From Xiphophorus maculatus (Eukaryota > Chordata > Actinopteri > Cyprinodontiformes > Poeciliidae), in NCBI RefSeq assembly GCF_002775205.1, contig NC_036454.1, forward strand, positions 5,461,882 through 5,525,881: DNA of 64,000 nucleotides, read 5' to 3'. Below the pieces are notes generated by a model. That model searched no databases, was not told where the DNA came from, and saw nothing but the letters and a program-made list of their open reading frames with translations. The first letter of the stretch is position 1, and every line of letters begins with the position of its first letter. Of the stretch, positions 1 through 64,000 are shown one piece after another. Position numbers and translations under genes: made by a program.

Positions 1-2116
1 CGACCTATAAAACATGACTGACAGTTTCCTATGATGTGAACAGGTTAGCTGCTAGGAGAAGCATAAAAAGTTCACAACTGTGTAGATAAGTGGGTGCATA
101 ATCATATGTAGGTCATTGGTTATGGGGGTAGCACATGGCTAAGATGGGGATTACATAAGACATGAGGAGGTGTGGATTGTGGTCACATGACTGCATAAAC
201 CCCCATGTCTGGACACATCCTGTTTCTGCAGGGCGGGGTGGAGGGGCATCTTCCCTCTCAGAAATGCTTACAGTTCTGTGGATAGCTATGGAGTGTATGC
301 TGCCACCTGCTGGTTTGATCTGCAACTTCAAGTAGAAAGCCTGACCCAATATCTCCCCTCCTGAAAAAAAGAGCAGAAGAAATCTGAATAATTGAGTTGT
401 AATGAGTAATTTCTAGTGTTTGCACGTTTTTAAGGAGAGGAAGAATTTTTTTCCTTTCAACCACAAAGCTTCCTCCCTTTTTAAATATCTATACAAAAGT
501 CATTTAATGAAATATCCTACTGCAGGAGCTCTATCCTGTGGTCAGTTTTAGTACATTTGTGGGGTTAAAAAAAGCAACTTCATCTTCTACACATACAGAC
601 TGGAGCATACAGAGACATTTTTTGACTATTCTTCTCCACAATCTCTCTAGATCTGGCATGTCCAAAGCTTGAGCCAGGAGCCCTGTGGCCCTCTAAGGGA
701 TTTTGTGCGGCCCTGGACTAACACAGATTAATGACAAGCATTTGGTTTGCTAATTCCGCTTAGAATCCAGGTCCTGAAATTAATCTACCTTATTTATTAT
801 TGAGCAGAGACAAATGAAATAAAAACAATTAAGCTGTACTGTATTGGCAATTTAAACTAAAAAGACAAAAGAAAAGAAATTAAAAAAGCATTTTTGCCCT
901 TCAAACAATTTCAACTTGACATTTTTAGGGCTGCTACTAATAATTATTCCACTGATTATTCTGACAATTAATTGATTAATCAGATTTAAAAATTTACACA
1001 TTCTGCAAACTTTTCATTTAACACTTAAGCTTATTTCATGCAATATTAGAGATACATGAGAAAATGCACATAAAGAATTAATTTAATTATTTTTTTAAAT
1101 AAAAACAAAAACATGTGATTGCCAAAAATGCAACAACACAGAATTCCTTAGTGAACGCTGTCTGGATGCCTCTGCAGCTAAAAATACATATTTTCCAATT
1201 AATATTTTTTTTATATAATTTGAACCAAGTGAAGCTAAAACTGCAGTTCATACCTTTGACAGAAACAAAACTTCCATTTTACTGGGTTTAAATCAGGAGG
1301 GACAGAATCCAAAATTATTCATACCAACCAGGAAAATACTGGGAATCAAGAGGACGATCGAGATTCCTTTTGTTTTATTTCTTCTGCTGCAGTATTGCTG
1401 TATCTCTACACAACAATGACAACACAAAACACAGATCACAGGACTGCAACAGTCTGCATCAAACACGTCTCTTCTTTTGCAATGACAGTTTGTAGGTTTT
1501 GATAAGAGGAAAAGAGAAACAAAAAAATTACATATGGGGAACAAATAAAAGCATCCATTTAATGAAAATATGACGACAGTTTAAAAACTCATAAATTATG
1601 TACATCAGCTGATTAGAGTTACTCTAAGTCGGTGGAAAACGTCTTGAATTCACTCTGAAATATACAGAGGCCAAGAAAGGTCAGCAAAGTGCAAAAACAA
1701 CAAAGCAACAACAAAAGCAACAACAGAGGTTATGTTAACCTGACAGCATAACTTTTGATGTGGCTCTTTGCTGTTGTGTTGCAGCTTTTGCTTTTTGTTG
1801 ACCTTTCTGGTCTTCCGTAAAAGCTGGATTAAAGACTCTCAAGAGAAATACTTTTAAAAAATAAAAAATTGTGTAAACAAATTTTTTTGTTTATACAAAA
1901 AAATCAGCAAACGTAAATAAACTTTCCATAATATATAAATTATACTAGCACTTTTATTTGATAACTTGTCATTTTTGGCTATTTCCCCTAGATATGACAA
2001 AGTAATTGCAATTGACTTTAGTTAGCAGGAACAAGCTACTATGTACTGAATACACATAAAATAAAATAGTGTAAAATAAAACAGAACCCTACAGGGTCAT
2101 AAATATAAAGACACAG
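1..2116. other. Gene-poor flank beyond the 3' end of the ankrd31-like gene
   Basis: I see no coding exon here that I can support. The stretch is AT-rich and holds a short piece at about 655-735 that resembles the repeat at 18170-18697, plus a transposon fragment at 928-1250. The last part, near 1900-2116, presumably includes the 3' UTR of the minus-strand gene ending at 2117. The remaining open frames are short and show no codon or domain signal. Confidence 0.4.
928..1250 (+). mobile_element. hAT-like non-autonomous DNA transposon fragment
   Basis: The left end reads GGGCTGCTACTAATAATTAT, a degenerate form of a terminal sequence common in teleost non-autonomous hAT elements. The interior (CACATTCTGCAAACTTTTCA, then AAAATGCAACAACACAGAAT) matches in order the copy at 4050-4440. 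Naming the superfamily as hAT is inference from remembered terminal sequence, not from a transposase. Confidence 0.5.
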
Positions 2117-5100
2117 CTAGAGTTCAAGCTCCCAGTTGTCAAACTCTACTTGGTCTTGCTTCATGAGCTTGTCCCAGTACAAATCCATCACAGCGTTTGG
2201 AATCATCTCCTCAGGGGTCACCAAGTGGATGATACGAATTCTTCGTAAGAGCTGATATGGGTCCACTGATTCTGCAGAGAATTAAAACATAAAACTGTTA
2301 ATGAAGTACAAAATGTACCGAACAAGAAAGGCAGGTGATCGTTAGCATAAAGTTAAAGTTGGGGCTATTAAAGGGTTAATTTACTTAGGAAATAACAATA
2401 AATAACTCACAATAAAAAAAGCGATCTAAAATATAAAGAAACTAAGAGCTATACAAAGTGTATAAAAATAAAATAGATATTTAATTATGAAATTAATTTA
2501 CAAAAAAATACTCAACAGGACATCCTAATTCTTACTATTTCTTCTACTTGTTTCCATACACTTTTAGCCACATTACTTCTTTATATTTTATGTTATTTCA
2601 ACCTTTCAACTTCCACCATATCCTGCTTATGCAGGACATTGCAGCTATGTCTTTTGGTAATGACATCTTCTACGGTCTATTAAATATTCAGCTTTTTCAA
2701 TCATCTTCCGCCCCGTTGAAATCTATGGAACATCCAACAATTTCTGAAAAATTCGGCTAAAAACTGCACTCTTTCACAGATCTCTGTCTGAACTCATTTT
2801 AATTAGACATAAATTTAACCCTTCTTCACCATAAAGTTACTCAAGATTGGTTATTTTACAAAAAAAAACTAAAGTGAATTGCTATGTTTCATTTCAATTC
2901 AATTCAAAAGTACTGTATTTCTCACAAAGGGAAATTAAATGTTGTTGTAACTCAGACTGGCACAAAAATATCCGCTATTGACCCAAAACACACTGAATTT
3001 AGAGGTAGTTTGGTAATCTAAAGCAAATTAAGAAAACTCTTTCAAAAACAAATGTTATGTTTTTATCTCTGTGTTTTCAGTTCATCAGAAAAAAAGTTTG
3101 AGGTCAGTCTAAAGAGGGGATTTTCAACTGGAAGTGTTTGCTGTATTTAGACACATGACACTCACCTAAACTCGGGTCCGGTTCAGTAGAATCATCTTTG
3201 TCAGCATGAAGACGGATATCAGACAGATTTTGTTTGGCCTCTGAGTTCAGCAAGTAGTAAGACAAAGGTTTGTCTCTGAAAGTCGTCTTTAAGACAGAGA
3301 AGGAAAAATATCATGTTTGAGTCAATTACAATTAACCTCCAAGTTTTTTTCTTTATTACTAAATAATGTGTTGACCAATCTGTGAGTTTCAGCCTCTCAG
3401 AGCCAAAAATTATTAGATGGGAGCAGTAAATGCATTTAGTTTTCATGCAAAATCAATAAACAATTTATTTCTTAAAAAACGTTGTACCAAATATTGTGTC
3501 CAATCGGTTTGCAGCAATAGCAACCTGTGATGAAGATTCCAGCTTGATGTTTTGTGCAGCTCTAGCTTTCATACATCTTGATTTGTTTTGGCTATTTTGT
3601 GAAGTTTTGGCCACACGCTTCCATTTATTTTATTGTGATTTTATGTAACATGTATATATCAATAGAAAAGGTGCTTAATAAAAAGAAACAACTTCACTTA
3701 AACTTTTGAGAAACTCAAATGTTTCAAGAATCAGGGCCATTTTTCTGAAACCGTAAGGTGGCATTTCAGTGATACGATGAAGACTAACCTTGTTCAGAGC
3801 ATACATGGAGCCGACAGGGATGTTATTACCAAGAATGGATTCCAGCCAGAACTCTGGAGTCCGATACGACTTCCCTTTGCTCATTATTACGCCACCAGAC
3901 AGAACCTGTGCAACATGCTGCTTACCCTGCAACAGAAATGAAGACATAATTCATTTATTAATCAACTAGCAATTATTTTTCAACAGCTGCTAAATGCACC
4001 AAACGGCAACAGAAACATTCCATTCATTTCACGTAGACTTAGATGTAAGTCTGCAACTAACGACTATTTTAGTTATTTCTTAATTGGATGAAAAAAAATG
4101 GCACATTCTGCAGAATTTTCACTTAGCCACTTAAGCTTTTTTTATACAATACTGCAAATACAGTTTAAATTTCAAATAAACAATTCAATTCCTTTTTTAA
4201 AATCAGAAAATCCACATTTTATTGCCTAAAATGCAACAACATACAGTTCCTTCAGTGAACGCTTGATCATTTTTAGAAAAGGATGAATCTGCAGCTAAAA
4301 ATACTCCTAACATCTGCATATGAAAAGTCCAGGCCTTTTCTGCTTGTCTTGACATCAATAAATTAAGAATTATCTGTTAATTATTTCTTCAATTAACCAA
4401 TTAGTAATTGGACAGCAAAAGTTGCTTTATAGGACTTTTTTTTAAAAGAATTTAAGATAATTTTGCATTTATCTTAAATGCAAAATGCATATATTTTGTG
4501 TAGCTTTGGTTTGATTACTGCTCTGAGTGTGTTGTTCTTTCAGCATTTTTTTAGTCCGTATACTCAAGTTAACAATTAATCTATTACTACATTTATAGAC
4601 AGCAGAGGAGGGTAGAATACTTTTACTTTTTTTTTACTCAAACAAAAGTAAAAAGTAGCTAACCAAGAAATTAGTCAAGTGAATAAAAGGTCTACTCAAG
4701 ACCTGAGTAACTGATCAAATAATCATTCATTTAGTATTTAAAAATTATTAAATACTAGTTTTTCATATTTAATAAAGAAAGCAAAAAATGCTTTTTAATT
4801 TAAGAAAAAAATTATATTTTGCTTTAAAGATCCAAATATAAATTGAAAATAATTCATATAAATAAGATAATTACAATATAAAATAACAAAATGACACAAA
4901 AGAAAAATTTTCCCAAATCAGTTTGTTTCAATATAAAACTTATGAAACTTTAACAGAAACTGCAGGTGTCTGTGTCCAGTGGATTTTTGGTTAAAACGTG
5001 TTTTTCATTCAGTGGGTAGAAAATCCAGAAATTTTACTCAAGTAAGAGTAGAGATACTTCATAATAAAATTACTCAAGTAAAAGTAAAAATACTCCTACA

Positions 5101-8100
5101 AGTATTTTTTTTTCCTAAAAGTAGCTCCAGTAAATGTAGCTCAGTAAATCTAACCAGTTACTACCAAACTGTGATTGTCAATTATTTAGATTCATCACAA
5201 TTAAACGTTTCAGGCCTAGTTAATGGTAACTCTTCAGAGATGAATGTCACCTTTAATGTCAGATGCAAATCGCTGCCCTTGGGCAGTACGCCGCTCTGTA
5301 CGAGCTGACGCAGACCTCCACCATCATCGTTAGCCCCTCTTTGTATCAACGCATTCTTTCCTTTCTTCTTGGAGAAAAATTGCAAAGCGGCTCTGGTTTG
5401 TGGACCATTTCTCCAGCTTCCGGCTTCCTCAGTCTGCAGGTCAGGGAGAGTGGGAGCAGCAACGCTGACTTGATGATTCAAGGACTGAACTGAAATTTTA
5501 GCCTTTGTTGTAGTGAAAGCTTCTTCCAGTTGCATTTGTTTCTGGAGGAGTTGCACCAAATGTCTCTGATTTGAAGCCAGAGACAAGAACTGACTTTTCA
5601 GGACTCGGTGGCAAAGGTGGTGAGACACGACCCTGGAAAAAAGAGATAATCATGCTGTTATCAGGAGGAGTAAATGTGCAAACAGATCAGCAGCATAACT
5701 GCACATGTGCATCTCAGACTATAAAATATTAAGAAAGATAATTCATTTATGGAATAATAATTACAATTTTTAGTAACAATGCAAAAACAAGAAATTTTAG
5801 CACCACTGGCTTTTTATAAAGCTACCAAGAAGTGCTGGCAGAAACTATAAAAAACCATATGCATGTGTCTTTTTATTATGTGTAATAAAATATCTGGTTT
5901 CAACTGTAAAAAAAACTCAAACATTGGATTGCACTTTATTATGAAAATGCACAATTTGAATATCAAGCACTTTCAAGGACTTTACACAGAAATCAAGCAC
6001 TTTCCAAACCATAAAATTCAAGCATTTTCAAGGACTTCAAACACCAATACAAACTCTAGTGAAAGTAGTGATCCATTTTGAAATCTTGGTGTAATGATGG
6101 ACTCTAACCTGAACCTTGGAGCCACATAAAGACAGTTACAAAGTTGGCCTTCTATCACATGAAGAACATTTTCAGGATTACAGACCAATGTCTCAGCAAG
6201 ATCCAGAAAAACTCATCCATGCGTTTATCCTTAGTTGCATTGATTACTGCAACAGTGTCTTCACAGGTCTGACTAAAAAAAAATCAGATCCAGAACCCTG
6301 CTGCTGCTGGTGTTCTGACTAAAACCAGGAAGATAGATAGAGCACATCACCTCAGTTTTAAAATTCTTCACTGGCTCCCTGAAGCTCAGAAGGTAGACTT
6401 TAAAATACTGCTGTTTATAAATCACTGAATAACTTAAAGATCTGCTGTTGTTGTATCAACCTGCCAGACCTCTCGGGCCTTTTGGTTCTGGTTTGCTCTT
6501 CATCTCCAGAACCAGAACCAAACATGGAGAAGCATAATTTATATTTTTCTCAAATTAGGAGAGTAATTAAAAAGAAAAAGCATATTTTGCAGTATTTGCC
6601 CATCCAATCTGAAAATGCTTTAGCTTAATCAATGATATTCCTGAACTGACCTGAATTTGTGGGTCAGATCGTTCTTCTCTAAACGCTGCTTGGCGAGAAC
6701 ATCCATCAGAACGTTTTGGATCTGCAACAAAACTTCTTTGCATCTCCCTGAAAATCAGAACAACTGCAGTTAGATTGGAGAGCATGTTAAATGTGATAAT
6801 GTACAATATGTTTTCTAAAATTGCTGATGAAAACTGAAACATATCTCACCAATATCCTTGAGATCTTTCGGAGGCCAGGTTGACATTTCTGCTTGTTTCC
6901 TCCTAGCATCCTCCAGAAGCGCTGAAACCGCCTCTGAACTGTTCTGAACTGCTCTGAACTAAATGAAATCAAAGCAAAAGGTTTCAGTAAAATGATGCAG
7001 CATTTATCCAAGAATAGCAAAGTTTCCATTCACCATATAACAGCACAATTTAACATTTTGAAAATAAAGTCTTCTAATGGAAATAGGTTTGGTGCAAACC
7101 ATAAAGAAGAAGACGGGAAGTGGTTGTAAGACGATGGAGATGCGGGGTTTTTAATTACTTATCACGTGAATAAGAGTGATTCACACGTGATTTTATTTGC
7201 ATTTCTTATTTAACAGAAACACAACATATGTAAAATTATGTTTTTCCAACATTAGCAGAATACTGACAAAGTTTTGCTCACATTTGTAATAAAAACGCAG
7301 CCAGTGATACTGATGCAAACAGCAAAAACGATGTTAAGTAAAAGTGGTTAAATTTCCAGCTTTGGATAAGATAACTAAAGATATTATGGTGACTGCCTTC
7401 ATAAAACAGGATGTGAACGACCATATATGGAGCAGCTGGAGCAGAACAGTAAATGAATCAATAACAGACTGGATCTTTCAGGGGCAAAAGCATTTTCACT
7501 GAAATGCATTTCATTAATTTGATAATAAGCATAAAGTAGAAGCACAAACAGCTCAAAGGAAAAAGTGCAATATGTGAAAAAGTCTCACATTATTTATCCG
7601 TTTCAGCTGAACATCAGTAGATTCTCTGCCTGTGTCACCCGACTCTCTTGGATGAAGGTCTGAAACACTCACAACTTTAAATAAATCTAAATCATTCAGG
7701 ACTTTAAACCTTTATCAGATGTCTCAATAAATGTCTTCTTCTTTAGATGCTCACCTGGTTCGCCGCATCGTGTTGCCCCTTTGCTAGACTTCATCTGGTC
7801 TTCATAGGATATTTGGAAACTCAAGAGTAGCTCTTTCATACTCCTGTCCTCGACCATGTCCAACAAACTTTTTCCACCAACGTTCTGGTCGGCAGGGATT
7901 GAGCTGTTCTCAAGGAGGAGCTTCACAACCTACACAGAAGAAAAAAAACATTTCAAACATTCTGTTAGAGTAGAAAGAAACTCTTCCAGAGAAAGCAGCC
8001 ATTTATTATAAAAAATTCAGATAATATTTGCGGGACTGTGAAAAAGTGTGAAAAAGTTAGCTTTTTCTTATTTCAGAGTGTACTAGAAATACACTAGAAA

Positions 8101-9584
8101 TTAGATTAGATCTGTAAGATTTTGTGTTTTTGCAGTGTGTGCCCTGTATTGCCTTGACATAAGATCGAAAACAAAACATGCACTAATTATGGATATTTTG
8201 TTAAAACCAAATAAGTAAAAGGAATATTTTACTTCTCATTTTCACAACAAGAGAGGTACCCGTTGAATTTTTTGACGTTTTAAATTTAAAGTAAAGCAAT
8301 CAGCAAATAAACTATACTTTGCTGCGCATATTCTGAGAATAAACTCAGCTCTTTTTCACCTCATGCATGTTTTCTGTATCTAAATAATGTGTTTTTTTAT
8401 TTCTTTTTATATGCCAAAACACTCTTTGACAGTTTTTCCTTCACCTGGTGATGTCCACTGTAAACAGCGTCATGCAGTGGTGTGACGCCCTCACAACTCA
8501 GAGCGTTAACGTTAGCTCCAGCCCTCAGCAGCTCCTCCACCACAGACTCGTCTCCAGAAACGCAGGCCTCATGCAGAGGTGTCCATCCTGACAGAACCAA
8601 TGAAAAAATGCTGTTATACATGGAGGAGTAAACAGAAATGTTTAAGCTGTAACAAACCTGCATAATCCTCCATGTTGACCCTGATTCCAGCCTGAAGGAG
8701 CATTCTGACTTGAGACAGATCTTTCCTCTGACACGCTTTGTGAAGAAGAGTCTCTCCCTTCGCGTTTCTCTTGTGAAGCTTCTTTTCAGTTGGAACTTTT
8801 GCTTTGAGCAAACAGAACCCAACAAATAAAAAATCTCTAATATAATCTCGATAAACATGAAGCTTTAATGTTTTTCCAGCTCACCTGATCGTGATGAAGA
8901 CGCAGACTTTTCACCTCTGCAGGACTTCAGTTTCCCTCTTTTCTGCTGATTCAGCTCCGGTTTGTTTTTAATCTCATGAGAACCTGAAACGGCAGACGAT
9001 CTGCTTTGGAAAGCAGGAAGATCCTGCAGCAAACTGACAGATTCCTGGTCTGAAAGCATCGCCTCTTCATCCATCTCAGCCTCATTAGAAGCGTTACTGA
9101 AGGCAGAAACACATAAACACAAGTCACAGTCTACAACAACTTCCTGAAAATACTTTCTAATTATTGACAGGCCTTTCACTTCAAATGCAGCAATCAATTT
9201 TTCTATTAGTTTTTCCAGAGATGGGTAGAGTACCCAAAAATTGTTCTCAAGTAAAAGAAGCTATATGTCAACATATTTTTATTCAAGTGTAAAGTAGCCT
9301 TCCAAGAAATGACGAGTAAAAAAGTATTTGGTAGAAAGTACTAAGTACCTGATCAAATTATCAATCATTTTATATTTAAAAATATAGAAGTACAGACTTG
9401 AAATATGCTTATAATTTTTAAAAACGCAGAAAACTGTTTGGATCTGATTGCTCTGTACAATACTCTACAGTGACGGCACAAAAACTGACGCTGTAAAGTT
9501 AGCAAAACAATATAATATTAATTTTACAAGTAAAGGTATTAAACAGATACATCAAACCTACCAAACGGCGCTGCTTTCATTCAT
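2117..9584 (-). CDS. ankrd31: ANKRD31-like ankyrin/RAMA protein, 12 exons, 589 aa
   Basis: Hand-assembled from phase-consistent GT-AG exons: 9584-9562, 9096-8885, 8801-8658, 8587-8445, 7929-7755, 7659-7589, 6958-6850, 6747-6651, 5632-5251, 3926-3789, 3286-3166, 2271-2117. The sum is 1770 nt with no internal stop. The ATG at 9584 is preceded by an in-frame stop. Residues about 87-225 hold ankyrin repeats (GETLLHKACQRKDLSQVRML, WTPLHEACVSGDESVVEELL, VTPLHDAVYSGHHQVVKLLL). Residues about 260-340 are helical and charged. Residues about 435-540 match the RAMA pattern: LRQLVQSGVLPKGSDL, then VLSGGVI, GKSYRTPEFW and a hydrophobic end. The C-terminus is compact and acidic. Mammalian ANKRD31 has ankyrin repeats and RAMA, and its C-terminus binds REC114 to place meiotic double-strand breaks; that role is inferred here. 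At 589 residues it is far shorter than the mammalian protein (about 1,800 residues). Another ankyrin gene with a RAMA domain remains possible. Confidence 0.72.
4050..4440 (+). mobile_element. hAT-like non-autonomous DNA transposon, second copy
   Basis: It begins CTGCAACTAACGACTATTTT and shares ordered blocks with the copy at 928-1250, including the CAACAACA...AGTTCCTTCAGTGAACGC block. It ends near the inverted motif AATTAACCAATTAGTAATTG. It lies in the intron between exons 9 and 10 of the ankrd31-like gene. I see no transposase. Confidence 0.55.
4600..5160 (+). mobile_element. Short DNA element of the ACTCAAGTAAAAGTA family
   Basis: It opens with GCAGAGGAGGGTAGAATACT and contains repeated CTCAAGTAAAAGTA motifs and CACTGAATGAAAA-type sequence. 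Related copies lie at 9217-9560, 50885-51530 (opposite strand) and 60045-60625. No coding capacity. A non-autonomous hAT is likely but not proven. Confidence 0.5.
6080..6530 (+). mobile_element. LINE fragment, L2/CR1-like reverse transcriptase C-terminus
   Basis: The conceptual plus-strand translation contains NLGVMMDSNLNLEPH, MSQQDPEKLIHAFILSCIDY, CNSVFTGL, then RVLTKTRKIDRAHH and LSFKILHWLPEAQKVDFKIL across several frames. This series is typical of the region after the polymerase palm in L2/CR1-type LINEs of fish. The reading frame is interrupted more than once, so this is a dead 5'-truncated copy. It sits in an intron of the ankrd31-like gene in the opposite orientation. Confidence 0.75.
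7060..7335. repeat. Half-element related to the inverted-repeat element at 56.8-57.5 kb
   Basis: The order of motifs AAGAAGAAGACGGGAAGTGG, CGTGTGATTTTA-like sequence, ATTTAACAGAAACAC and TGACAAAGTTTTGCTCACAT is repeated at 57300-57520. It lies in an intron of the ankrd31-like gene. No coding capacity is seen. Confidence 0.5.
8075..8145. repeat. End fragment of palindromic TTTTTGCAGTG element
   Basis: AGATTTTGTGTTTTTGCAGT matches the terminal sequence of the fuller copies at 18882-19187, 53398-53790 and 63825-63996. Only one end is present. Confidence 0.5.
9217..9560 (+). mobile_element. Short DNA element of the ACTCAAGTAAAAGTA family, second copy
   Basis: It opens with AGAGATGGGTAGAGTACCCA and continues with CTCAAGTAAAAGAAG and a TGATCAAATTATC block shared with the copies near 4.6 kb and 60.1 kb. 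It lies within intron 1 of the ankrd31-like gene, just 5' of exon 2. Confidence 0.5.
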
Positions 9585-9599
9585 TTTCTGTATCTGATG

Positions 9600-11003
9600 A
9601 TTCGCTGAGTCTCAGCAGGAGCAGATTTTCACTCGGGTATTGATAATACGTTAACGATCTGCCTCTGGTTTATAAATAATCGTCCTTCCTTCGAGATCCA
9701 CCTGATTCAGCTTCTCAACATTTCATGTAAAAACTCTGTAGAAATTCGCCTTCAACAGAGAAATAATACCAAAGTAAATAACTTTCTAAGAAAACAAGGA
9801 TCTTTGAGATGATGAGGTCTAAGAATATTTTTCCACCCACTCACTAGCTTGCAGCACAAGCTAAAGAAACAAACAGCTACACTGAGTTTGTATTATCTAT
9901 ACTTTTAATATAATCTGTGAAAAACAATTAATTTCTCAGATTCAGTCCTCCAGCGCTGAAATTTTTAGTTATTAACCATTGATTTTATTCATGACATGAC
10001 ATTGAGAATAACTGATATGCAAACTATAAATGATGGCTTTACTATTCCTGATGGTCTTTTGGTTTGGGTCTGATAACATTAAAAGAAAAAAAAAAATCAA
10101 GAACAATAAACCAAACTGACCCTTAAACTGTGTGAATTGTTTTATAACTGGTAGATTAATTCTATACAAAGTATTAAATAATACAGCTGTCAGGGCTTTT
10201 TTTCTGCTTTTATTTCACTTTAAAAACATATTTACTCTGAAAGCACTTTGTGTCATAAAGCGCTGCATGTTTTTTTTATTGTTAAACAATGTCAAAACTC
10301 ATTAATAAACTTGGCCTAAATGACTATTACAAGCAAAACAAAGAACGACCAAGAACAACCAAAATGATCATTTTTTACTTTTTTTGTTTTGTTTTGTCAG
10401 CCATGTTACCCTTTAATGTATATCTAATTGTATAAAAACATGTATTACTTGTTTTTCTGCTGCCATTCAGATGCTTAATTAATTTGAGATTATTCATTTG
10501 AACGTTGTAACTATTTTAGGTATGATTTTAATTAGATACACCAGGCATTTAAGGAACAAATTAATGAATGTTGATTATTTTATTGTAGCTACTAATTCTC
10601 AGAACAGGACTTTGAAATTGAGTCAACATAAAAATTTTTTAACAACCATTAGTTTTCATCCTGCAGTGTTTTAAATACAGCTAAATACTGAAAGCTCTCT
10701 ATATTGTCCTGAAAACTTCAAATATTAAAACAAAATTGTATTAGAGGATGTACTTATGAAAATAAGTATTTAACATTACTTTATACATTTTTATAATCTA
10801 AATAATTATTTGGTTCAAAGTTGTGTAATCAAAACTAATGAATCTACCATTTCTACAATTATACCTAAATTACATTTGCTGCCATTCACGTCTATTTTAA
10901 TATACTGTATGGAGAAGACATTGGTATTAGTAAGCTTAAAAACATAACTTTACAATGGCTAATATCACCTCTAAAATATTTATCATAAGATAGACACCCT
11001 AAA
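9600..11003. other. AT-rich spacer upstream of the ankrd31-like gene
   Basis: The first part should contain the 5' UTR and promoter of the minus-strand gene starting at 9584. I see no clear TATA or GC-box arrangement. Beyond that there is no recognisable gene or transposon end. Confidence 0.35.
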
Positions 11004-11905
11004 ATGCTCATAGCTTTGGCTAACCCTAAAACGCTCATAGCTTTGGCTAGCCCTAGCCCTATAATGCTCATAGCTTTGGCTAACACTAGCCCTATAACGC
11101 TCATAGCTTTGGCTAACCCTAGCCCTATAACGCTCATAGCTTTGGCTAGCCCTAGCCCTATAATGCTCATAGCTTTGGCTAACACTAGCCCTATAACGCT
11201 CATAGCTTTGGCTAACCCTAGCCCTATAACGCTCATAGCTTTGGCTAACCCTAGCCCTATAACGCTCATAGCTTTGGCTAACCCTAGCCCTATAACGCTC
11301 ATAGCTTTGGCTAACCCTAGCCCTATAACGCTCATACCTTTGGCTAACCCTAGCCCTATAATGCTCATAGCTTTGGCTAACCCTAACCCTAAAACGCTCA
11401 TAGCTTTGGCTAGCCCTAGCCCTATAATGCTCATAGCTTTGGCTAACCCTAGCCCTATAACGCTCATAGCTTTGGCTAACCCTAGCCCTATAACGCTCAT
11501 ACCTTTGGCTAACCCTAGCCCTATAATGCTCATAGCTTTGGCTAACCCTAGCCCTATAACGCTCATACCTTTGGCTAACCCTAGCCCTATAATGCTCATA
11601 GCTTTGGCTAACCCTAACCCTAAAACGCTCATAGCTTTGGCTAGCCCTAGCCCTATAATGCTCATAGCTTTGGCTAACCCTAGCCCTATAACGCTCATAG
11701 CTTTGGCTAACCCTAGCCCTATAACGCTCATACCTTTGGCTAACCCTAGCCCTATAATGCTCATAGCTTTGGCTAACCCTAACCCTAAAACGCTCATAGC
11801 TTTGGCTAGCCCTAGCCCTATAATGCTCATAGCTTTGGCTAACCCTACAACGCTCATAGCTTTGGCTAACCCTAGCCCTATAATGCTCATAGCTTTGGCT
11901 AGCCG
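11004..11905. repeat. 33-bp minisatellite with telomere-like units, about 27 copies
   Basis: The period is 33 bp, with a core of CATAGCTTTGGCTAACCCTA followed by GCCCTATAACGCT. Some copies carry AACCCTAACCCTA, two vertebrate telomere units in a row. Because 33 is a multiple of three and no frame holds a stop, long open frames run on both strands (11-residue repeats). These are almost certainly not genes. Variants (CTAGCC, CTAACC, ACGCTC, ATGCTC, ACCTTTGG) recur in the same order in blocks of several units, so expansion copied multi-unit blocks. Confidence 0.93.
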
Positions 11906-12354
11906 AAACATTTTTAAACAGAACTTACCACGGAAATGCTAGCAAACATTCCTAAACATTGGTTTATTTCCAAGTTGTGTTCGACATTTACTTAAAAATA
12001 CCTTTAAGTAATCGTAACATTTTACTTTTAAACTTAACGGAGAGCAAATAAATAGAAATTTTACCACTTAAACGATCACAAATATGTCCGAATTTAGTTG
12101 TTCTCTTAATAAGAGACCTACAGCGCGAGATGTGATACATTCAACGGTCGTCGGAAAACGGAGCTAAAATGTATATTTTGTGTTGGAATGACGAAAATCG
12201 CGGATTTCTAAAATCCATTCTTTGATGGAGAACTGTGTCTGCGAATAAATATGTGTTCTTCCTGCATAAACTATGAGTCACCTTAAATTAAAGACCCAGT
12301 TTCTAAATTTGCTCCACAGTTTTAGAGCATTCTACATTTTTACTGAAAGTAGAG

Positions 12355-13140
12355 GCCATTTTGGTAAATGTTGTAAACACAGTGCTGAACACTGATTTCC
12401 ATGAGCTCCATCCATATCACAAAACCTGGTCTATACAAAATACTCAAAACAATGTGGTATTTTGAAATTTATATTTTTAATATAAAGTAAAAATATTATA
12501 GTTTAATAATGTTATGGCTTAGCAAGGCTCACATTTCTCTTGTACACTAAAACTGCACATGAATTTTCAATTCAATGTTCAATGGGTTAAAAAGAAAAAT
12601 AAGTAAAAAAAAAAAAAGATAATTTATTTTCCAGAAAAGCAATTTAACATAAGACTACTACAAAAGGTATGTGGTAAATCTCAAGAGTCAAGTTTCAACC
12701 TTTGAATCAAATTACTAAAATATAAACTTTTCAAAGATATTTTAAGTTATTGAGACCCACCTGTATGTAGACCTTTATGTAGACACCTCACCTATAGTAG
12801 ATCAAATACAATAAAATACTGTGCAGCTATTACAATTGCCTACTTAGATTAAAAATAACTTTCCCGCTTAATGATTTAAAGGTAATGTACATATAGATAA
12901 GATGTTTTTTAAAATGTGCGAACATTTCAATAGGTGTGATGAAATGTTGATCTTCTCTGTAAGTGGGCTACATCGACCAGGCCCATTATATCCTCTATTC
13001 AACATACTGAAACGCATATTAAAACCTCCAAAGGATTCATTTTCATGTTTAAAAACATTAGTTCTCATCTGTTCCTGAATGCATCACCGATTTTTGGATT
13101 AAAGGTCTAATCCAGATGACAGTTGATTAAATCCTTAATG
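12355..13140. repeat. Copy A of a duplicated segment (copy B near 39.07-42.24 kb)
   Basis: Ordered matches to copy B include CTCCATCCATATCACA, TATGTGGTAAATCTCAAGAG, TATTTTAAGTTATTGAGACC, ATACTGTGCAGCTATTA, AAATGTTGATCTTCTCTGT and AGGCCCATTATATCCTCTAT. Copy A is uninterrupted and shows the state before insertion. It could be a local duplication or two copies of one dispersed repeat. No coding sequence is seen in it. Confidence 0.8.
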
Positions 13141-13744
13141 AACATTACTAGTGGTTGATACTATCAATAATATACTATTTGAATTTTTGCTTTAATAGAT
13201 TTGATTAAAGTACTGCTTTTTCTGATTTGTAATTTCAGGTGACTACTTGGAAGTAATTAATGTTGCCTGGCTAAAGATGTCAAACCTCAGAAGTAGAAAC
13301 CCAGGAGGATCAGGGTAAAAGAAAGTTTTTGTATGTCAATTATTAGGATTATTAGCTACAAAGAGAGAGAGTTGTTCATGGTTTCCTTCAATTGGATCTC
13401 TTTATATTGCTTCAATATGATAGGGAGTTCTAAAAACCATCTGTCTTTGCTACAATATTACAATCCTCTTACATGACAATCAAGTATTAATGGACAAAAC
13501 TTGCCTAAATTAAATAAATCATGTTGATGTTTATGCAGGTTTTTTAACTACATGTTTATGCTGTAAATGTATTCAGATTCTTTTTAGGTGGATCTATGAA
13601 AGACCTGCTCTGCTGTCTGCAACATTTTATCCAAAATCCTCTCAAACCACCAAGCAGAGCAGTAGAGTGAACAGGGTGGACAGAAAAGTCCTTCTGCTCA
13701 CTAGCACTTAGTGACTGAAATATTTAGTAAGTATATGTACATGT

Positions 13745-13875
13745 ACCTGCGACAGACTGGAGACCTGTCCAGAGTGACCCCGCCTCTCGCCTAGAACGTT
13801 AGCTGGAGATCAGCACCAGCAGCCCTCCTGACCCCATTAGGGACAAGGGTGTTAGAGGATGGATGGATGGATGGA

Positions 13876-13930
<55 letters not shown>

Positions 13931-13990
13931 ATGGATGGATGGATGGATGGATGGATGGATGGATGGATGGATGGATGGATGGATGGATCT
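13745..13990 (+). mobile_element. SINE 3' part with (GGCT)n/(GGAT)n tail
   Basis: GCGACAGACTGGAGACCTGT through CAAGGGTGTTAGAGGATGGA is the 3' half of the tRNA-derived SINE seen fully at 39486-41946. Its tail has grown into (GGCT) then (GGAT) repeats at 13856-13987. The tRNA-like head is missing here. Confidence 0.75.
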
Positions 13991-14099
13991 TACAGTCTAA
14001 AATTGTCTGAATTGTTGTACATCATCCTATTGGTGGACCAGAGCGTTTCTCTCTAGCCAATGAAAAGTTCAGTTTTATAAAACCATGAAACATTTATCT

Positions 14100-14262
<163 letters not shown>

Positions 14263-14489
14263 GAACCAAGGGTCTGATTCAGAACACCTAAACAATTTTA
14301 AGAAGGGTAATTGTTGTTTGGTTTGTTTGTTTGTTTGTTTGTTTTTATTTTGTGCATGTGAACGTTCATGGCAGTTCTGGTGTAAATATCTCTTAACATT
14401 GTATTTTTAAGCAGTGGCTGGTTTTTAAATGCTGACTTTGCCTTGATTTATTATTATTATGAATGTCTGCTGAAAACTACTGTTGATTG

Positions 14490-14690
14490 ATTGTTTGGTT
14501 GATAGCGACATTGGTTCAAATCCCCAGCCTTTCAGTATTTTCTGAATGTTCTCCCAACCAATGAGTGGGTTCTCTCTGGGTACTCCTGCTACAGTCCACA
14601 AACATTCCTGCTTAGTTAACTAATCTCTAAATTGTCCTTTGGTGTGGGTTAGCATGTCCTTTGTTTCTACCAGTAATAGACTTCAAGTAG
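14490..14690 (+). mobile_element. Degenerate SINE fragment (5' to middle part)
   Basis: GGTTCAAATCCCCAGCCTTT resembles a B-box region. It is followed by GAATGTTCTCCC, GGGTTCTCTCTGGGTACTCC and CTCTAAATTGTCC, the same order as in the SINE at 39486-41946 but more diverged. It precedes the plaat gene. Confidence 0.55.
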
Positions 14691-15848
14691 ACTTAAAAAA
14701 AAGAAATTGTTTGTATGTACTTGTCATATATTTTTTAAAATGTACATTTAAAATGAAGCATAATGTTAGTAATATATCTAATTAAAAATTAAAGTATTTT
14801 CTAGACAAAATACACTTTCAGAAAGTGTATCAAAATATATTTTTAAAACATGTATTAGAAGCATCTTGTTAAAAATTAATTTATTTTACATTTTTAATAT
14901 AATCTTAATAAGTATATTCACTTGATGACATGCTAAAAATGTGGCTAAAAAAACACAGCATGCTTAACACACACTTTAATATATTTTTTTTTGTCACCAG
15001 GCTGATTCTGAAATAACTCATTTCTGTAGATCACAGCCTACTACTCTCTGCCGAAGAAATCAAACATATTTACTGACTTCCTCTGCTTTATCATTAAAAA
15101 ATATCTATGTACAGAGATAATTTTTTTTAATTAGAAGAAATTAATGTTTCATTATTATGTTTCAGGTGGATCACACAACACAATGTAATGACTTCATGTC
15201 CTGCAGGTGACTGAGGAATCTCTCTTAATCTCCTGGGTGTGATCATTATCTTTGCCAGTATCTAAAGAAATGCATCTTTCTTTCAGCTGACGTTTAGTTT
15301 TCATGTCATATCCTGTCCACAGATTTCATAGAAAGCAAAGATAAAATTCATAACTTGAGTTTCTGAGATCAAGAATCCTACATAGGTAGAAAAAGTATTT
15401 CATATTAATCAGTAAAACAATTTAAAAACATTGTGTAGTTCGGTTCAGGGTAGAGTCATAACAGGTTATGTTACTTTTTGTTTTTCTCATTTTTGAGCCA
15501 CACCTGGATTTAGTTGAAAGGCTTTCATATTTTGTATTTATTGTGATTATCTCAGGGTGAGGTGAAGACACAGAGCTGGACAGGTGAGCAAAACATCACT
15601 CTGAACTTATTATTAAATCAATTTAATGTTGGCAAAGTTAGAAAAGTGATCTTTTGTATTTTAGATTATACAGATTCAGTGAAAAGTTGAGAAAGCTTTA
15701 AAGAAACTTAAAGTTCCCATACATATTTCTTTTTAAAAACTTTGTGAATGAGGACAAGTTTGCTCTTATAAATCTTTGATTTTCTTTTAAAACACTTTCT
15801 TTTGACTTGTTCAACCAGATCTTTCTCCTCAGTTTGACGCCACAGATC

Positions 15849-18800
15849 ATGGACTCTACGGGAAGCCGTAAGTTTTATTTAAATATTCTGGTTTGTTTTA
15901 TTTCTCTTGTATAAAACTTAGAGAAAAGTTACATCATATTTTTTCTGTAGTGTTACAACTCCCTCATCCTGCTAATATAAATTTAATTTTATCTAAGATT
16001 TAGTATAATGCAATGCTTAACTTGGACATTTTCTTTTAAAATGTTCAATCCTTTTACAGAAGAACCTGCAAAGGAACCAATCACTGACAAGGTGAGAAAA
16101 ATTATTTCCTGTTTTGATTTTTCAGTTTATAATTTCTAACATGTTCCGTGTGTACCGACAGCAGCTGGTTGGGGTGAAGTTTTAAAGCTGCAACTTAAAA
16201 ATATTAAAGATGACATTCAGTCTCAACATGTAAATGTTGTCATCAATCATGTGAGTTTAATCCAGGATGATTTATTGTTGCGGTCAGACAGAAACTTGAA
16301 ATCTCGTTTTCTTCACTTTTAATATGAATTCATGCTACGTGCTTTTCTGATGATTTTCGCTCAGTGTTTACCAGAGGACACAGAGACAGATGTGAAGATT
16401 AATCATTAATATAGTTTTCACTAGAAAGCAAAGATAAAGAGGAGGTAGAAAGTTTTTCCCTAGCAGAATCACAGAAATAAGATCCATTAGGTTTTTTCAG
16501 CTTTACTATGAGGTCCAGCATCCTGCAAACCCCAGATCCACCACATGAGGGCAGCATTCCCTTCTCAGTGTGCAGAGCGGTTCCGATGGCTGGTAGTGAT
16601 AATCATATTAGTGCCACATATCTGTATATTTTAAAAAATGATTCTGTTCACCTGCACATACTTAGGATTGTATATTTCTATTTTGATAATGGCACATGAA
16701 CTGATTATGTTGTAGTCTTGTTCAGTACATTTTTATCATTAATCTTGGTTTTTATATATTTTTAAAACTATTTGGTATTTTGTGTAAACTGGCTTTTAAA
16801 TCTGAATTTCCGCTCTGTTTGATAATAAAGGTAATTTCCTTTTCTTCTGCTGATTTCTATCTGGTGAGCTGAACCAGAGAAACGTCTAAAATCCAACGCT
16901 GGCTTAAACATGTTTAACGTAAAGGTTTGTTTAGAAGGTCTGATGTGTCTAAACTTACCTCAAAAGTTTAAAATCTAGATTTTATGAACATTAATCTGGT
17001 TCATATTAAAACCCATAAGGTTTGGCTTAGTCTCTTAAATTTGTCCAACATTAATGTAAATAAGCCATCAACATTTGATCCCATTTCGACCATTCTCAGC
17101 CATGCAGACACAAAAGTAGAACAAAACACGCTTAGGCCCAAAAGCACTAAGTGAGCTTGATGTGGCTTCTTCAATGTTGAATATGTTTTTAATACTGTAA
17201 GACAAATAGCAGAACTTCAGTGAAGGAGACATTCTGATCATGAAATAGTTTTCTTTCTAGTTAAGAAAGAAAATGTGCAAACTGCAAATGAAACCGTGGA
17301 GCTAAACTACCAGCAGCCTGAGAGACAAAGGTTAAAATGATAATAATAGAAATTATTCTGTTTGCCGTTTTCTTCCTTTAAATCTCAGAACGGAGATGAA
17401 CCGAAGCCTGGAGACCTGATTGAGATTTTCCGCAACGTCTATGAACACTGGGCTGTGTACGTTGGTGACGGCTACGTCGTCCATCTGCTGGGACCGGACG
17501 GTGAGTCCAGTCCAAACTGGTGCTACCAGAACAGAAACCACTTTGTTTCAAGGCCACATTCACTAAAACACTCTGCTGTTCACTGAGAAGAAGAGTTTAT
17601 ATGAATCTTGTTACAGCTAAAAACATCAAACTGCAGCCCAGAAAATATCAGAACACCCTTAAACTAAACCCGAGTCAAACTACCATCAGAACCAGAACCG
17701 TTCTCATTCCATAAACATTTTCCTGTCATTTGGTTTCTGTTTGAAGGAAATTTCTCGTCGTTCAGCACCATCAACCTTCCAGTGGGGAAAAACAACATTC
17801 TGAAGCAGAAGCTGCTGGAGGTGGTTTCCTCAGACGAGTGGCACATCAACAACAACATGGACCAGGAGAAGCAGCCGCGCCCCGCCCACGTCATCGTGGA
17901 ACAAGCCAACAAACTCGTCGGCACAACTCGATCGTACAACGTTGTCGACTACAACTGTGAACATTTTGCCACTGAGTTGCGCTACGGAGCCGCCGAGTCC
18001 CAGCAGGTACGTCTGATGGAGACCAAACCGGAGAATATGAAGGACAGATGGAGTTTCTGAGCAGGAGGAAAACTACTTGCTGGAGCCAAAACCTGATTCT
18101 TCACCAAAGGTCCGTTTAGTCAGTTCTTAGGAACATTTCGTAGTCTCAACCTCTAAATCACATGTATCAAAGTCAAGGCCTGGGGGCCAAATTTGGTCCA
18201 CCATAGCTTTATATGTGGCCCTTAGGCTCTAAATTACATCGATAAGTTCCTCCAGCTTTTCACAAATCTGCAAAATTCACATAAAATCCACAGATCCACA
18301 CATTTTTTCTGATTTTACTGCAATTTCTTCTCAAAAATTGCTGTAAAATCTTTGAGTAGTCACTTAAACTCAAAGACATTCAGTTTAAGTGACTTAATAA
18401 AAAATCCCATTTAACATCATGCAATGACGGAAATATTGTAAACATTTCTTACAAATATTTCTAAGTTAGCACCACAAAATCTGTGATTCTGATTGCACAA
18501 AAACGATCACAAACTCCTTGATGGACTGATCAATGTGAAAAGAAGTTCAATATTATTTGACACTGAAACAAACACCTACTTCTTGATATTTTAACAGTTT
18601 AATGGGTTTTATCAATACATTCTGGCACAACCGGCCCTTTAAGAACATTCAGACTTTTGATTTGGCTGAAAATAAAAAAGAGTTTGACATCTCTGCTGTA
18701 AATGCTCCAGAAATGTAGAGTAGTCAAACTTAAAATGAGATTTAAACACAGTTAAAGGCTTACTAAAACGTTTACTGTCGGAGACTGAGAGACTCATGAA

Positions 18801-19762
18801 AAACACAACACGGGACTTTTCAAACGTGGACTGAACTGTTTGAACAGAAAGAGATTTTGTCTAAAACCATCTATGACGTCTTCACTACAAAAACACCAAG
18901 TCTTGGCCAAGCTTTTAGTGCAAATATCTTAGAACACTTAAAATATGACAAAACTAACTTACAAGTAACTTTTCAACAAAATATAGGAGCTTGTCAATTT
19001 CTTGATGAAAAAGTATTAGCTCTGTTTCAATTACGATGTAGAAAAATGTCTGCCCGTTGAACTAATGCTTAAAACAAACTCCTATATCTTGCTGAAAAGT
19101 TACTTGTAAGTTATTTTAGTCTGATTTAAAGTGTAACAACATATTTAGAAAGTAGACAAAAAACTTTGTAAAATTGTTTTTGCAGTGCAGGATGTTGTCT
19201 TAGTAGCTAACCGTTCTTTAAACGTCTCCTCAGCGTTCTCCCTGACCTGCTGCTGCCTTCCTCTGTATCCGTGATGCTTCTTCTTCTCTCATGTTCTCTA
19301 AGGAATCTCTGAAACCAGAACATCTGCAGTCATACTGAGATGAAATCACACACAGCTGGATTCTGGTTACTAACAAAGAGACTTTTGTAATGGTTTTATT
19401 TTGGGTTACTAGAGTAAAGGGGGTGAACACAAATACACACCAGTTTTCAAAATTGTTTGTTAAATATTGTAAACACCAGGTATTATAACTGTCCTCTACT
19501 CTGTGTCGGTTTAGATCACATAAAATAAATAGAATACACTGAAGTCTCTATAAGGTGATTAAACGTCACCAAGCCGTTCAGACTGTTAGAAGGGAGTGAA
19601 AAGTTTCTCCGAATGCGTTGGATTGATCTGTTCCTCTCTCTTCATTTCCAGGTAGAAGATGCTCTGAAGATCGGACTTGGTGTGACTGGAGTCTCTTTAG
19701 CTTTGGGAGTCGTGATCGTAGCTTTGCTAATCTGGAAGAATAACCAGTCAACCAGTAACTGA
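15849..19762 (+). CDS. plaat: PLAAT/HRASLS-type phospholipase A and acyltransferase, 5 exons, 177 aa
   Basis: Coding exons 15849-15867, 16060-16091, 17389-17500, 17747-18006 and 19652-19762 join in phase to 534 nt. A probable non-coding first exon ends near 15580 (CTGGACAG before GTGAGC). The protein has the LRAT/NlpC-P60 fold signature: [10 protein letters not shown], then [14 protein letters not shown] with His37 and His49, then [13 protein letters not shown] with Cys125. Their spacing fits the PLAAT His-His-Cys triad. A C-terminal hydrophobic segment (about 151-171) with KNNQ after it fits a tail anchor. PLAAT enzymes release fatty acids from phospholipids or transfer an acyl chain to phosphatidylethanolamine on organelle membranes. 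The acidic and polar 17-residue N-terminus before the domain is slightly long. I cannot assign which PLAAT paralogue this is. Confidence 0.92.
18170..18697. mobile_element. Interspersed repeat in the last plaat intron
   Basis: It starts TATCAAAGTCAAGGCCTGGG with GGGGCCAAATTTGGTCCACC and ends near AAAAAGAGTTTGACATC, giving imperfect terminal inverted similarity (GTCAAAC-type ends). A fragment of the same kind occurs at 655-735. It contains a small hairpin (AGTCACTTAAACT / AGTTTAAGTGACTT, near 18356-18396). No open frame. Confidence 0.5.
18882..19187. mobile_element. Palindromic MITE-like element, ends CACT(G/A)CAAAAAC
   Basis: Both halves mirror each other: AACTAACTTACAAGTAACTT on the left and AAAGTTACTTGTAAGTTA on the right. 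Terminal sequences are CACTACAAAAACACC and GTTTTTGCAGTG. It sits in the plaat intron before the last coding exon. Other copies lie at 53398-53790 and 63825-63996. The near-full-length inverted symmetry suggests a fold-back DNA element. Confidence 0.7.
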
Positions 19763-20394
19763 CAGTGAGAATCTATTCTGAATTATCTAGACACATTTTA
19801 GGTTATTAAACTGTTTTAGTTTCATCCTGACGATGGAAACAACAAATTTCTGATTTTTAATGGTCTATTTGTTACTGCTGATTCAGGAGTGATCAATCAT
19901 AGCTGTGATAATAAAAATGAAGTACATTAAATATTAAACATTTATTTCATCTTCTTGTTTTAATTTTGAGGAATGACTCTGGCTCTTTCTAAGTCAACTT
20001 AACTCCCATTAAAATATCTGAACATGTTGCCACTACTGCACCGACCTATTTTAACCTGCAGGAGGAGCGTGACCTCATCAGTAAGGTGTACAGCAATTTG
20101 TGCATTTTAGTGATTTTCTAACACCTAAACAAATGTCTACATGTTACTCAGACATAAGCTGGGAGATAAGATGTACTATGAAGTGTACAACAATTATATA
20201 TTCAATGAATCAATAAATTATTCTTTAAAAAGTTTATTTCAATAACTTCATCACTAAACAAAACACATTAGATTAGTTCCATATAAGCTGATGTTTTCAA
20301 ACCTTTATTTCTGGTAATTATGAAGATTTTCTGTTTGCAGCTAAATATACAAGATATATAAATTGAAATACTACATCAGACAAATAAAACGAAC
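19763..20394. other. plaat 3' UTR and spacer
   Basis: AATAAAAATG at about 19910 could serve as the plaat polyadenylation signal. Beyond that no exon or repeat is recognisable before the zinc-finger block on the other strand. Confidence 0.4.
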
Positions 20395-21100
<706 letters not shown>

Positions 21101-21423
21101 TTCCTGTTGATGCCACTGTAATTCTGTGGGACCAAATCAGGAGAGACAGTGAAGGAAATATAGTAAAATATTACATCATAATTATACAAGACAGGATGAA
21201 AGATTTTCCATAACATCTTGTGGGAGGAGGGAGACAAAGCTTTTTCAATACATAAGTTCTGCTTTTGCATTGTTAGCTAAAAGAACACATACAGTCTTGT
21301 TTTGGTTGGGGGTAACTTACTCCAGATTTAGTAACTTTAAACATATTTTAGGAGATCCAATGTTGTGCAGATTTACAATCACAGACAGACAGACACTGAA
21401 GCAGGAGATCAAAATGTATCAAT

Positions 21424-22676
21424 AGGCCTGTCGCGATAAACGATAAATCAATTAATCGTACGATAAATTAAAACTATCAACGTCATTTTAATTATCGGCA
21501 TTATCGTCTCTTCCGGCCTTTTTCTCTTTCTGTTAATGACACTGAATGAAAAAAAGGCTCAACTCCAGTGCTCTCCCATAGACTCCTCCCTTCCTCATTT
21601 CCTCAGTGTAAAGCCCAGCGCACACTACACGATCTTAGAGCTGTCGGCCGATTTTCAAAATCTGACAGGCCACACATTAGCCGACAGAAATCCTAGGTAT
21701 AACGGTTCAATCCTGCCGTGTGGTGTCCAACAATGGGCACAAAATAATGGCTGCAAGTTCAGTTAACTAATTTTAAAACCAGGCATTAATCAATGCTTTA
21801 CTACAATCTACCTGCAATGCATGTGGCTAGTGTCAGTCCTGACTGAATGAAAATCATTATAACCTATTTACGTCACGTTAAAGAAGAACAGCTGAAAAGT
21901 TACCGGGTTTATCAACTGCGGTAGGAATTTAGCTCCAACTCCTCCCCTTGTCATTTCTGTATTCGTTGCACAAAATGTTGAATAAACATTAATGTTGTTA
22001 TCATCTCCGATGTCCGCTGGACTTCGGGTTGCTCCGTGTCAGCTGTTTGGGATTCCCCTCAGTAATTTCCCCTCAGAAAACATGGAGGAGAATCCGCGCT
22101 TTCTGATTGGCTAACTGTCACATTCAACAGGCTGCGTTAAGCTCCCAGTCGGGGAAAACCCCTGATTTAGATCGGGGCGGCAACGAGGATCTACCGTAAC
22201 ACACCACACAATCTTAGAAAGACCAACGTTCTAAGATTGTTGTAAGGGAAAAAATACGAGCAAAAATCATGTAGTGTGAATTATTGCATCGTGTAGTCGG
22301 ATGTGCCCATCTTCTCTATTTAAATCTAATTATTACTGAAGGGCAACATAATATACAGACTTCATAATCTGTCCTCTTTTGGTTGAATGCAGTATTTATT
22401 TACACTTTGGTTTTATGTTTAGGTTTTTTTCAAATAAATTTTTTGTTAATGGAAACTGAGAATTAATTTTGTTTTTGGTTGTTTTGTTTATCAGTTCGAG
22501 TGTTTAGTGTTCTTTTGGAAAAAAAAGTGTATCTATCTTTGGCAGGAAATCACATGCATTATTACATAATTTCCATTACATCAGTGTAAAAAGGTATTCA
22601 AACAATATCGTTTATCGAAATAATTTTTGAGACAATTAATCGTTCAGCAAAATTTGTCATCGTGACAGGCCTATGT
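21424..22676 (+). mobile_element. hAT-like DNA element left of the array (complete ends)
   Basis: The left end is ATAGGCCTGTCGCGATAAAC and the right end, reverse-complemented, starts ATAGGCCTGTCACGATGACA. Both ends are followed by CGATTAATT-type sequence. About 1.25 kb, without an evident transposase. Its right half (from about 22190) is repeated at 37290-37843 on the far side of the tandem array. Confidence 0.7.
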
Positions 22677-22860
22677 ATATACGTATATATATATAGTATA
22701 TATACTGTATATACAGTATATATACATATATACTGTATATACAAATATATATATATGTATATAGATATATCTTTTGATTGCTAGATGGATAGATATATCA
22801 ATTTATATAGAGTAATGATAATAATAATTAATAATAATAATAATTATTATTATTATTAAC
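22677..22860. repeat. (TA)n-rich block at the array's left edge
   Basis: TATA/GTATA repeats, then ATATCTTTTGATTG and AATAATAATTATT runs. The right part corresponds to the end of the (GATA)n block of the other units, so the array begins around 22760. Confidence 0.7.
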
Positions 22861-23239
22861 ATCCATCCATCATAAACGCATTAAATCTTTTTAGATAGTG
22901 ACAGGAAGCCGGAGCGCCCGGAGAGAAACCTGCAAACAGGATGTTAACTTTTGATAGTTTATTCACAAAATTCAATGTTTCCTCCTCTAGAAAATCAGCT
23001 TTGTTGTTTTGGAGATTAGTGGCAGGAGAAACCATTAGGTGGGATTTTCTGTGGAGTTTGGCGTTTCTCTTCATGTGTTTGCTTCTCATTATGAATCCCG
23101 CTTTTGTACACATTTTCTTGAGAACAGGTTCAGAAAGGTTTAATAACTGAGAACGATTTCTGAACCTGTTGGGAAACTTTTACAGAGGTTGTCCTCTACA
23201 GAGGACGTCTTTATGGCAGCTGGAATCTGAGGATAATCT

Positions 23240-23735
23240 GTTTGTTCATCATAGAAAACCTCACAATCTAGATCAGTTTTTCTTTTAGGGAATCAGTAAA
23301 ATCTGGTCCCAAAGTTTTTCCTCTCTTTCTAACAGTGAGCTATCCAATTCGGGGCAGTTTTTCTTTTGGGAACAGTTCACAATCTGGTCCCAAAGTTTTT
23401 CCTCATTGTCAGAATTACGTACTTGGTCTGGGGCAGTTTTGTCTTTGTTAACAGTCTTTCTGCTGCTCCTCTGCTGCTTCCTGTGTGTTAAGTCTGACGC
23501 TCCGTCTGAGGAACTTTTGCATTCAGAGACCCTGGAGGATGCGCCATTTCTCGATGTTTTCTCTGAACACACCGGAGATGAAATAGTGGAAGAAACTTCC
23601 CCAGCCGGGTCAGCTTGAACTCTGGGAACCGTTGGAAGCCCGTCCCAAAACAAATCTCTGTCAACATCCGGGGAGCTTGAGAAACGACTCTGACTTTTGA
23701 CATGATGTCATCTGTGACCTCATCAGTGAGGTCAC
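23240..23735 (-). pseudogene. Array unit 1: 5'-deleted remnant of the array gene
   Basis: It keeps FWDGLPTVPRVQADPAGEVS, the serine-rich middle and two EKLWDQI repeats. The first coding part, including the hydrophobic N-terminus, is absent: the sequence jumps from the first WDGLPTVP repeat directly to the upstream palindrome at 23715-23734. It also lacks the segment corresponding to ADLKAQALR. No usable start is visible, so this copy is taken as dead. Confidence 0.8.
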
Positions 23736-24154
23736 TGTGGTTCTGAGGCAGAGTCCTGCTTCTGATCGTTGCTATGGGAGCGGTCAGATAAGTTCTGCCT
23801 GATTCAAACTGAAATAATGACCAAATATTTAATAAGTAATGTTTTTTCCATTTATTTAACATGAATTGAATAACATTAGATTTCTACCTTGGTTTTCTGT
23901 ACCTGCTGCCATATAAATTGTCTTTATCCATTATTAATTTGGTTCTGGCAGGAAATTGTTCAGATTTTATAAACATTTGCAAAATAAAATTTTCTCTAAT
24001 CTTTGTTAACTCTCTGTTAATGATAAAATTTTATATATTTTATACTACCTTGTTCTGAAATTGTTAATATCAGTAATGATGTTATTTGTTGCACAACTAA
24101 TATTAGTATTGATTAAATTCAGATCTTAAACAAATGAATAGAAAGGTATCACAT

Positions 24155-24450
24155 ATGTAGATAGATAGATCGATAAATAGATCTATAGATAGATCTATTT
24201 ATCGATCTATCTATAGATCTATTTATCGATCTATCTATATCTATATATAGATAGATTGATCTATCTATAGATCTATATAAATATATATATATATATAGGT
24301 CTATATATCTATATACATAGATATATAGGTCTATATATCTATATATATATCTATATACACGTAGATATAGATATATATATATAGATATATCTTTTGATTG
24401 ATAGATGGATAGATATATCTATTTATATATAGTAATGGTAATATTAATAA
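24155..24450. repeat. (GATA)n/(TATC)n palindromic block between units 1 and 2
   Basis: Interleaved GATA and TATC runs with TCGATAAATAGATC-type palindromes. Equivalent blocks lie at about 26535-26790, 28795-29060, 31565-31830 and 34025-34290. Each copy differs slightly in repeat number. They can fold back on themselves and may promote unequal exchange. Confidence 0.9.
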
Positions 24451-24499
24451 CAATAATAATTATTTTTATTATTAACATCCGTTATAAATCACACTAAAT

Positions 24500-24660
24500 C
24501 TTTTTGGACTGTGGGAGGAAGCCGGAGCGCCCGGAGAGAACCCACATATGGACATGGAGAACCAGAAAACCCCATGCAGACAGAACCAGGCTGGGATTCA
24601 AACCCAGGACTTTCTTACTGCAAGGCAGCAGTGTTACCCACTGAGCCACTGTGCAACACT
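24500..24660 (-). mobile_element. SINE head in array unit 2 (tRNA-like, minus strand)
   Basis: On the minus strand it reads CAGTGGCTCAGTGGGTAACA (A-box TGGCTCAGTGGG), then GTCCTGGGTTTGAATCCCAG (B-box GGTTTGAATCC), then TGTCTGCATGGGGTTTTCTG and GGGTTCTCTCCGGGCGCTCC. This is the 5' part of the SINE seen at 39486. It is cut off just after the CCTCCCACAGTCC motif and joined to array spacer. Copies in the other units: about 26870-27030, 29127-29285, 31903-32062 and 34362-34520. Confidence 0.85.
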
Positions 24661-24814
24661 GATGTTTTATTCACACCAAAGGAGAATTTAGAAACTAATT
24701 AACCAAACAGTGATGACTTTAGATTGTGGCAGGAAGCCGGAGCGCCCGGAGAGAAACCTGCAAACAGGATGTTAACTTTTGATAGTTTATTCACAAAATT
24801 CAATGTCTCTTCCT

Positions 24815-25054
24815 CTAAAAAACAGCTTTGTTGTTTTGGAGATTAGTGGCAGGAGAAACCATTAGGTGGGATTTTCTGTGGAGTGTGGCGTTTCTCTTCA
24901 TGTGTTTGCTTCTCATTATGAATCCCGCTTTTGTACACATTTTCTTGAGAACCGGTTCAGAAAGCTTTAATAACTGAGAACGATTTCTGAACCTGTTGGG
25001 CAACTTTTTGCAGAGGTTGTCCTCTACAGAGGTCGTCTTTATGGCAGCTGGAAT
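24815..25054 (-). CDS. Possible second exon of the array gene, unit 2
   Basis: An open frame beginning after a TATCCTCAG acceptor-like site encodes IPAAIKTTSVEDNLCKKLPN and then a basic stretch (KKMCTKAGFIMRSKHMKRNA) ending NNKAVF. It lies 62 bp beyond the stop of the main frame, in another frame. It joins in phase 0 to the GTAAGT donor inside the main frame at about 25852. Units 3 and 4 keep it open (27426-27070; 29681-29442). Units 5 and 6 lose one base in it and would end early. It could equally be untranslated 3' sequence. Confidence 0.3.
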   Translation of the reverse strand: MPAAIKTTSVEDNLCKKLPNRFRNRSQLLKLSEPVLKKMCTKAGFIMRSKHMKRNATLHRKSHLMVSPATNLQNNKAVF

Positions 25055-25115
25055 CTGAGGATAATCTTTTTGTTCATCATAGAAAACCTCATAATCTAGA
25101 TCAGTTTTTCTTTTG

Positions 25116-25955
25116 TTAAATCATTAAAATCCGGTCCCAAAGTTTTTCCTCTTCTTCTGAGGTTGAATTACCCGATTCAGGGTAGTTTTTCTTTTGGGAA
25201 CTCAGTAAAATCTGGTCCCAAAGTTTTTCCTCTCTTTCTAACAGTGAGCTATCCAATTCGGGGTAGTTTTTCTTTTGGGAACAGTTCACAATCTGGTCCC
25301 AAAGTTTTTCCTCATTGTCAGAATTACGTACTTGGTGTGGGGCAGTTTTGTCTTTAACAGTCTTTCTGCTGCTCCTCTGCTGCTTCCTGTGTGTTAAGTC
25401 TGACGCTCCGTCTGAGGAACTTTTACATTCAGAGACCCTGGAGGATGCGCCATTTCTCGATGTTTTCTCTGAACACACCGGAGATGAAATAGTGGATCTC
25501 AAAGCCTGAGCTTTGAGATCTGCCTCAGAAGAAACTTCCCCAGCCGGGTCAGCTTGAACTCTGGGAACCGTTGGAAGCCCGTCCCAAAACAAATCTCTGT
25601 CAACATCCTGGGAGGTTGAGAAACGACTCTGACTTTTGAGAAAAGAAACTTCCCCAGCCGAGTCAGTTTTATCTCTGGGAACCGTTGGAAGCCCGTCCCA
25701 AATCAAATCTCTGTCAACATGCTGGGAGGTTGAGAAACGACTCTGACTTTCGAGAGAAGAAACTTCCCCAGCCGGGTCAGTTTTATCTCTGGGAACCGTT
25801 GGAAGCCCGTCCCAAAACAAATCTTTCTCAAAATCCTGGGAGGTACTTACGTCCGAGTCGTGTCCAGGAAATAAATGGTCGAAAACTTTCCTCATCCCTG
25901 TCGTCACCAGATATCCTAGTCCAAAACCAAGTGGCAAAATTAAAGGGTATGGCAT
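25116..25955 (-). CDS. Array gene, unit 2: unrecognised 279-aa repeat protein
   Basis: I do not recognise this family. From the first ATG (25955) the protein starts MPYPLILPLGFGLGYLVTTG followed by MRK, a likely signal anchor or membrane segment (about residues 3-20). Three repeats of about 38 residues follow, each with DLFWDGLPTVP or DLIWDGLPTVP and PAGEVSSLESQSRFSTSQ. A serine/basic region (SSRVSECKSSSDGASDLTHR, then KQQRSS) comes next, then three repeats of EEKLWDQIL with SQKKNYPE. Most of it looks disordered. There are three cysteines after the membrane segment. A conserved palindrome lies 140 bp upstream of the ATG (26095-26114). Near-identical sister copies in units 3, 4 and 6 keep the frame open, which suggests it is or was translated. 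Confidence 0.6.
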   Translation of the reverse strand: MPYPLILPLGFGLGYLVTTGMRKVFDHLFPGHDSDVSTSQDFEKDLFWDGLPTVPRDKTDPAGEVSSLESQSRFSTSQHVDRDLIWDGLPTVPRDKTDSAGEVSFLKSQSRFSTSQDVDRDLFWDGLPTVPRVQADPAGEVSSEADLKAQALRSTISSPVCSEKTSRNGASSRVSECKSSSDGASDLTHRKQQRSSRKTVKDKTAPHQVRNSDNEEKLWDQIVNCSQKKNYPELDSSLLEREEKLWDQILLSSQKKNYPESGNSTSEEEEKLWDRILMI

Positions 25956-26094
25956 CTTGGAAACACAAAAATCCTTACTAGACACAAAATCTGAAACTCA
26001 CTGAAGCGTTTGGATTCTAACTGATGTGTTGAGATTCAAGCAGTTAAAGCCTCAGAACTTCTTTGATCTGTTGTGATGTTCATGATGTCGTCTG

Positions 26095-26114
26095 TGACCT
26101 CATCACTGAGGTCA
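26095..26114. promoter_or_regulatory. Palindrome TGACCTCA-n4-TGAGGTCA upstream of each array gene
   Basis: Perfect 8-bp inverted arms with a 4-bp centre, present in all six units: 23715-23734, 26095-26114, 28353-28372, 30722-30741, 33582-33601 and 35959-35978. In unit 1 only the loop differs (TCAG for TCAC). The arms contain nuclear-receptor half-sites (TGACCT and AGGTCA, everted, spacing 8) and each arm is one base from a CRE. A role as a receptor or bZIP site is inference. Confidence 0.5.
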
Positions 26115-26869
26115 CTGTGGCTCTGGGGAGGGTCCTGCTTCTGATCGTTGCTATGGGAACGAACAGATAAGTTCTGCCTGATTCAAACTGAAATAATGAC
26201 CAAATATTTAATAAGTAATGTTTTTTCCATTTATTTAACATGAATTGAATAACATTAGATTTCTACCTTGGTTTTCTGTACCTGCTGCCATATAAATTGT
26301 CTTTATCCATTATTAATTTGGTTCTGGCAGGAAATTGTTCAGATTTTATAAACATTTGCAAAACAAAATTTTCTCTAATCTTTGTTAACTCTATGTTAAT
26401 GATAAAATTTTATATATTTTATACTACCTTGTTCTGAAATTGTTAATATCAGTAATGATGTTATTTGTTGCACAACTAATATTAGTATTGATTAAATTCA
26501 GATCTTAAACAAATGAATAGAAAGGTATCACATATGTAGATAGATAGATCGATAAATAGATCTATAGATAGATCTATTTATCGATCTATCTATAGATCTA
26601 TTTATCGATCTATCTATATCTATATATAGATAGATTGATCTATCTATAGATCTATATAAATATATATATAGGTCTATATATCTATATACATAGATATATA
26701 GGTCTATATATCTATATATATCTATATACACGTAGATATAGATATATATATATAGATATATCTTTTGATTGATAGATGGATAGATATATCTATTTATATA
26801 TAGTAATGGTAATATTAATAACAATAATAATTATTTTTATTATTAACATCCGTTATAAATCACACTAAA

Positions 26870-27030
26870 TCTTTTTGGACTGTGGGAGGAAGCCGGAGCG
26901 CCCGGAGAGAACCCACATATGGACATGGAGAACCAGAAAACCCCATGCAGACAGAACCAGGCTGGGATTCAAACCCAGGACTTTCTTACTGCAAGGCAGC
27001 AGTGTTACCCACTGAGCCACTGTGCAACAC
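26870..27030 (-). mobile_element. SINE head in array unit 3
   Basis: Same truncated tRNA-like SINE head as in unit 2, with A-box TGGCTCAGTGGG and B-box GGTTTGAATCC on the minus strand. The identical truncation shows that it was present before the units multiplied. Confidence 0.85.
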
Positions 27031-27069
27031 TGATGTTTTATTCACACCAAAGGAGAATTTAGAAACTAA

Positions 27070-27426
27070 TTAACCAAACAGTGATGACTTTAGATTGTGG
27101 CAGGAAGCCGGAGCGCCCGGAGAGAAACCTGCAAACAGGATGTTAACTTTTGATAGTTTATTCACAAAATTCAATGTCTCTTCCTCTAAAAAATCAGCTT
27201 TGTTGTTTTGGAGATTAGTGGCAGGAGAAACCATTAGGTGGGATTTTCTGTGGAGTGTGGCGTTTCTCTTCATGTGTTTGCTTCTCATTATGAATCCCGC
27301 TTTTGTACACATTTTCTTGAGAACCGGTTCAGAAAGCTTTAATAACTGAGAACGATTTCTGAACCTGTTGGGCAACTTTTTGCAGAGGTTGTCCTCTACA
27401 GAGGTCGTCTTTATGGCAGCTGGAAT
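27070..27426 (-). CDS. Possible second exon of the array gene, unit 3 (longest version)
   Basis: Same as the unit 2 second frame, but with one extra base in a run of A, so it reads on through KADFLEEETLNFVNKLSKVN to GFSPGAPASC and stops at 27070. The GFSPGAPASC part is read from SINE-derived sequence (GCAGGAAGCCGGAGCGCCCG on the plus strand). Unit 1 keeps the same longer reading, so the longer form may be ancestral. Whether it is translated is unknown. Confidence 0.3.
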   Translation of the reverse strand: MPAAIKTTSVEDNLCKKLPNRFRNRSQLLKLSEPVLKKMCTKAGFIMRSKHMKRNATLHRKSHLMVSPATNLQNNKADFLEEETLNFVNKLSKVNILFAGFSPGAPASCHNLKSSLFG

Positions 27427-27487
27427 CTGAGGATAATCTTTTTGTTCATCATAGAAAACCTCATAATCTAGATCAGTTTTTCTTTTG

Positions 27488-28213
27488 TTAAATCATTAAA
27501 ATCCGGTCCCAAAGTTTTTCCTCTTCTTCTGAGGTTGAATTACCCGATTCAGGGTAGTTTTTCTTTTGGGAACTCAGTAAAATCTGGTCCCAAAGTTTTT
27601 CCTCTCTTTCTAACAGTGAGCTATCCAATTCGGGGTAGTTTTTCTTTTGGGAACAGTTCACAATCTGGTCCCAAAGTTTTTCCTCATTGTCAGAATTACG
27701 TACTTGGTGTGGGGCAGTTTTGTCTTTAACAGTCTTTCTGCTGCTCCTCTGCTGCTTCCTGTGTGTTAAGTCTGACGCTCCGTCTGAGGAACTTTTACAT
27801 TCAGAGACCCTGGAGGATGCGCCATTTCTCGATGTTTTCTCTGAACACACCGGAGATGAAATAGTGGATCTCAAAGCCTGAGCTTTGAGATCTGCCTCAG
27901 AAGAAACTTCCCCAGCCGGGTCAGCTTGAACTCTGGGAACCGTTGGAAGCCCGTCCCAAAACAAATCTCTGTCAACATCCTGGGAGGTTGAGAAACGACT
28001 CTGACTTTTGAGAAAAGAAACTTCCCCAGCCGGGTCAGTTTTATCTCTGGGAACCGTTGGAAGCCCGTCCCAAAACAAATCTTTCTCAAAATCCTGGGAG
28101 GTACTTACGTCCGAGTCGTGTCCAGGAAATAAATGGTCGAAAACTTTCCTCATCCCTGTCGTCACCAGATATCCTAGTCCAAAACCAAGTGGCAAAATTA
28201 AAGGGTATGGCAT
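27488..28213 (-). CDS. Array gene, unit 3: 241-aa copy with two WDGLPTVP repeats
   Basis: Identical in plan to the unit 2 gene (N-terminal hydrophobic segment, WDGLPTVP repeats, serine-rich middle, three EKLWDQIL repeats ending WDRILMI), but one whole 38-residue repeat is missing. This keeps the frame and shows that the internal repeat number changes by unequal exchange or slippage. Start taken as the ATG giving MPYPLILPLG at 28213. Function unknown. Confidence 0.6.
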   Translation of the reverse strand: MPYPLILPLGFGLGYLVTTGMRKVFDHLFPGHDSDVSTSQDFEKDLFWDGLPTVPRDKTDPAGEVSFLKSQSRFSTSQDVDRDLFWDGLPTVPRVQADPAGEVSSEADLKAQALRSTISSPVCSEKTSRNGASSRVSECKSSSDGASDLTHRKQQRSSRKTVKDKTAPHQVRNSDNEEKLWDQIVNCSQKKNYPELDSSLLEREEKLWDQILLSSQKKNYPESGNSTSEEEEKLWDRILMI

Positions 28214-29126
28214 CTTGGAAACACAAAAATCCTTACTAGACACAAAATCTGAAACTCACTGAAGCGTTTGGATTCTAACTGATGTGTTGAGATTCAAGCA
28301 GTTAAAGCCTCAGAACTTCTTTGATCTGTTGTGATGTTCATGATGTCGTCTGTGACCTCATCACTGAGGTCACTGTGGCTCTGGGGAGGGTCCTGCTTCT
28401 GATCGTTGCTATGGGAACGAACAGATAAGTTCTGCCTGATTCAAACTGAAATAATGACCAAATATTTAATAAGTAATGTTTTTTCCATTTATTTAACATG
28501 AATTGAATAACATTAGATTTCTACCTTGGTTTTCTGTACCTGCTGCCATATAAATTGTCTTTATCCATTATTAATTTGGTTCTGGCAGGAAATTGTTCAG
28601 ATTTTATAAACATTTGCAAAACAAAATTTTCTCTAATCTTTGTTAACTCTATGTTAATGATAAAATTTTATATATTTTATACTACCTTGTTCTGAAATTG
28701 TTAATATCAGTAATGATGTTATTTGTTGCACAACTAATATTAGTATTGATTAAATTCAGATCTTAAACAAATGAATAGAAAGGTATCACATATGTAGATA
28801 GATCGATAAATAGATCTATAGATAGATCTATTTATCGATCTATCTATAGATCTATTTATCGATCTATCTATATCTATATATAGATAGATTGATCTATCTA
28901 TAGATCTATATAAATATATATATATATAGGTCTATATATCTATATACATAGATATATAGGTCTATATATCTATATATATCTATATACACGTAGATATAGA
29001 TATATATATAGATATATCTTTTGATTGATAGATGGATAGATATATCTATTTATATATAGTAATGGTAATATTAATAACAATAATAATTATTTTTATTATT
29101 AACATCCGTTATAAATCACACTAAAT

Positions 29127-29285
29127 CTTTTTGGACTGTGGGAGGAAGCCGGAGCGCCCGGAGAGAACCCACATATGGACATGGAGAACCAGAAAACCCC
29201 ATGCAGACAGAACCAGGCTGGGATTCAAACCCAGGACTTTCTTACTGCAAGGCAGCAGTGTTACCCACTGAGCCACTGTGCAACA
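29127..29285 (-). mobile_element. SINE head in array unit 4
   Basis: Same truncated SINE head as in units 2, 3, 5 and 6, with both box motifs intact on the minus strand. Confidence 0.85.
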
Positions 29286-29441
29286 CTGATGTTTTATTCA
29301 CACCAAAGGAGAATTTAGAAACTAATTAACCAAACAGTGATGGCTTTAGATTGTGGCAGGAAGCCGGAGCGCCCGGAGAGAAACCTGCAAACAGGATGTT
29401 AACTTTTGATAGTTTATTCACAAAATTCAATGTCTCTTCCT

Positions 29442-29681
29442 CTAAAAAACAGCTTTGTTGTTTTGGAGATTAGTGGCAGGAGAAACCATTAGGTGGGATT
29501 TTCTGTGCAGTGTGGCGTTTCTCTTCATGTGTTTGCTTCTCATTATGAATCCCGCTTTTGTACACATTTTCTTGAGAACAGGTTCAGAAAGCTTTAATAA
29601 CTGAGAACGATTTCTGAACCTGTTGGGCAACTTTTTGCAGAGGTTGTCCTCTACAGAGGTCGTCTTTATGGCAGCTGGAAT
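29442..29681 (-). CDS. Possible second exon of the array gene, unit 4
   Basis: Open frame matching unit 2 base for base in plan: IPAAIKTTSVEDNLCKKLPN, basic middle, ending NNKAVF. It has the same acceptor-like TATCCTCAG before it. Evidence for translation is only that the frame is kept in units 2-4. Confidence 0.3.
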   Translation of the reverse strand: MPAAIKTTSVEDNLCKKLPNRFRNRSQLLKLSEPVLKKMCTKAGFIMRSKHMKRNATLHRKSHLMVSPATNLQNNKAVF

Positions 29682-29742
29682 CTGAGGATAATCTTTTTGT
29701 TCATCATAGAAAACCTCATAATCTAGATCAGTTTTTCTTTTG

Positions 29743-30582
29743 TTAAATCATTAAAATCCGGTCCCAAAGTTTTTCCTCTTCTTCTGAGGTTGAATTACCC
29801 GATTCAGGGTAGTTTTTCTTTTGGGAACTCAGTAAAATCTGGTCCCAAAGTTTTTCCTCTCTTTCTAACAGTGAGCTATCCAATTCGTCGTAGTTTTTCT
29901 TTTGGGAACAGTTCACAATCTGGTCCCAAAGTTTTTCCTCTTTGTCAGAATTACGTACTTGGTGTGGGGCAGTTTTGTCTTTAACAGTCTTTCTGCTGCT
30001 CCTCTGCTGCTTCCTGTGTGTTAAGTCTGACGCTCCGTCTGAGGAACTTTTACATTCAGAGACCCTGGAGGATGCGCCATTTCTCGATGTTTTCTCTGAA
30101 CACACCGGAGATGAAATAGTGGATCTCAAAGCCTGAGCTTTGAGATCTGCCCCAGAAGAAACTTCCCCAGCCGGGTCAGCTTGAACTCTGGGAACCGTTG
30201 GAAGCCCGTCCCAAAACAAATCTCTGTCAACATCCTGGGAGGTTGAGAAACGACTCTGACTTTTGAGAAAAGAAACTTCCCCAGCCGGGTCAGTTTTATC
30301 TCTGGGAACCGTTGGAAGCCCGTCCCAAATCAAATCTCTGTCAACATGCTGGGAGGTTGAGAAACGACTCTGACTTTCGAGAGAAGAAACTTCCCCAGCC
30401 GGGTCAGTTTTATCTCTGGGAACCGTTGGAAGCCCGTCCCAAAACAAATCTTTCTCAAAATCCTGGGAGGTACTTACGTCCGAGTCGTGTCCAGGAAATA
30501 AATGGTCGAAAACTTTCCTCATCCCTGTCGTCACCAGATATCCTAGTCCAAAACCAAGTGGCAAAATTAAAGGGTATGGCAT
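29743..30582 (-). CDS. Array gene, unit 4: 279-aa copy
   Basis: Same domain order as unit 2, with three WDGLPTVP and three EKLWD repeats. A few residue changes (PAGEVSSGADLK for PAGEVSSEADLK; NYDELDS for NYPELDS; NSDKEEK for NSDNEEK) distinguish it. The frame is intact. The upstream palindrome lies at 30722-30741, and a foreign GC-rich insert begins about 260 bp upstream of the ATG (30845), possibly within the 5' control region. Function unknown. Confidence 0.6.
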   Translation of the reverse strand: MPYPLILPLGFGLGYLVTTGMRKVFDHLFPGHDSDVSTSQDFEKDLFWDGLPTVPRDKTDPAGEVSSLESQSRFSTSQHVDRDLIWDGLPTVPRDKTDPAGEVSFLKSQSRFSTSQDVDRDLFWDGLPTVPRVQADPAGEVSSGADLKAQALRSTISSPVCSEKTSRNGASSRVSECKSSSDGASDLTHRKQQRSSRKTVKDKTAPHQVRNSDKEEKLWDQIVNCSQKKNYDELDSSLLEREEKLWDQILLSSQKKNYPESGNSTSEEEEKLWDRILMI

Positions 30583-30844
30583 CTTGGAAACACAAAAATC
30601 CTTACTAGACACAAAATCTGAAACTCACTGAAGTGTTTGGATTCTAACTGATGTGTTGAGATTCAAGCAGTTAAAGCCTCAGAACTTTTTTGATCTGTTG
30701 TGATGTTCATGATGTCGTCTGTGACCTCATCACTGAGGTCACTGTGGCTCTGGGGAGGGTCCTGCTTCTGATCGTTGCTATGGGAACGAACAGATAAGTT
30801 CTGCCTGATTCAAACTGAAATAATGACCAAATATTTAATAAGTG

Positions 30845-31238
30845 CCCAGAATATTGCCCTGATCACCGCTGTATCACTCCCATCATCCTGGGATAAAGTT
30901 GAATTTTCGGACTTCCAGGGCAGGGCACCTGCGCAGGCGGCCGTATCCGCAGCACCTCACTGTCCTCGGCCTCGGGGCTCCGGAGGCCCCGGTGATTTTC
31001 GACCTCCATAAATTATTTTAAAAATGCATTTCCCCGGGGGAAGCCGTATATTGCCGGAAAGGCCAGAGTCTGGAGAATCCTCTGGTGTGGTTGTTTGGCT
31101 TCTGGGACGTCCGCAGGAGGAATTAAAAGTCGAAAACCCTAATTGGTCAAAACGGTCAAAAATGCATATTTTCGGCCAAAATCATCCACGGGCCGACAGC
31201 CCGCGGTCCAGAGAAGGGCCCTGTGCGGCAGAGTCGTC
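30845..31238. mobile_element. GC-rich 394-bp insertion in array unit 4
   Basis: All other units read ATTTAATAAGTAATGTTTTT across this point. In unit 4 the GC-rich block lies between AATAAGT and AGTAATG, suggesting a 3-bp AGT target duplication. The insert (GCCCAGAATATTGCCCTGAT to CAGAGTCGTCTTT) has no clear terminal inverted repeats, tail or open frame. Its base composition is quite unlike the surroundings. Origin unknown. Confidence 0.75.
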
Positions 31239-31902
31239 TTTAGTAATGTTTTTTCCATTTATTTAACATGAATTGAATAACATTAGATTTCTACCTTGGT
31301 TTTCTGTACCTGCTGCCATATAAATTGTCTTTATCCATTATTAATTTGGTTCTGGCAGGAAATTGTTCAGATTTTATAAACATTTGCAAAACAAAATTTT
31401 CTCTAATCTTTGTTAACTCTATGTTAATGATAAAATTTTATATATTTTATACTACCTTGTTCTGAAATTGTTAATATCAGTAATGATGTTATTTGTTGCA
31501 CAACTAATATTAGTATTGATTAAATTCAGATCTTAAACAAATGAATAGAAAGGTATCACATATGTAGATAGATAGATCGATAAATAGATCTATAGATAGA
31601 TCTATTTATCGATCTATCTATAGATCTATTTATCGATCTATCTATATCTATATATAGATAGATTGATCTATCTATAGATCTATATAAATATATATATATA
31701 GGTCTATATATCTATATACATAGATATATAGGTCTATATATCTATATATATCTATATACACGTAGATATAGATATATATATATATAGATATATCTTTTGA
31801 TTGATAGATGGATAGATATATCTATTTATATATAGTAATGGTAATATTAATAACAATAATAATTATTTTTATTATTAACATCCGTTATAAATCACACTAA
31901 AT

Positions 31903-32062
31903 CTTTTTGGACTGTGGGAGGAAGCCGGAGCGCCCGGAGAGAACCCACATATGGACATGGAGAACCAGAAAACCCCATGCAGACAGAACCAGGCTGGGAT
32001 TCAAACCCAGGACTTTCTTACTGCAAGGCAGCAGTGTTACCCACTGAGCCACTGTGCAACAC
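31903..32062 (-). mobile_element. SINE head in array unit 5
   Basis: Same truncated tRNA-like SINE head with intact A- and B-box motifs. Confidence 0.85.
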
Positions 32063-32529
32063 TGATGTTTTATTCACACCAAAGGAGAATTTAGAAACTA
32101 ATTAACCAAACAGTGATGACTTTAGATTGTGGCAGGAAGCCGGAGCGCCCGGAGAGAAACCTGCAAACAGGATGTTAACTTTTGATAGTTTATTCACAAA
32201 AATCAATGTCTCTTCCTCTAAAAAACAGCTTTGTTGTTTTGGAGATTAGTGGCAGGAGAAACCATTAGGTGGGATTTTCTGTGGAGTGTGGCGTTTCTCT
32301 TCATGTGTTTGCTTCTCATTATGAATCCCGCTTTTGTACACATTTTCTTGAGAACAGGTTCAGAAAGCTTTAATAACTGAGAACGATTTCTGAACCTGTT
32401 GGGAAACTTTTACAGAGGTTGTCCTCTACAGAGGTCGTCTTTATGGCAGCTGGAATCTGAGGATAATCTGTTTGTTCATCATAGAAAACCTCATAATCTA
32501 GATCAGTTTTTCTTTTGTTAAATCATTAA

Positions 32530-33442
32530 AATCCGGTCCCAAAGTTTTTCCTCTTCTTCTGAGGTTGAATTACCCGATTCAGGGAAGTTTTTCTTTTGGG
32601 AACTCAGTAAAATCTGGTCCCAAAGTTTTTCCTCTCTTTCTAACAGTGAGCTATCCAATTCAGGGTAGTTTTTTCTTTTGGGAACTCAGTAAAATCTGGT
32701 CCCAAAGTTTTTCCTCTCTTTCTAACAGTGAGCTATCCAATTCGGGGTAGTTTTTCTTTTGGGAACAGTTCACAATCTGGTCCCAAAGTTTTTCCTCATT
32801 GTCAGAATTACGTACTTGGTCTGGGGCAGTTTTGTCTTTGTTAACAGTCTTTCTGCTGCTCGTCTGCTGCTTCCTGTGTGTTAAGTCTGACGCTCCGTCA
32901 GAGGAACATTTACATTCAGAGACCCTGGAGGATGCGCCATTTCTCGATGTTTTCTCTGAACACACCGGAGATGAAATAGTGGATCTCAAAGCCTGAGCTT
33001 TGAGATCTGCCCCAGAAGAAACTTCCCCAGCCGGGTCAGCTTGAACTCTGGGAACCGTTGGAAGCCCGTCCCAAAACAAATCTCTGTCAACATCCTGGGA
33101 GCTTGAGAAATGACTTGGACTTTCGAGAGAAGAAACTTCCCCAGCCGGGTTAGCTTTATCCCTGGGAACCGTTGGAAGCCCGTCCCAAATCAAATCTCTG
33201 TCAACATCCGGGGAGCTTGAGAAACGACTCTGACTTTCGAGAGAAGAAACTTCCCCAGCCGGGTCAGTTTTATCTCTGGGAACCGTTGGAAGCCCGTCCC
33301 AAAACAAATCTCTCTCAATATCCTGGGAGGTACTTACGTCCGAGTCGTGTCCAGGAAATAAATGGTCGAAAACTTTCCTCATCCCTGTCGTCACCAGATA
33401 TCCTAGTCCAAAACCAAGTGGCAAAATTAAAGGGTATGGCAT
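32530..33442 (-). CDS. Array gene, unit 5: frameshifted copy (open frame 260 aa, stop at 32660)
   Basis: The ATG at 33442 opens the usual protein with three WDGLPTVP repeats. This unit has four EKLWD-type repeats instead of three. One carries an extra A (an extra T on the plus strand in the run near 32670), so the frame ends at QKKKLP and stop at 32660. The remaining one and a half repeats to about 32530 are out of frame. The product would lack the C-terminal WDRILMI. It may still be a working shorter protein, since the change affects only the end. Confidence 0.55.
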
Positions 33443-34361
33443 CTTGGAAACACAAAAATCCTTACTAGACACAAAATCTGAAACTCACTGAAGTGTTGGG
33501 ATTCTAACTGATGTGTTGAGATTCAAGCAGTTAAAGCCTCAGAACTTCTTTGATCTGTTGTGATGTTCATGATGTCGTCTGTGACCTCATCACTGAGGTC
33601 ACTGTGACTCTGGGGAGGGTCCTGCTTCTGATCGTTGCTATGGGAACGAACAGATAAGTTCTGCCTGATTCAAACTGAAATAATGACCAAATATTTAATA
33701 AGTAATGTTTTTTCCATTTATTTAACATGAATTGAATAACATTAGATTTCTACCTTGGTTTTCTGTACCTGCTGCCATATAAATTGTCTTTATCCATTAT
33801 TAATTTGGTTCTGGCAGGAAATTGTTCAGATTTTATAAACATTTGCAAAACAAAATTTTCTCTAATCTTTGTTAACTCTCTGTTAATGATAAAATTTTAT
33901 ATATTTTATACTACCTTGTTCTGAAATTGTTAATATCAGTAATGATGTAATTTGTTGCACAACTAATATTAGTATTGATTAAATTCAGATCTTAAACAAA
34001 TGAATAGAAAGGTATCACATATGTAGATAGATAGATCGATAAATAGATCTATAGATAGATCTATTTATCGATCTATCTATAGATCTATTTATCGATCTAT
34101 CTATATCTATATATAGATAGATTGATCTATCTATAGATCTATATAAATATATATATATAGGTCTATATATCTATATACATATAGATATATAGGTCTATAT
34201 ATCTATATATATCTATATACACGTAGATATAGATATATATATATAGATATACCTTTTGATTGATAGATGGATAGATATATCTATTTATATATAGTAATGG
34301 TAATATTAATAACAATAATAATTATTTTTATTATTAACATCCGTTATAAATCACACTAAAT

Positions 34362-34520
34362 CTTTTTGGACTGTGGGAGGAAGCCGGAGCGCCCGGAGAG
34401 AACCCACATATGGACATGGAGAACCAGAAAACCCCATGCAGACAGAGTCAGGCTGGGATTCAAACCCAGGACTTTCTTACTGCAAGGCAGCAGTGTTACC
34501 CACTGAGCCACTGTGCAGCA
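34362..34520 (-). mobile_element. SINE head in array unit 6
   Basis: Same truncated SINE head, with a few substitutions (GAGTCA for GAACCA; TGCAGC for TGCAAC), and both box motifs kept. Confidence 0.85.
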
Positions 34521-34976
34521 CTGATGTTTTATTCACACCAAAGGAGAATTTAGAAACTAATTAACCAAACAGTGATGACTTTAGATTGTGGCAGGAAGCC
34601 GGAGCGCCCGGAGAGAAACCTGCAAACAGGATGTTAACTTTTGATAGTTTATTCACAAAATTCAATGTTTCTTCCTCTAAAAAACAGCTTTGTTGTTTTG
34701 GAGATTAGTGGCAGGAGAAACCATTAGGTGGGATTTTCTGTGGAGTGTGGCGTTTCTCTTCATGTGTTTGCTTCTCATTATGAATCCCGCTTTTGTACAC
34801 ATTTTCTTGAGAACAGGTTCAGAAAGGTTTAATAACTGAGAACGATTTCTGAACCTGTTGGGAAACTTTTACAGAGGTTGTCCTCTACAGAGGTCGTCTT
34901 TATGGCAGCTGGAATCTGAGGATAATCTGTTTGTTCATCATAGAAAACCTCATAATCTAGATCAGTTTTTCTTTTG

Positions 34977-35819
34977 TTAAATCATTAAAATCCGGTCCCA
35001 AAGTTTTTCCTCTTCTTCTGAGGTTGAATTACCCCATTCGGGGTAGTTTTTCTTTTGGGAACTCAGTAAAATCTGGTCCCAAAGTTTTTCCTCTCTTTCT
35101 AACAGTGAGCTATCCAATTCGGGGTAGTTTTTCTTTTGGGAACAGTTCACAATCTGGTCCCAAAGTTTTTCCTCATTGTCAGAATTACGTACTTGGTCTG
35201 GGGCAGTTTTGTCTTTGTTAACAGTCTTTCTGCTGCTCGTCTGCTGCTTCCTGTGTGTTAAGTCTGACGCTCCGTCTGAGGAACTTTTACATTCAGAGAC
35301 CCTGGAGGATGCGCCATTTCTCGATGTTTTCTCTGAACACACCGGAGATGAAATAGTGGATCTCAAAGCCTGAGCTTTGAGATCTGCCCCAGAAGAAACT
35401 TCCCCAGCCGGGTCAGTTTGAACTCTGGGAACCGTTGGAAGCCCGTCCCAAAACAAATCTCTGTCAACATCCGGGGAGCTTGAGAAATGACTCTGACTTT
35501 CGAGAGAAGAAACTTCCCCAGCCGGGTCAGTTTTATCTCTGGGAACCGTTGGAAGCCCGTCCCAAAACAAATCTCTGTCAACATGCTGGGAGGTTGAGAA
35601 ACGACTCTGACTTTCGAGAGAAGAAACTTCCCCAGCCGGGTCAGTTTTATCTCTGGGAACCGTTGGAAGCCCGTCCCAAAACAAATCTTTCTCAAAATCC
35701 TGGGAGGTACTTACGTCCGAGTCGTGTCCAGGAAATAAATGGTCGAAAACTTTCCTCATCCCTGTCGTCACCAGATATCCTAGTCCAAAACCAAGTGGCA
35801 AAATTAAAGGGTATGGCAT
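34977..35819 (-). CDS. Array gene, unit 6: 280-aa copy
   Basis: Intact frame from ATG 35819, with three WDGLPTVP and three EKLWD repeats. It differs from units 2-4 by an extra asparagine in the lysine-rich part (TVNKDKTAPD against TVKDKTAPH), QTSSRK for QRSSRK and YPEWGNS for YPESGNS. The first two differences are shared with unit 5 (and the first with unit 1), so units 1, 5 and 6 form one lineage and units 2-4 another. Palindrome upstream at 35959-35978. Confidence 0.6.
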   Translation of the reverse strand: MPYPLILPLGFGLGYLVTTGMRKVFDHLFPGHDSDVSTSQDFEKDLFWDGLPTVPRDKTDPAGEVSSLESQSRFSTSQHVDRDLFWDGLPTVPRDKTDPAGEVSSLESQSHFSSSPDVDRDLFWDGLPTVPRVQTDPAGEVSSGADLKAQALRSTISSPVCSEKTSRNGASSRVSECKSSSDGASDLTHRKQQTSSRKTVNKDKTAPDQVRNSDNEEKLWDQIVNCSQKKNYPELDSSLLEREEKLWDQILLSSQKKNYPEWGNSTSEEEEKLWDRILMI

Positions 35820-36283
35820 CTTGGAAACACAAAAATCCTTACTAGACACAAAATCTGAAACTCACTGAAGTGTTTGGATTCTAACTGATGTGTTGAGATT
35901 CAAGCAGTTAAAGCCTCAGAACTTCTTTGATCTGTTGTGATGTTCATGATGTCGTCTGTGACCTCATCACTGAGGTCACTGTGGCTCTGGGGAGGGTCCT
36001 GCTTCTGATCGTTGCTATGGGAACGAACAGATAAGTTCTGCCTGATTCAAACTGAAATAATGACCAAATATTTAATAAGTAATGTTTTTTCCATTTATTT
36101 AACATGAATTGAATAACATTAGATTTCTACCTTGGTTTTCTGTACCTGCTGCCATATAAATTGTCTTTATCCATTATTAATTTGGTTCTGGCAGGAAATT
36201 GTTCAGATTTTATAAACATTTGCAAAACAAAATTTTCTCTAATCTTTGTTAACTCTATGTTAATGATAAAATTTTATATATTG

Positions 36284-37040
36284 TTGTTGCGCAACATCCC
36301 TCCCCCCTCTTCTCTCTCTCTACTTCCTCTTCTGAGAGAGGAGATGTGCTACCAGCACTCCGTCTATCGGGTTACTTGAGTTTCCTAAATCTGCTGGGAT
36401 TTATCCTGTCCAGAACTGAAGTAAACTCTGTTTAAGCTGGCATCGAGAAAAGATTCGCCTGGTTTCTGACGAACTACATCCAGGTGTCCCAACCTTCTTC
36501 CCCCTGTGAATTAGCCAGACTGAGCAGCCTGCAGCCAACTAGTTTCACAGAGCACACCTGTTAACGGCCGCTCTTCTCTTTATGACAACTTGCACTTGGT
36601 ACAGAACCAGGTTGGTTTTAGTGACTCAGTGAGTCCCAAGGATGTTGTTTTACATATGGACTACCAGCAACCTAAAAACATTTTCCACTTTTTCCTCTCC
36701 AGAATCAAACATCAGAGCTATTTTACAACCATCAAAGAACTTTAAGGTGACTCATTAACTGAATGTCAACATCTTTTAGATTTTCTTTATGCTAAGTATT
36801 TTATTAGTAAGGCATTTTTGCAAGGGTCAGTACAGCTTAATTCAGTAGCAGAAATAATCAAATAAGTAAAATCAATCATCTAGTCTATCTTTCCCTAATG
36901 CTGACACCGAGAACTAAAAAGGGAACTTTTGAGAGAGACGGACGGAGCATGGCTTTTCAAACCCCAGACCTGGCCTGATGATGAAGAAGGTGTGAAGTGC
37001 GATTTGAAGCCACATGTTGCGGATTGGTCCCCATGCGTTT
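36284..37040. other. Unassigned unique sequence right of the array
   Basis: The array homology stops sharply at TATATTG and is replaced by TTGCGCAACATCCC and a CT-rich run, then about 700 bp matching nothing else in the window. I see no exon that I can support. A transposon or LTR-type fossil is possible, but no defining ends were found. Confidence 0.3.
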
Positions 37041-37098
37041 GATTTACTTGGAGTTATATTGTGTTGTTTAAGTGTTCCCTTTATTTTTTTGAGCAGTG
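37041..37098 (+). mobile_element. Tc1/mariner right-end fragment
   Basis: GAGTTATATTGTGTTGTTTA followed by AGTGTTCCCTTTATTTTTTT and GAGCAGTGTA is a typical terminal inverted repeat of teleost Tc1-like transposons. Only this end is recognised. Confidence 0.75.
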
Positions 37099-37289
37099 TA
37101 TATATATATATATTTTTTTTTTTTATATATATATATTATTCTTCAATGAAGCTACAAACGTTTAGGATCTTAGTGAATATTTTGATAAGCGCATCAGAAG
37201 AGGAAGTTCTGGTCTCATGGTCCTGGCGGCTTTCAGTTTGTCACCAACTGCCGAGATCAACTGAAAACCTTCCAGTGATCGACGTATTG

Positions 37290-37843
37290 AGCCCCCTGAT
37301 CTACCGTAACACACCACACACTACAGGATGATCGGTTACGAAATCATAAACGACAATCTTAGAACGGCCGGCGTTCTAACATTGTCTTAAGGGGAAAAAT
37401 AGGGGCAAAAAAACCTTGTAGTGTGAACTATTGCATCAGGTAGTCGATGTGCCCATTTTCTCTATTTAAATCTAATTATTACTGAAGGGCAACATAGTAT
37501 ACAGACTTCATAATCTGCACTCTTTTGGTTGAATGCAGTATTTATTTCCACTTTGGCTTTATGTTGTTTAGTTTTTTTTCAAGTAAATTTTTTGTTAATG
37601 GAGACTGAGAATCCATTTTATTTTTGTTTTTGGTTGTTTTGTTTATTTTGTTTATCAGTTCCAGTGTTTAGTGTTCTTTTGAAAATAAAGTGTATCTATC
37701 TTTGGCAGGAAATCGCATGCGTTATTACGTCATTTCCATTACATCAGTGTAAAAAGGTCTTCAAACAATATTATCGTTTATCGCAATAATTTTTGAGACA
37801 ATTAATCGTTCAGCAAAATTTGTTATCGTGACAGGCCTATGTA
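37290..37843 (+). mobile_element. Right half of the hAT-like element, right of the array
   Basis: It matches 22190-22676 in order and orientation: TGATCTACCGTAACACACCACAC, TTTAAATCTAATTATTACTG, TAATGGAGACTGAGAAT and the same right end GTTATCGTGACAGGCCTATG. The left part of the element is missing. Confidence 0.8.
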
Positions 37844-38070
37844 TCAATTTAACAAATAGCAATTAAATAGGTTAAAACAACAGATCAATATGTAGAGATG
37901 GATGTACAGAATTCCTAAAGGATATGTACATTTTGAAACTACAGAGAAAACTGCATCATCTCTCCACCACCACTTGCTGGTGTCTGTAAAAGTGTGTATT
38001 TTCTCTAAGCCAACTTAAACTTCCAGTTTACATCATCAGTGTGAACTCAAGTCAAAAAGAATCAAAGGAC

Positions 38071-38500
38071 TTACCTCTGGTAAAGACGTCACTGAGCTCC
38101 TCATCTGGCTCTTGTCATCCGCTTCAACGTCCTCCATTTGTGATCTAGCTCTGGGTTGAATCACAACAAAATCAGAGAGGATTACAATATGCTGCCAGAA
38201 AATTTATAAACAGGTTTTCTTTTGAAAAGTCAACATATTTTGTTTCACAACCAGTTTGATAAAAAAAAGGAAAAAAACAAAATTCAAAAACATAGAGGCT
38301 AAAGTGAAATCAAATACACGCCATGTACTTCCTTCAGTGTGATTAATCATCTTTAATCAATTTCAGTTTTAACTTTAATTGTAAAGCTACATGATTATTT
38401 ATTATTTTAAAGCATGGTGGCATAAAACACAAAGCTACTCCCAGATATTTTCTACACTAAACAAACTCACCGTTCAGCAGTGACAGATGTCCAATATGTC
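38071..38500 (-). other. Two orphan minus-strand exons
   Basis: Near 38071-38141 a segment reads ATG then EDVEADDKSQMRSSVTSLPE and meets a perfect GTAAGT donor, with TTCAACCCAGAG as a possible acceptor before it. Near 38471-38510 another exon-like segment ends ACG before GTGAGT. Together they look like a 5' UTR exon and a first coding exon of a minus-strand gene whose remaining exons lie to the left. The degenerate zinc-finger block or the array genes are possible partners, but neither link is shown by the sequence. Confidence 0.35.
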
Positions 38501-39676
38501 CTCACAAGTTTGTTGTTTGTTTTGATTTGATCAGTCTGACTGGTTCTTTTGGTGTCCTTGGAAACTATCGCAAGAACCGTTTAAAAGATTCACATTGGAG
38601 AAGTATTTTGGATACAAAAATGGAATCAGAATCAGCTTTATTCAAGTTTTTGTACACAAACAAGGAACTTGACCTTAGTAACACTTTGCTCGACATTTTA
38701 AATATAGATGTATAAAAAGCAAGAATAAAAATTTCATTCTTTTGTAAAGATGTACAACTACAATGTTTTTATAGTGCATATTCAAATTCACTTCAAGAAT
38801 AATTTATTCATCCCAAAGAGAAATTAAATGTTGTAACTCGTGAATTGAAATTCTTCAGAGTTACTGTAGATGGTGATGGCTGTTGGCAGGAAAGATCTCT
38901 TGTAGCAGTCTGTATTACAGTGAATTTGAAGAAGCCTTTGACTGAAGCTACTCTGTATCATGTTGAGGATGCTGAGGGTTGTCAAAGCAACGCCCCAGGT
39001 GTGTTTCTGATGACAGAATAGCATTATGACATGATGTAAAGCTCCTAAAAGTCCATTTGCTTTAAACCAAATAAGTAAAACAGTGCTCAAAACTGACTTC
39101 CTCGATCTCCATCCATATCACACAATTTGCTCTATCCCAAAAACAAAGTTGTATTTTGAACTTTACATTTCAAATTTAAAAAAATATTTTAATAATTTCT
39201 CTCTTATGATTGAGCTAGGCTTGCATTTCTTGCACTAAAACTGTGCATGAATCTAAAGCAATTGCCTATTTTCAATTCAGTGTTCAAAGGGTTAAAGAGC
39301 AAAATACATTAAAAAAAGGAAAGTTCATTTTTCAGAAATACAGTTTAACATAAGACGAATATAAAAGGTATGTGGTAAATCTCAAGAGTTTCAGCTTTTG
39401 AATCAAATGACTAACATAGAAACTTTTCAAAGATATTTTAAGTTATTGAGACCCACCTAAGAATTCACATAGTAGATCAAACACAAGCGCAGTTGGTAGC
39501 ACTGTTGCCTTGCAGCAAGAAGGTCCTGGGTTCAATTCCTGGTCTGGGGTCTTTCTGCATGGAGTTTGCATGTTCTCCCTGTGCATGGTGGGTTCTCTCC
39601 GGGTACTCCAGCTTCCTGCCATAGTCCAAAAACATGACTGTTAGATTAATTGGTCTCTCTAAATTCTCCCTAGGTG

Positions 39677-41361
39677 CCCTTACAAAAAAAATCCCATGAA
39701 AATCACATGTGGTTCACACAAATTTTTACATGTGAATGATGTGTGAAAGATGTGAATCACATGTGAACGTGTGATTTTGGAACGTTTCGTGGTAAAATCA
39801 CGTGATTCACACATTTCCACGTTAAAATATGTGATATACAGTACATATACATAATTATAAATCCTTATAATTATAAGGACCACATTTTTTACCTTGAAAA
39901 TGGCCAATTTCTTCATATTATTCACTTTTCATGATGAATATGAGGTCTGATGTGGAAAATCTGTCAATCTCATATAATTTTCTAAGACATAACTGCAAAC
40001 TAAAGTAAACTTGTATCTAGGAATCAAGACTTCTAAGTATATATGTACACAAAACAACAATTTATTTGCTTCTGTTTGAAACTGTTGAGAACCAGAAACA
40101 ACTTTTAACATCTGAGCATGACACCATACCGATTTGCCCCATATTAGGCCCAGACAATAAACATGTCGAAACCAGATGTGTAGAAATGGGTTTAATATCA
40201 TCAGTGCCAGTTCAGAGAGGGAAAACAAAACATCAGAGACTGGTCCTTCACGTTGTTGTTGCAGGAGAGACTGTATCATTCAACTGTGAACCCTCTGAGT
40301 CTCCTTAATGTTTTCAAGGATGGTTAGAACACACACACACACACACACGTTGGCATTGGTGGCTTGCATAGGGGTCTTCTTATATGTGCCAGTAACCACA
40401 GGTGAAGGGGCTGTGGGTCCTGATGCTCAGGTGGGGAGTTTTCCTTCTCCAGTGCTGAAGGTGGTGAGGTCTGGCTGTTCTGATGTGTTGCCCCAGTCAT
40501 TCATTATCTGAGCTTCACTGGACCACTGGCCTCGAACAACATGTAAAAATTAATGAAACAAAGCTCTTATGATCTTGACTACATTTCATGTACACGCCCA
40601 CACACACACACAGCAGAGTCTTACTTTTATGTAATTGACCAGAATGACCTGGGGTGCTCTGATCTGCTAAATAAAGCAGCATAACGTGACGTTGTTTGGT
40701 GACTATCCTGTGTCAGGCTAAAAAAAACACTTCAGTTGATAAAACTATGATTCTCTTGGCAATTAAAAGAAAAATCACGCAGTGTTAAAAACAGTAACAG
40801 GTCAATTTATATTTTTCAACTGGAAGAATGTCATCATAATGGCGAGCTCACACATCTGCACGCGCTCCGAGAAATGGCCGTTTTGTTATAACGGTCCTCA
40901 ACTTTAATTTTGACTGAAAAAACAGCTGCCGTCTGTTGGGCCCTCCATTAAAAAAATAGCCGAGGTGAAGTTTAAGTAGTGAAGCATCCACACTAATTTG
41001 TTCTGGGAGCTGTAGGACTCAAGATAAAGCCTTCAAACTGTAAAATCGGCCAGCATGACTTTAGTAAAGTTCACCGGTACATCACTATCAGTACGCATTA
41101 CTTTACAGATTTATATTTCTGTGTAAATTCAAATCAAGTAATACATTTCTTACCTTTTGTTCGGGAAAAAAAGTAAACTCTTCAAGCCCACTTTATCCAT
41201 AAAAAAAAGAGAAAGAAAGTGCTCAACTATCCGCTTTTTTTTCTCATTTTTTTAACAGTCCTCAACTGTCCAACGGCACGAAGTGAATAATCTTCTGGGG
41301 GGGGGGGGGGGGGGTTTGAAAACATCTCGCGAGATTTTCGAAATAACACTAATATATTTTT

Positions 41362-41395
<34 letters not shown>

Positions 41396-41775
41396 AAATA
41401 GCTCAGACTTAAACCCTTTATTTTGAATTATTTTATAAAGCATTTTAAACTTTTATTTCACACCAGTTGGTTATTTCTTTAGTTAACTATATACTTTACA
41501 TTATTATCAAATATTTCTATTAACACATAAATATAAGTGTGGCTTTGTCTTAAAGGAGAAGTTTATGCCTCTGGCATAACTTAACATTTATTTAAGTTAT
41601 GCCAGAGGCACATAAACTAAGGCACATGTAAGAAATATGTGATCACGTGATCCCATGTTGAATAGACCATGGATCACATGAACAAAATAACTATCACATG
41701 TGGAAAATGGGAACCAAATGTGGAACATGGGTACCACATGTGATCACTTGATTTTCATGGGATTTTTTGTAAGGA
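39677..41775. mobile_element. 2.1-kb inverted-repeat DNA transposon inside the SINE
   Basis: The left end CCTTACAAAAAAAATCCCAT continues GAAAATCACATGTGG. The right end reverse-complements to CCTTACAAAAAATCCCATGA followed by AAATCAAGTGATCACATGTGG. The interior next to both ends is rich in CACATGTG and CACGTGA motifs. A TG may be duplicated at the target. I find no recognisable transposase, so it is probably non-autonomous. Superfamily not assigned. It also holds a (CA)n run, a poly-G run near 41297 and a strong hairpin. Confidence 0.75.
41552..41615. repeat. Strong hairpin (near-perfect inverted repeat)
   Basis: AGTTTATGCCTCTGGCATAA plus CTTAA is mirrored after a short loop by TTAAGTTATGCCAGAGGCAC plus ATAAACT, with a single two-base gap. 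Arms are about 25 bp. It lies inside the 2.1-kb element. Confidence 0.85.
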
Positions 41776-42235
41776 TGTGAGTGTGTGTGCATGGTTGTTT
41801 GTCCTGTCTGTCTCTGTGTTGCCCTGGACAGACTGGCGACCTGTCCAGTGTGACCCCGCCTCTCGCCTGGAGCTTTAGATGGAGATAGACCAGCACCCCT
41901 CCTGACCCCACTAGGGACAAGGGTGTTAGAAAATGGATGGATGGACGAAATACAACAGAATACTGTGCAGCTATTAAAATACCTACTTGCATTAAAAATA
42001 TCTATCCAGCTTAATTTAATGAGAATGTGTCTATGTTTTTTAATGTGCAACCATTTAGATAGGTGTGATAAAATGTTGATCTTCTCTGTCAGTGGGCTTC
42101 ACTGGTCAGGCCCATTATATCCTCTATTCAACATACTTTAGTGCATGTTAAAAACCTCCAAATGTTTATGTTTGACACATGAAAGTTCTGGACTAAAGGT
42201 TGAATTCAGATGACAGTTGATTAGATCCTCAAGGA

Positions 42236-42607
42236 ATGAAAAACTCTGACTTTGATTTAAATGGGAATAAAAATGATTTTATTTCACAACATATAAGAGG
42301 CAGATAATAGTAAATAAACACTTAAAGGAGTAACAAAACACATTTCTTGGTTGTTACATGACAAACTCTGAAATAATACATCAGTAAATAAGTTAGAAAT
42401 AATTTGAAGAGATAGTGCAAAGAAAGTAAATTTGAAGAAGTTTTCTTGTTACTGTATAATCTGACAATTTTGAATTACACAATCAAATTCACTTCAAACA
42501 TGACAGACAAAAATCTGAGAAGAGTAAAGTTATTTAGAGCAATAAAATACAAATCACTAAAAAACACTGAAGCAAAGGAAAGGCGGTGATTTTCTGTAGC
42601 TTGAGTT
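42236..42607 (-). other. Probable TRIM 3' UTR
   Basis: No exon or repeat end is seen between the duplicated segment and the TRIM stop codon. The sequence is AT-rich and consistent with a minus-strand 3' UTR; the exact polyadenylation site is not determined. Confidence 0.4.
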
Positions 42608-43984
42608 TTAATATCTGCCCCTCACAGATACCTTCAACGGTAAAATTTTAGTGCCCTGGTCAAACAATGGAAACATCTTATTTGTAAAAGTGTGTGTGAA
42701 GGTGTGTATGACAGTTCTTGTTAAAGGATCAGAAAAAGCTAACTTTCCTGCTTCCCAGTCCAGTTTGACTTGGATTCTCCGTATTTTCTTAGTCACTTTG
42801 GGCTCAACGCGGTCGTTTCGTTGAGACCATGCTGAATATTTGCCACGACTAAAACGAAGAACCCAATAATCCCGCTTTACGACACCAGGGCCGTCAGCTG
42901 ACTCTGCTACCATGCCGACCTTCCAGGATTCACCTCTGACCTCTACATCCCAGCTGTGAATTCCTGAGTTAAAGCCCCTGGAGCTGATGACGGAGTGGCA
43001 CAGCAAAGCAGACCTCTCCGGATTGTAGGGAGTGACGGTCCACTTCACCCGCCTCACAGATGTCAGGTCATCGGACAACAGCAGGTCTGCAGCTGCCGTG
43101 TTCGGGTCCAAAACCAGAGGCGTGTATGTGACCGCGTTCTCCATCTTGAGCCAGATGTTGAAGCTGAGGTTCCCCACATGCTTGGCCTCATCTAGGAGAA
43201 TTCCAGAGGGAAAATCTGGCAGATCCAATCGGAGCTGGTTCTGGATTTTCTCTGTTGCTGCTTTAAAGTTTCGCAGGAGTGAGAGATCTTCTGCGTTCAG
43301 CTCATCCTCCGTGGTTCTGATTGTTTCAGACAGACCTGATATATTTTTCTTCACAGTCTCCATCAGCTCCACCATTTTACCAATCTTCAGCTCCGCTTCT
43401 TTCCGCACAGCAGTTAGCCTAGCTTCCTCTTCATCTGCTAAAAACCGGAAAACTTTCCTAAACTGCTTCCTAATTTTCCCCTCCGAGTTTCGGGTTTGAC
43501 TTTTTAAGTGCTCCACTCCGTCATGAAAGAGTTCTTCGCAACATTTTAAACCAGTCATGCGGTTTTGTAAACGCTTCAGGTTTTGCTCAAGCTCAAGCTT
43601 AATCTCTAACACCGCTTCACTGACTGGTCTGAATCTGTGTCCAGCGTGTTTTACTGAATCCCTGCAGATCAGGCACACCGGCTGCTCATGGTCCAGACAG
43701 AACAGCTTCAGGCTTTCAAAGTGCAAAGAGCAAAAACCCTCCGATGCTCTCCGGCTCCTCTCCTGCAGAAAGGTGTTGCACAGCCTCCTTAAAGCCAGGT
43801 TACATGGTGGGTTTCCACCTGCAGATCTTCTCCGACAAACTGGACATGATGGCTCCCGTCTCTCTCTCCTAATGTTCAGCAGGCAGGCTTTACATAAACT
43901 GTGGCTGCATGGGAGGAAAACAGGATCCTTGTAGATGTCCAGACAGACGGGACAGAGGAGATCCTCTTCTAACATGGAAGACAT
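42608..43984 (-). CDS. TRIM protein: RING, B-box, coiled coil, PRY-SPRY; 458 aa, one coding exon
   Basis: Start ATG at 43984, just after a TTCTCTCAG acceptor-like site. Residues 11-52 are a C3HC4 RING (CPVC, CSHSLC, CPVC). Residues about 85-125 form a B-box 2 (CSLHFESLKLFCLDHEQPVC, HAGHRF). Residues about 128-255 are a charged coiled coil. From about 280 comes PRY (LDPNTAAADLLLSDD, SVRRVKW) and SPRY (GIHSWDVEVRGESWKVGM, YWVLRFSRGKYSAW, VKLDWEAGKLAF). The plan is that of TRIM35/TRIM39-like or 'zinc-binding protein A33' fish proteins: probable E3 ubiquitin ligases, many in innate immunity. The intronless coding region is common among amplified fish TRIMs. The frame is intact, so it is probably functional. 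I cannot assign the paralogue. Confidence 0.93.
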   Translation of the reverse strand: MSSMLEEDLLCPVCLDIYKDPVFLPCSHSLCKACLLNIRRERREPSCPVCRRRSAGGNPPCNLALRRLCNTFLQERSRRASEGFCSLHFESLKLFCLDHEQPVCLICRDSVKHAGHRFRPVSEAVLEIKLELEQNLKRLQNRMTGLKCCEELFHDGVEHLKSQTRNSEGKIRKQFRKVFRFLADEEEARLTAVRKEAELKIGKMVELMETVKKNISGLSETIRTTEDELNAEDLSLLRNFKAATEKIQNQLRLDLPDFPSGILLDEAKHVGNLSFNIWLKMENAVTYTPLVLDPNTAAADLLLSDDLTSVRRVKWTVTPYNPERSALLCHSVISSRGFNSGIHSWDVEVRGESWKVGMVAESADGPGVVKRDYWVLRFSRGKYSAWSQRNDRVEPKVTKKIRRIQVKLDWEAGKLAFSDPLTRTVIHTFTHTFTNKMFPLFDQGTKILPLKVSVRGRY

Positions 43985-44106
43985 AATGTCACTGAGAGAA
44001 GCACAACAGACAAAAAGCTCATTTATCAGGCTACAATCACACTGCAGGTTTTAATGCTCAACTCTGATTTTTTGTGAAATCCAAATTTTCTTTGTTCATA
44101 TTTACA

Positions 44107-44675
44107 GGTAAGCGCACCTTGCTATAAGCCGCACCTACAAATAAAATAAATAAATAAATGGAAACGTACATATATAAGCCGCACCGGGTTATATGCTTCT
44201 GGGAATATGGAAAACCGCAGCTCTCAATTTTCCACAAGTCCACAGCAGAGGGCAGCGTCCTGAATAAATCTGCTGCATTTATTAAGGACGCAGCCCTCAG
44301 TCTCCAACGCGGAACCCTGAATTTGTTCATGCCGAGCTTATGTGCAGCGGCTCTATTTCCATCTTGTACTGCCAGATCGATAGCCTTCAACTTAAAAGCG
44401 GCATCTTTTTTCTTCGTGTGGTTTCCATAAAGAGGGAGTATGAGTTTGAAAACATTTCTCTGTCGTGCCTGCAGCTAGTATGTGCTTGTTCTAAATGAAA
44501 ATTAGCACTTTCTTCTTTGATTTCCAATTTTGACTTCCAATGATTCACTTCCTGCTAAAGAGCCCCCTGGTGGTTGAAGAAAAATCCACAGAAAAACCGC
44601 ACCGGGCTATAAGTCGCATGGTTCAAAGCGTGGGAAAAAAGTAGCGTCTTATAGTCCGAAAAATATGGTATATGC
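44107..44675 (-). mobile_element. Pogo-like DNA element fragment
   Basis: The ends read GCTATAAGCCGCACC and CTTATAGTCCGAAAAATATG. On the minus strand, KLKAIDLAVQDGNRAAAHKL followed by GMNKFRVPRWRLR matches the N-terminal helix-turn-helix start of pogo/Tigger-type transposases common in fish. Only this N-terminal piece is present. It lies in the long 5' intron proposed for the TRIM gene. Confidence 0.65.
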
Positions 44676-45590
44676 GACTTGTATGTGATCTAATGTAAAC
44701 CTCATATGACCTGAAAGTGTCCCGCATACGCAGGAGAGGGCTCAATAACATCACACAGAGAGAGTCTGCTCAGTATTTTGCCAACCGCTATATATATGTA
44801 TATATATGTTTGTATATTTTTGGCCTGCTCTGACCATGTTATTTTAGCAAACTGCCTTGTTTTTAGATTCTGTATACACCAGTTTACAATTATCCAATAA
44901 TTAACATACAAAAAACACCTACCAATATTCCCTGGAGGTTTACTGAAGCTTCCTAATTTTTCTAAAGGTCGATTGGGAGGATCAAGCTCTATTCCAGTGA
45001 AGTCACCTCCCAGTTTTTCCCATAAAACAGACAATATCTATGCAAGGCCTGGTTCAAAAACTTTCCTTTTAATAAACATGACAGCTAGAGTACAGTTAGA
45101 CATTGGTCACTTTTCCTCACTCTGCTAACTTCTCCTACTACTCTCCATACCAGAGTGAAGTTACCCCACGCCCACCGTTCTTCAAACTTAACTAAATTAG
45201 TGTCAAACGTTTGTGCAGTAGAAATGTGTTTGCTACTACCATTGTGAAGATATGAATAACTATTTCTAAAAGGGTCAAACAGCACCCTCTACAAAAAACA
45301 ATTTCGTTTAAATCAACTGTGCTAACATAGCACAATCAATTTATATCCATTTCGTCATGTTAATCTCTCATGACCTCTGTAAACTTTTTATATTAAAAAT
45401 TATGATGGCACAACAACATTTTCTGTTGTGCCATTACAATAACAAAAAATGTTGTTGCATAAATCTAGCACAGTTGATTAACACTATTGGCAACAATGCG
45501 AGATCCAGTAATAAGCCCTGAGCAAAATGGCGGCGTGAATAACAAATCAGAAATGACCAAAATCTCCAAACACTTCCTAACCTTGGATCA
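44676..45590. other. Spacer inside the proposed TRIM 5' intron
   Basis: No coding exon is supported. A small inverted repeat lies near 45404-45470 (GGCACAACAACATTTTCTGT, then GTTGTGCC and TGTTGTTGC). Confidence 0.4.
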
Positions 45591-45740
45591 GCTGAAGTTG
45601 AGACGAGCTTGTGGTTAACTCCTGACGAGTACCGACCGACCAGCAGCCTCCTGCTCCGGCGAGGTGCCGCTTCTTGAGACGGAAAAAGTTTCGGTCCAAC
45701 TTCACAGCTGCTTAAATGTCTCCATCACGGAACTAACAGT
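45590..45740 (-). other. Probable TRIM 5' UTR exon
   Basis: On the minus strand a GC-richer stretch (GTCTCAAGAAGCGGCACCTC, then GCCGGAGCAGGAGG) ends with CTGATCCAAG before GTTAGG, a usable donor. Spliced to the acceptor just before 43984 it would give a non-coding first exon about 1.6 kb upstream of the TRIM coding exon. The transcription start probably lies near the NRF1-like site at 45742. Confidence 0.45.
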
Positions 45741-45741
45741 T

Positions 45742-45751
45742 GCGCATGCGC
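45742..45751. promoter_or_regulatory. NRF1-like palindrome GCGCATGCGC between divergent genes
   Basis: The sequence TTGCGCATGCGCGATA contains a perfect NRF1-type core. It sits between the proposed TRIM first exon (minus) and the plus-strand gene starting at 45946. NRF1 sites are frequent in bidirectional housekeeping-type promoters. Confidence 0.55.
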
Positions 45752-45945
45752 GATAGGTACTGACAGTGCCAGCAGGACCTTCCTCTCGGTCGAAATTATT
45801 TTGGCTTCGAAAAAAGGACCAAAACAAAACCATATTACCTGCACCTCGTTTTCGTTATGTGCCTTCATCTATATAACTCGGCATTTAGACCTGTCTTGTA
45901 TTCAAAGACAGGTAATACTTTATAAAATTCCTTTGTAAAACGTAA

Positions 45946-46970
45946 ATGGCAAGTCCGCTCAGCGATCTAGTGGCTCGGACGTCACGGGACTTGCTGTGCG
46001 CCGCTGCTTTACATCGAGTCAGGAGGGGAAATGACACCATCAGCGAAGAATCTGAGAAAGGGGCGCAAAGTTTTGATATTGTCAACACAACGATAGCAAG
46101 ACAACAAGGTCCACAGGGATCACGTTTCACAGGTCAGTAAAGGCTTTAATTAAAAACATATATAAAGAAAGTGGAGATTAGGTTAGTTATGCTAGCGTAA
46201 CTGTTATCACCTTAGCATGAACTCTTACTGCGCAGTTCGGAGTATTTCGGTTCAATTAACACAAAATAGGGCGACCCACATACATTTTCTGTCAGAAACA
46301 TAAAAATTCAGAAACATAAATCTGCAACAGAAATTTTCTGTTTGGTGTTTGTACGTCCGTTTTTGTGGTTTTTTTTTTAAGTGTTAATTCCTGATGCATT
46401 TGACCGTAATCTTTGCTCTGCGCTCCCGGGGCTGCTGTTTATTGGTTGCCATGGCAACGAGTCTGCTTGTGACGTAAAGTTGACAAACCGAGAGAAAAAA
46501 TAATACAATCACCCGTTTTTCTACATTTTTCCCAGGACAAATTGCATCATTTGTTCGTAGAACGTGGCGATATTCAGAGCAATCATCAAATAGGATGAAA
46601 TATTTCATAAAGCATAAAGAGCCAAGGTTTGTTAAATTTTAAATCATGTTTCCCATTAAGTAAAATTAAATTATGGGCCATTGTAAAGAGAAATTCTCTT
46701 TGTTCTCTCTTGTTTCTAGAACAGTCCTTTCTCGACAGTAAACCTGAAGCTTTCCACTCCGCTTTTAGTTCAATATGGCCAGAAAATGTGAGATTTATAA
46801 TAAAAAATAAAAACTTTCTTCATGTCCTTATATTCCTGTTGGTGTCTAAACTGCGCCTCCTGGTGACGAATTTGAGGAATTGCCACAATAATCACAACCG
46901 GAATCGATTAATTCACATTTTTGGTGAATTCCTGCTAATAAACAAAACAAGAAACAAACATTTTCTGTGA
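45946..46970 (+). CDS. Unrecognised small plus-strand gene, at least two exons
   Basis: The ATG at 45946 opens MASPLSDLVARTSRDLLCAA followed by ALHRVRRGNDTISEESEKGA and runs 187 nt to ACAG before GTCAGT. The next acceptor, TGTTTCTAG at 46719, continues in phase as EQSFLDSKPEAFHSAFSSIW. From there the frame either stays open to a stop at 46970 (145 aa in total, with a hydrophobic segment VLIFLLVSKLRLL) or ends at a GTGAGA donor after PEN (46787), with no later exon visible before anxa3. The amphipathic, arginine-rich N-terminus could be a mitochondrial presequence. I do not recognise the family. Confidence 0.42.
46441..46477. promoter_or_regulatory. RFX X-box with CCAAT and CRE-like motif
   Basis: ATTGG (inverted CCAAT) overlaps GTTGCCATGGCAAC at 46445-46458, a perfect palindromic X-box of the RFX type, followed by TGACGTAA at 46470-46477, a CRE-like site. 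They lie in the intron of the small plus-strand gene and could mark an alternative promoter. Function is inferred from motifs alone. Confidence 0.5.
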
Positions 46971-47395
46971 TGAACAGTGAAGGTTTTTATTTTCTGTAAG
47001 CTGAAAAGACACAAACAAAACAAAAAACTGTGCAAAAGTTTTAAACCAACTTTTAAAACTTCTCTTAAAGTTAAAGAAAGCCATTCTTGTCACCAGTTAA
47101 ATTTGCTTTCATACGGAAGTTCTCCATAATTTGGTTTGTTGCATAGAAGAAGTATTGATAAGAAACTTATGGGTTTTAAAAGTCGTATCAATTTAGAATA
47201 GTTTATAATTTAAATCTAAAACTTGAATTCTGATTTGATGTTTGAGTTTACGTCATAATATGACACCTTTTAGAGCTGAAACTAATTTAATTTATAGTTT
47301 ACGGATGAATTAAACATCAGTGAGAAGGGAAGGGAAGGACAGAAAGCCGACAGGATTAAAGAAACGGATCTATTTTTGTCTTCAGACGGACGACG

Positions 47396-50300
47396 TCAGT
47401 CGTCTCCTCCACAGATCGCCTTCAGACAGTCGCCGTATTCGCCCGACACGTCGGACTGCAGAACAAAAATAAAAACCAAAACAGAACCATTTTAAAGCAA
47501 ATAAAAAAATGTATCTATATAAATCGGACGGACGGACGGATGGATTTTTTTCCATTCTTTAACTGAAACAACCGTCTTTGACCTTTAAGTTTCTGAAGGT
47601 CAGTCCAGCTTCTGTCCACCAGAGAAACTTTTAATCCTTCAGGAAATTTGTCCCGTCTTCATGGGCAGATTAATAATCTCTAGTCTCCTGATTTAACAAA
47701 ACTATTAATCCATAAATATAACAGAGAAGCGAATCAAACCCAGAAACTACTTGGATAACACTTAACTTGACAAAAAGTCGGTGTCGTGTTTTGAAGATGA
47801 AATCCACTATATGAACCAAACACTGAATGAAGTGGTGAAATTCTGGTGAACGTCCGACTCACCTCGATGTCGGACCGCAGAGAGTGTTGGTAGAGTTTCT
47901 TGAACTCTGCTCTGATGTCCAGCAGGTCGATCTCAGACCGGCTCACCATGATCCGGGTCAGAGTGGACTCATCGGTGCCACCGCCCTGAACAGAGACAAA
48001 ACCAGAACTCTGGAGTTTATAGACGACTGACTAAAACCAAAATCAGCGTCGAAAGAATCTTTTGGACTTTGTGGTTGATGACTACAAAACATTTTAGTCG
48101 ACACGCAAAATGTTATGTCTGGTTGGAAACCCTCAGCAAATGTTCCTGAAACATGGTGGTGGCAGCATCATGGTGTGGGGTTCCTTTTATTCAGTAGGAA
48201 CAAGGAAGCAAAGCAGAGTTTCTACTAACAGAATAAACATCAAAGAAAACCCAAGTTTCAAGTTTTTCTTTATTTTAAAACCTAAACATTGAAATTAAAT
48301 GTTTGGTTTAAAAAATACCCAAAATTTATTTAGTAGATATAAAAAAACTAAAACTTTATCCCTTTTGAAATGTGCTCTGGAACTAACATGTATAAAAGCT
48401 GATTTACCTTCATGCTCTCATGCAGCAGTTCTGCAAAATACGCCGGTAAACTCTTCGCACATTTCACTGCAGAAAGAAAGAGTTGTTACAAAAGCAGCAT
48501 TTTAGTATCAGCAGCAAGTTTTAAATGGTGTGTGAGGGCTATCTGAGATAGAAAAAAACGAGCAAATTTCCACCAAAAAATATTCTAGAAAATGTTTGAA
48601 TTTGAGAAGTTGAAAATGTGCTATTAAAAACACAGAAATTGACATTAAGCTCAGAAATTCTGGAAAAATCTGGAAATTTCAAACATAGGAAAGTCTCAAA
48701 TTTGCTACAGAAAATCCAGAAATTGAGATTAATGTTAGAAATATTCTAAAAAAAAAACATTTAAATTTCTCAGTTTGAAAAGTTACAGAATGAGAATTAT
48801 AGAAAAAGGTTGTTTTTTCTAAAACTCAAAAATGTTTTGACTTTTGGCACTTCAAAACAATTTTAAATCTCAGAAATGTTGAAGAAATGAAGTTGGAAAT
48901 TTCAAATTTTCAAGTCAAAAATTTGCTAGAAAAACAAAAATATTTCTTTTCCCAAAACCAAAAACATTTGACACTTGAAAATCAGAAATTTTTCAATTTT
49001 CTTTCAATTTTTTCAAAATTTTGAGATTAATTTCAAATCTTAGGAAAAAAACTTCAAAGGCTCAAAGTTTTGAGCTTTAGAAATTTTCTGAGTCGAAAAT
49101 GTTCCACCTTTGAAACTTAGACATTTTGAGATGAATCAGAAATTTTCAAAACAAAAAAACCAAAACCAAACAAAAAAACAAAACAAAATAAAAAGCACAA
49201 GAACAATTAGTAAATATAAAAGGTCTAAAATGTGCTAGAAAAAACCTCAGGAATTTTTAGATTAATTTCAGAAATCCTCTATAAAAACAAGAAAACGTCT
49301 GAGTTTGACAAGTAGAAAATTTGCTGGCAATAATGTACTCCTTTTTTTCTTTCCCTTTCTCTCTACATTAGCTCTCATTCGCTGTTGTAGTTTAAACTTC
49401 TAGAATCGGTACAGGAAAATAAATGTTGTTTTTGTGGATGGAAACCAGTTTACCAACGGCCACCAGCAGCTCCTCCAGTTCGCCAGACATTTCTCCTTCG
49501 ATGCTCTGCTGCAGCGTTTTCCCGCTGATGTTCTTGTATTCGATTAGAACTGCAGAAAAATGGCCGTCACTTTACATTTGTAATAATCGCGGTTTTGTCT
49601 TTGGGTTTCCAAACAGAGCCGGTCTTACTCTGCCTGAGCTGAGGTATGCTTCTTTTGCAGAGGATCTCAATAAACTTGGACTCATCTGTGCCCCACTTCT
49701 TCTCCCCGGCTTTGTAAAGTGTCTTAGGGCAAAAAATATTGAAGTTCAAAACAAAATAGAAACATATCAATTGTATTTTTTGGGTTTAGTTTCTTCACCT
49801 CGGCGTCTTCCTTTGCTTTTCCTACATCTACAGAGTCGCTCCCGTCCCTCTCACCCTGCAAACAGCAGAATTCACTTTATTCCTGTTTTATAAGTTTTTA
49901 TCATCATCCTGCTGTGTTACATTTTAAATAGAGCTGTAAACATTAACAAATGGATGAGGATGAGCGACTCTCGCCTCACTGTTACATTAGAAATGAATGG
50001 AAAGGAACATTTATAAATGAACATTTAAAACAAAATCACTTCCTTTAAACCTTCCTGAATATAAAAACTTGAAAAACTGCTAATTTGACAGTCCTTCCAA
50101 CTTCTAATGGGTTGGAAGGTCGTGCACAACTGTGTCCATGTTTATATTTCAAGCTTACTTAGGCATTGTGATTAATCGTGATTAATCTGATTAAAATAAT
50201 TGATTGACAGCTCTAGTTATGAGTTAAGTGTGTAAGTTTTTTTGCGGTAATTTTCTGAATTTTTTCTAGACCTTTGCCAGGAGAATAAGCGCTTTGGAAA

Positions 50301-53300
50301 AATCTCCAGAAACTTCACTCCCCAACTTCTCAATCAAGTCTTTCTTTGTTTCTGCAGGGGAAAAAGACGGAGGTCATAAATCTGTTTTCGGCAACAAAAC
50401 CCATAAACTAAGATGGAAGACGCTTCTTTACCGTTTAGGTAAACGTCTTTGAGAGCTTTGATTTGCTGCTTGGACCTGGAGGCAAAGATTTCAATCAGGA
50501 TGCAGTCTTTTGTACCAGCTCCCTGCAGTAAATCAAATTTTATACAAATGATGTTGTACAGTAATAAACGCTGTTTAATTTTTAAAAAAAAGTTTTTGAA
50601 AAGGAGCTATGTGAGCGTACTTTCATGGCTCGGGTGACTTCGTGGCAGTCGTACGCTGCAGGGGGAGTGATGAGCGCCAGCAGCAGCTTCTCAAAGTTTC
50701 CGCCCGTGTCGCCTTTCAGGTCTTTCTCCAGCGTCTGAAACGTAAATAGAGGCGACAGATCCAGAGGTTTACTCTGCGTGTTCAGGACCACGCCCTTGAA
50801 AATAAAGCAAATACAGAAAATAAAGCAAACGAAGCGCTGTAACGACTTAATAATGGGAGAGCATCTGTGTTTCAGCAGGTCAGAGTTAGGTTACATTTAC
50901 TCGGTTAAACGTAAATTAATTGAATAAATTCAAATACTCAATTAACTTGAATAAATTATTTGAATGATTTACTTAATTAAAATACTCTTGGAAATAAACT
51001 TTCAAAAAGATACTGCAGTAACAGTTTGGAAAAAATGTGCTTTTAGTAGTATTTTTACTATGCTGTACTTTTTACTTGAGTAATTTTATTATGAAGTATT
51101 TCTTCTCTTACTTGAATAAAATATCTGGATTTTCTACCCACTGAATGAAAACCAAACATGTTTTAACCAAAACTTCACCAGATACACACACCTGCAGTTT
51201 TTGTGAAAACTTTTTTTATCTAAAGAAACTGATTTAAAAATAAAAAAATCTTTTACCTAATGTTATATTTTATTACTTACATGATTTATTGTCATTTTGG
51301 TCCTTAAACTACCAACATTTCCACTAAACTTTACATTTTGGTCTGTCTGATGAGGTAAATTTTAAATATTAAATTATGTTTTTGCATATCCTTTCTACCA
51401 AATACTCCTTTAGTTTTATTTGACTAATTTCTTGGATACTTTTTACCTTTACTTGATTAAAAATATGCTACCGTATCGTTACTCTTACTTTTGTACAAGT
51501 ACTTTGCTTACAGTAAAGCTCCTTTTTGATTCAATAATTCAAGATTTTATTCTAACATGATTGATTAATAAACTGAATTTATACCAAACAATATTCCTAA
51601 GCACCAAATGTATCACCGTCCAGAATGTTTTACATGCAATCCTGATTCCAGTGACTGGATTACTTTTAATCTCCCATGTATTTGGTGAAGGTGCTGCAGC
51701 AGGGAAACACCTAAACACACAGGAAGCCGCTGTGAGCAAACTGCCAGACTGCAGCCAGTTTTCCTGCTAATTTAAGTGCAATCCATTATTCAGGGTTTCT
51801 ATGCCTGTGATATATTTGTTTTCACTTGTTTAATAAAATATAAAAAAGGTTTGAAAGTAAACAGGTTGTCAAGTCATTAAAAAACCACAATTAAGTCGTT
51901 TTAATGCCAGAACAGCAAATAGAAATATTTTTAGTTTCAGAATTGACACAATATTTGGGGTTTCTCCTTAATCGTTTATTTATTCCAAGTCCTGCCATCA
52001 TGGCAACATTCACTCTTTAAATAATAATTTTTTAAAAATTATAAAAAATTATTTGCTGAACAAATACAATAAGGTCTGACTGTTTTTCTTTTATTTCTTG
52101 GAATTATTTTAGAAAATATATAGAAAATATTCAGCTGCTTTAAATTAAATTATACTATAGGTATAATTTAATTTAAACTTTGTGTCTGTACAATTGACAG
52201 GAATTCAAATATCGTTGATCTATTTCTGTACTGGTTTGTGCTTTGTCTTCATTCACTTATTTATGAAAATGTTAAAAACGACAGAAAAATAAACACAAAA
52301 ATAACAAGTTGCATGTTTTCTTGATATTATTTATTCAAATAAATCAAAATGAGCACATAATCTGTTCGAAGTGAATATATGAAGCACAAATGTGAAAATT
52401 TGGACTAATAACATTGGAGAACACGACTTATTTTTTTATTCTTTTTTCTGTGTCTGGTAAAAGTCACTCCTGTTTAATTTTTTATAAAATTACAATGTGT
52501 TTCTATTCAGGAAAGTGAGTTATAGGAGATCTTAACATTAAAAAAAATCCTCATTTATTTCTCATTTAACGATTAGAAACCCGATTCACAACATTTCAAT
52601 AGTAATATAGTAATAAAATGAAGAAAATCTTACTCTGCCGGTGGCTTTTTCATACGCTTTGCAGATGAGCTGCCTCTGATCGTTGCTTCTTTGTGTCAGG
52701 ATTTCAATCAGGACTTTCTCATTTGTCCCTAAAAAATAGAAAATAACAATGAAACATGAATCTCTGTTTCTGTCATATATCTGGAGACAATTTACGTTAA
52801 ATGAAGCACAAAAAGTAGTAGATTTGTTTCAATTTCAAAACAACGGCCATCAACCTGAAGGACGTTTTTAACAAAAATGATTAGTTAATCTGATTTTTAG
52901 AAATTAAACAGTTTTACACCAATCTGTCTTAAAACGTTTTGAAGACAAAAAGCAAACACAAGTTTTCTCCAAATAAAAAATGAAAAAGTAAGCTTAACAA
53001 ATATAGTGTGAAGGGATTTAAAACGTGTACCGAGTCCTTCAATGGCGTCCTTCAGAGCTGCAGCGTCTTTTTCTGCATCAAAGTTTGCTTTAGGCTTGAT
53101 GGTTCCTCTCTGTCCGTTCTAAAACAGACATTCAGATTTAACAATTGATTAAAACCCTGCAGAGTTTCTCATATAGAAAAATCAGAGTTGGACTCACTTC
53201 AGCAGCAGAATATGACGGTGAATCCACAAGACTTTCCAAATCATCCTGAAAATAAATGGATTTAGCATGTAAAACTCTTAAATAAAAACTTTAAAAATAT

Positions 53301-53335
53301 AAAAGAAAAACCTCTCTCACCCATAAAGAAGCCAT
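47396..53335 (-). CDS. anxa3: Annexin A3, 13 coding exons, 339 aa
   Basis: Exons 53335-53321, 53245-53198, 53118-53031, 52728-52634, 50734-50621, 50522-50432, 50351-50272, 49855-49799, 49722-49629, 49549-49454, 48466-48408, 47985-47863 and 47455-47396 join in phase to 1020 nt. A non-coding first exon ends at 54155 before GTGAGT. The protein starts [14 protein letters not shown], close to human ANXA3 (MASIW), and ends [16 protein letters not shown]. Four annexin repeats carry the calcium-site signatures [21 protein letters not shown] and [26 protein letters not shown] in repeat 4 is almost the human sequence. Annexins bind acidic phospholipids with calcium. Human ANXA3 is 323 aa; here the first coding exons differ and are longer. 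It lies just downstream of fras1 in the same orientation, as in mammals. No broken exon is seen. Confidence 0.95.
48125..48220 (+). mobile_element. Tc1/mariner transposase fragment
   Basis: The frame [15 protein letters not shown] contains the hallmark of Tc1 transposases around the second catalytic region. Only about 30 residues are left, without ends. It lies in an anxa3 intron, opposite strand. Confidence 0.8.
48530..49340. repeat. Simple AT-rich dispersed repeat (CAGAAATTT / AAAATTTGCTAGAAAAA)
   Basis: Degenerate repeating phrases such as CTCAGAAATTTCTGAG, TTTGAAAAGTC and TTTGCTAGAAAAAC fill this anxa3 intron. A shorter block of the same type is at 54425-54660. No coding sense. Confidence 0.65.
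50885..51530 (-). mobile_element. Short DNA element of the ACTCAAGTAAAAGTA family, minus strand
   Basis: TACTTTTTACTTGAGTAATT, TTCTACCCACTGAATGAAAA and ACACCTGCAGTTTTTGT are the reverse complement of blocks seen at 4600-5160 and 60045-60625. It lies in an anxa3 intron. Confidence 0.55.
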
Positions 53336-53397
53336 GATGAATGTAGCTCTTCTGTAAGACATAAGAAACAATCTTAATCTCAGTTGTACATTTAAAT

Positions 53398-53790
53398 ACA
53401 CTGCAAAAACATTCAATTTTACCAAGTATTTTTGGTCTAGTTTCTACTGTAAATTTCTTAGTACACTTGAAATAAGACAAAATTAACTTACAAGAAACTT
53501 TTCAGCAAGATATAAGATTTTTATTTTAAGTAAATAATTACTTAATATTGATTAAATAATGCTAGTTACATTGGCCGATTTTTATTTCACGTACAGGATA
53601 TTTTTTCTCATGTTTTAAGTGAAACTAGTCTTTTTTCATCAATATTAGGAATTATTAAATTAAAACAAGCTCATATATCTTAATGAAAAGTTTCTTCTAA
53701 GTTAGTTTTCTCATGTCAAGTGTACTTAAGATATTTCAACTAGAAACTAGACAAGAATCCTTGGCAAGATTTTGTGTTTTTACAGTGTAC
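53398..53790. mobile_element. Palindromic MITE-like element, CACTGCAAAAAC ends
   Basis: The left half (AAATAAGACAAAATTAACTT, ACAAGAAACTTTTCAGCAAG) is mirrored on the right (TTAATGAAAAGTTTCTTCTA, AGTTAGTTTTCTCATGTCAA). Ends are CACTGCAAAAAC and GTTTTTACAGTG. It lies in intron 1 of anxa3. Confidence 0.75.
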
Positions 53791-54659
53791 TAAACAAATA
53801 ATCAAGAGGCATCGGTTGAAATCTGTCATAGATTAAAGATTATTAAAATATGAATTAGATGTAGCGAGTGGTGAACTGTCGTACTTTATCGCGTTTTAAA
53901 AATGTATTTATATGTAGAGACTTTTTCTTCGGCTTTGGTGGAACCAGAACAGGAAACATGCAAATACGTTGCTGTGTAAAATGAGACCAGCTTTGCATTG
54001 AACCAGTGACTAAAGGCAGATTGATGGAACTGTAAAAGAAAAGTCTGCTTTCTGTACAAACCGGGTACTTTAAACCTTCTAATTATGCAAAAATAAAACT
54101 TTTAGAAACCAGAAACTTACAGCTAAATTAAACAAGCAAAGGAGAGAAACTCACCTTTGTCTCTGAAGTGGAATGTTTCTTTCCGCCACACCTTCTGCTT
54201 ACCTGGAAACTCTGAATCCACCTGTAAAGAAAACAGTTGGCCACACCTGTTTGGCACAGTCAGATGATGCCTTCAGGGACTGCTCGTAAAATCCAGTTAC
54301 TAACCAGTTTAATCCCCTCCAGATAAAAGAACACGACTTTTAGATTTGTAGTGAAACCAAATGTTACTTATAAACTTTGCGACGGCCATAATAGACAAAA
54401 ACACAAAATAGTAATACATTTCCAAGAAGAAAAAACCTGGGGAATCTCAGAAATTTTCTAGAAAAAAAATCTGAATTTTCCAAGTTTGAAAAGTAGAATA
54501 TGAGCTAGAAAAAACTCAGAAATTTCTGATTTTGAAAAGTCAACAATTTGCAAGGAAAAACTGAAAAATTCTGATCTAAATCTCAGAATTTTTCTCACAA
54601 AAACTAAAGAAATTTCTGAGCTTGAAAAGTCAAAAATTGGTGAGAAAAAACTTTTAGAT

Positions 54660-56780
54660 TAATCGACGATATATTAGGGCAGCAATATCAATACTGCAGA
54701 TATTGAAACAGCAAACATTGGTGTCACTCAAGACTTTTGCCCATGAGTATTTCAAGCTTTAAAAATACACAAATTAAAAAGTGTCAAACCATAAATAACA
54801 TAGTAAATGGACAAAAAACTGATTTTTAATTTTACAGTTATTTTATTACTAAAAAAGGCACCAAATACAGGCATCATACTAATATTATTGTGTTTTCCAA
54901 AAATTATAGCACCAAAAATATATTTTTTTTCCTCCCAAAATCCCCCGTTTTCATGTTTTTATAGGCACACATTTGAAAAAGAAGTGGTGTTATTAGATAA
55001 ATACAAACCAGTGTCAAACACTTTAAAAACAACATCAGTAGCTGGACTGTAATGTAACAAATCAGACGAATGAAACATAAATGAATGAAGAGTAACAGAG
55101 TGAGATCTGAGTCTTTGGGCCGAACAAAGGCAGGCGGACGCATCATTCTTATAATAACAAGGTTTTTAAATGTGGTTACTTTCATTCAGACATTAGTAAG
55201 GCTGAAGCAGTCATTAGGGTGAACGGGTTTATTACAGTCACACTCAGACGCTCTTCGATTGAAATACTTTGGACGATCTGTTCTCAGTCTCATGAGCAAA
55301 AATACTGCATGGCACTTAGAAATCGGCAGCTGATTGGATTACAGTACAAGCACGGAAATAAAAAGTGTTAAAAATAAATCATTGTCAAAATGTCAGTAAG
55401 TATAACTCTATAAACCCCCTTTAACAGTGGATAAACACCAAGCTAGTTGATAAAATAAATGGCTCTCAAGTGAAAACAGAGAGAACTTTATATTAAATTA
55501 AAACATTAAATATCATAAAAATTAGAATTGATGAAGAAGAGAGTAAAATAGTTTTGTCCAGGCTACAATAACACAGCAGATACAACTTTTCTTTAGCGAT
55601 GCACCGATACGATATCAATATGTTTCAAATCAGTAATAATTGTGTGGATTTCATTGTGTGTGTAATAAATCTGTATAATGTTGAGAATGAAAATAAAAAT
55701 ATGAGACTCTTTTTTTTCAATTTTAAAATTTTTGGAGATTAAACTATTTAGTTTTTCCCCCCATTTTTATATATTCAGTTTATGAAAACTTATAGGGGGC
55801 CTTTATTAGTTATTTTATATTGTATTTAGAATTAAAACAGCTGGGGGCTTTTTTATTAAGCAGATTGTTTTTAGAAGCAGTAGAAACCCAAATGTAAGTA
55901 CAAATAGGTGCAAAATGTGAGTCTGCATAATAGAAAAAATAAAAAATAAAATATGTCTTTTGTTACCAAAATAGATTGTGTTCAAAGCATGACAGGTCGT
56001 ACAGGTGAGAGTAGAATGGCATTAATCCAGCGTAAAAGGGGGTGTAATCAAGGCTTAAAATGCTTTTTAATTAAATAAGTCAAAGCTCTTCCTTGTGAAG
56101 AAAAGACTAAGTTGTGATATAATTGCACTTGAAGGCATCGTTCATCTTTTTATTTGCACTCACTCAGCCTGCAACAAAAGCAGCTTTGTTTGTGCTTTAT
56201 GTTTAAACAACTTCAGCAGGTGGAGAGGTTGTTCCAGTTAATTTATCTGCAGGATGATTGTGTGACATACGAGGTAAAGATGCAGGAAAGGAGGACATTT
56301 TTCCTCGCCTGCCTCTTCGTTCAGCAGTGAAATGAAACGACGCAGCAGATAGAAACCATCAGAGTCTGAGCTACTGTTCACCTTTCGGTGGTGAAACCGA
56401 GATGAATGTCGACTAAAAAGAGAAATAAAAATGGAAATCAGATGCAGCTGAGCAGTTTGTGGATTCCTGAGGTAGCCCAGTGGGCTGAACGTCACACGTT
56501 TCCCTTTTTTTTTCTCAAAGTGGTATAAAAATACATAAACAAAACATTCCTTTAAGTACAAATTTTCAGTTTAGAAAATACCAATTTTGATGCTGTTTTG
56601 TTGTCCTTCGTCAGTAGCTGCATTTCTGTTACAAATGTGTGCAAAACATTGTCAATATTCTTCTAATTTAGAAAAAAAAAATTATTTTGCAACACTGTTT
56701 CCATTACATCAGAAACACAATTAAAATCACACCTGAATAAGTTTGTTCACACATTAAGTTATTAAAAAACATGACGCTCA
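54660..56780. other. Intergenic spacer between anxa3 and fras1
   Basis: No exon is supported. The anxa3 promoter should lie near 54230-54300 but shows no distinctive motif. Several open frames of 80-110 residues are AT-rich and lack any conserved look. Confidence 0.4.
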
Positions 56781-56789
56781 ATTATCCTT

Positions 56790-57345
56790 CAACCACTTCC
56801 TGTCATCTTCTTTGTAGTTTTTGCCAGTAGTAACATCTGGCTGTTGATCACATGACTCGTAGTGATTCGAAGAACATGTTTTTGTTATGGTTTTACGAAA
56901 TACACATTTTGATAAGGCCGGGAAAAAAATGACCTGAGCACCAAACTTACTGAAAACTAGCTTTTTAAAAATTGGTGTGCTTTCATTAGGCAGATTTATT
57001 TTCAAGATGTCAAATTGAAAACTCAAAAGATGTCATTGAAAAGATGTCATCTTGGAAATCTCTCGGAATTTGACATTCCGAGAGATTTTTCTTTTAATTG
57101 CTGTATTTTGATTAAGCAAATTTATTTTCAAAATGTCGGGTCAATGGAAACAGAGATATTGACCATAAAAATGCGCAATTGTTTAACAAATAGTTTTTTT
57201 TTGGCTGTATCTAAATTGGTTTACCTTGCAATACTGCAATGGCAACACTTTCTTCGCATGGAAAAAGTCACATGATCAACAACCGGATGTTTCCACTGGT
57301 GAAAACCAAGAGGAAGACGACGACAGGATGTAGTTGGAGAGTCAT
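56790..57345. mobile_element. Element with long inverted ends
   Basis: The left end CACTTCCTGTCATCTTCTTT and TCTGGCTGTTGATCACATGA are mirrored on the right by TCACATGATCAACAACCGGA and GAGGAAGACGACGACAGGAT. The arms are about 65 bp. In the middle (about 57056-57087) a perfect 13-bp hairpin (AATCTCTCGGAAT / ATTCCGAGAGATT) occurs. A related half is at 7060-7335. No open frame that I can support. Confidence 0.6.
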
Positions 57346-57534
57346 GCGTGGCATGTTTATCTGATGACTTGTCTCGATAAGAAACTTATTCTCGTGTGAT
57401 TTTAACTGCGTTTCACATTTAACAGAAACACTGCCACTGCGTAATTGTGTTTTTTTTTGGTATTAGTGGAATATTGACAAAGTTTTGCTCACATTTGTGA
57501 CAGAAAAGAAGCCAACGGAAACGCAGCGAGTGTT

Positions 57535-60500
57535 TCAGACCTCAGTGCCGTCGCCGAGGTTGTTGTGGATTTTGACCTCCAGGTTGACCTGCTTCACTTT
57601 GCCGTTTGTCTCCTGGTTGCGGTTGATGTTGACGTTCCTCACGGTGCAGTGCTTTGTGCCGAAGTTCTTCTCCACGCACTTGTCCATGCACACCTCCACC
57701 TTGGTGTTGAGCGGATACTCCTCGTAGGCCTTCGGAGTCTTCGTCACCTTCTTGGCCGACCGCCTACAGCGGCGAAACAGGAAGCAGGAAGCAAGCAGCG
57801 CCAGCACCAGCAGGGTGATGGCGGCCACGCCCCCGCCCACGGAGCTGCCCACGTGGGCGTTGAAGGTGGCGGAGGGGCCGGCCTCCAGGCGCAGCGACTT
57901 CATGTTGGTGCCGTTCTTCACCTGGTCGCCCTCGTTGTCGTAGATGAGCGACTCGTCGAGCGTCAGACGCCCGCTGCGGTCCACCAGGTCGCGTTTTGAG
58001 CGGCTCACCTGATACGTCAGCGAGCGCTGAATCCTGGGGCTGTAGCTAGACTCTGGGCCGATGACGTAGATCACCTGCAGGTACCACTGGTGGCCCGCCT
58101 CCACCTGTCAGAGAGGTCATTTATTTATTAGTTTATTTAGCTGAAATGTTGTACGTTAATTCACTTTCTGACAAGGACAAGTTTTTCTGTTTTTATTGAA
58201 TTAAGCTTGGGTTAATAATGGAGTATTGAGCAAAAACGCATCCATGTACTGGATTTAAAGATCAAATTTCCACTAACATGCAGCAACTTTTTACAATAAA
58301 AATAACAAAAACTACTGCAGAATTAGCATTAGACTAAGAGAATGGTGTTTTTTGAAATTACAAAAATGAAGTTCTAATAGTACGAGAATAAACTCATACT
58401 ATTACCAGAATAAAGTAGTAAAATGTAAAGACACAGTCACATTAACAGAAAAAAGTCAAAATAATACAAGAATAAGGTTCTAATATTATCAGAATAAACT
58501 CATCAGAAAAAAGTAGTAATAATAAAAAAATTATACCATAATAATAAGGAATATTAATAATACTCAAAATTAACTAAATTATAGTGGTATTAATATGACA
58601 TAGTATTCTTATAAAATTACCACTATAATAATACTCATAAAATAACCAAAATAAAGTCATAATAACGAGAATAAAGTTGTAAAAATAAAACTTTACTTTG
58701 CTATCACTGTGAGTTTATTCTAGTATTATTATGACTTTATTTTCATATTTTACACTATTCTAATAAAAGTCATAATAATGAAAAAATAAAATAATTTTAC
58801 CAAAATAAAATCAGAATAATATGACACTATTTTGGTAAAACATAGTTGTAATATTAAACATATGAGTTTATTCTCATATTTTTCTGACTCTATTCTTACA
58901 AAAGAGTCGTAATATAATGAAAATAAACTCATATTACCAGAATGAAGTAGTAAGATTAAAGTCATAATAGTACTAGAATGAAGTAACATTAATACAAGTA
59001 TAAAGTAGTAATTTTGTGAAAACTCCTACTCACAGAGATTCCACTGTGTTAAAACTGGGAATATTGAGCATCTGGTGACGCTGGGTATCTGTTTTAAAAA
59101 CTAAGAAATACTCAATCATTTAACAAATTATTATCATTAGCAGGACCTTGAAGCGATTGTAAAAATTACTGAGTTTATTTCAAAGAAAGAACCACATGGA
59201 CTTACCAATCAGGTCATATCAGATCTTAACACAACATTTTCTTGTAATTTTATAATTTCTTCCTCTAATATTATGACTACATTCTCGTAATATTATACAT
59301 TACATCAAAAACAGGAATTCACTGACCTTGTAAAGAGCGTCGACCTTCATGGTGAAGCCGTCGACGCCCGGCATGGCCGCCACGGCCTGCAGCTCTGGGA
59401 CGTCGGAGGCAAAATCTGCCTCGAACGGAACGTCGTGAAAAAACTTGTGGCATACGTCCGGCTGTTTACGATCCTGATCCAATCAGAGCAGATCAAAACA
59501 GAATAATAAACATTTTAAAACTAAAATGGTCGCTTTAATTTTTAAACCAGTGGCACTCTCAGAAAATGTCAGGAGCTGTGGGCACCTTGGTCCCCCCACT
59601 TGGGGGCGTCCCTGTTTTAAATTCAAAAGTAAATACCTGGTTTTTAATGAAAAAAACTAAGAGAACTACAGCAGAAAACCTTATGGTAGTTAGAATATCA
59701 TCTGGATGACAAACCACTGCCAAACCCAGTTTGTCCAGTGTGTACTGGTTTGGCTGTTAGAAAGCTGTTAAACTGGAAAGTTTTCTTTGAGCATTTTGCT
59801 GGGAAAGAAAAATCAGGATGACTTGAAATAATATTAGCAGAAGACTTGCAAAAAAATAAGTTACAAAAAAATTTAAATTATTATGCCTGAGAAAAATACC
59901 CAGAAACCTAGCAGCAGCCTCAGGCTTGTTGTTTGTTGTTCTTTAGATGGGCAGAAACAGATTTTGTTGTGCTTCTGTACGATGGCTATAAAGGTTGATT
60001 CTGAATACTTCAAAGTAACACTGTTATATATTTAAATTGTCCAAGGAGGGCAGAGTTCTCAAAAATTGTACTCATGTAAAAGCAGCACTACTTCATCATA
60101 TTTTACTCCACTAAAAGCAAAAAGTAGCCGTCCAAGGAATTAGTCAAGTAAGAGTAAAAAGGTATGTGGTAAAATGTTTACTCAAGTTCTGAGTCACTGA
60201 TCAAATTATCGATCATTTAAGTATGTAAAAATTACATTATCAGATGAACCAAAATATAAAGTTATGTGGCAATTTTGGTATTTAAATGACAAAAATTACA
60301 ATAATTCATATAATTAACAAAAAATAACAAAATCAGGCAAAAAATCTGATTCTTTCAATAAAAAACTTCAGAATATTTAACAAAAACTGCAGGTGTGTGT
60401 GTCTGTGTCTGGTGAATTTTTGGTTAAAACATGATTGTTTTTCATTCAGTGAAGGAGAGAATCCAGACATTTTACTCCAGTAACAGTAGAAATACGTCAT

Positions 60501-63500
60501 AATAAAATGACTCAAGTAAAAGTAAAAAGTACAGCGTAGTAAAAATATTTGTAAAAGTACATTTTTTTTCAAAAAAAGTTATTCAAGTAAATGTAATTGA
60601 ACTTGTAACTAGATACTAAACAATTCTGTAAACTGTTTGTATTTCATGGTTACAACCACAAATATATGTGTGGAATAAACGAAACTCTCAGAAGGGCAGA
60701 TGACATAAATTAACTAACTTTCAGAGGGATGTGTTACAATGAGTCAAGTAGGTGAGAGAAATGTATAAAAAAACAATAATAAAAAAAACAATAAACCCAA
60801 AATATTCATAAAAACCAAACAGTTTAGATGAAAGTTTGTGTTTACCAGCAGCAGGAAGCGATGTTTGAGATGTTTGTTGGGTTGGATGCAGCCGTACTGC
60901 GGCCCCTCGTTGTACAGGGTCCCAGTGGGATCGAAGAAGGGAACGTAGCCGTCCCGCCCCGTGCACAGGTAAACCTTCTCCAGCTGCAGCTTGTATGCTG
61001 AGTTCAGGTTCTGCTCCGGGTTCCACAGCACTCTGCCGTACAGAGTCTGACCTGCAGGGGGCAGCGAGTGGACCAGAGAGGAGTTAAACGGTTTAAGTAA
61101 GCTGTTTCACTGCATGTGATAAAACAAATACTTCCAGTGAGATTTTTTATTTGTTTTTGTAATTATAATTGTAAATAATATACAATACAGACCAACAGTT
61201 TGGACACACCTTTCTAATTCAATGGGTTTTCTTTATTTTCATGACTATTTATAAGGCAAGAAATCCCACTTATTAACCTGACAGGGCAGGTTGACCTATG
61301 AAGTGAAAACCATTTCAGGTAACTACCCCTTGAAGCTCATCAAGAAAATGCAGAGTGTGCAAATCAGTAATCACAGCAAAAGGTTGCTACTTTGAAGAAA
61401 CTAGAATATAAGGGGTATTTTCAGTTGTTTTACACTTTTTTGTTTAGTGCATATTTCCACATGTGTTATTCATAGTTTTGATGCCTTCAGTGTGAATCTA
61501 CAATGTCAATAGTCATGAAAATAAAGGAAACTCATTGAATTAAAAGGTGTGTCCAAACTTTTGGTCTGTACTGTATATCGTGATAGACATGTGATAAATA
61601 TTAATATAGAATACATCTCAATATTGAATATATAGAATATTCACTGAACTCCGATACAGAACCGCACAGCATTCTGGGGGACGTAGGCAGAGGAAACCCG
61701 TTAGCTAGCTAAGCAAAGTTGGCGGAATCAACTAACTCACTCACTCTTTGGTTACCTAGCAACAACCTGCTGGGTAACAAGCAATTTCAAGTTCCTCCCC
61801 CCAAACTTCAGTTACCTAGCAACAACCTGTTGAGTAACTGGCGCAGCAGCAGTTTAATATTTTGCATCATAACTTATTTAAAAATAAAAAACAACAGCGT
61901 GGATTGAAAAACTGAATAAAACAGGAAACGTCACTAAACCAGCCTGGCAACATTTATTGATATTGACTGATATGAAATGGTTATATAATGATATGTTTTC
62001 TGCCATATCGTCCAGCCCTAAAAGATAGTATATTATTTGAGAAGAATATTAAGAAATTAAGATAAAAACAGTTTAACTGCATTTTGCCAGACTGCTTCTG
62101 AGAAAATAAATGAATAAATCAAATGTATGTGCTCCTCTACAATAATCAAAATATAGGTAAAAATAGAGTGATAAATTTGTGTTTCTCATGAAGACGTGAT
62201 TAACGCCATACGTTTTTAATTTTTATTAAAAAAAAGAAAAACTTCAGATTTTTTATAACTCAATTACTGTCAAATTGACAGCTTTGGCCCAATTAAATAA
62301 TTTCTGGATTCAGTGATTTAAATATTCAGTGACAGCTATAAAATTAAGATATTTATCAGATCCTATTTATATTACAGCATCCTTGGAAGCTAAATATGAA
62401 AAACATGGACTAGCATGAAGGATGGGTTATTTTTGACTCCTACCCATGGAGAAGGCTCCCTTGTAATCCATCTCAGCCATGGAGACGTCGGCGGAGGCCG
62501 GATCCAGCAGGAAAACCTTCTCGTTGTTGCACAGCTGGAACTCCGTGTTGAGGGAGTAAACAACCGGAACGGGCCGGTTGGTCTGCTGGAAGGCGATCGG
62601 AACAAGGAACCTGTTGGAGTAGAAAAAAAGTGTTCAGGATACAACTGAATGTTGGTAACACAGGGTTTCTGCAGGTTTCACCACCACAAATTAAAGGTTT
62701 TTTAAGACCACTGTGAATTAAATTTAAGACCTGTATCACCACAGAAACGCACAAAAGAAAACTGCATATTTTACATTGTAATAGTGCCAAGTTTTTTATA
62801 TGGGTCAACAACAGACCCGTATAACAGACAACAACAGATGTTCGTGGCGAAGACGAACGTTGTCCAGCCAACTGGTGATAAGTTCACACTTTCACTTGAT
62901 TTACCTCAAAAAAGCTAGCTAGCAAGGACATATTAGCAGCTAGATAGCGGTAGCCTCAACCACCTTAAGTCACAGAACGGAGTGGCTATAAAGTTACACT
63001 TCGTCATGATAGATGCAAAAAAGCTAACTAGGTTATAATTAACATCTAGTTAGCTCAACCAACTCAAGTCACACAAGGATATGGTGATAAATTTACACTT
63101 TCTCAAGATAAGTGCAAAAAACCAAGGTACCCGGATAGTAAGGATATATTAGCAGCTAGTTAGCGGTAGCTCAACCAACTCAAGTCACAAGAGAACATTG
63201 CAATAAATTGACACTTTGTCATGATAGACACAAAAAACTAGCCAGCTAGTTAGCAAGGATACATTAGCAGCTAGTTAGCAGTAGCCTCAACCAACTCAAG
63301 TCACAGAACAGATGGAAGATGTCTGTGCAAGCCTCAAACATTTGCTTGATATAAAAGTCCAGCAAGAAAAATAAACTACATAGAAAATACAAAATTAAAT
63401 AATTGACAAAATTTAAGACATGCGATTAACGATTTTAAAGGCCAACTTACATTTCTTCATGGATTTAAGATATTTTAAGGCCTTAATTTTAGAACCATAA

Positions 63501-63680
63501 TTTTGAGACTTTTTAAGGACATGCTGTAATATCTCCTAGATTTCCAGAATCTGTGGGCCGTACTTCTCTGGAGCGTGAGCCGTGCAGGACAGAGGTTTAT
63601 CTCCCGGGTCGATCCAGGGCTGGGTCGGCTGAACGGTGCACGGGATCAAGAAGACAGTGTACTCCCCAGAGTAGTCCTTC
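57535..63680 (-). CDS. fras1: FRAS1, last five coding exons (5' part outside the window)
   Basis: Exons in coding order: 63680-63564, 62610-62444, 61051-60846, 59473-59327 and 58104-57535, all with matching phases. The protein reads KDYSGEYTVFLIPCTVQPTQ, then FLVPIAFQQTNRPVPVVYSL, then LYGRVLWNPEQNLNSAYKLQ, then VDALYKVEAGHQWYLQVIYV. A transmembrane segment (GGGVAAITLLVLALLASCFL) is followed by FRRCRR and a cytoplasmic tail of about 90 residues with EEYPLNTKVEV and KNFGTKHCTVRNVNI. It ends DGTEV, a class I PDZ ligand like the one by which mammalian FRAS1 binds GRIP1. FRAS1 joins FREM1/FREM2 at epithelial basement membranes and is mutated in Fraser syndrome. The domain order and C-terminus identify it clearly. 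Only the membrane-proximal end of a roughly 4,000-residue protein is in view. Confidence 0.96.
58330..59010. repeat. Degenerate (ATAATAAAGT)-type low-complexity block in a fras1 intron
   Basis: Phrases such as CAGAATAAAGTCATAATA and ATTACCAGAATAAA repeat on both strands with drift. Non-coding. Confidence 0.7.
60045..60625 (+). mobile_element. Short DNA element of the ACTCAAGTAAAAGTA family, fourth copy
   Basis: It opens with AAGGAGGGCAGAGTTCTCAA and shares CAAGTAAGAGTAAAAAGGTA, GATCAAATTATCGATCATTT and CATTCAGTGAAGGAGAGAAT-type blocks with the other copies. In a fras1 intron. Confidence 0.55.
61181..61575. mobile_element. Tc1/mariner MITE with about 65-bp inverted ends
   Basis: The left end TACAATACAGACCAACAGTT then TGGACACACCT mirrors the right end AGGTGTGTCCAAACTTTTGG then TCTGTACTGTA. 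TTTATTTTCATGACTATT and AATAGTCATGAAAATAAA extend the arms. TA target dinucleotides flank it. No transposase. It lies in a fras1 intron. Confidence 0.9.
61640..62021. mobile_element. hAT-like element ending CCATATCGTCCAGCCCTA
   Basis: The right end, reverse-complemented TAGGGCTGGACGATATGG, is a typical teleost hAT-type terminus. The left boundary is unclear. It carries two copies, 60 bp apart, of GTTACCTAGCAACAACCTG (61751 and 61811), each with an RFX X-box-like core. Confidence 0.55.
62655..63540. mobile_element. Repeat element with internal tandem units in a fras1 intron
   Basis: It opens with CAGGGTTTCTGCAGGTTTCA and TTTTTTAAGACC and closes with TTTTAAGGCCTTAATTTTAG and TTTTTAAGGACATG, imperfectly mirrored. 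The interior at about 62872-63310 holds four tandem units of about 100-118 bp (ATTAGCAGCTAGTTAGC, CTCAACCAACTCAAGTCACA). No coding frame. Confidence 0.6.
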
Positions 63681-63824
63681 CTGCAGAATATGCAAAGAAT
63701 ATTAGATGCTCACAAAGGAACCAAGATGAGAAAATCTACAGAGACGAACGTGAAGCTTGTTAAGTCAATCAAGAAATGTTAAAAACATCCTGAGAGAAAA
63801 TGAAAGATATGCTTATCCCACATA

Positions 63825-63996
63825 CACTGCAAAAACATAAAATCTGTCTAGTTTTTAGTGCGAGGACACTTGAAATGAGATAAAACTAACTTAAAAGTTA
63901 CTTGTAAGTTAGTTTTGTTTTATTTCAAATGTACTATAATATTTGTAGTAGGAACTGGACCAAAAATACTTGGTAATATCTTGTGTTTTTACAGTG
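63825..63996. mobile_element. Palindromic MITE-like element, short copy
   Basis: Ends CACTGCAAAAACATAAAATC and GTGTTTTTACAGTG, with mirrored AACTAACTTAAAAGTTACTT at the centre. It lies in the fras1 intron at the window's right edge. Confidence 0.75.
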
Positions 63997-64000
63997 TTGT

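Follow-up and report, generated by a model that had tools for sequence, protein, structure and literature searches.

The tandem gene array in the window, a 64,000-nucleotide stretch of Xiphophorus maculatus DNA, is, as judged from sequence comparison, a branch of a genome-wide USP-related family that has been cut down to an anchor and a rewritten repeat tail. We consider it likely that the array represents a recent cluster of intron-free genes which lost the USP domain, acquired a shifted tail, would be transcribed through an X-box and RFX-type factors, and encode putative membrane-anchored products, perhaps acting as competitors or scaffolds. One genome would then show a protease-like family that drops its enzyme domain, remodels part of its protein through a frame shift within a repeat, and still multiplies.

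Self-comparison of the window resolves six register-matched head-to-tail copies (spacings 2379, 2258, 2770, 2459 and 2377 nt), with the array ending at about 36282. Among the five units that carry a gene, identity over long alignments is mostly 96-99% (94% in one stretch of 630 nt), and the sixth unit is 90-99% alike to the others. The recent six-unit array proposed in a first-pass annotation is thus confirmed, as are its five open minus-strand genes with repeats and an N-terminal hydrophobic segment (Table 1). Four of these genes terminate in EEEEKLWDRILMI, whereas copy B ends early, in ...SSQKKKLP, in line with the C-terminal deviation annotated for one gene. The sixth unit is missing the 5' part of the gene. 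An Rfam scan of the window returned no match.

Table 1. Features of the array and its surroundings (window positions). For copies A to E, the ATG (MPYPLILPLGF...) lies at the higher coordinate.
Feature	Positions	Strand	Remark
Gene copy A	34977..35819	-	280 codons from ATG
Gene copy B	32660..33442	-	260 codons, alternative C-terminal end (KKKLP)
Gene copy C	29743..30582	-	279 codons
Gene copy D	27488..28213	-	241 codons, one 114-bp repeat fewer
Gene copy E	25116..25955	-	279 codons
Gene copy F, truncated	23285..23707	-	140-codon frame, lacks N-terminal segment
Type-1 repeats of copy A, 114 bp x 2.8 (LFWDGLPTVPRDKTDPAGEV)	35391..35708	-	frame as in relative L032
Type-2 repeats of copy A, 81 bp x 2.6 (EEKLWDQI..SQKKNYPE)	34964..35174	-	ancestral repeat, one base out of frame
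Match to L032 post-USP coding region, behind copy A stop	34673..34799	-	68%, E 2e-12; 0/500 shuffles
Match to L032 post-USP coding region, behind copy B	32214..32340	-	DNA comparison
Match to L032 post-USP coding region, behind copy D	27182..27309	-	DNA comparison
X-box-like site GTTCCCATAGCAAC, upstream of copy A	36011..36024	-	
X-box-like site, upstream of copy B	33634..33647	-	
X-box-like site, upstream of copy C	30774..30787	-	
X-box-like site, upstream of copy D	28405..28418	-	
X-box-like site, upstream of copy E	26147..26160	-	
Upstream region of outermost gene	36283..36992	-	part of stretch common to dispersed relatives

The same genome holds 168 matches to the window gene, in many clusters. 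Only 13 of the 150 matches listed contain a stop (none in the other 137; counted by eye, some genes giving two entries), and the frames of the family are therefore open more often than expected by chance. Three long relatives, L031, its close copy L033, and L032, are single open frames of 711-762 aa in which the N-terminal hydrophobic segment and repeats are followed by a USP domain and, at the C-terminus, a hydrophobic hairpin; L031 and L032 have the N-terminal segment, the repeats and the promoter block in common with the window genes. More distant USP-bearing members (L056-L059) belong to the family as well, and other USP-bearing members likewise lie in tandem arrays. The USP fold and sequence profile (USP/UCH, PF00443) are recovered for L058, L059 and their kin. 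Among seven aligned members, the catalytic Cys is present in two (L058 and L059) and replaced by Ser or Gly in L031, L032, L033, L056 and L057, and the His before F is found in all except L056 and L057. The first-pass annotation had recognised no family, and scanning L032, L031 and the ORFs of the window against Pfam brings none above cut-off, the PF00443 score of L032 itself falling below it; the window genes nonetheless belong to a genome-wide family with a USP domain in its long members. A first PDB profile, built from A1, contained no USP and two unrelated weak matches, and USPs surfaced in such profiles only with the closer members L058 and L059; a first structure model from A1 (pLDDT 32) was set aside. 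The window genes appear to be intron-free and are probably of retro-origin, an origin that can be put no higher because an intron-bearing parent gene for the family was not found. Titles and abstract openings in the open-licence literature gave no description of such a family.

How might the window branch have departed from its long relatives? Its genes carry tandem repeats of 114 bp (38 codons) and 81 bp (27 codons), previously taken for two kinds of tryptophan repeat. DNA comparison with L032 leads us instead to a single ancestral DNA repeat in two frames, EEKLWDQIL being that repeat read one base off. By Pfam scan and by DNA comparison with L032, the USP domain is absent from the window genes, and so is the C-terminal hydrophobic hairpin of L031-L033. 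Yet DNA from just past the USP domain persists, out of frame, behind window stop codons; this match is missing in two of ten stretches compared (L037 and L043). In the window genes, about 200 bp without a match stand at the place of about 770 bp in L032. A decayed USP start behind the stop codons was hinted at by tblastn (E 0.002-0.01) and by frameshift-tolerant scoring of six stretches against L032 residues 313-420, in which two stretches gave 1 of 60 shuffles each and the other four 5, 11, 13 and 51 of 60. It was rejected, since the DNA-level comparison upheld neither hint (276 of 500 shuffles). The colinear DNA shows this relation, and we infer its direction: an internal deletion removed the USP domain from the window branch, and a one-base shift gave the final repeats a new reading as a tail of EEKLWDQIL repeats, which multiplied in 81-bp steps.

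Codon-level constraint is seen in the first 45 residues only, where differences between subfamilies favour third positions. No bias by codon position is seen in the repeats (188/213/209 and 172/146/175, over 13 overlapping pairs and omitting codons that differ at every base). A non-coding satellite, the case that the first-pass annotation had set against a gene, thus finds no support in the N-terminal segment but may hold for the repeat part, which lacks such bias. Between subfamilies, dN/dS is mostly 0.5-1.1 and the frame is kept at dS of about 0.2-0.6; in a neutral simulation that ignored indels, with 2000 frames each 200 codons long, just 72-121 stayed open at 0.15 changes per site. Gaps in multiples of three make up 47 of 75 in coding and 34 of 82 in upstream DNA, a weak difference given overlapping pairs. 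Four of five L042-type copies are about 95% alike to the window in upstream DNA and about 90% in the first 57 codons, which points to a family history reshuffled by exchange or gene conversion. In most window pairs, replacement exceeds the neutral expectation or the changes are too few for a verdict. Diversifying selection, as suggested earlier, is not established: the 13 replacement versus 1 silent changes in one pair of copies are suggestive but few, and repeats and gene conversion confound the comparison.

All 16 upstream regions compared contain an X-box-like block. Near the gene start lies a 14-bp inverted-repeat X-box: GTTNCCATAGCAAC occurs exactly five times, against a mean of 0.01 by chance, and its left half is in most copies one base off the consensus. 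A CRE-like site was seen by eye about 35 nt away. A stretch of 1.2-1.4 kb (from about 35619) is common with dispersed relatives on other contigs at 93-94%. The window genes are probably expressed in germline or ciliated cells, an RFX-type factor being their putative activator in ciliated or male germ cells. Their leader also precedes a second, unrelated array family, presumably GRAMD4-like, whose member L061, taken over 170 residues, does not resemble the window protein to any meaningful degree (E 25); a gapped 45-residue match between L061 and L032 (E 0.008) was taken as chance. Conceivably, although we regard this as doubtful, a cassette of promoter and 5' leader with X-box and CRE-like sites came to precede two or more unrelated coding sequences without introns, the USP-type and the GRAMD4-like, and both families were then amplified in arrays on many chromosomes. 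Much as in multicopy spermatid gene systems, long pseudo-USPs and USP-less frame-shifted derivatives might be rivals in a germline conflict fought by copy number. If unrelated families did share one promoter module in this way, copied genes would have become expressed arrays by an unusual route, and both families should have the same expression pattern; if their products were germline-specific, they would be candidates for a copy-number arms race.

The window products are predicted to be USP-less, membrane-anchored proteins. Residues 5-21 would insert into the ER or mitochondrial outer membrane, and the repeat tail, acidic and rich in Ser/Thr, would face the cytosol; insertion is not certain, because the hydrophobic stretch is moderate (17-residue mean 1.56). 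In the weakest steps of this scheme, the short proteins might be tethered competitors of, or scaffolds for, the long USP-bearing relatives, and tandem copies would raise their dose. WxxL/I/V cores occur in the window protein, several subfamilies having M or F at that position; PPP1R15-like W repeats, kinesin W-acidic and LIR motifs were considered as matches and dropped.

Alternatively, the genes may be functionless debris, truncated USP-family copies spread by segmental duplication and unequal crossing-over and open through youth and homogenisation. The missing domain and shifted frame, the unbiased repeats, the substitution pattern of most window pairs, the truncated copy and the copy with an altered end, and degenerate relatives such as those on C5 at 30.4-31.2 Mb would all fit. 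We nevertheless hold this to be rather unlikely, because third-position preference in the N-terminal 45 codons, frames kept at a divergence beyond that of the neutral simulation, and the uniformly conserved promoter block speak against it. That the gene is cargo or a coding part of a selfish transposon spreading the family over chromosomes we consider highly improbable. Segments of 2.2-4.3 kb, 96.5-98.5% alike, do occur on C4, C6, C9, C13, C17 and C23, and a direct repeat of about 470 bp (22208-22678 and 37353-37844, 88% alike) flanks the array on both sides. This repeat, however, is an unrelated dispersed high-copy element (1701 first-look candidates, 40 scored) and was rejected as a terminal repeat; eight dispersed-copy breakpoints and those of the window all differ, without fixed termini or a common terminal motif by eye, and no transposase was recognised by eye among window frames of at least 100 aa.

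The X-box promoter might also be of MHC type and drive an innate defence protein that has diversified and varies in copy number, next to a TRIM gene. X-boxes were first described in MHC class II promoters (PMC4498915), a RING/B-box/SPRY gene lies nearby (42608-44050), and coding frames diverge more than both flanks in four of six pairs excluding copy C. In the MHC class II SXY promoter, X2 (CRE) adjoins X1 and a Y box stands at fixed spacing, whereas here the CRE-like site is set apart from the X-box; no known receptor or secreted domain was found, and the neighbouring gene may be a coincidence. We therefore judge an immune role very unlikely and favour the USP-less, RFX-driven cluster.

To our knowledge, the anchor-plus-repeat architecture has no counterpart in USP17, which is a deubiquitinase, whereas the window genes hold no USP domain. 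USP26 and USP29, testis-biased, fast-evolving and intronless retro-derived relatives of USP37, have kept the USP domain and are not known to form arrays. USP30 has an N-terminal membrane anchor before its USP domain, is not known to carry repeats, and is multi-exon and single-copy; it is among the fold matches. The long USP-bearing relatives differ from the window genes in having the USP domain and, in L031-L033, the hairpin. In organization, the array resembles the RS447 megasatellite of mammalian DUB/USP17, in that an open frame lies within the tandem unit (five of six units here). RS447 is described as a 1593-bp USP-related ORF in a 4746-bp unit, with some copies lacking an intact frame or active residues and each species having expanded independently (PMC2874809). 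Fold searches with the family place USP46 and USP12 above USP25 and USP28. The catalytic domains of USP25 and USP28 are the nearest PDB sequences to L058 and L059, over the first hundred residues only (E 0.005-0.13), and all four proteins carry a tryptophan after the catalytic cysteine.

The six-unit tandem array that the first-pass annotation had proposed is confirmed by self-alignment and register-matched copies, and it is both real and recent. Its units are spaced by 2379, 2258, 2770, 2459 and 2377 nt, and the gene-bearing ones are mostly 96-99% identical. Five minus-strand genes (copies A-E) run from an ATG over 280, 260, 279, 241 and 279 codons and contain tandem repeats of 114 bp (type 1) and 81 bp (type 2); the sixth unit lacks the 5' part of the gene. 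Copies D and E show no difference across 723 common coding bases and the compared flanks. A Pfam scan of two window ORFs gave no family above its cut-off, and the sole PDB match had an E value of 1.5.

Copy A has 168 matches in the genome that the window comes from (704 Mb in 101 contigs), with clusters on C8, C17, C4, C20, C23 and C7; counted by eye, 13 of the 150 matches listed carry an internal stop. Among 20 regions read around these matches, L031 (762 aa) and L033 (712 aa) on C14 and L032 (711 aa) on C21 are long open frames, in which the shared N-terminal segment and repeats are followed by a ubiquitin-specific protease (USP) domain and a terminal hydrophobic hairpin (17-residue hydropathy means peak at 3.3 in L031 and at 2.6 in L032). 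Other relatives (L034-L036, L045-L049) combine the N-terminal segment and repeats with a C-terminal hydrophobic stretch, without the USP domain. L032 as query gives 78 genome matches, of which 43 cover the domain and lie in frames of 380-1232 aa without a stop, some in tandem arrays; the domain of L059, another long relative, has 140 matches. Multicopy, intron-free USP-related genes are a known kind, and what is new here is the absence of the USP domain.

How might the window genes have come to lack this domain? Three segments of L032 DNA match copy A in the same order. The first (nt 9-625; 65%, E 2e-58) corresponds to the N-terminal segment, type-1 repeats and linker, the second (nt 807-936; 65%, E 1.6e-8) to the type-2 repeats, and the third (nt 1709-1847; 68%, E 2e-12), which in L032 lies directly past the USP domain, to DNA beyond the stop codon of copy A. 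This post-USP match was reached in 0 of 500 shuffles and recurs in eight of ten stretches tested (three window units, 2e-12 to 4e-11; L040, 4e-14; L044, 1e-13; L041, 2e-12; L055, 6e-12; L050, 4e-17), L037 and L043 being the two in which it was not found. We regard the window genes as devoid of the domain, because the USP stretch itself resembles window DNA no more than by chance (276 of 500 shuffles) and because about 770 bp between the flanking matches in L032 face about 200 bp without recognisable likeness in the window. The same shuffles reject an earlier hint of a decayed USP start behind the window stop codons. Since homology extends to both flanks, and since the piece from beyond the USP domain is out of frame, we infer that the window branch lost the domain rather than that its relatives gained it, and a USP-related origin of the window genes is highly probable.

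Alternatively, the window genes might be passive truncated copies of the USP family without protein function. The two stretches lacking the post-USP match, and a retro-origin that is itself deduced, slightly raise this possibility and slightly lower our main reading, a USP-related family that has shed its protease. Codon positions bear on function: over 13 overlapping pairs, with codons differing at all three bases excluded, differences at positions 1/2/3 number 59/37/93 for residues 1-45, 188/213/209 for the middle part and 172/146/175 for the type-2 part. Judging from these counts, the N-terminal segment is constrained and the repeats are without detectable constraint. dN/dS is 0.43-0.88 against sister arrays and mostly 0.5-1.1 between subfamilies; inside the array, replacement changes outnumber silent ones (13 versus 1, for example), on small totals. 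The frames diverge more than both 400-bp flanks in four of six pairs excluding copy C, whose upstream stretch is unlike that of the other copies. Compared with four of five L042-type copies, upstream DNA is about 95% and the first 57 codons about 90% identical (upstream DNA against L051, 89%). That upstream regions are closer than coding ones points to exchange or gene conversion, and every rate test loses force as a result. Copies on C4, C6, C9, C13, C17 and C23 have 2.2-4.3 kb in common at 96.5-98.5%, some ends being limits of the sequence compared. Because no two of the breakpoints examined are alike, this pattern fits spread by segmental duplication and speaks against a mobile element with fixed ends.

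The L032 repeat VFGNNLPVVPKEKTDPAG shares its reading frame with the window type-1 repeat LFWDGLPTVPRDKTDPAG when aligned with a pair of one-base gaps that compensate each other; its alignment with the type-2 repeat LWDQIVNCSQKKNYPEL is gapless over 76 nt but shifted by one base. Neither the L032/type-2 nor the type-1/type-2 likeness was reached in any of 500 shuffles. Such common ancestry out of phase implies that the first tryptophan repeat gave rise to the second by overprinting. Because similar EE..W tails occur in short and medium relatives (L037-L044, L050-L054), the frame shift looks older than the array.

All 16 upstream regions picked from different subfamilies contain the block GTT[T/C/G]CCATAG[C/A]AA[C/T]GA.CAGA, which by comparison with the X-box consensus reads as an X-box-like inverted repeat. 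GTTNCCATAGCAAC occurs five times in the window against 0.01 expected, and a 26-base version of the block has 72 forward and 74 reverse genome matches with at most two mismatches, versus zero for its reversed control. By eye, CRE-like half sites TGACCTCA and ATGAGGTCA lie downstream. A genome search with 211 bp of the copy A promoter gave 40 scored matches (of 125 candidates) at 94-100%. PMC4498915 describes, in spermiogenesis genes, an X-box of 14 bp, an inverted repeat that takes its name from MHC class II promoters.

Many of the 26-base places sit in clusters without window-protein matches. At L061, the same promoter and 5' leader precede a different single open frame, whose protein, presumably GRAMD4-like, has no likeness to the window protein (E 25) and gave no Pfam family over the cut-off. 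Its first 170 residues have 80 genome matches, 35 of which (by eye) span at least 166 residues stop-free; their frames are 217-363 aa long and lie on C11, C16, C62, C7, C17 and C23. Over 133 gapless nt the leader is 85% identical to the window promoter (E 1e-35); of the leader's 40 genome matches, 31 are at 95-100%, and seven of the other nine adjoin window-type genes. Because the candidate parent pieces on C2 and C17 are weak, a retro-origin of this family is putative. A frame-shifted repeat, together with a promoter common to an unrelated array family, goes beyond the routine.

An RFX-type factor may drive these genes in germ or ciliated cells, and we give such expression slightly less than an even chance. 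Residues 5-21 (mean hydropathy 1.56, moderate, with Arg-Lys next) might enter a membrane, leaving the tail cytosolic, and the short proteins might compete with, or scaffold for, their long relatives; a competitor role is unlikely. The observed part consists of open frames with repeats, constraint on their N-terminal segment, conservation of a promoter block and absence of the USP domain.

Features of the window and of related loci in the same genome
Location	Strand	Feature	Remarks
window:8397-8864		Frame with ankyrin repeats	E 1.9e-13
window:10997-11901		Minisatellite, 33 bp x 27.8	Three frames open over 313-348 codons, likely accidental because the period is divisible by three
window:17668-18060		Frame with LRAT domain	E 7.5e-17
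window:20466-21060	-	81-84 bp tandem repeat	Resembles C2H2 zinc-finger exon (by eye)
window:22208-22678 and 37353-37844		Discrete dispersed repeat, ~470-490 bp	Direct orientation, flanks array on both sides; 1701 first-look candidates across genome
window:22760-36283		Six-unit array
window:30843-31242		~400-bp stretch upstream of copy C, apparently an insertion	Interrupts alignment with other units
window:42608-44050	-	RING / B-box / PRY-SPRY gene	Presumably a TRIM of the fish-expanded kind
C12:5.24-5.25 Mb and 5.616-5.621 Mb		Further arrays on window's contig	Copy A search
C11:12170400-12171100 (L061:1-701)		L061, second family
C2:25871254-25875504		Weak L061-type pieces, possibly multi-exon parent	E 0.003-0.5
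C17:14530263-14531255		Weak L061-type pieces, possibly multi-exon parent	E 0.02-0.2
C11:12671671-12675721		Second-family matches, possibly a site of exchange between families	Window-family N-terminal match at 12675539-12675721 (87-aa frame) within ~4 kb
C4:25019631, C10:12629574, C18:7111280, C24:12444191, C12:30058947		26-base element	Neither protein has a listed match nearby
C11:4365157-4368429		1232-aa open frame	Three tandem USP domains, two 98% alike
C5:30.4-31.2 Mb		Dense cluster of short USP-domain pieces, many interrupted	Seems to be a graveyard array belonging to this USP family
C20:16402000-16410000 (L044)		353-aa frame in array units, at 3274-4332 and 6424-7482	Taken to be a Tc1-like transposase; transposon seems co-amplified with gene
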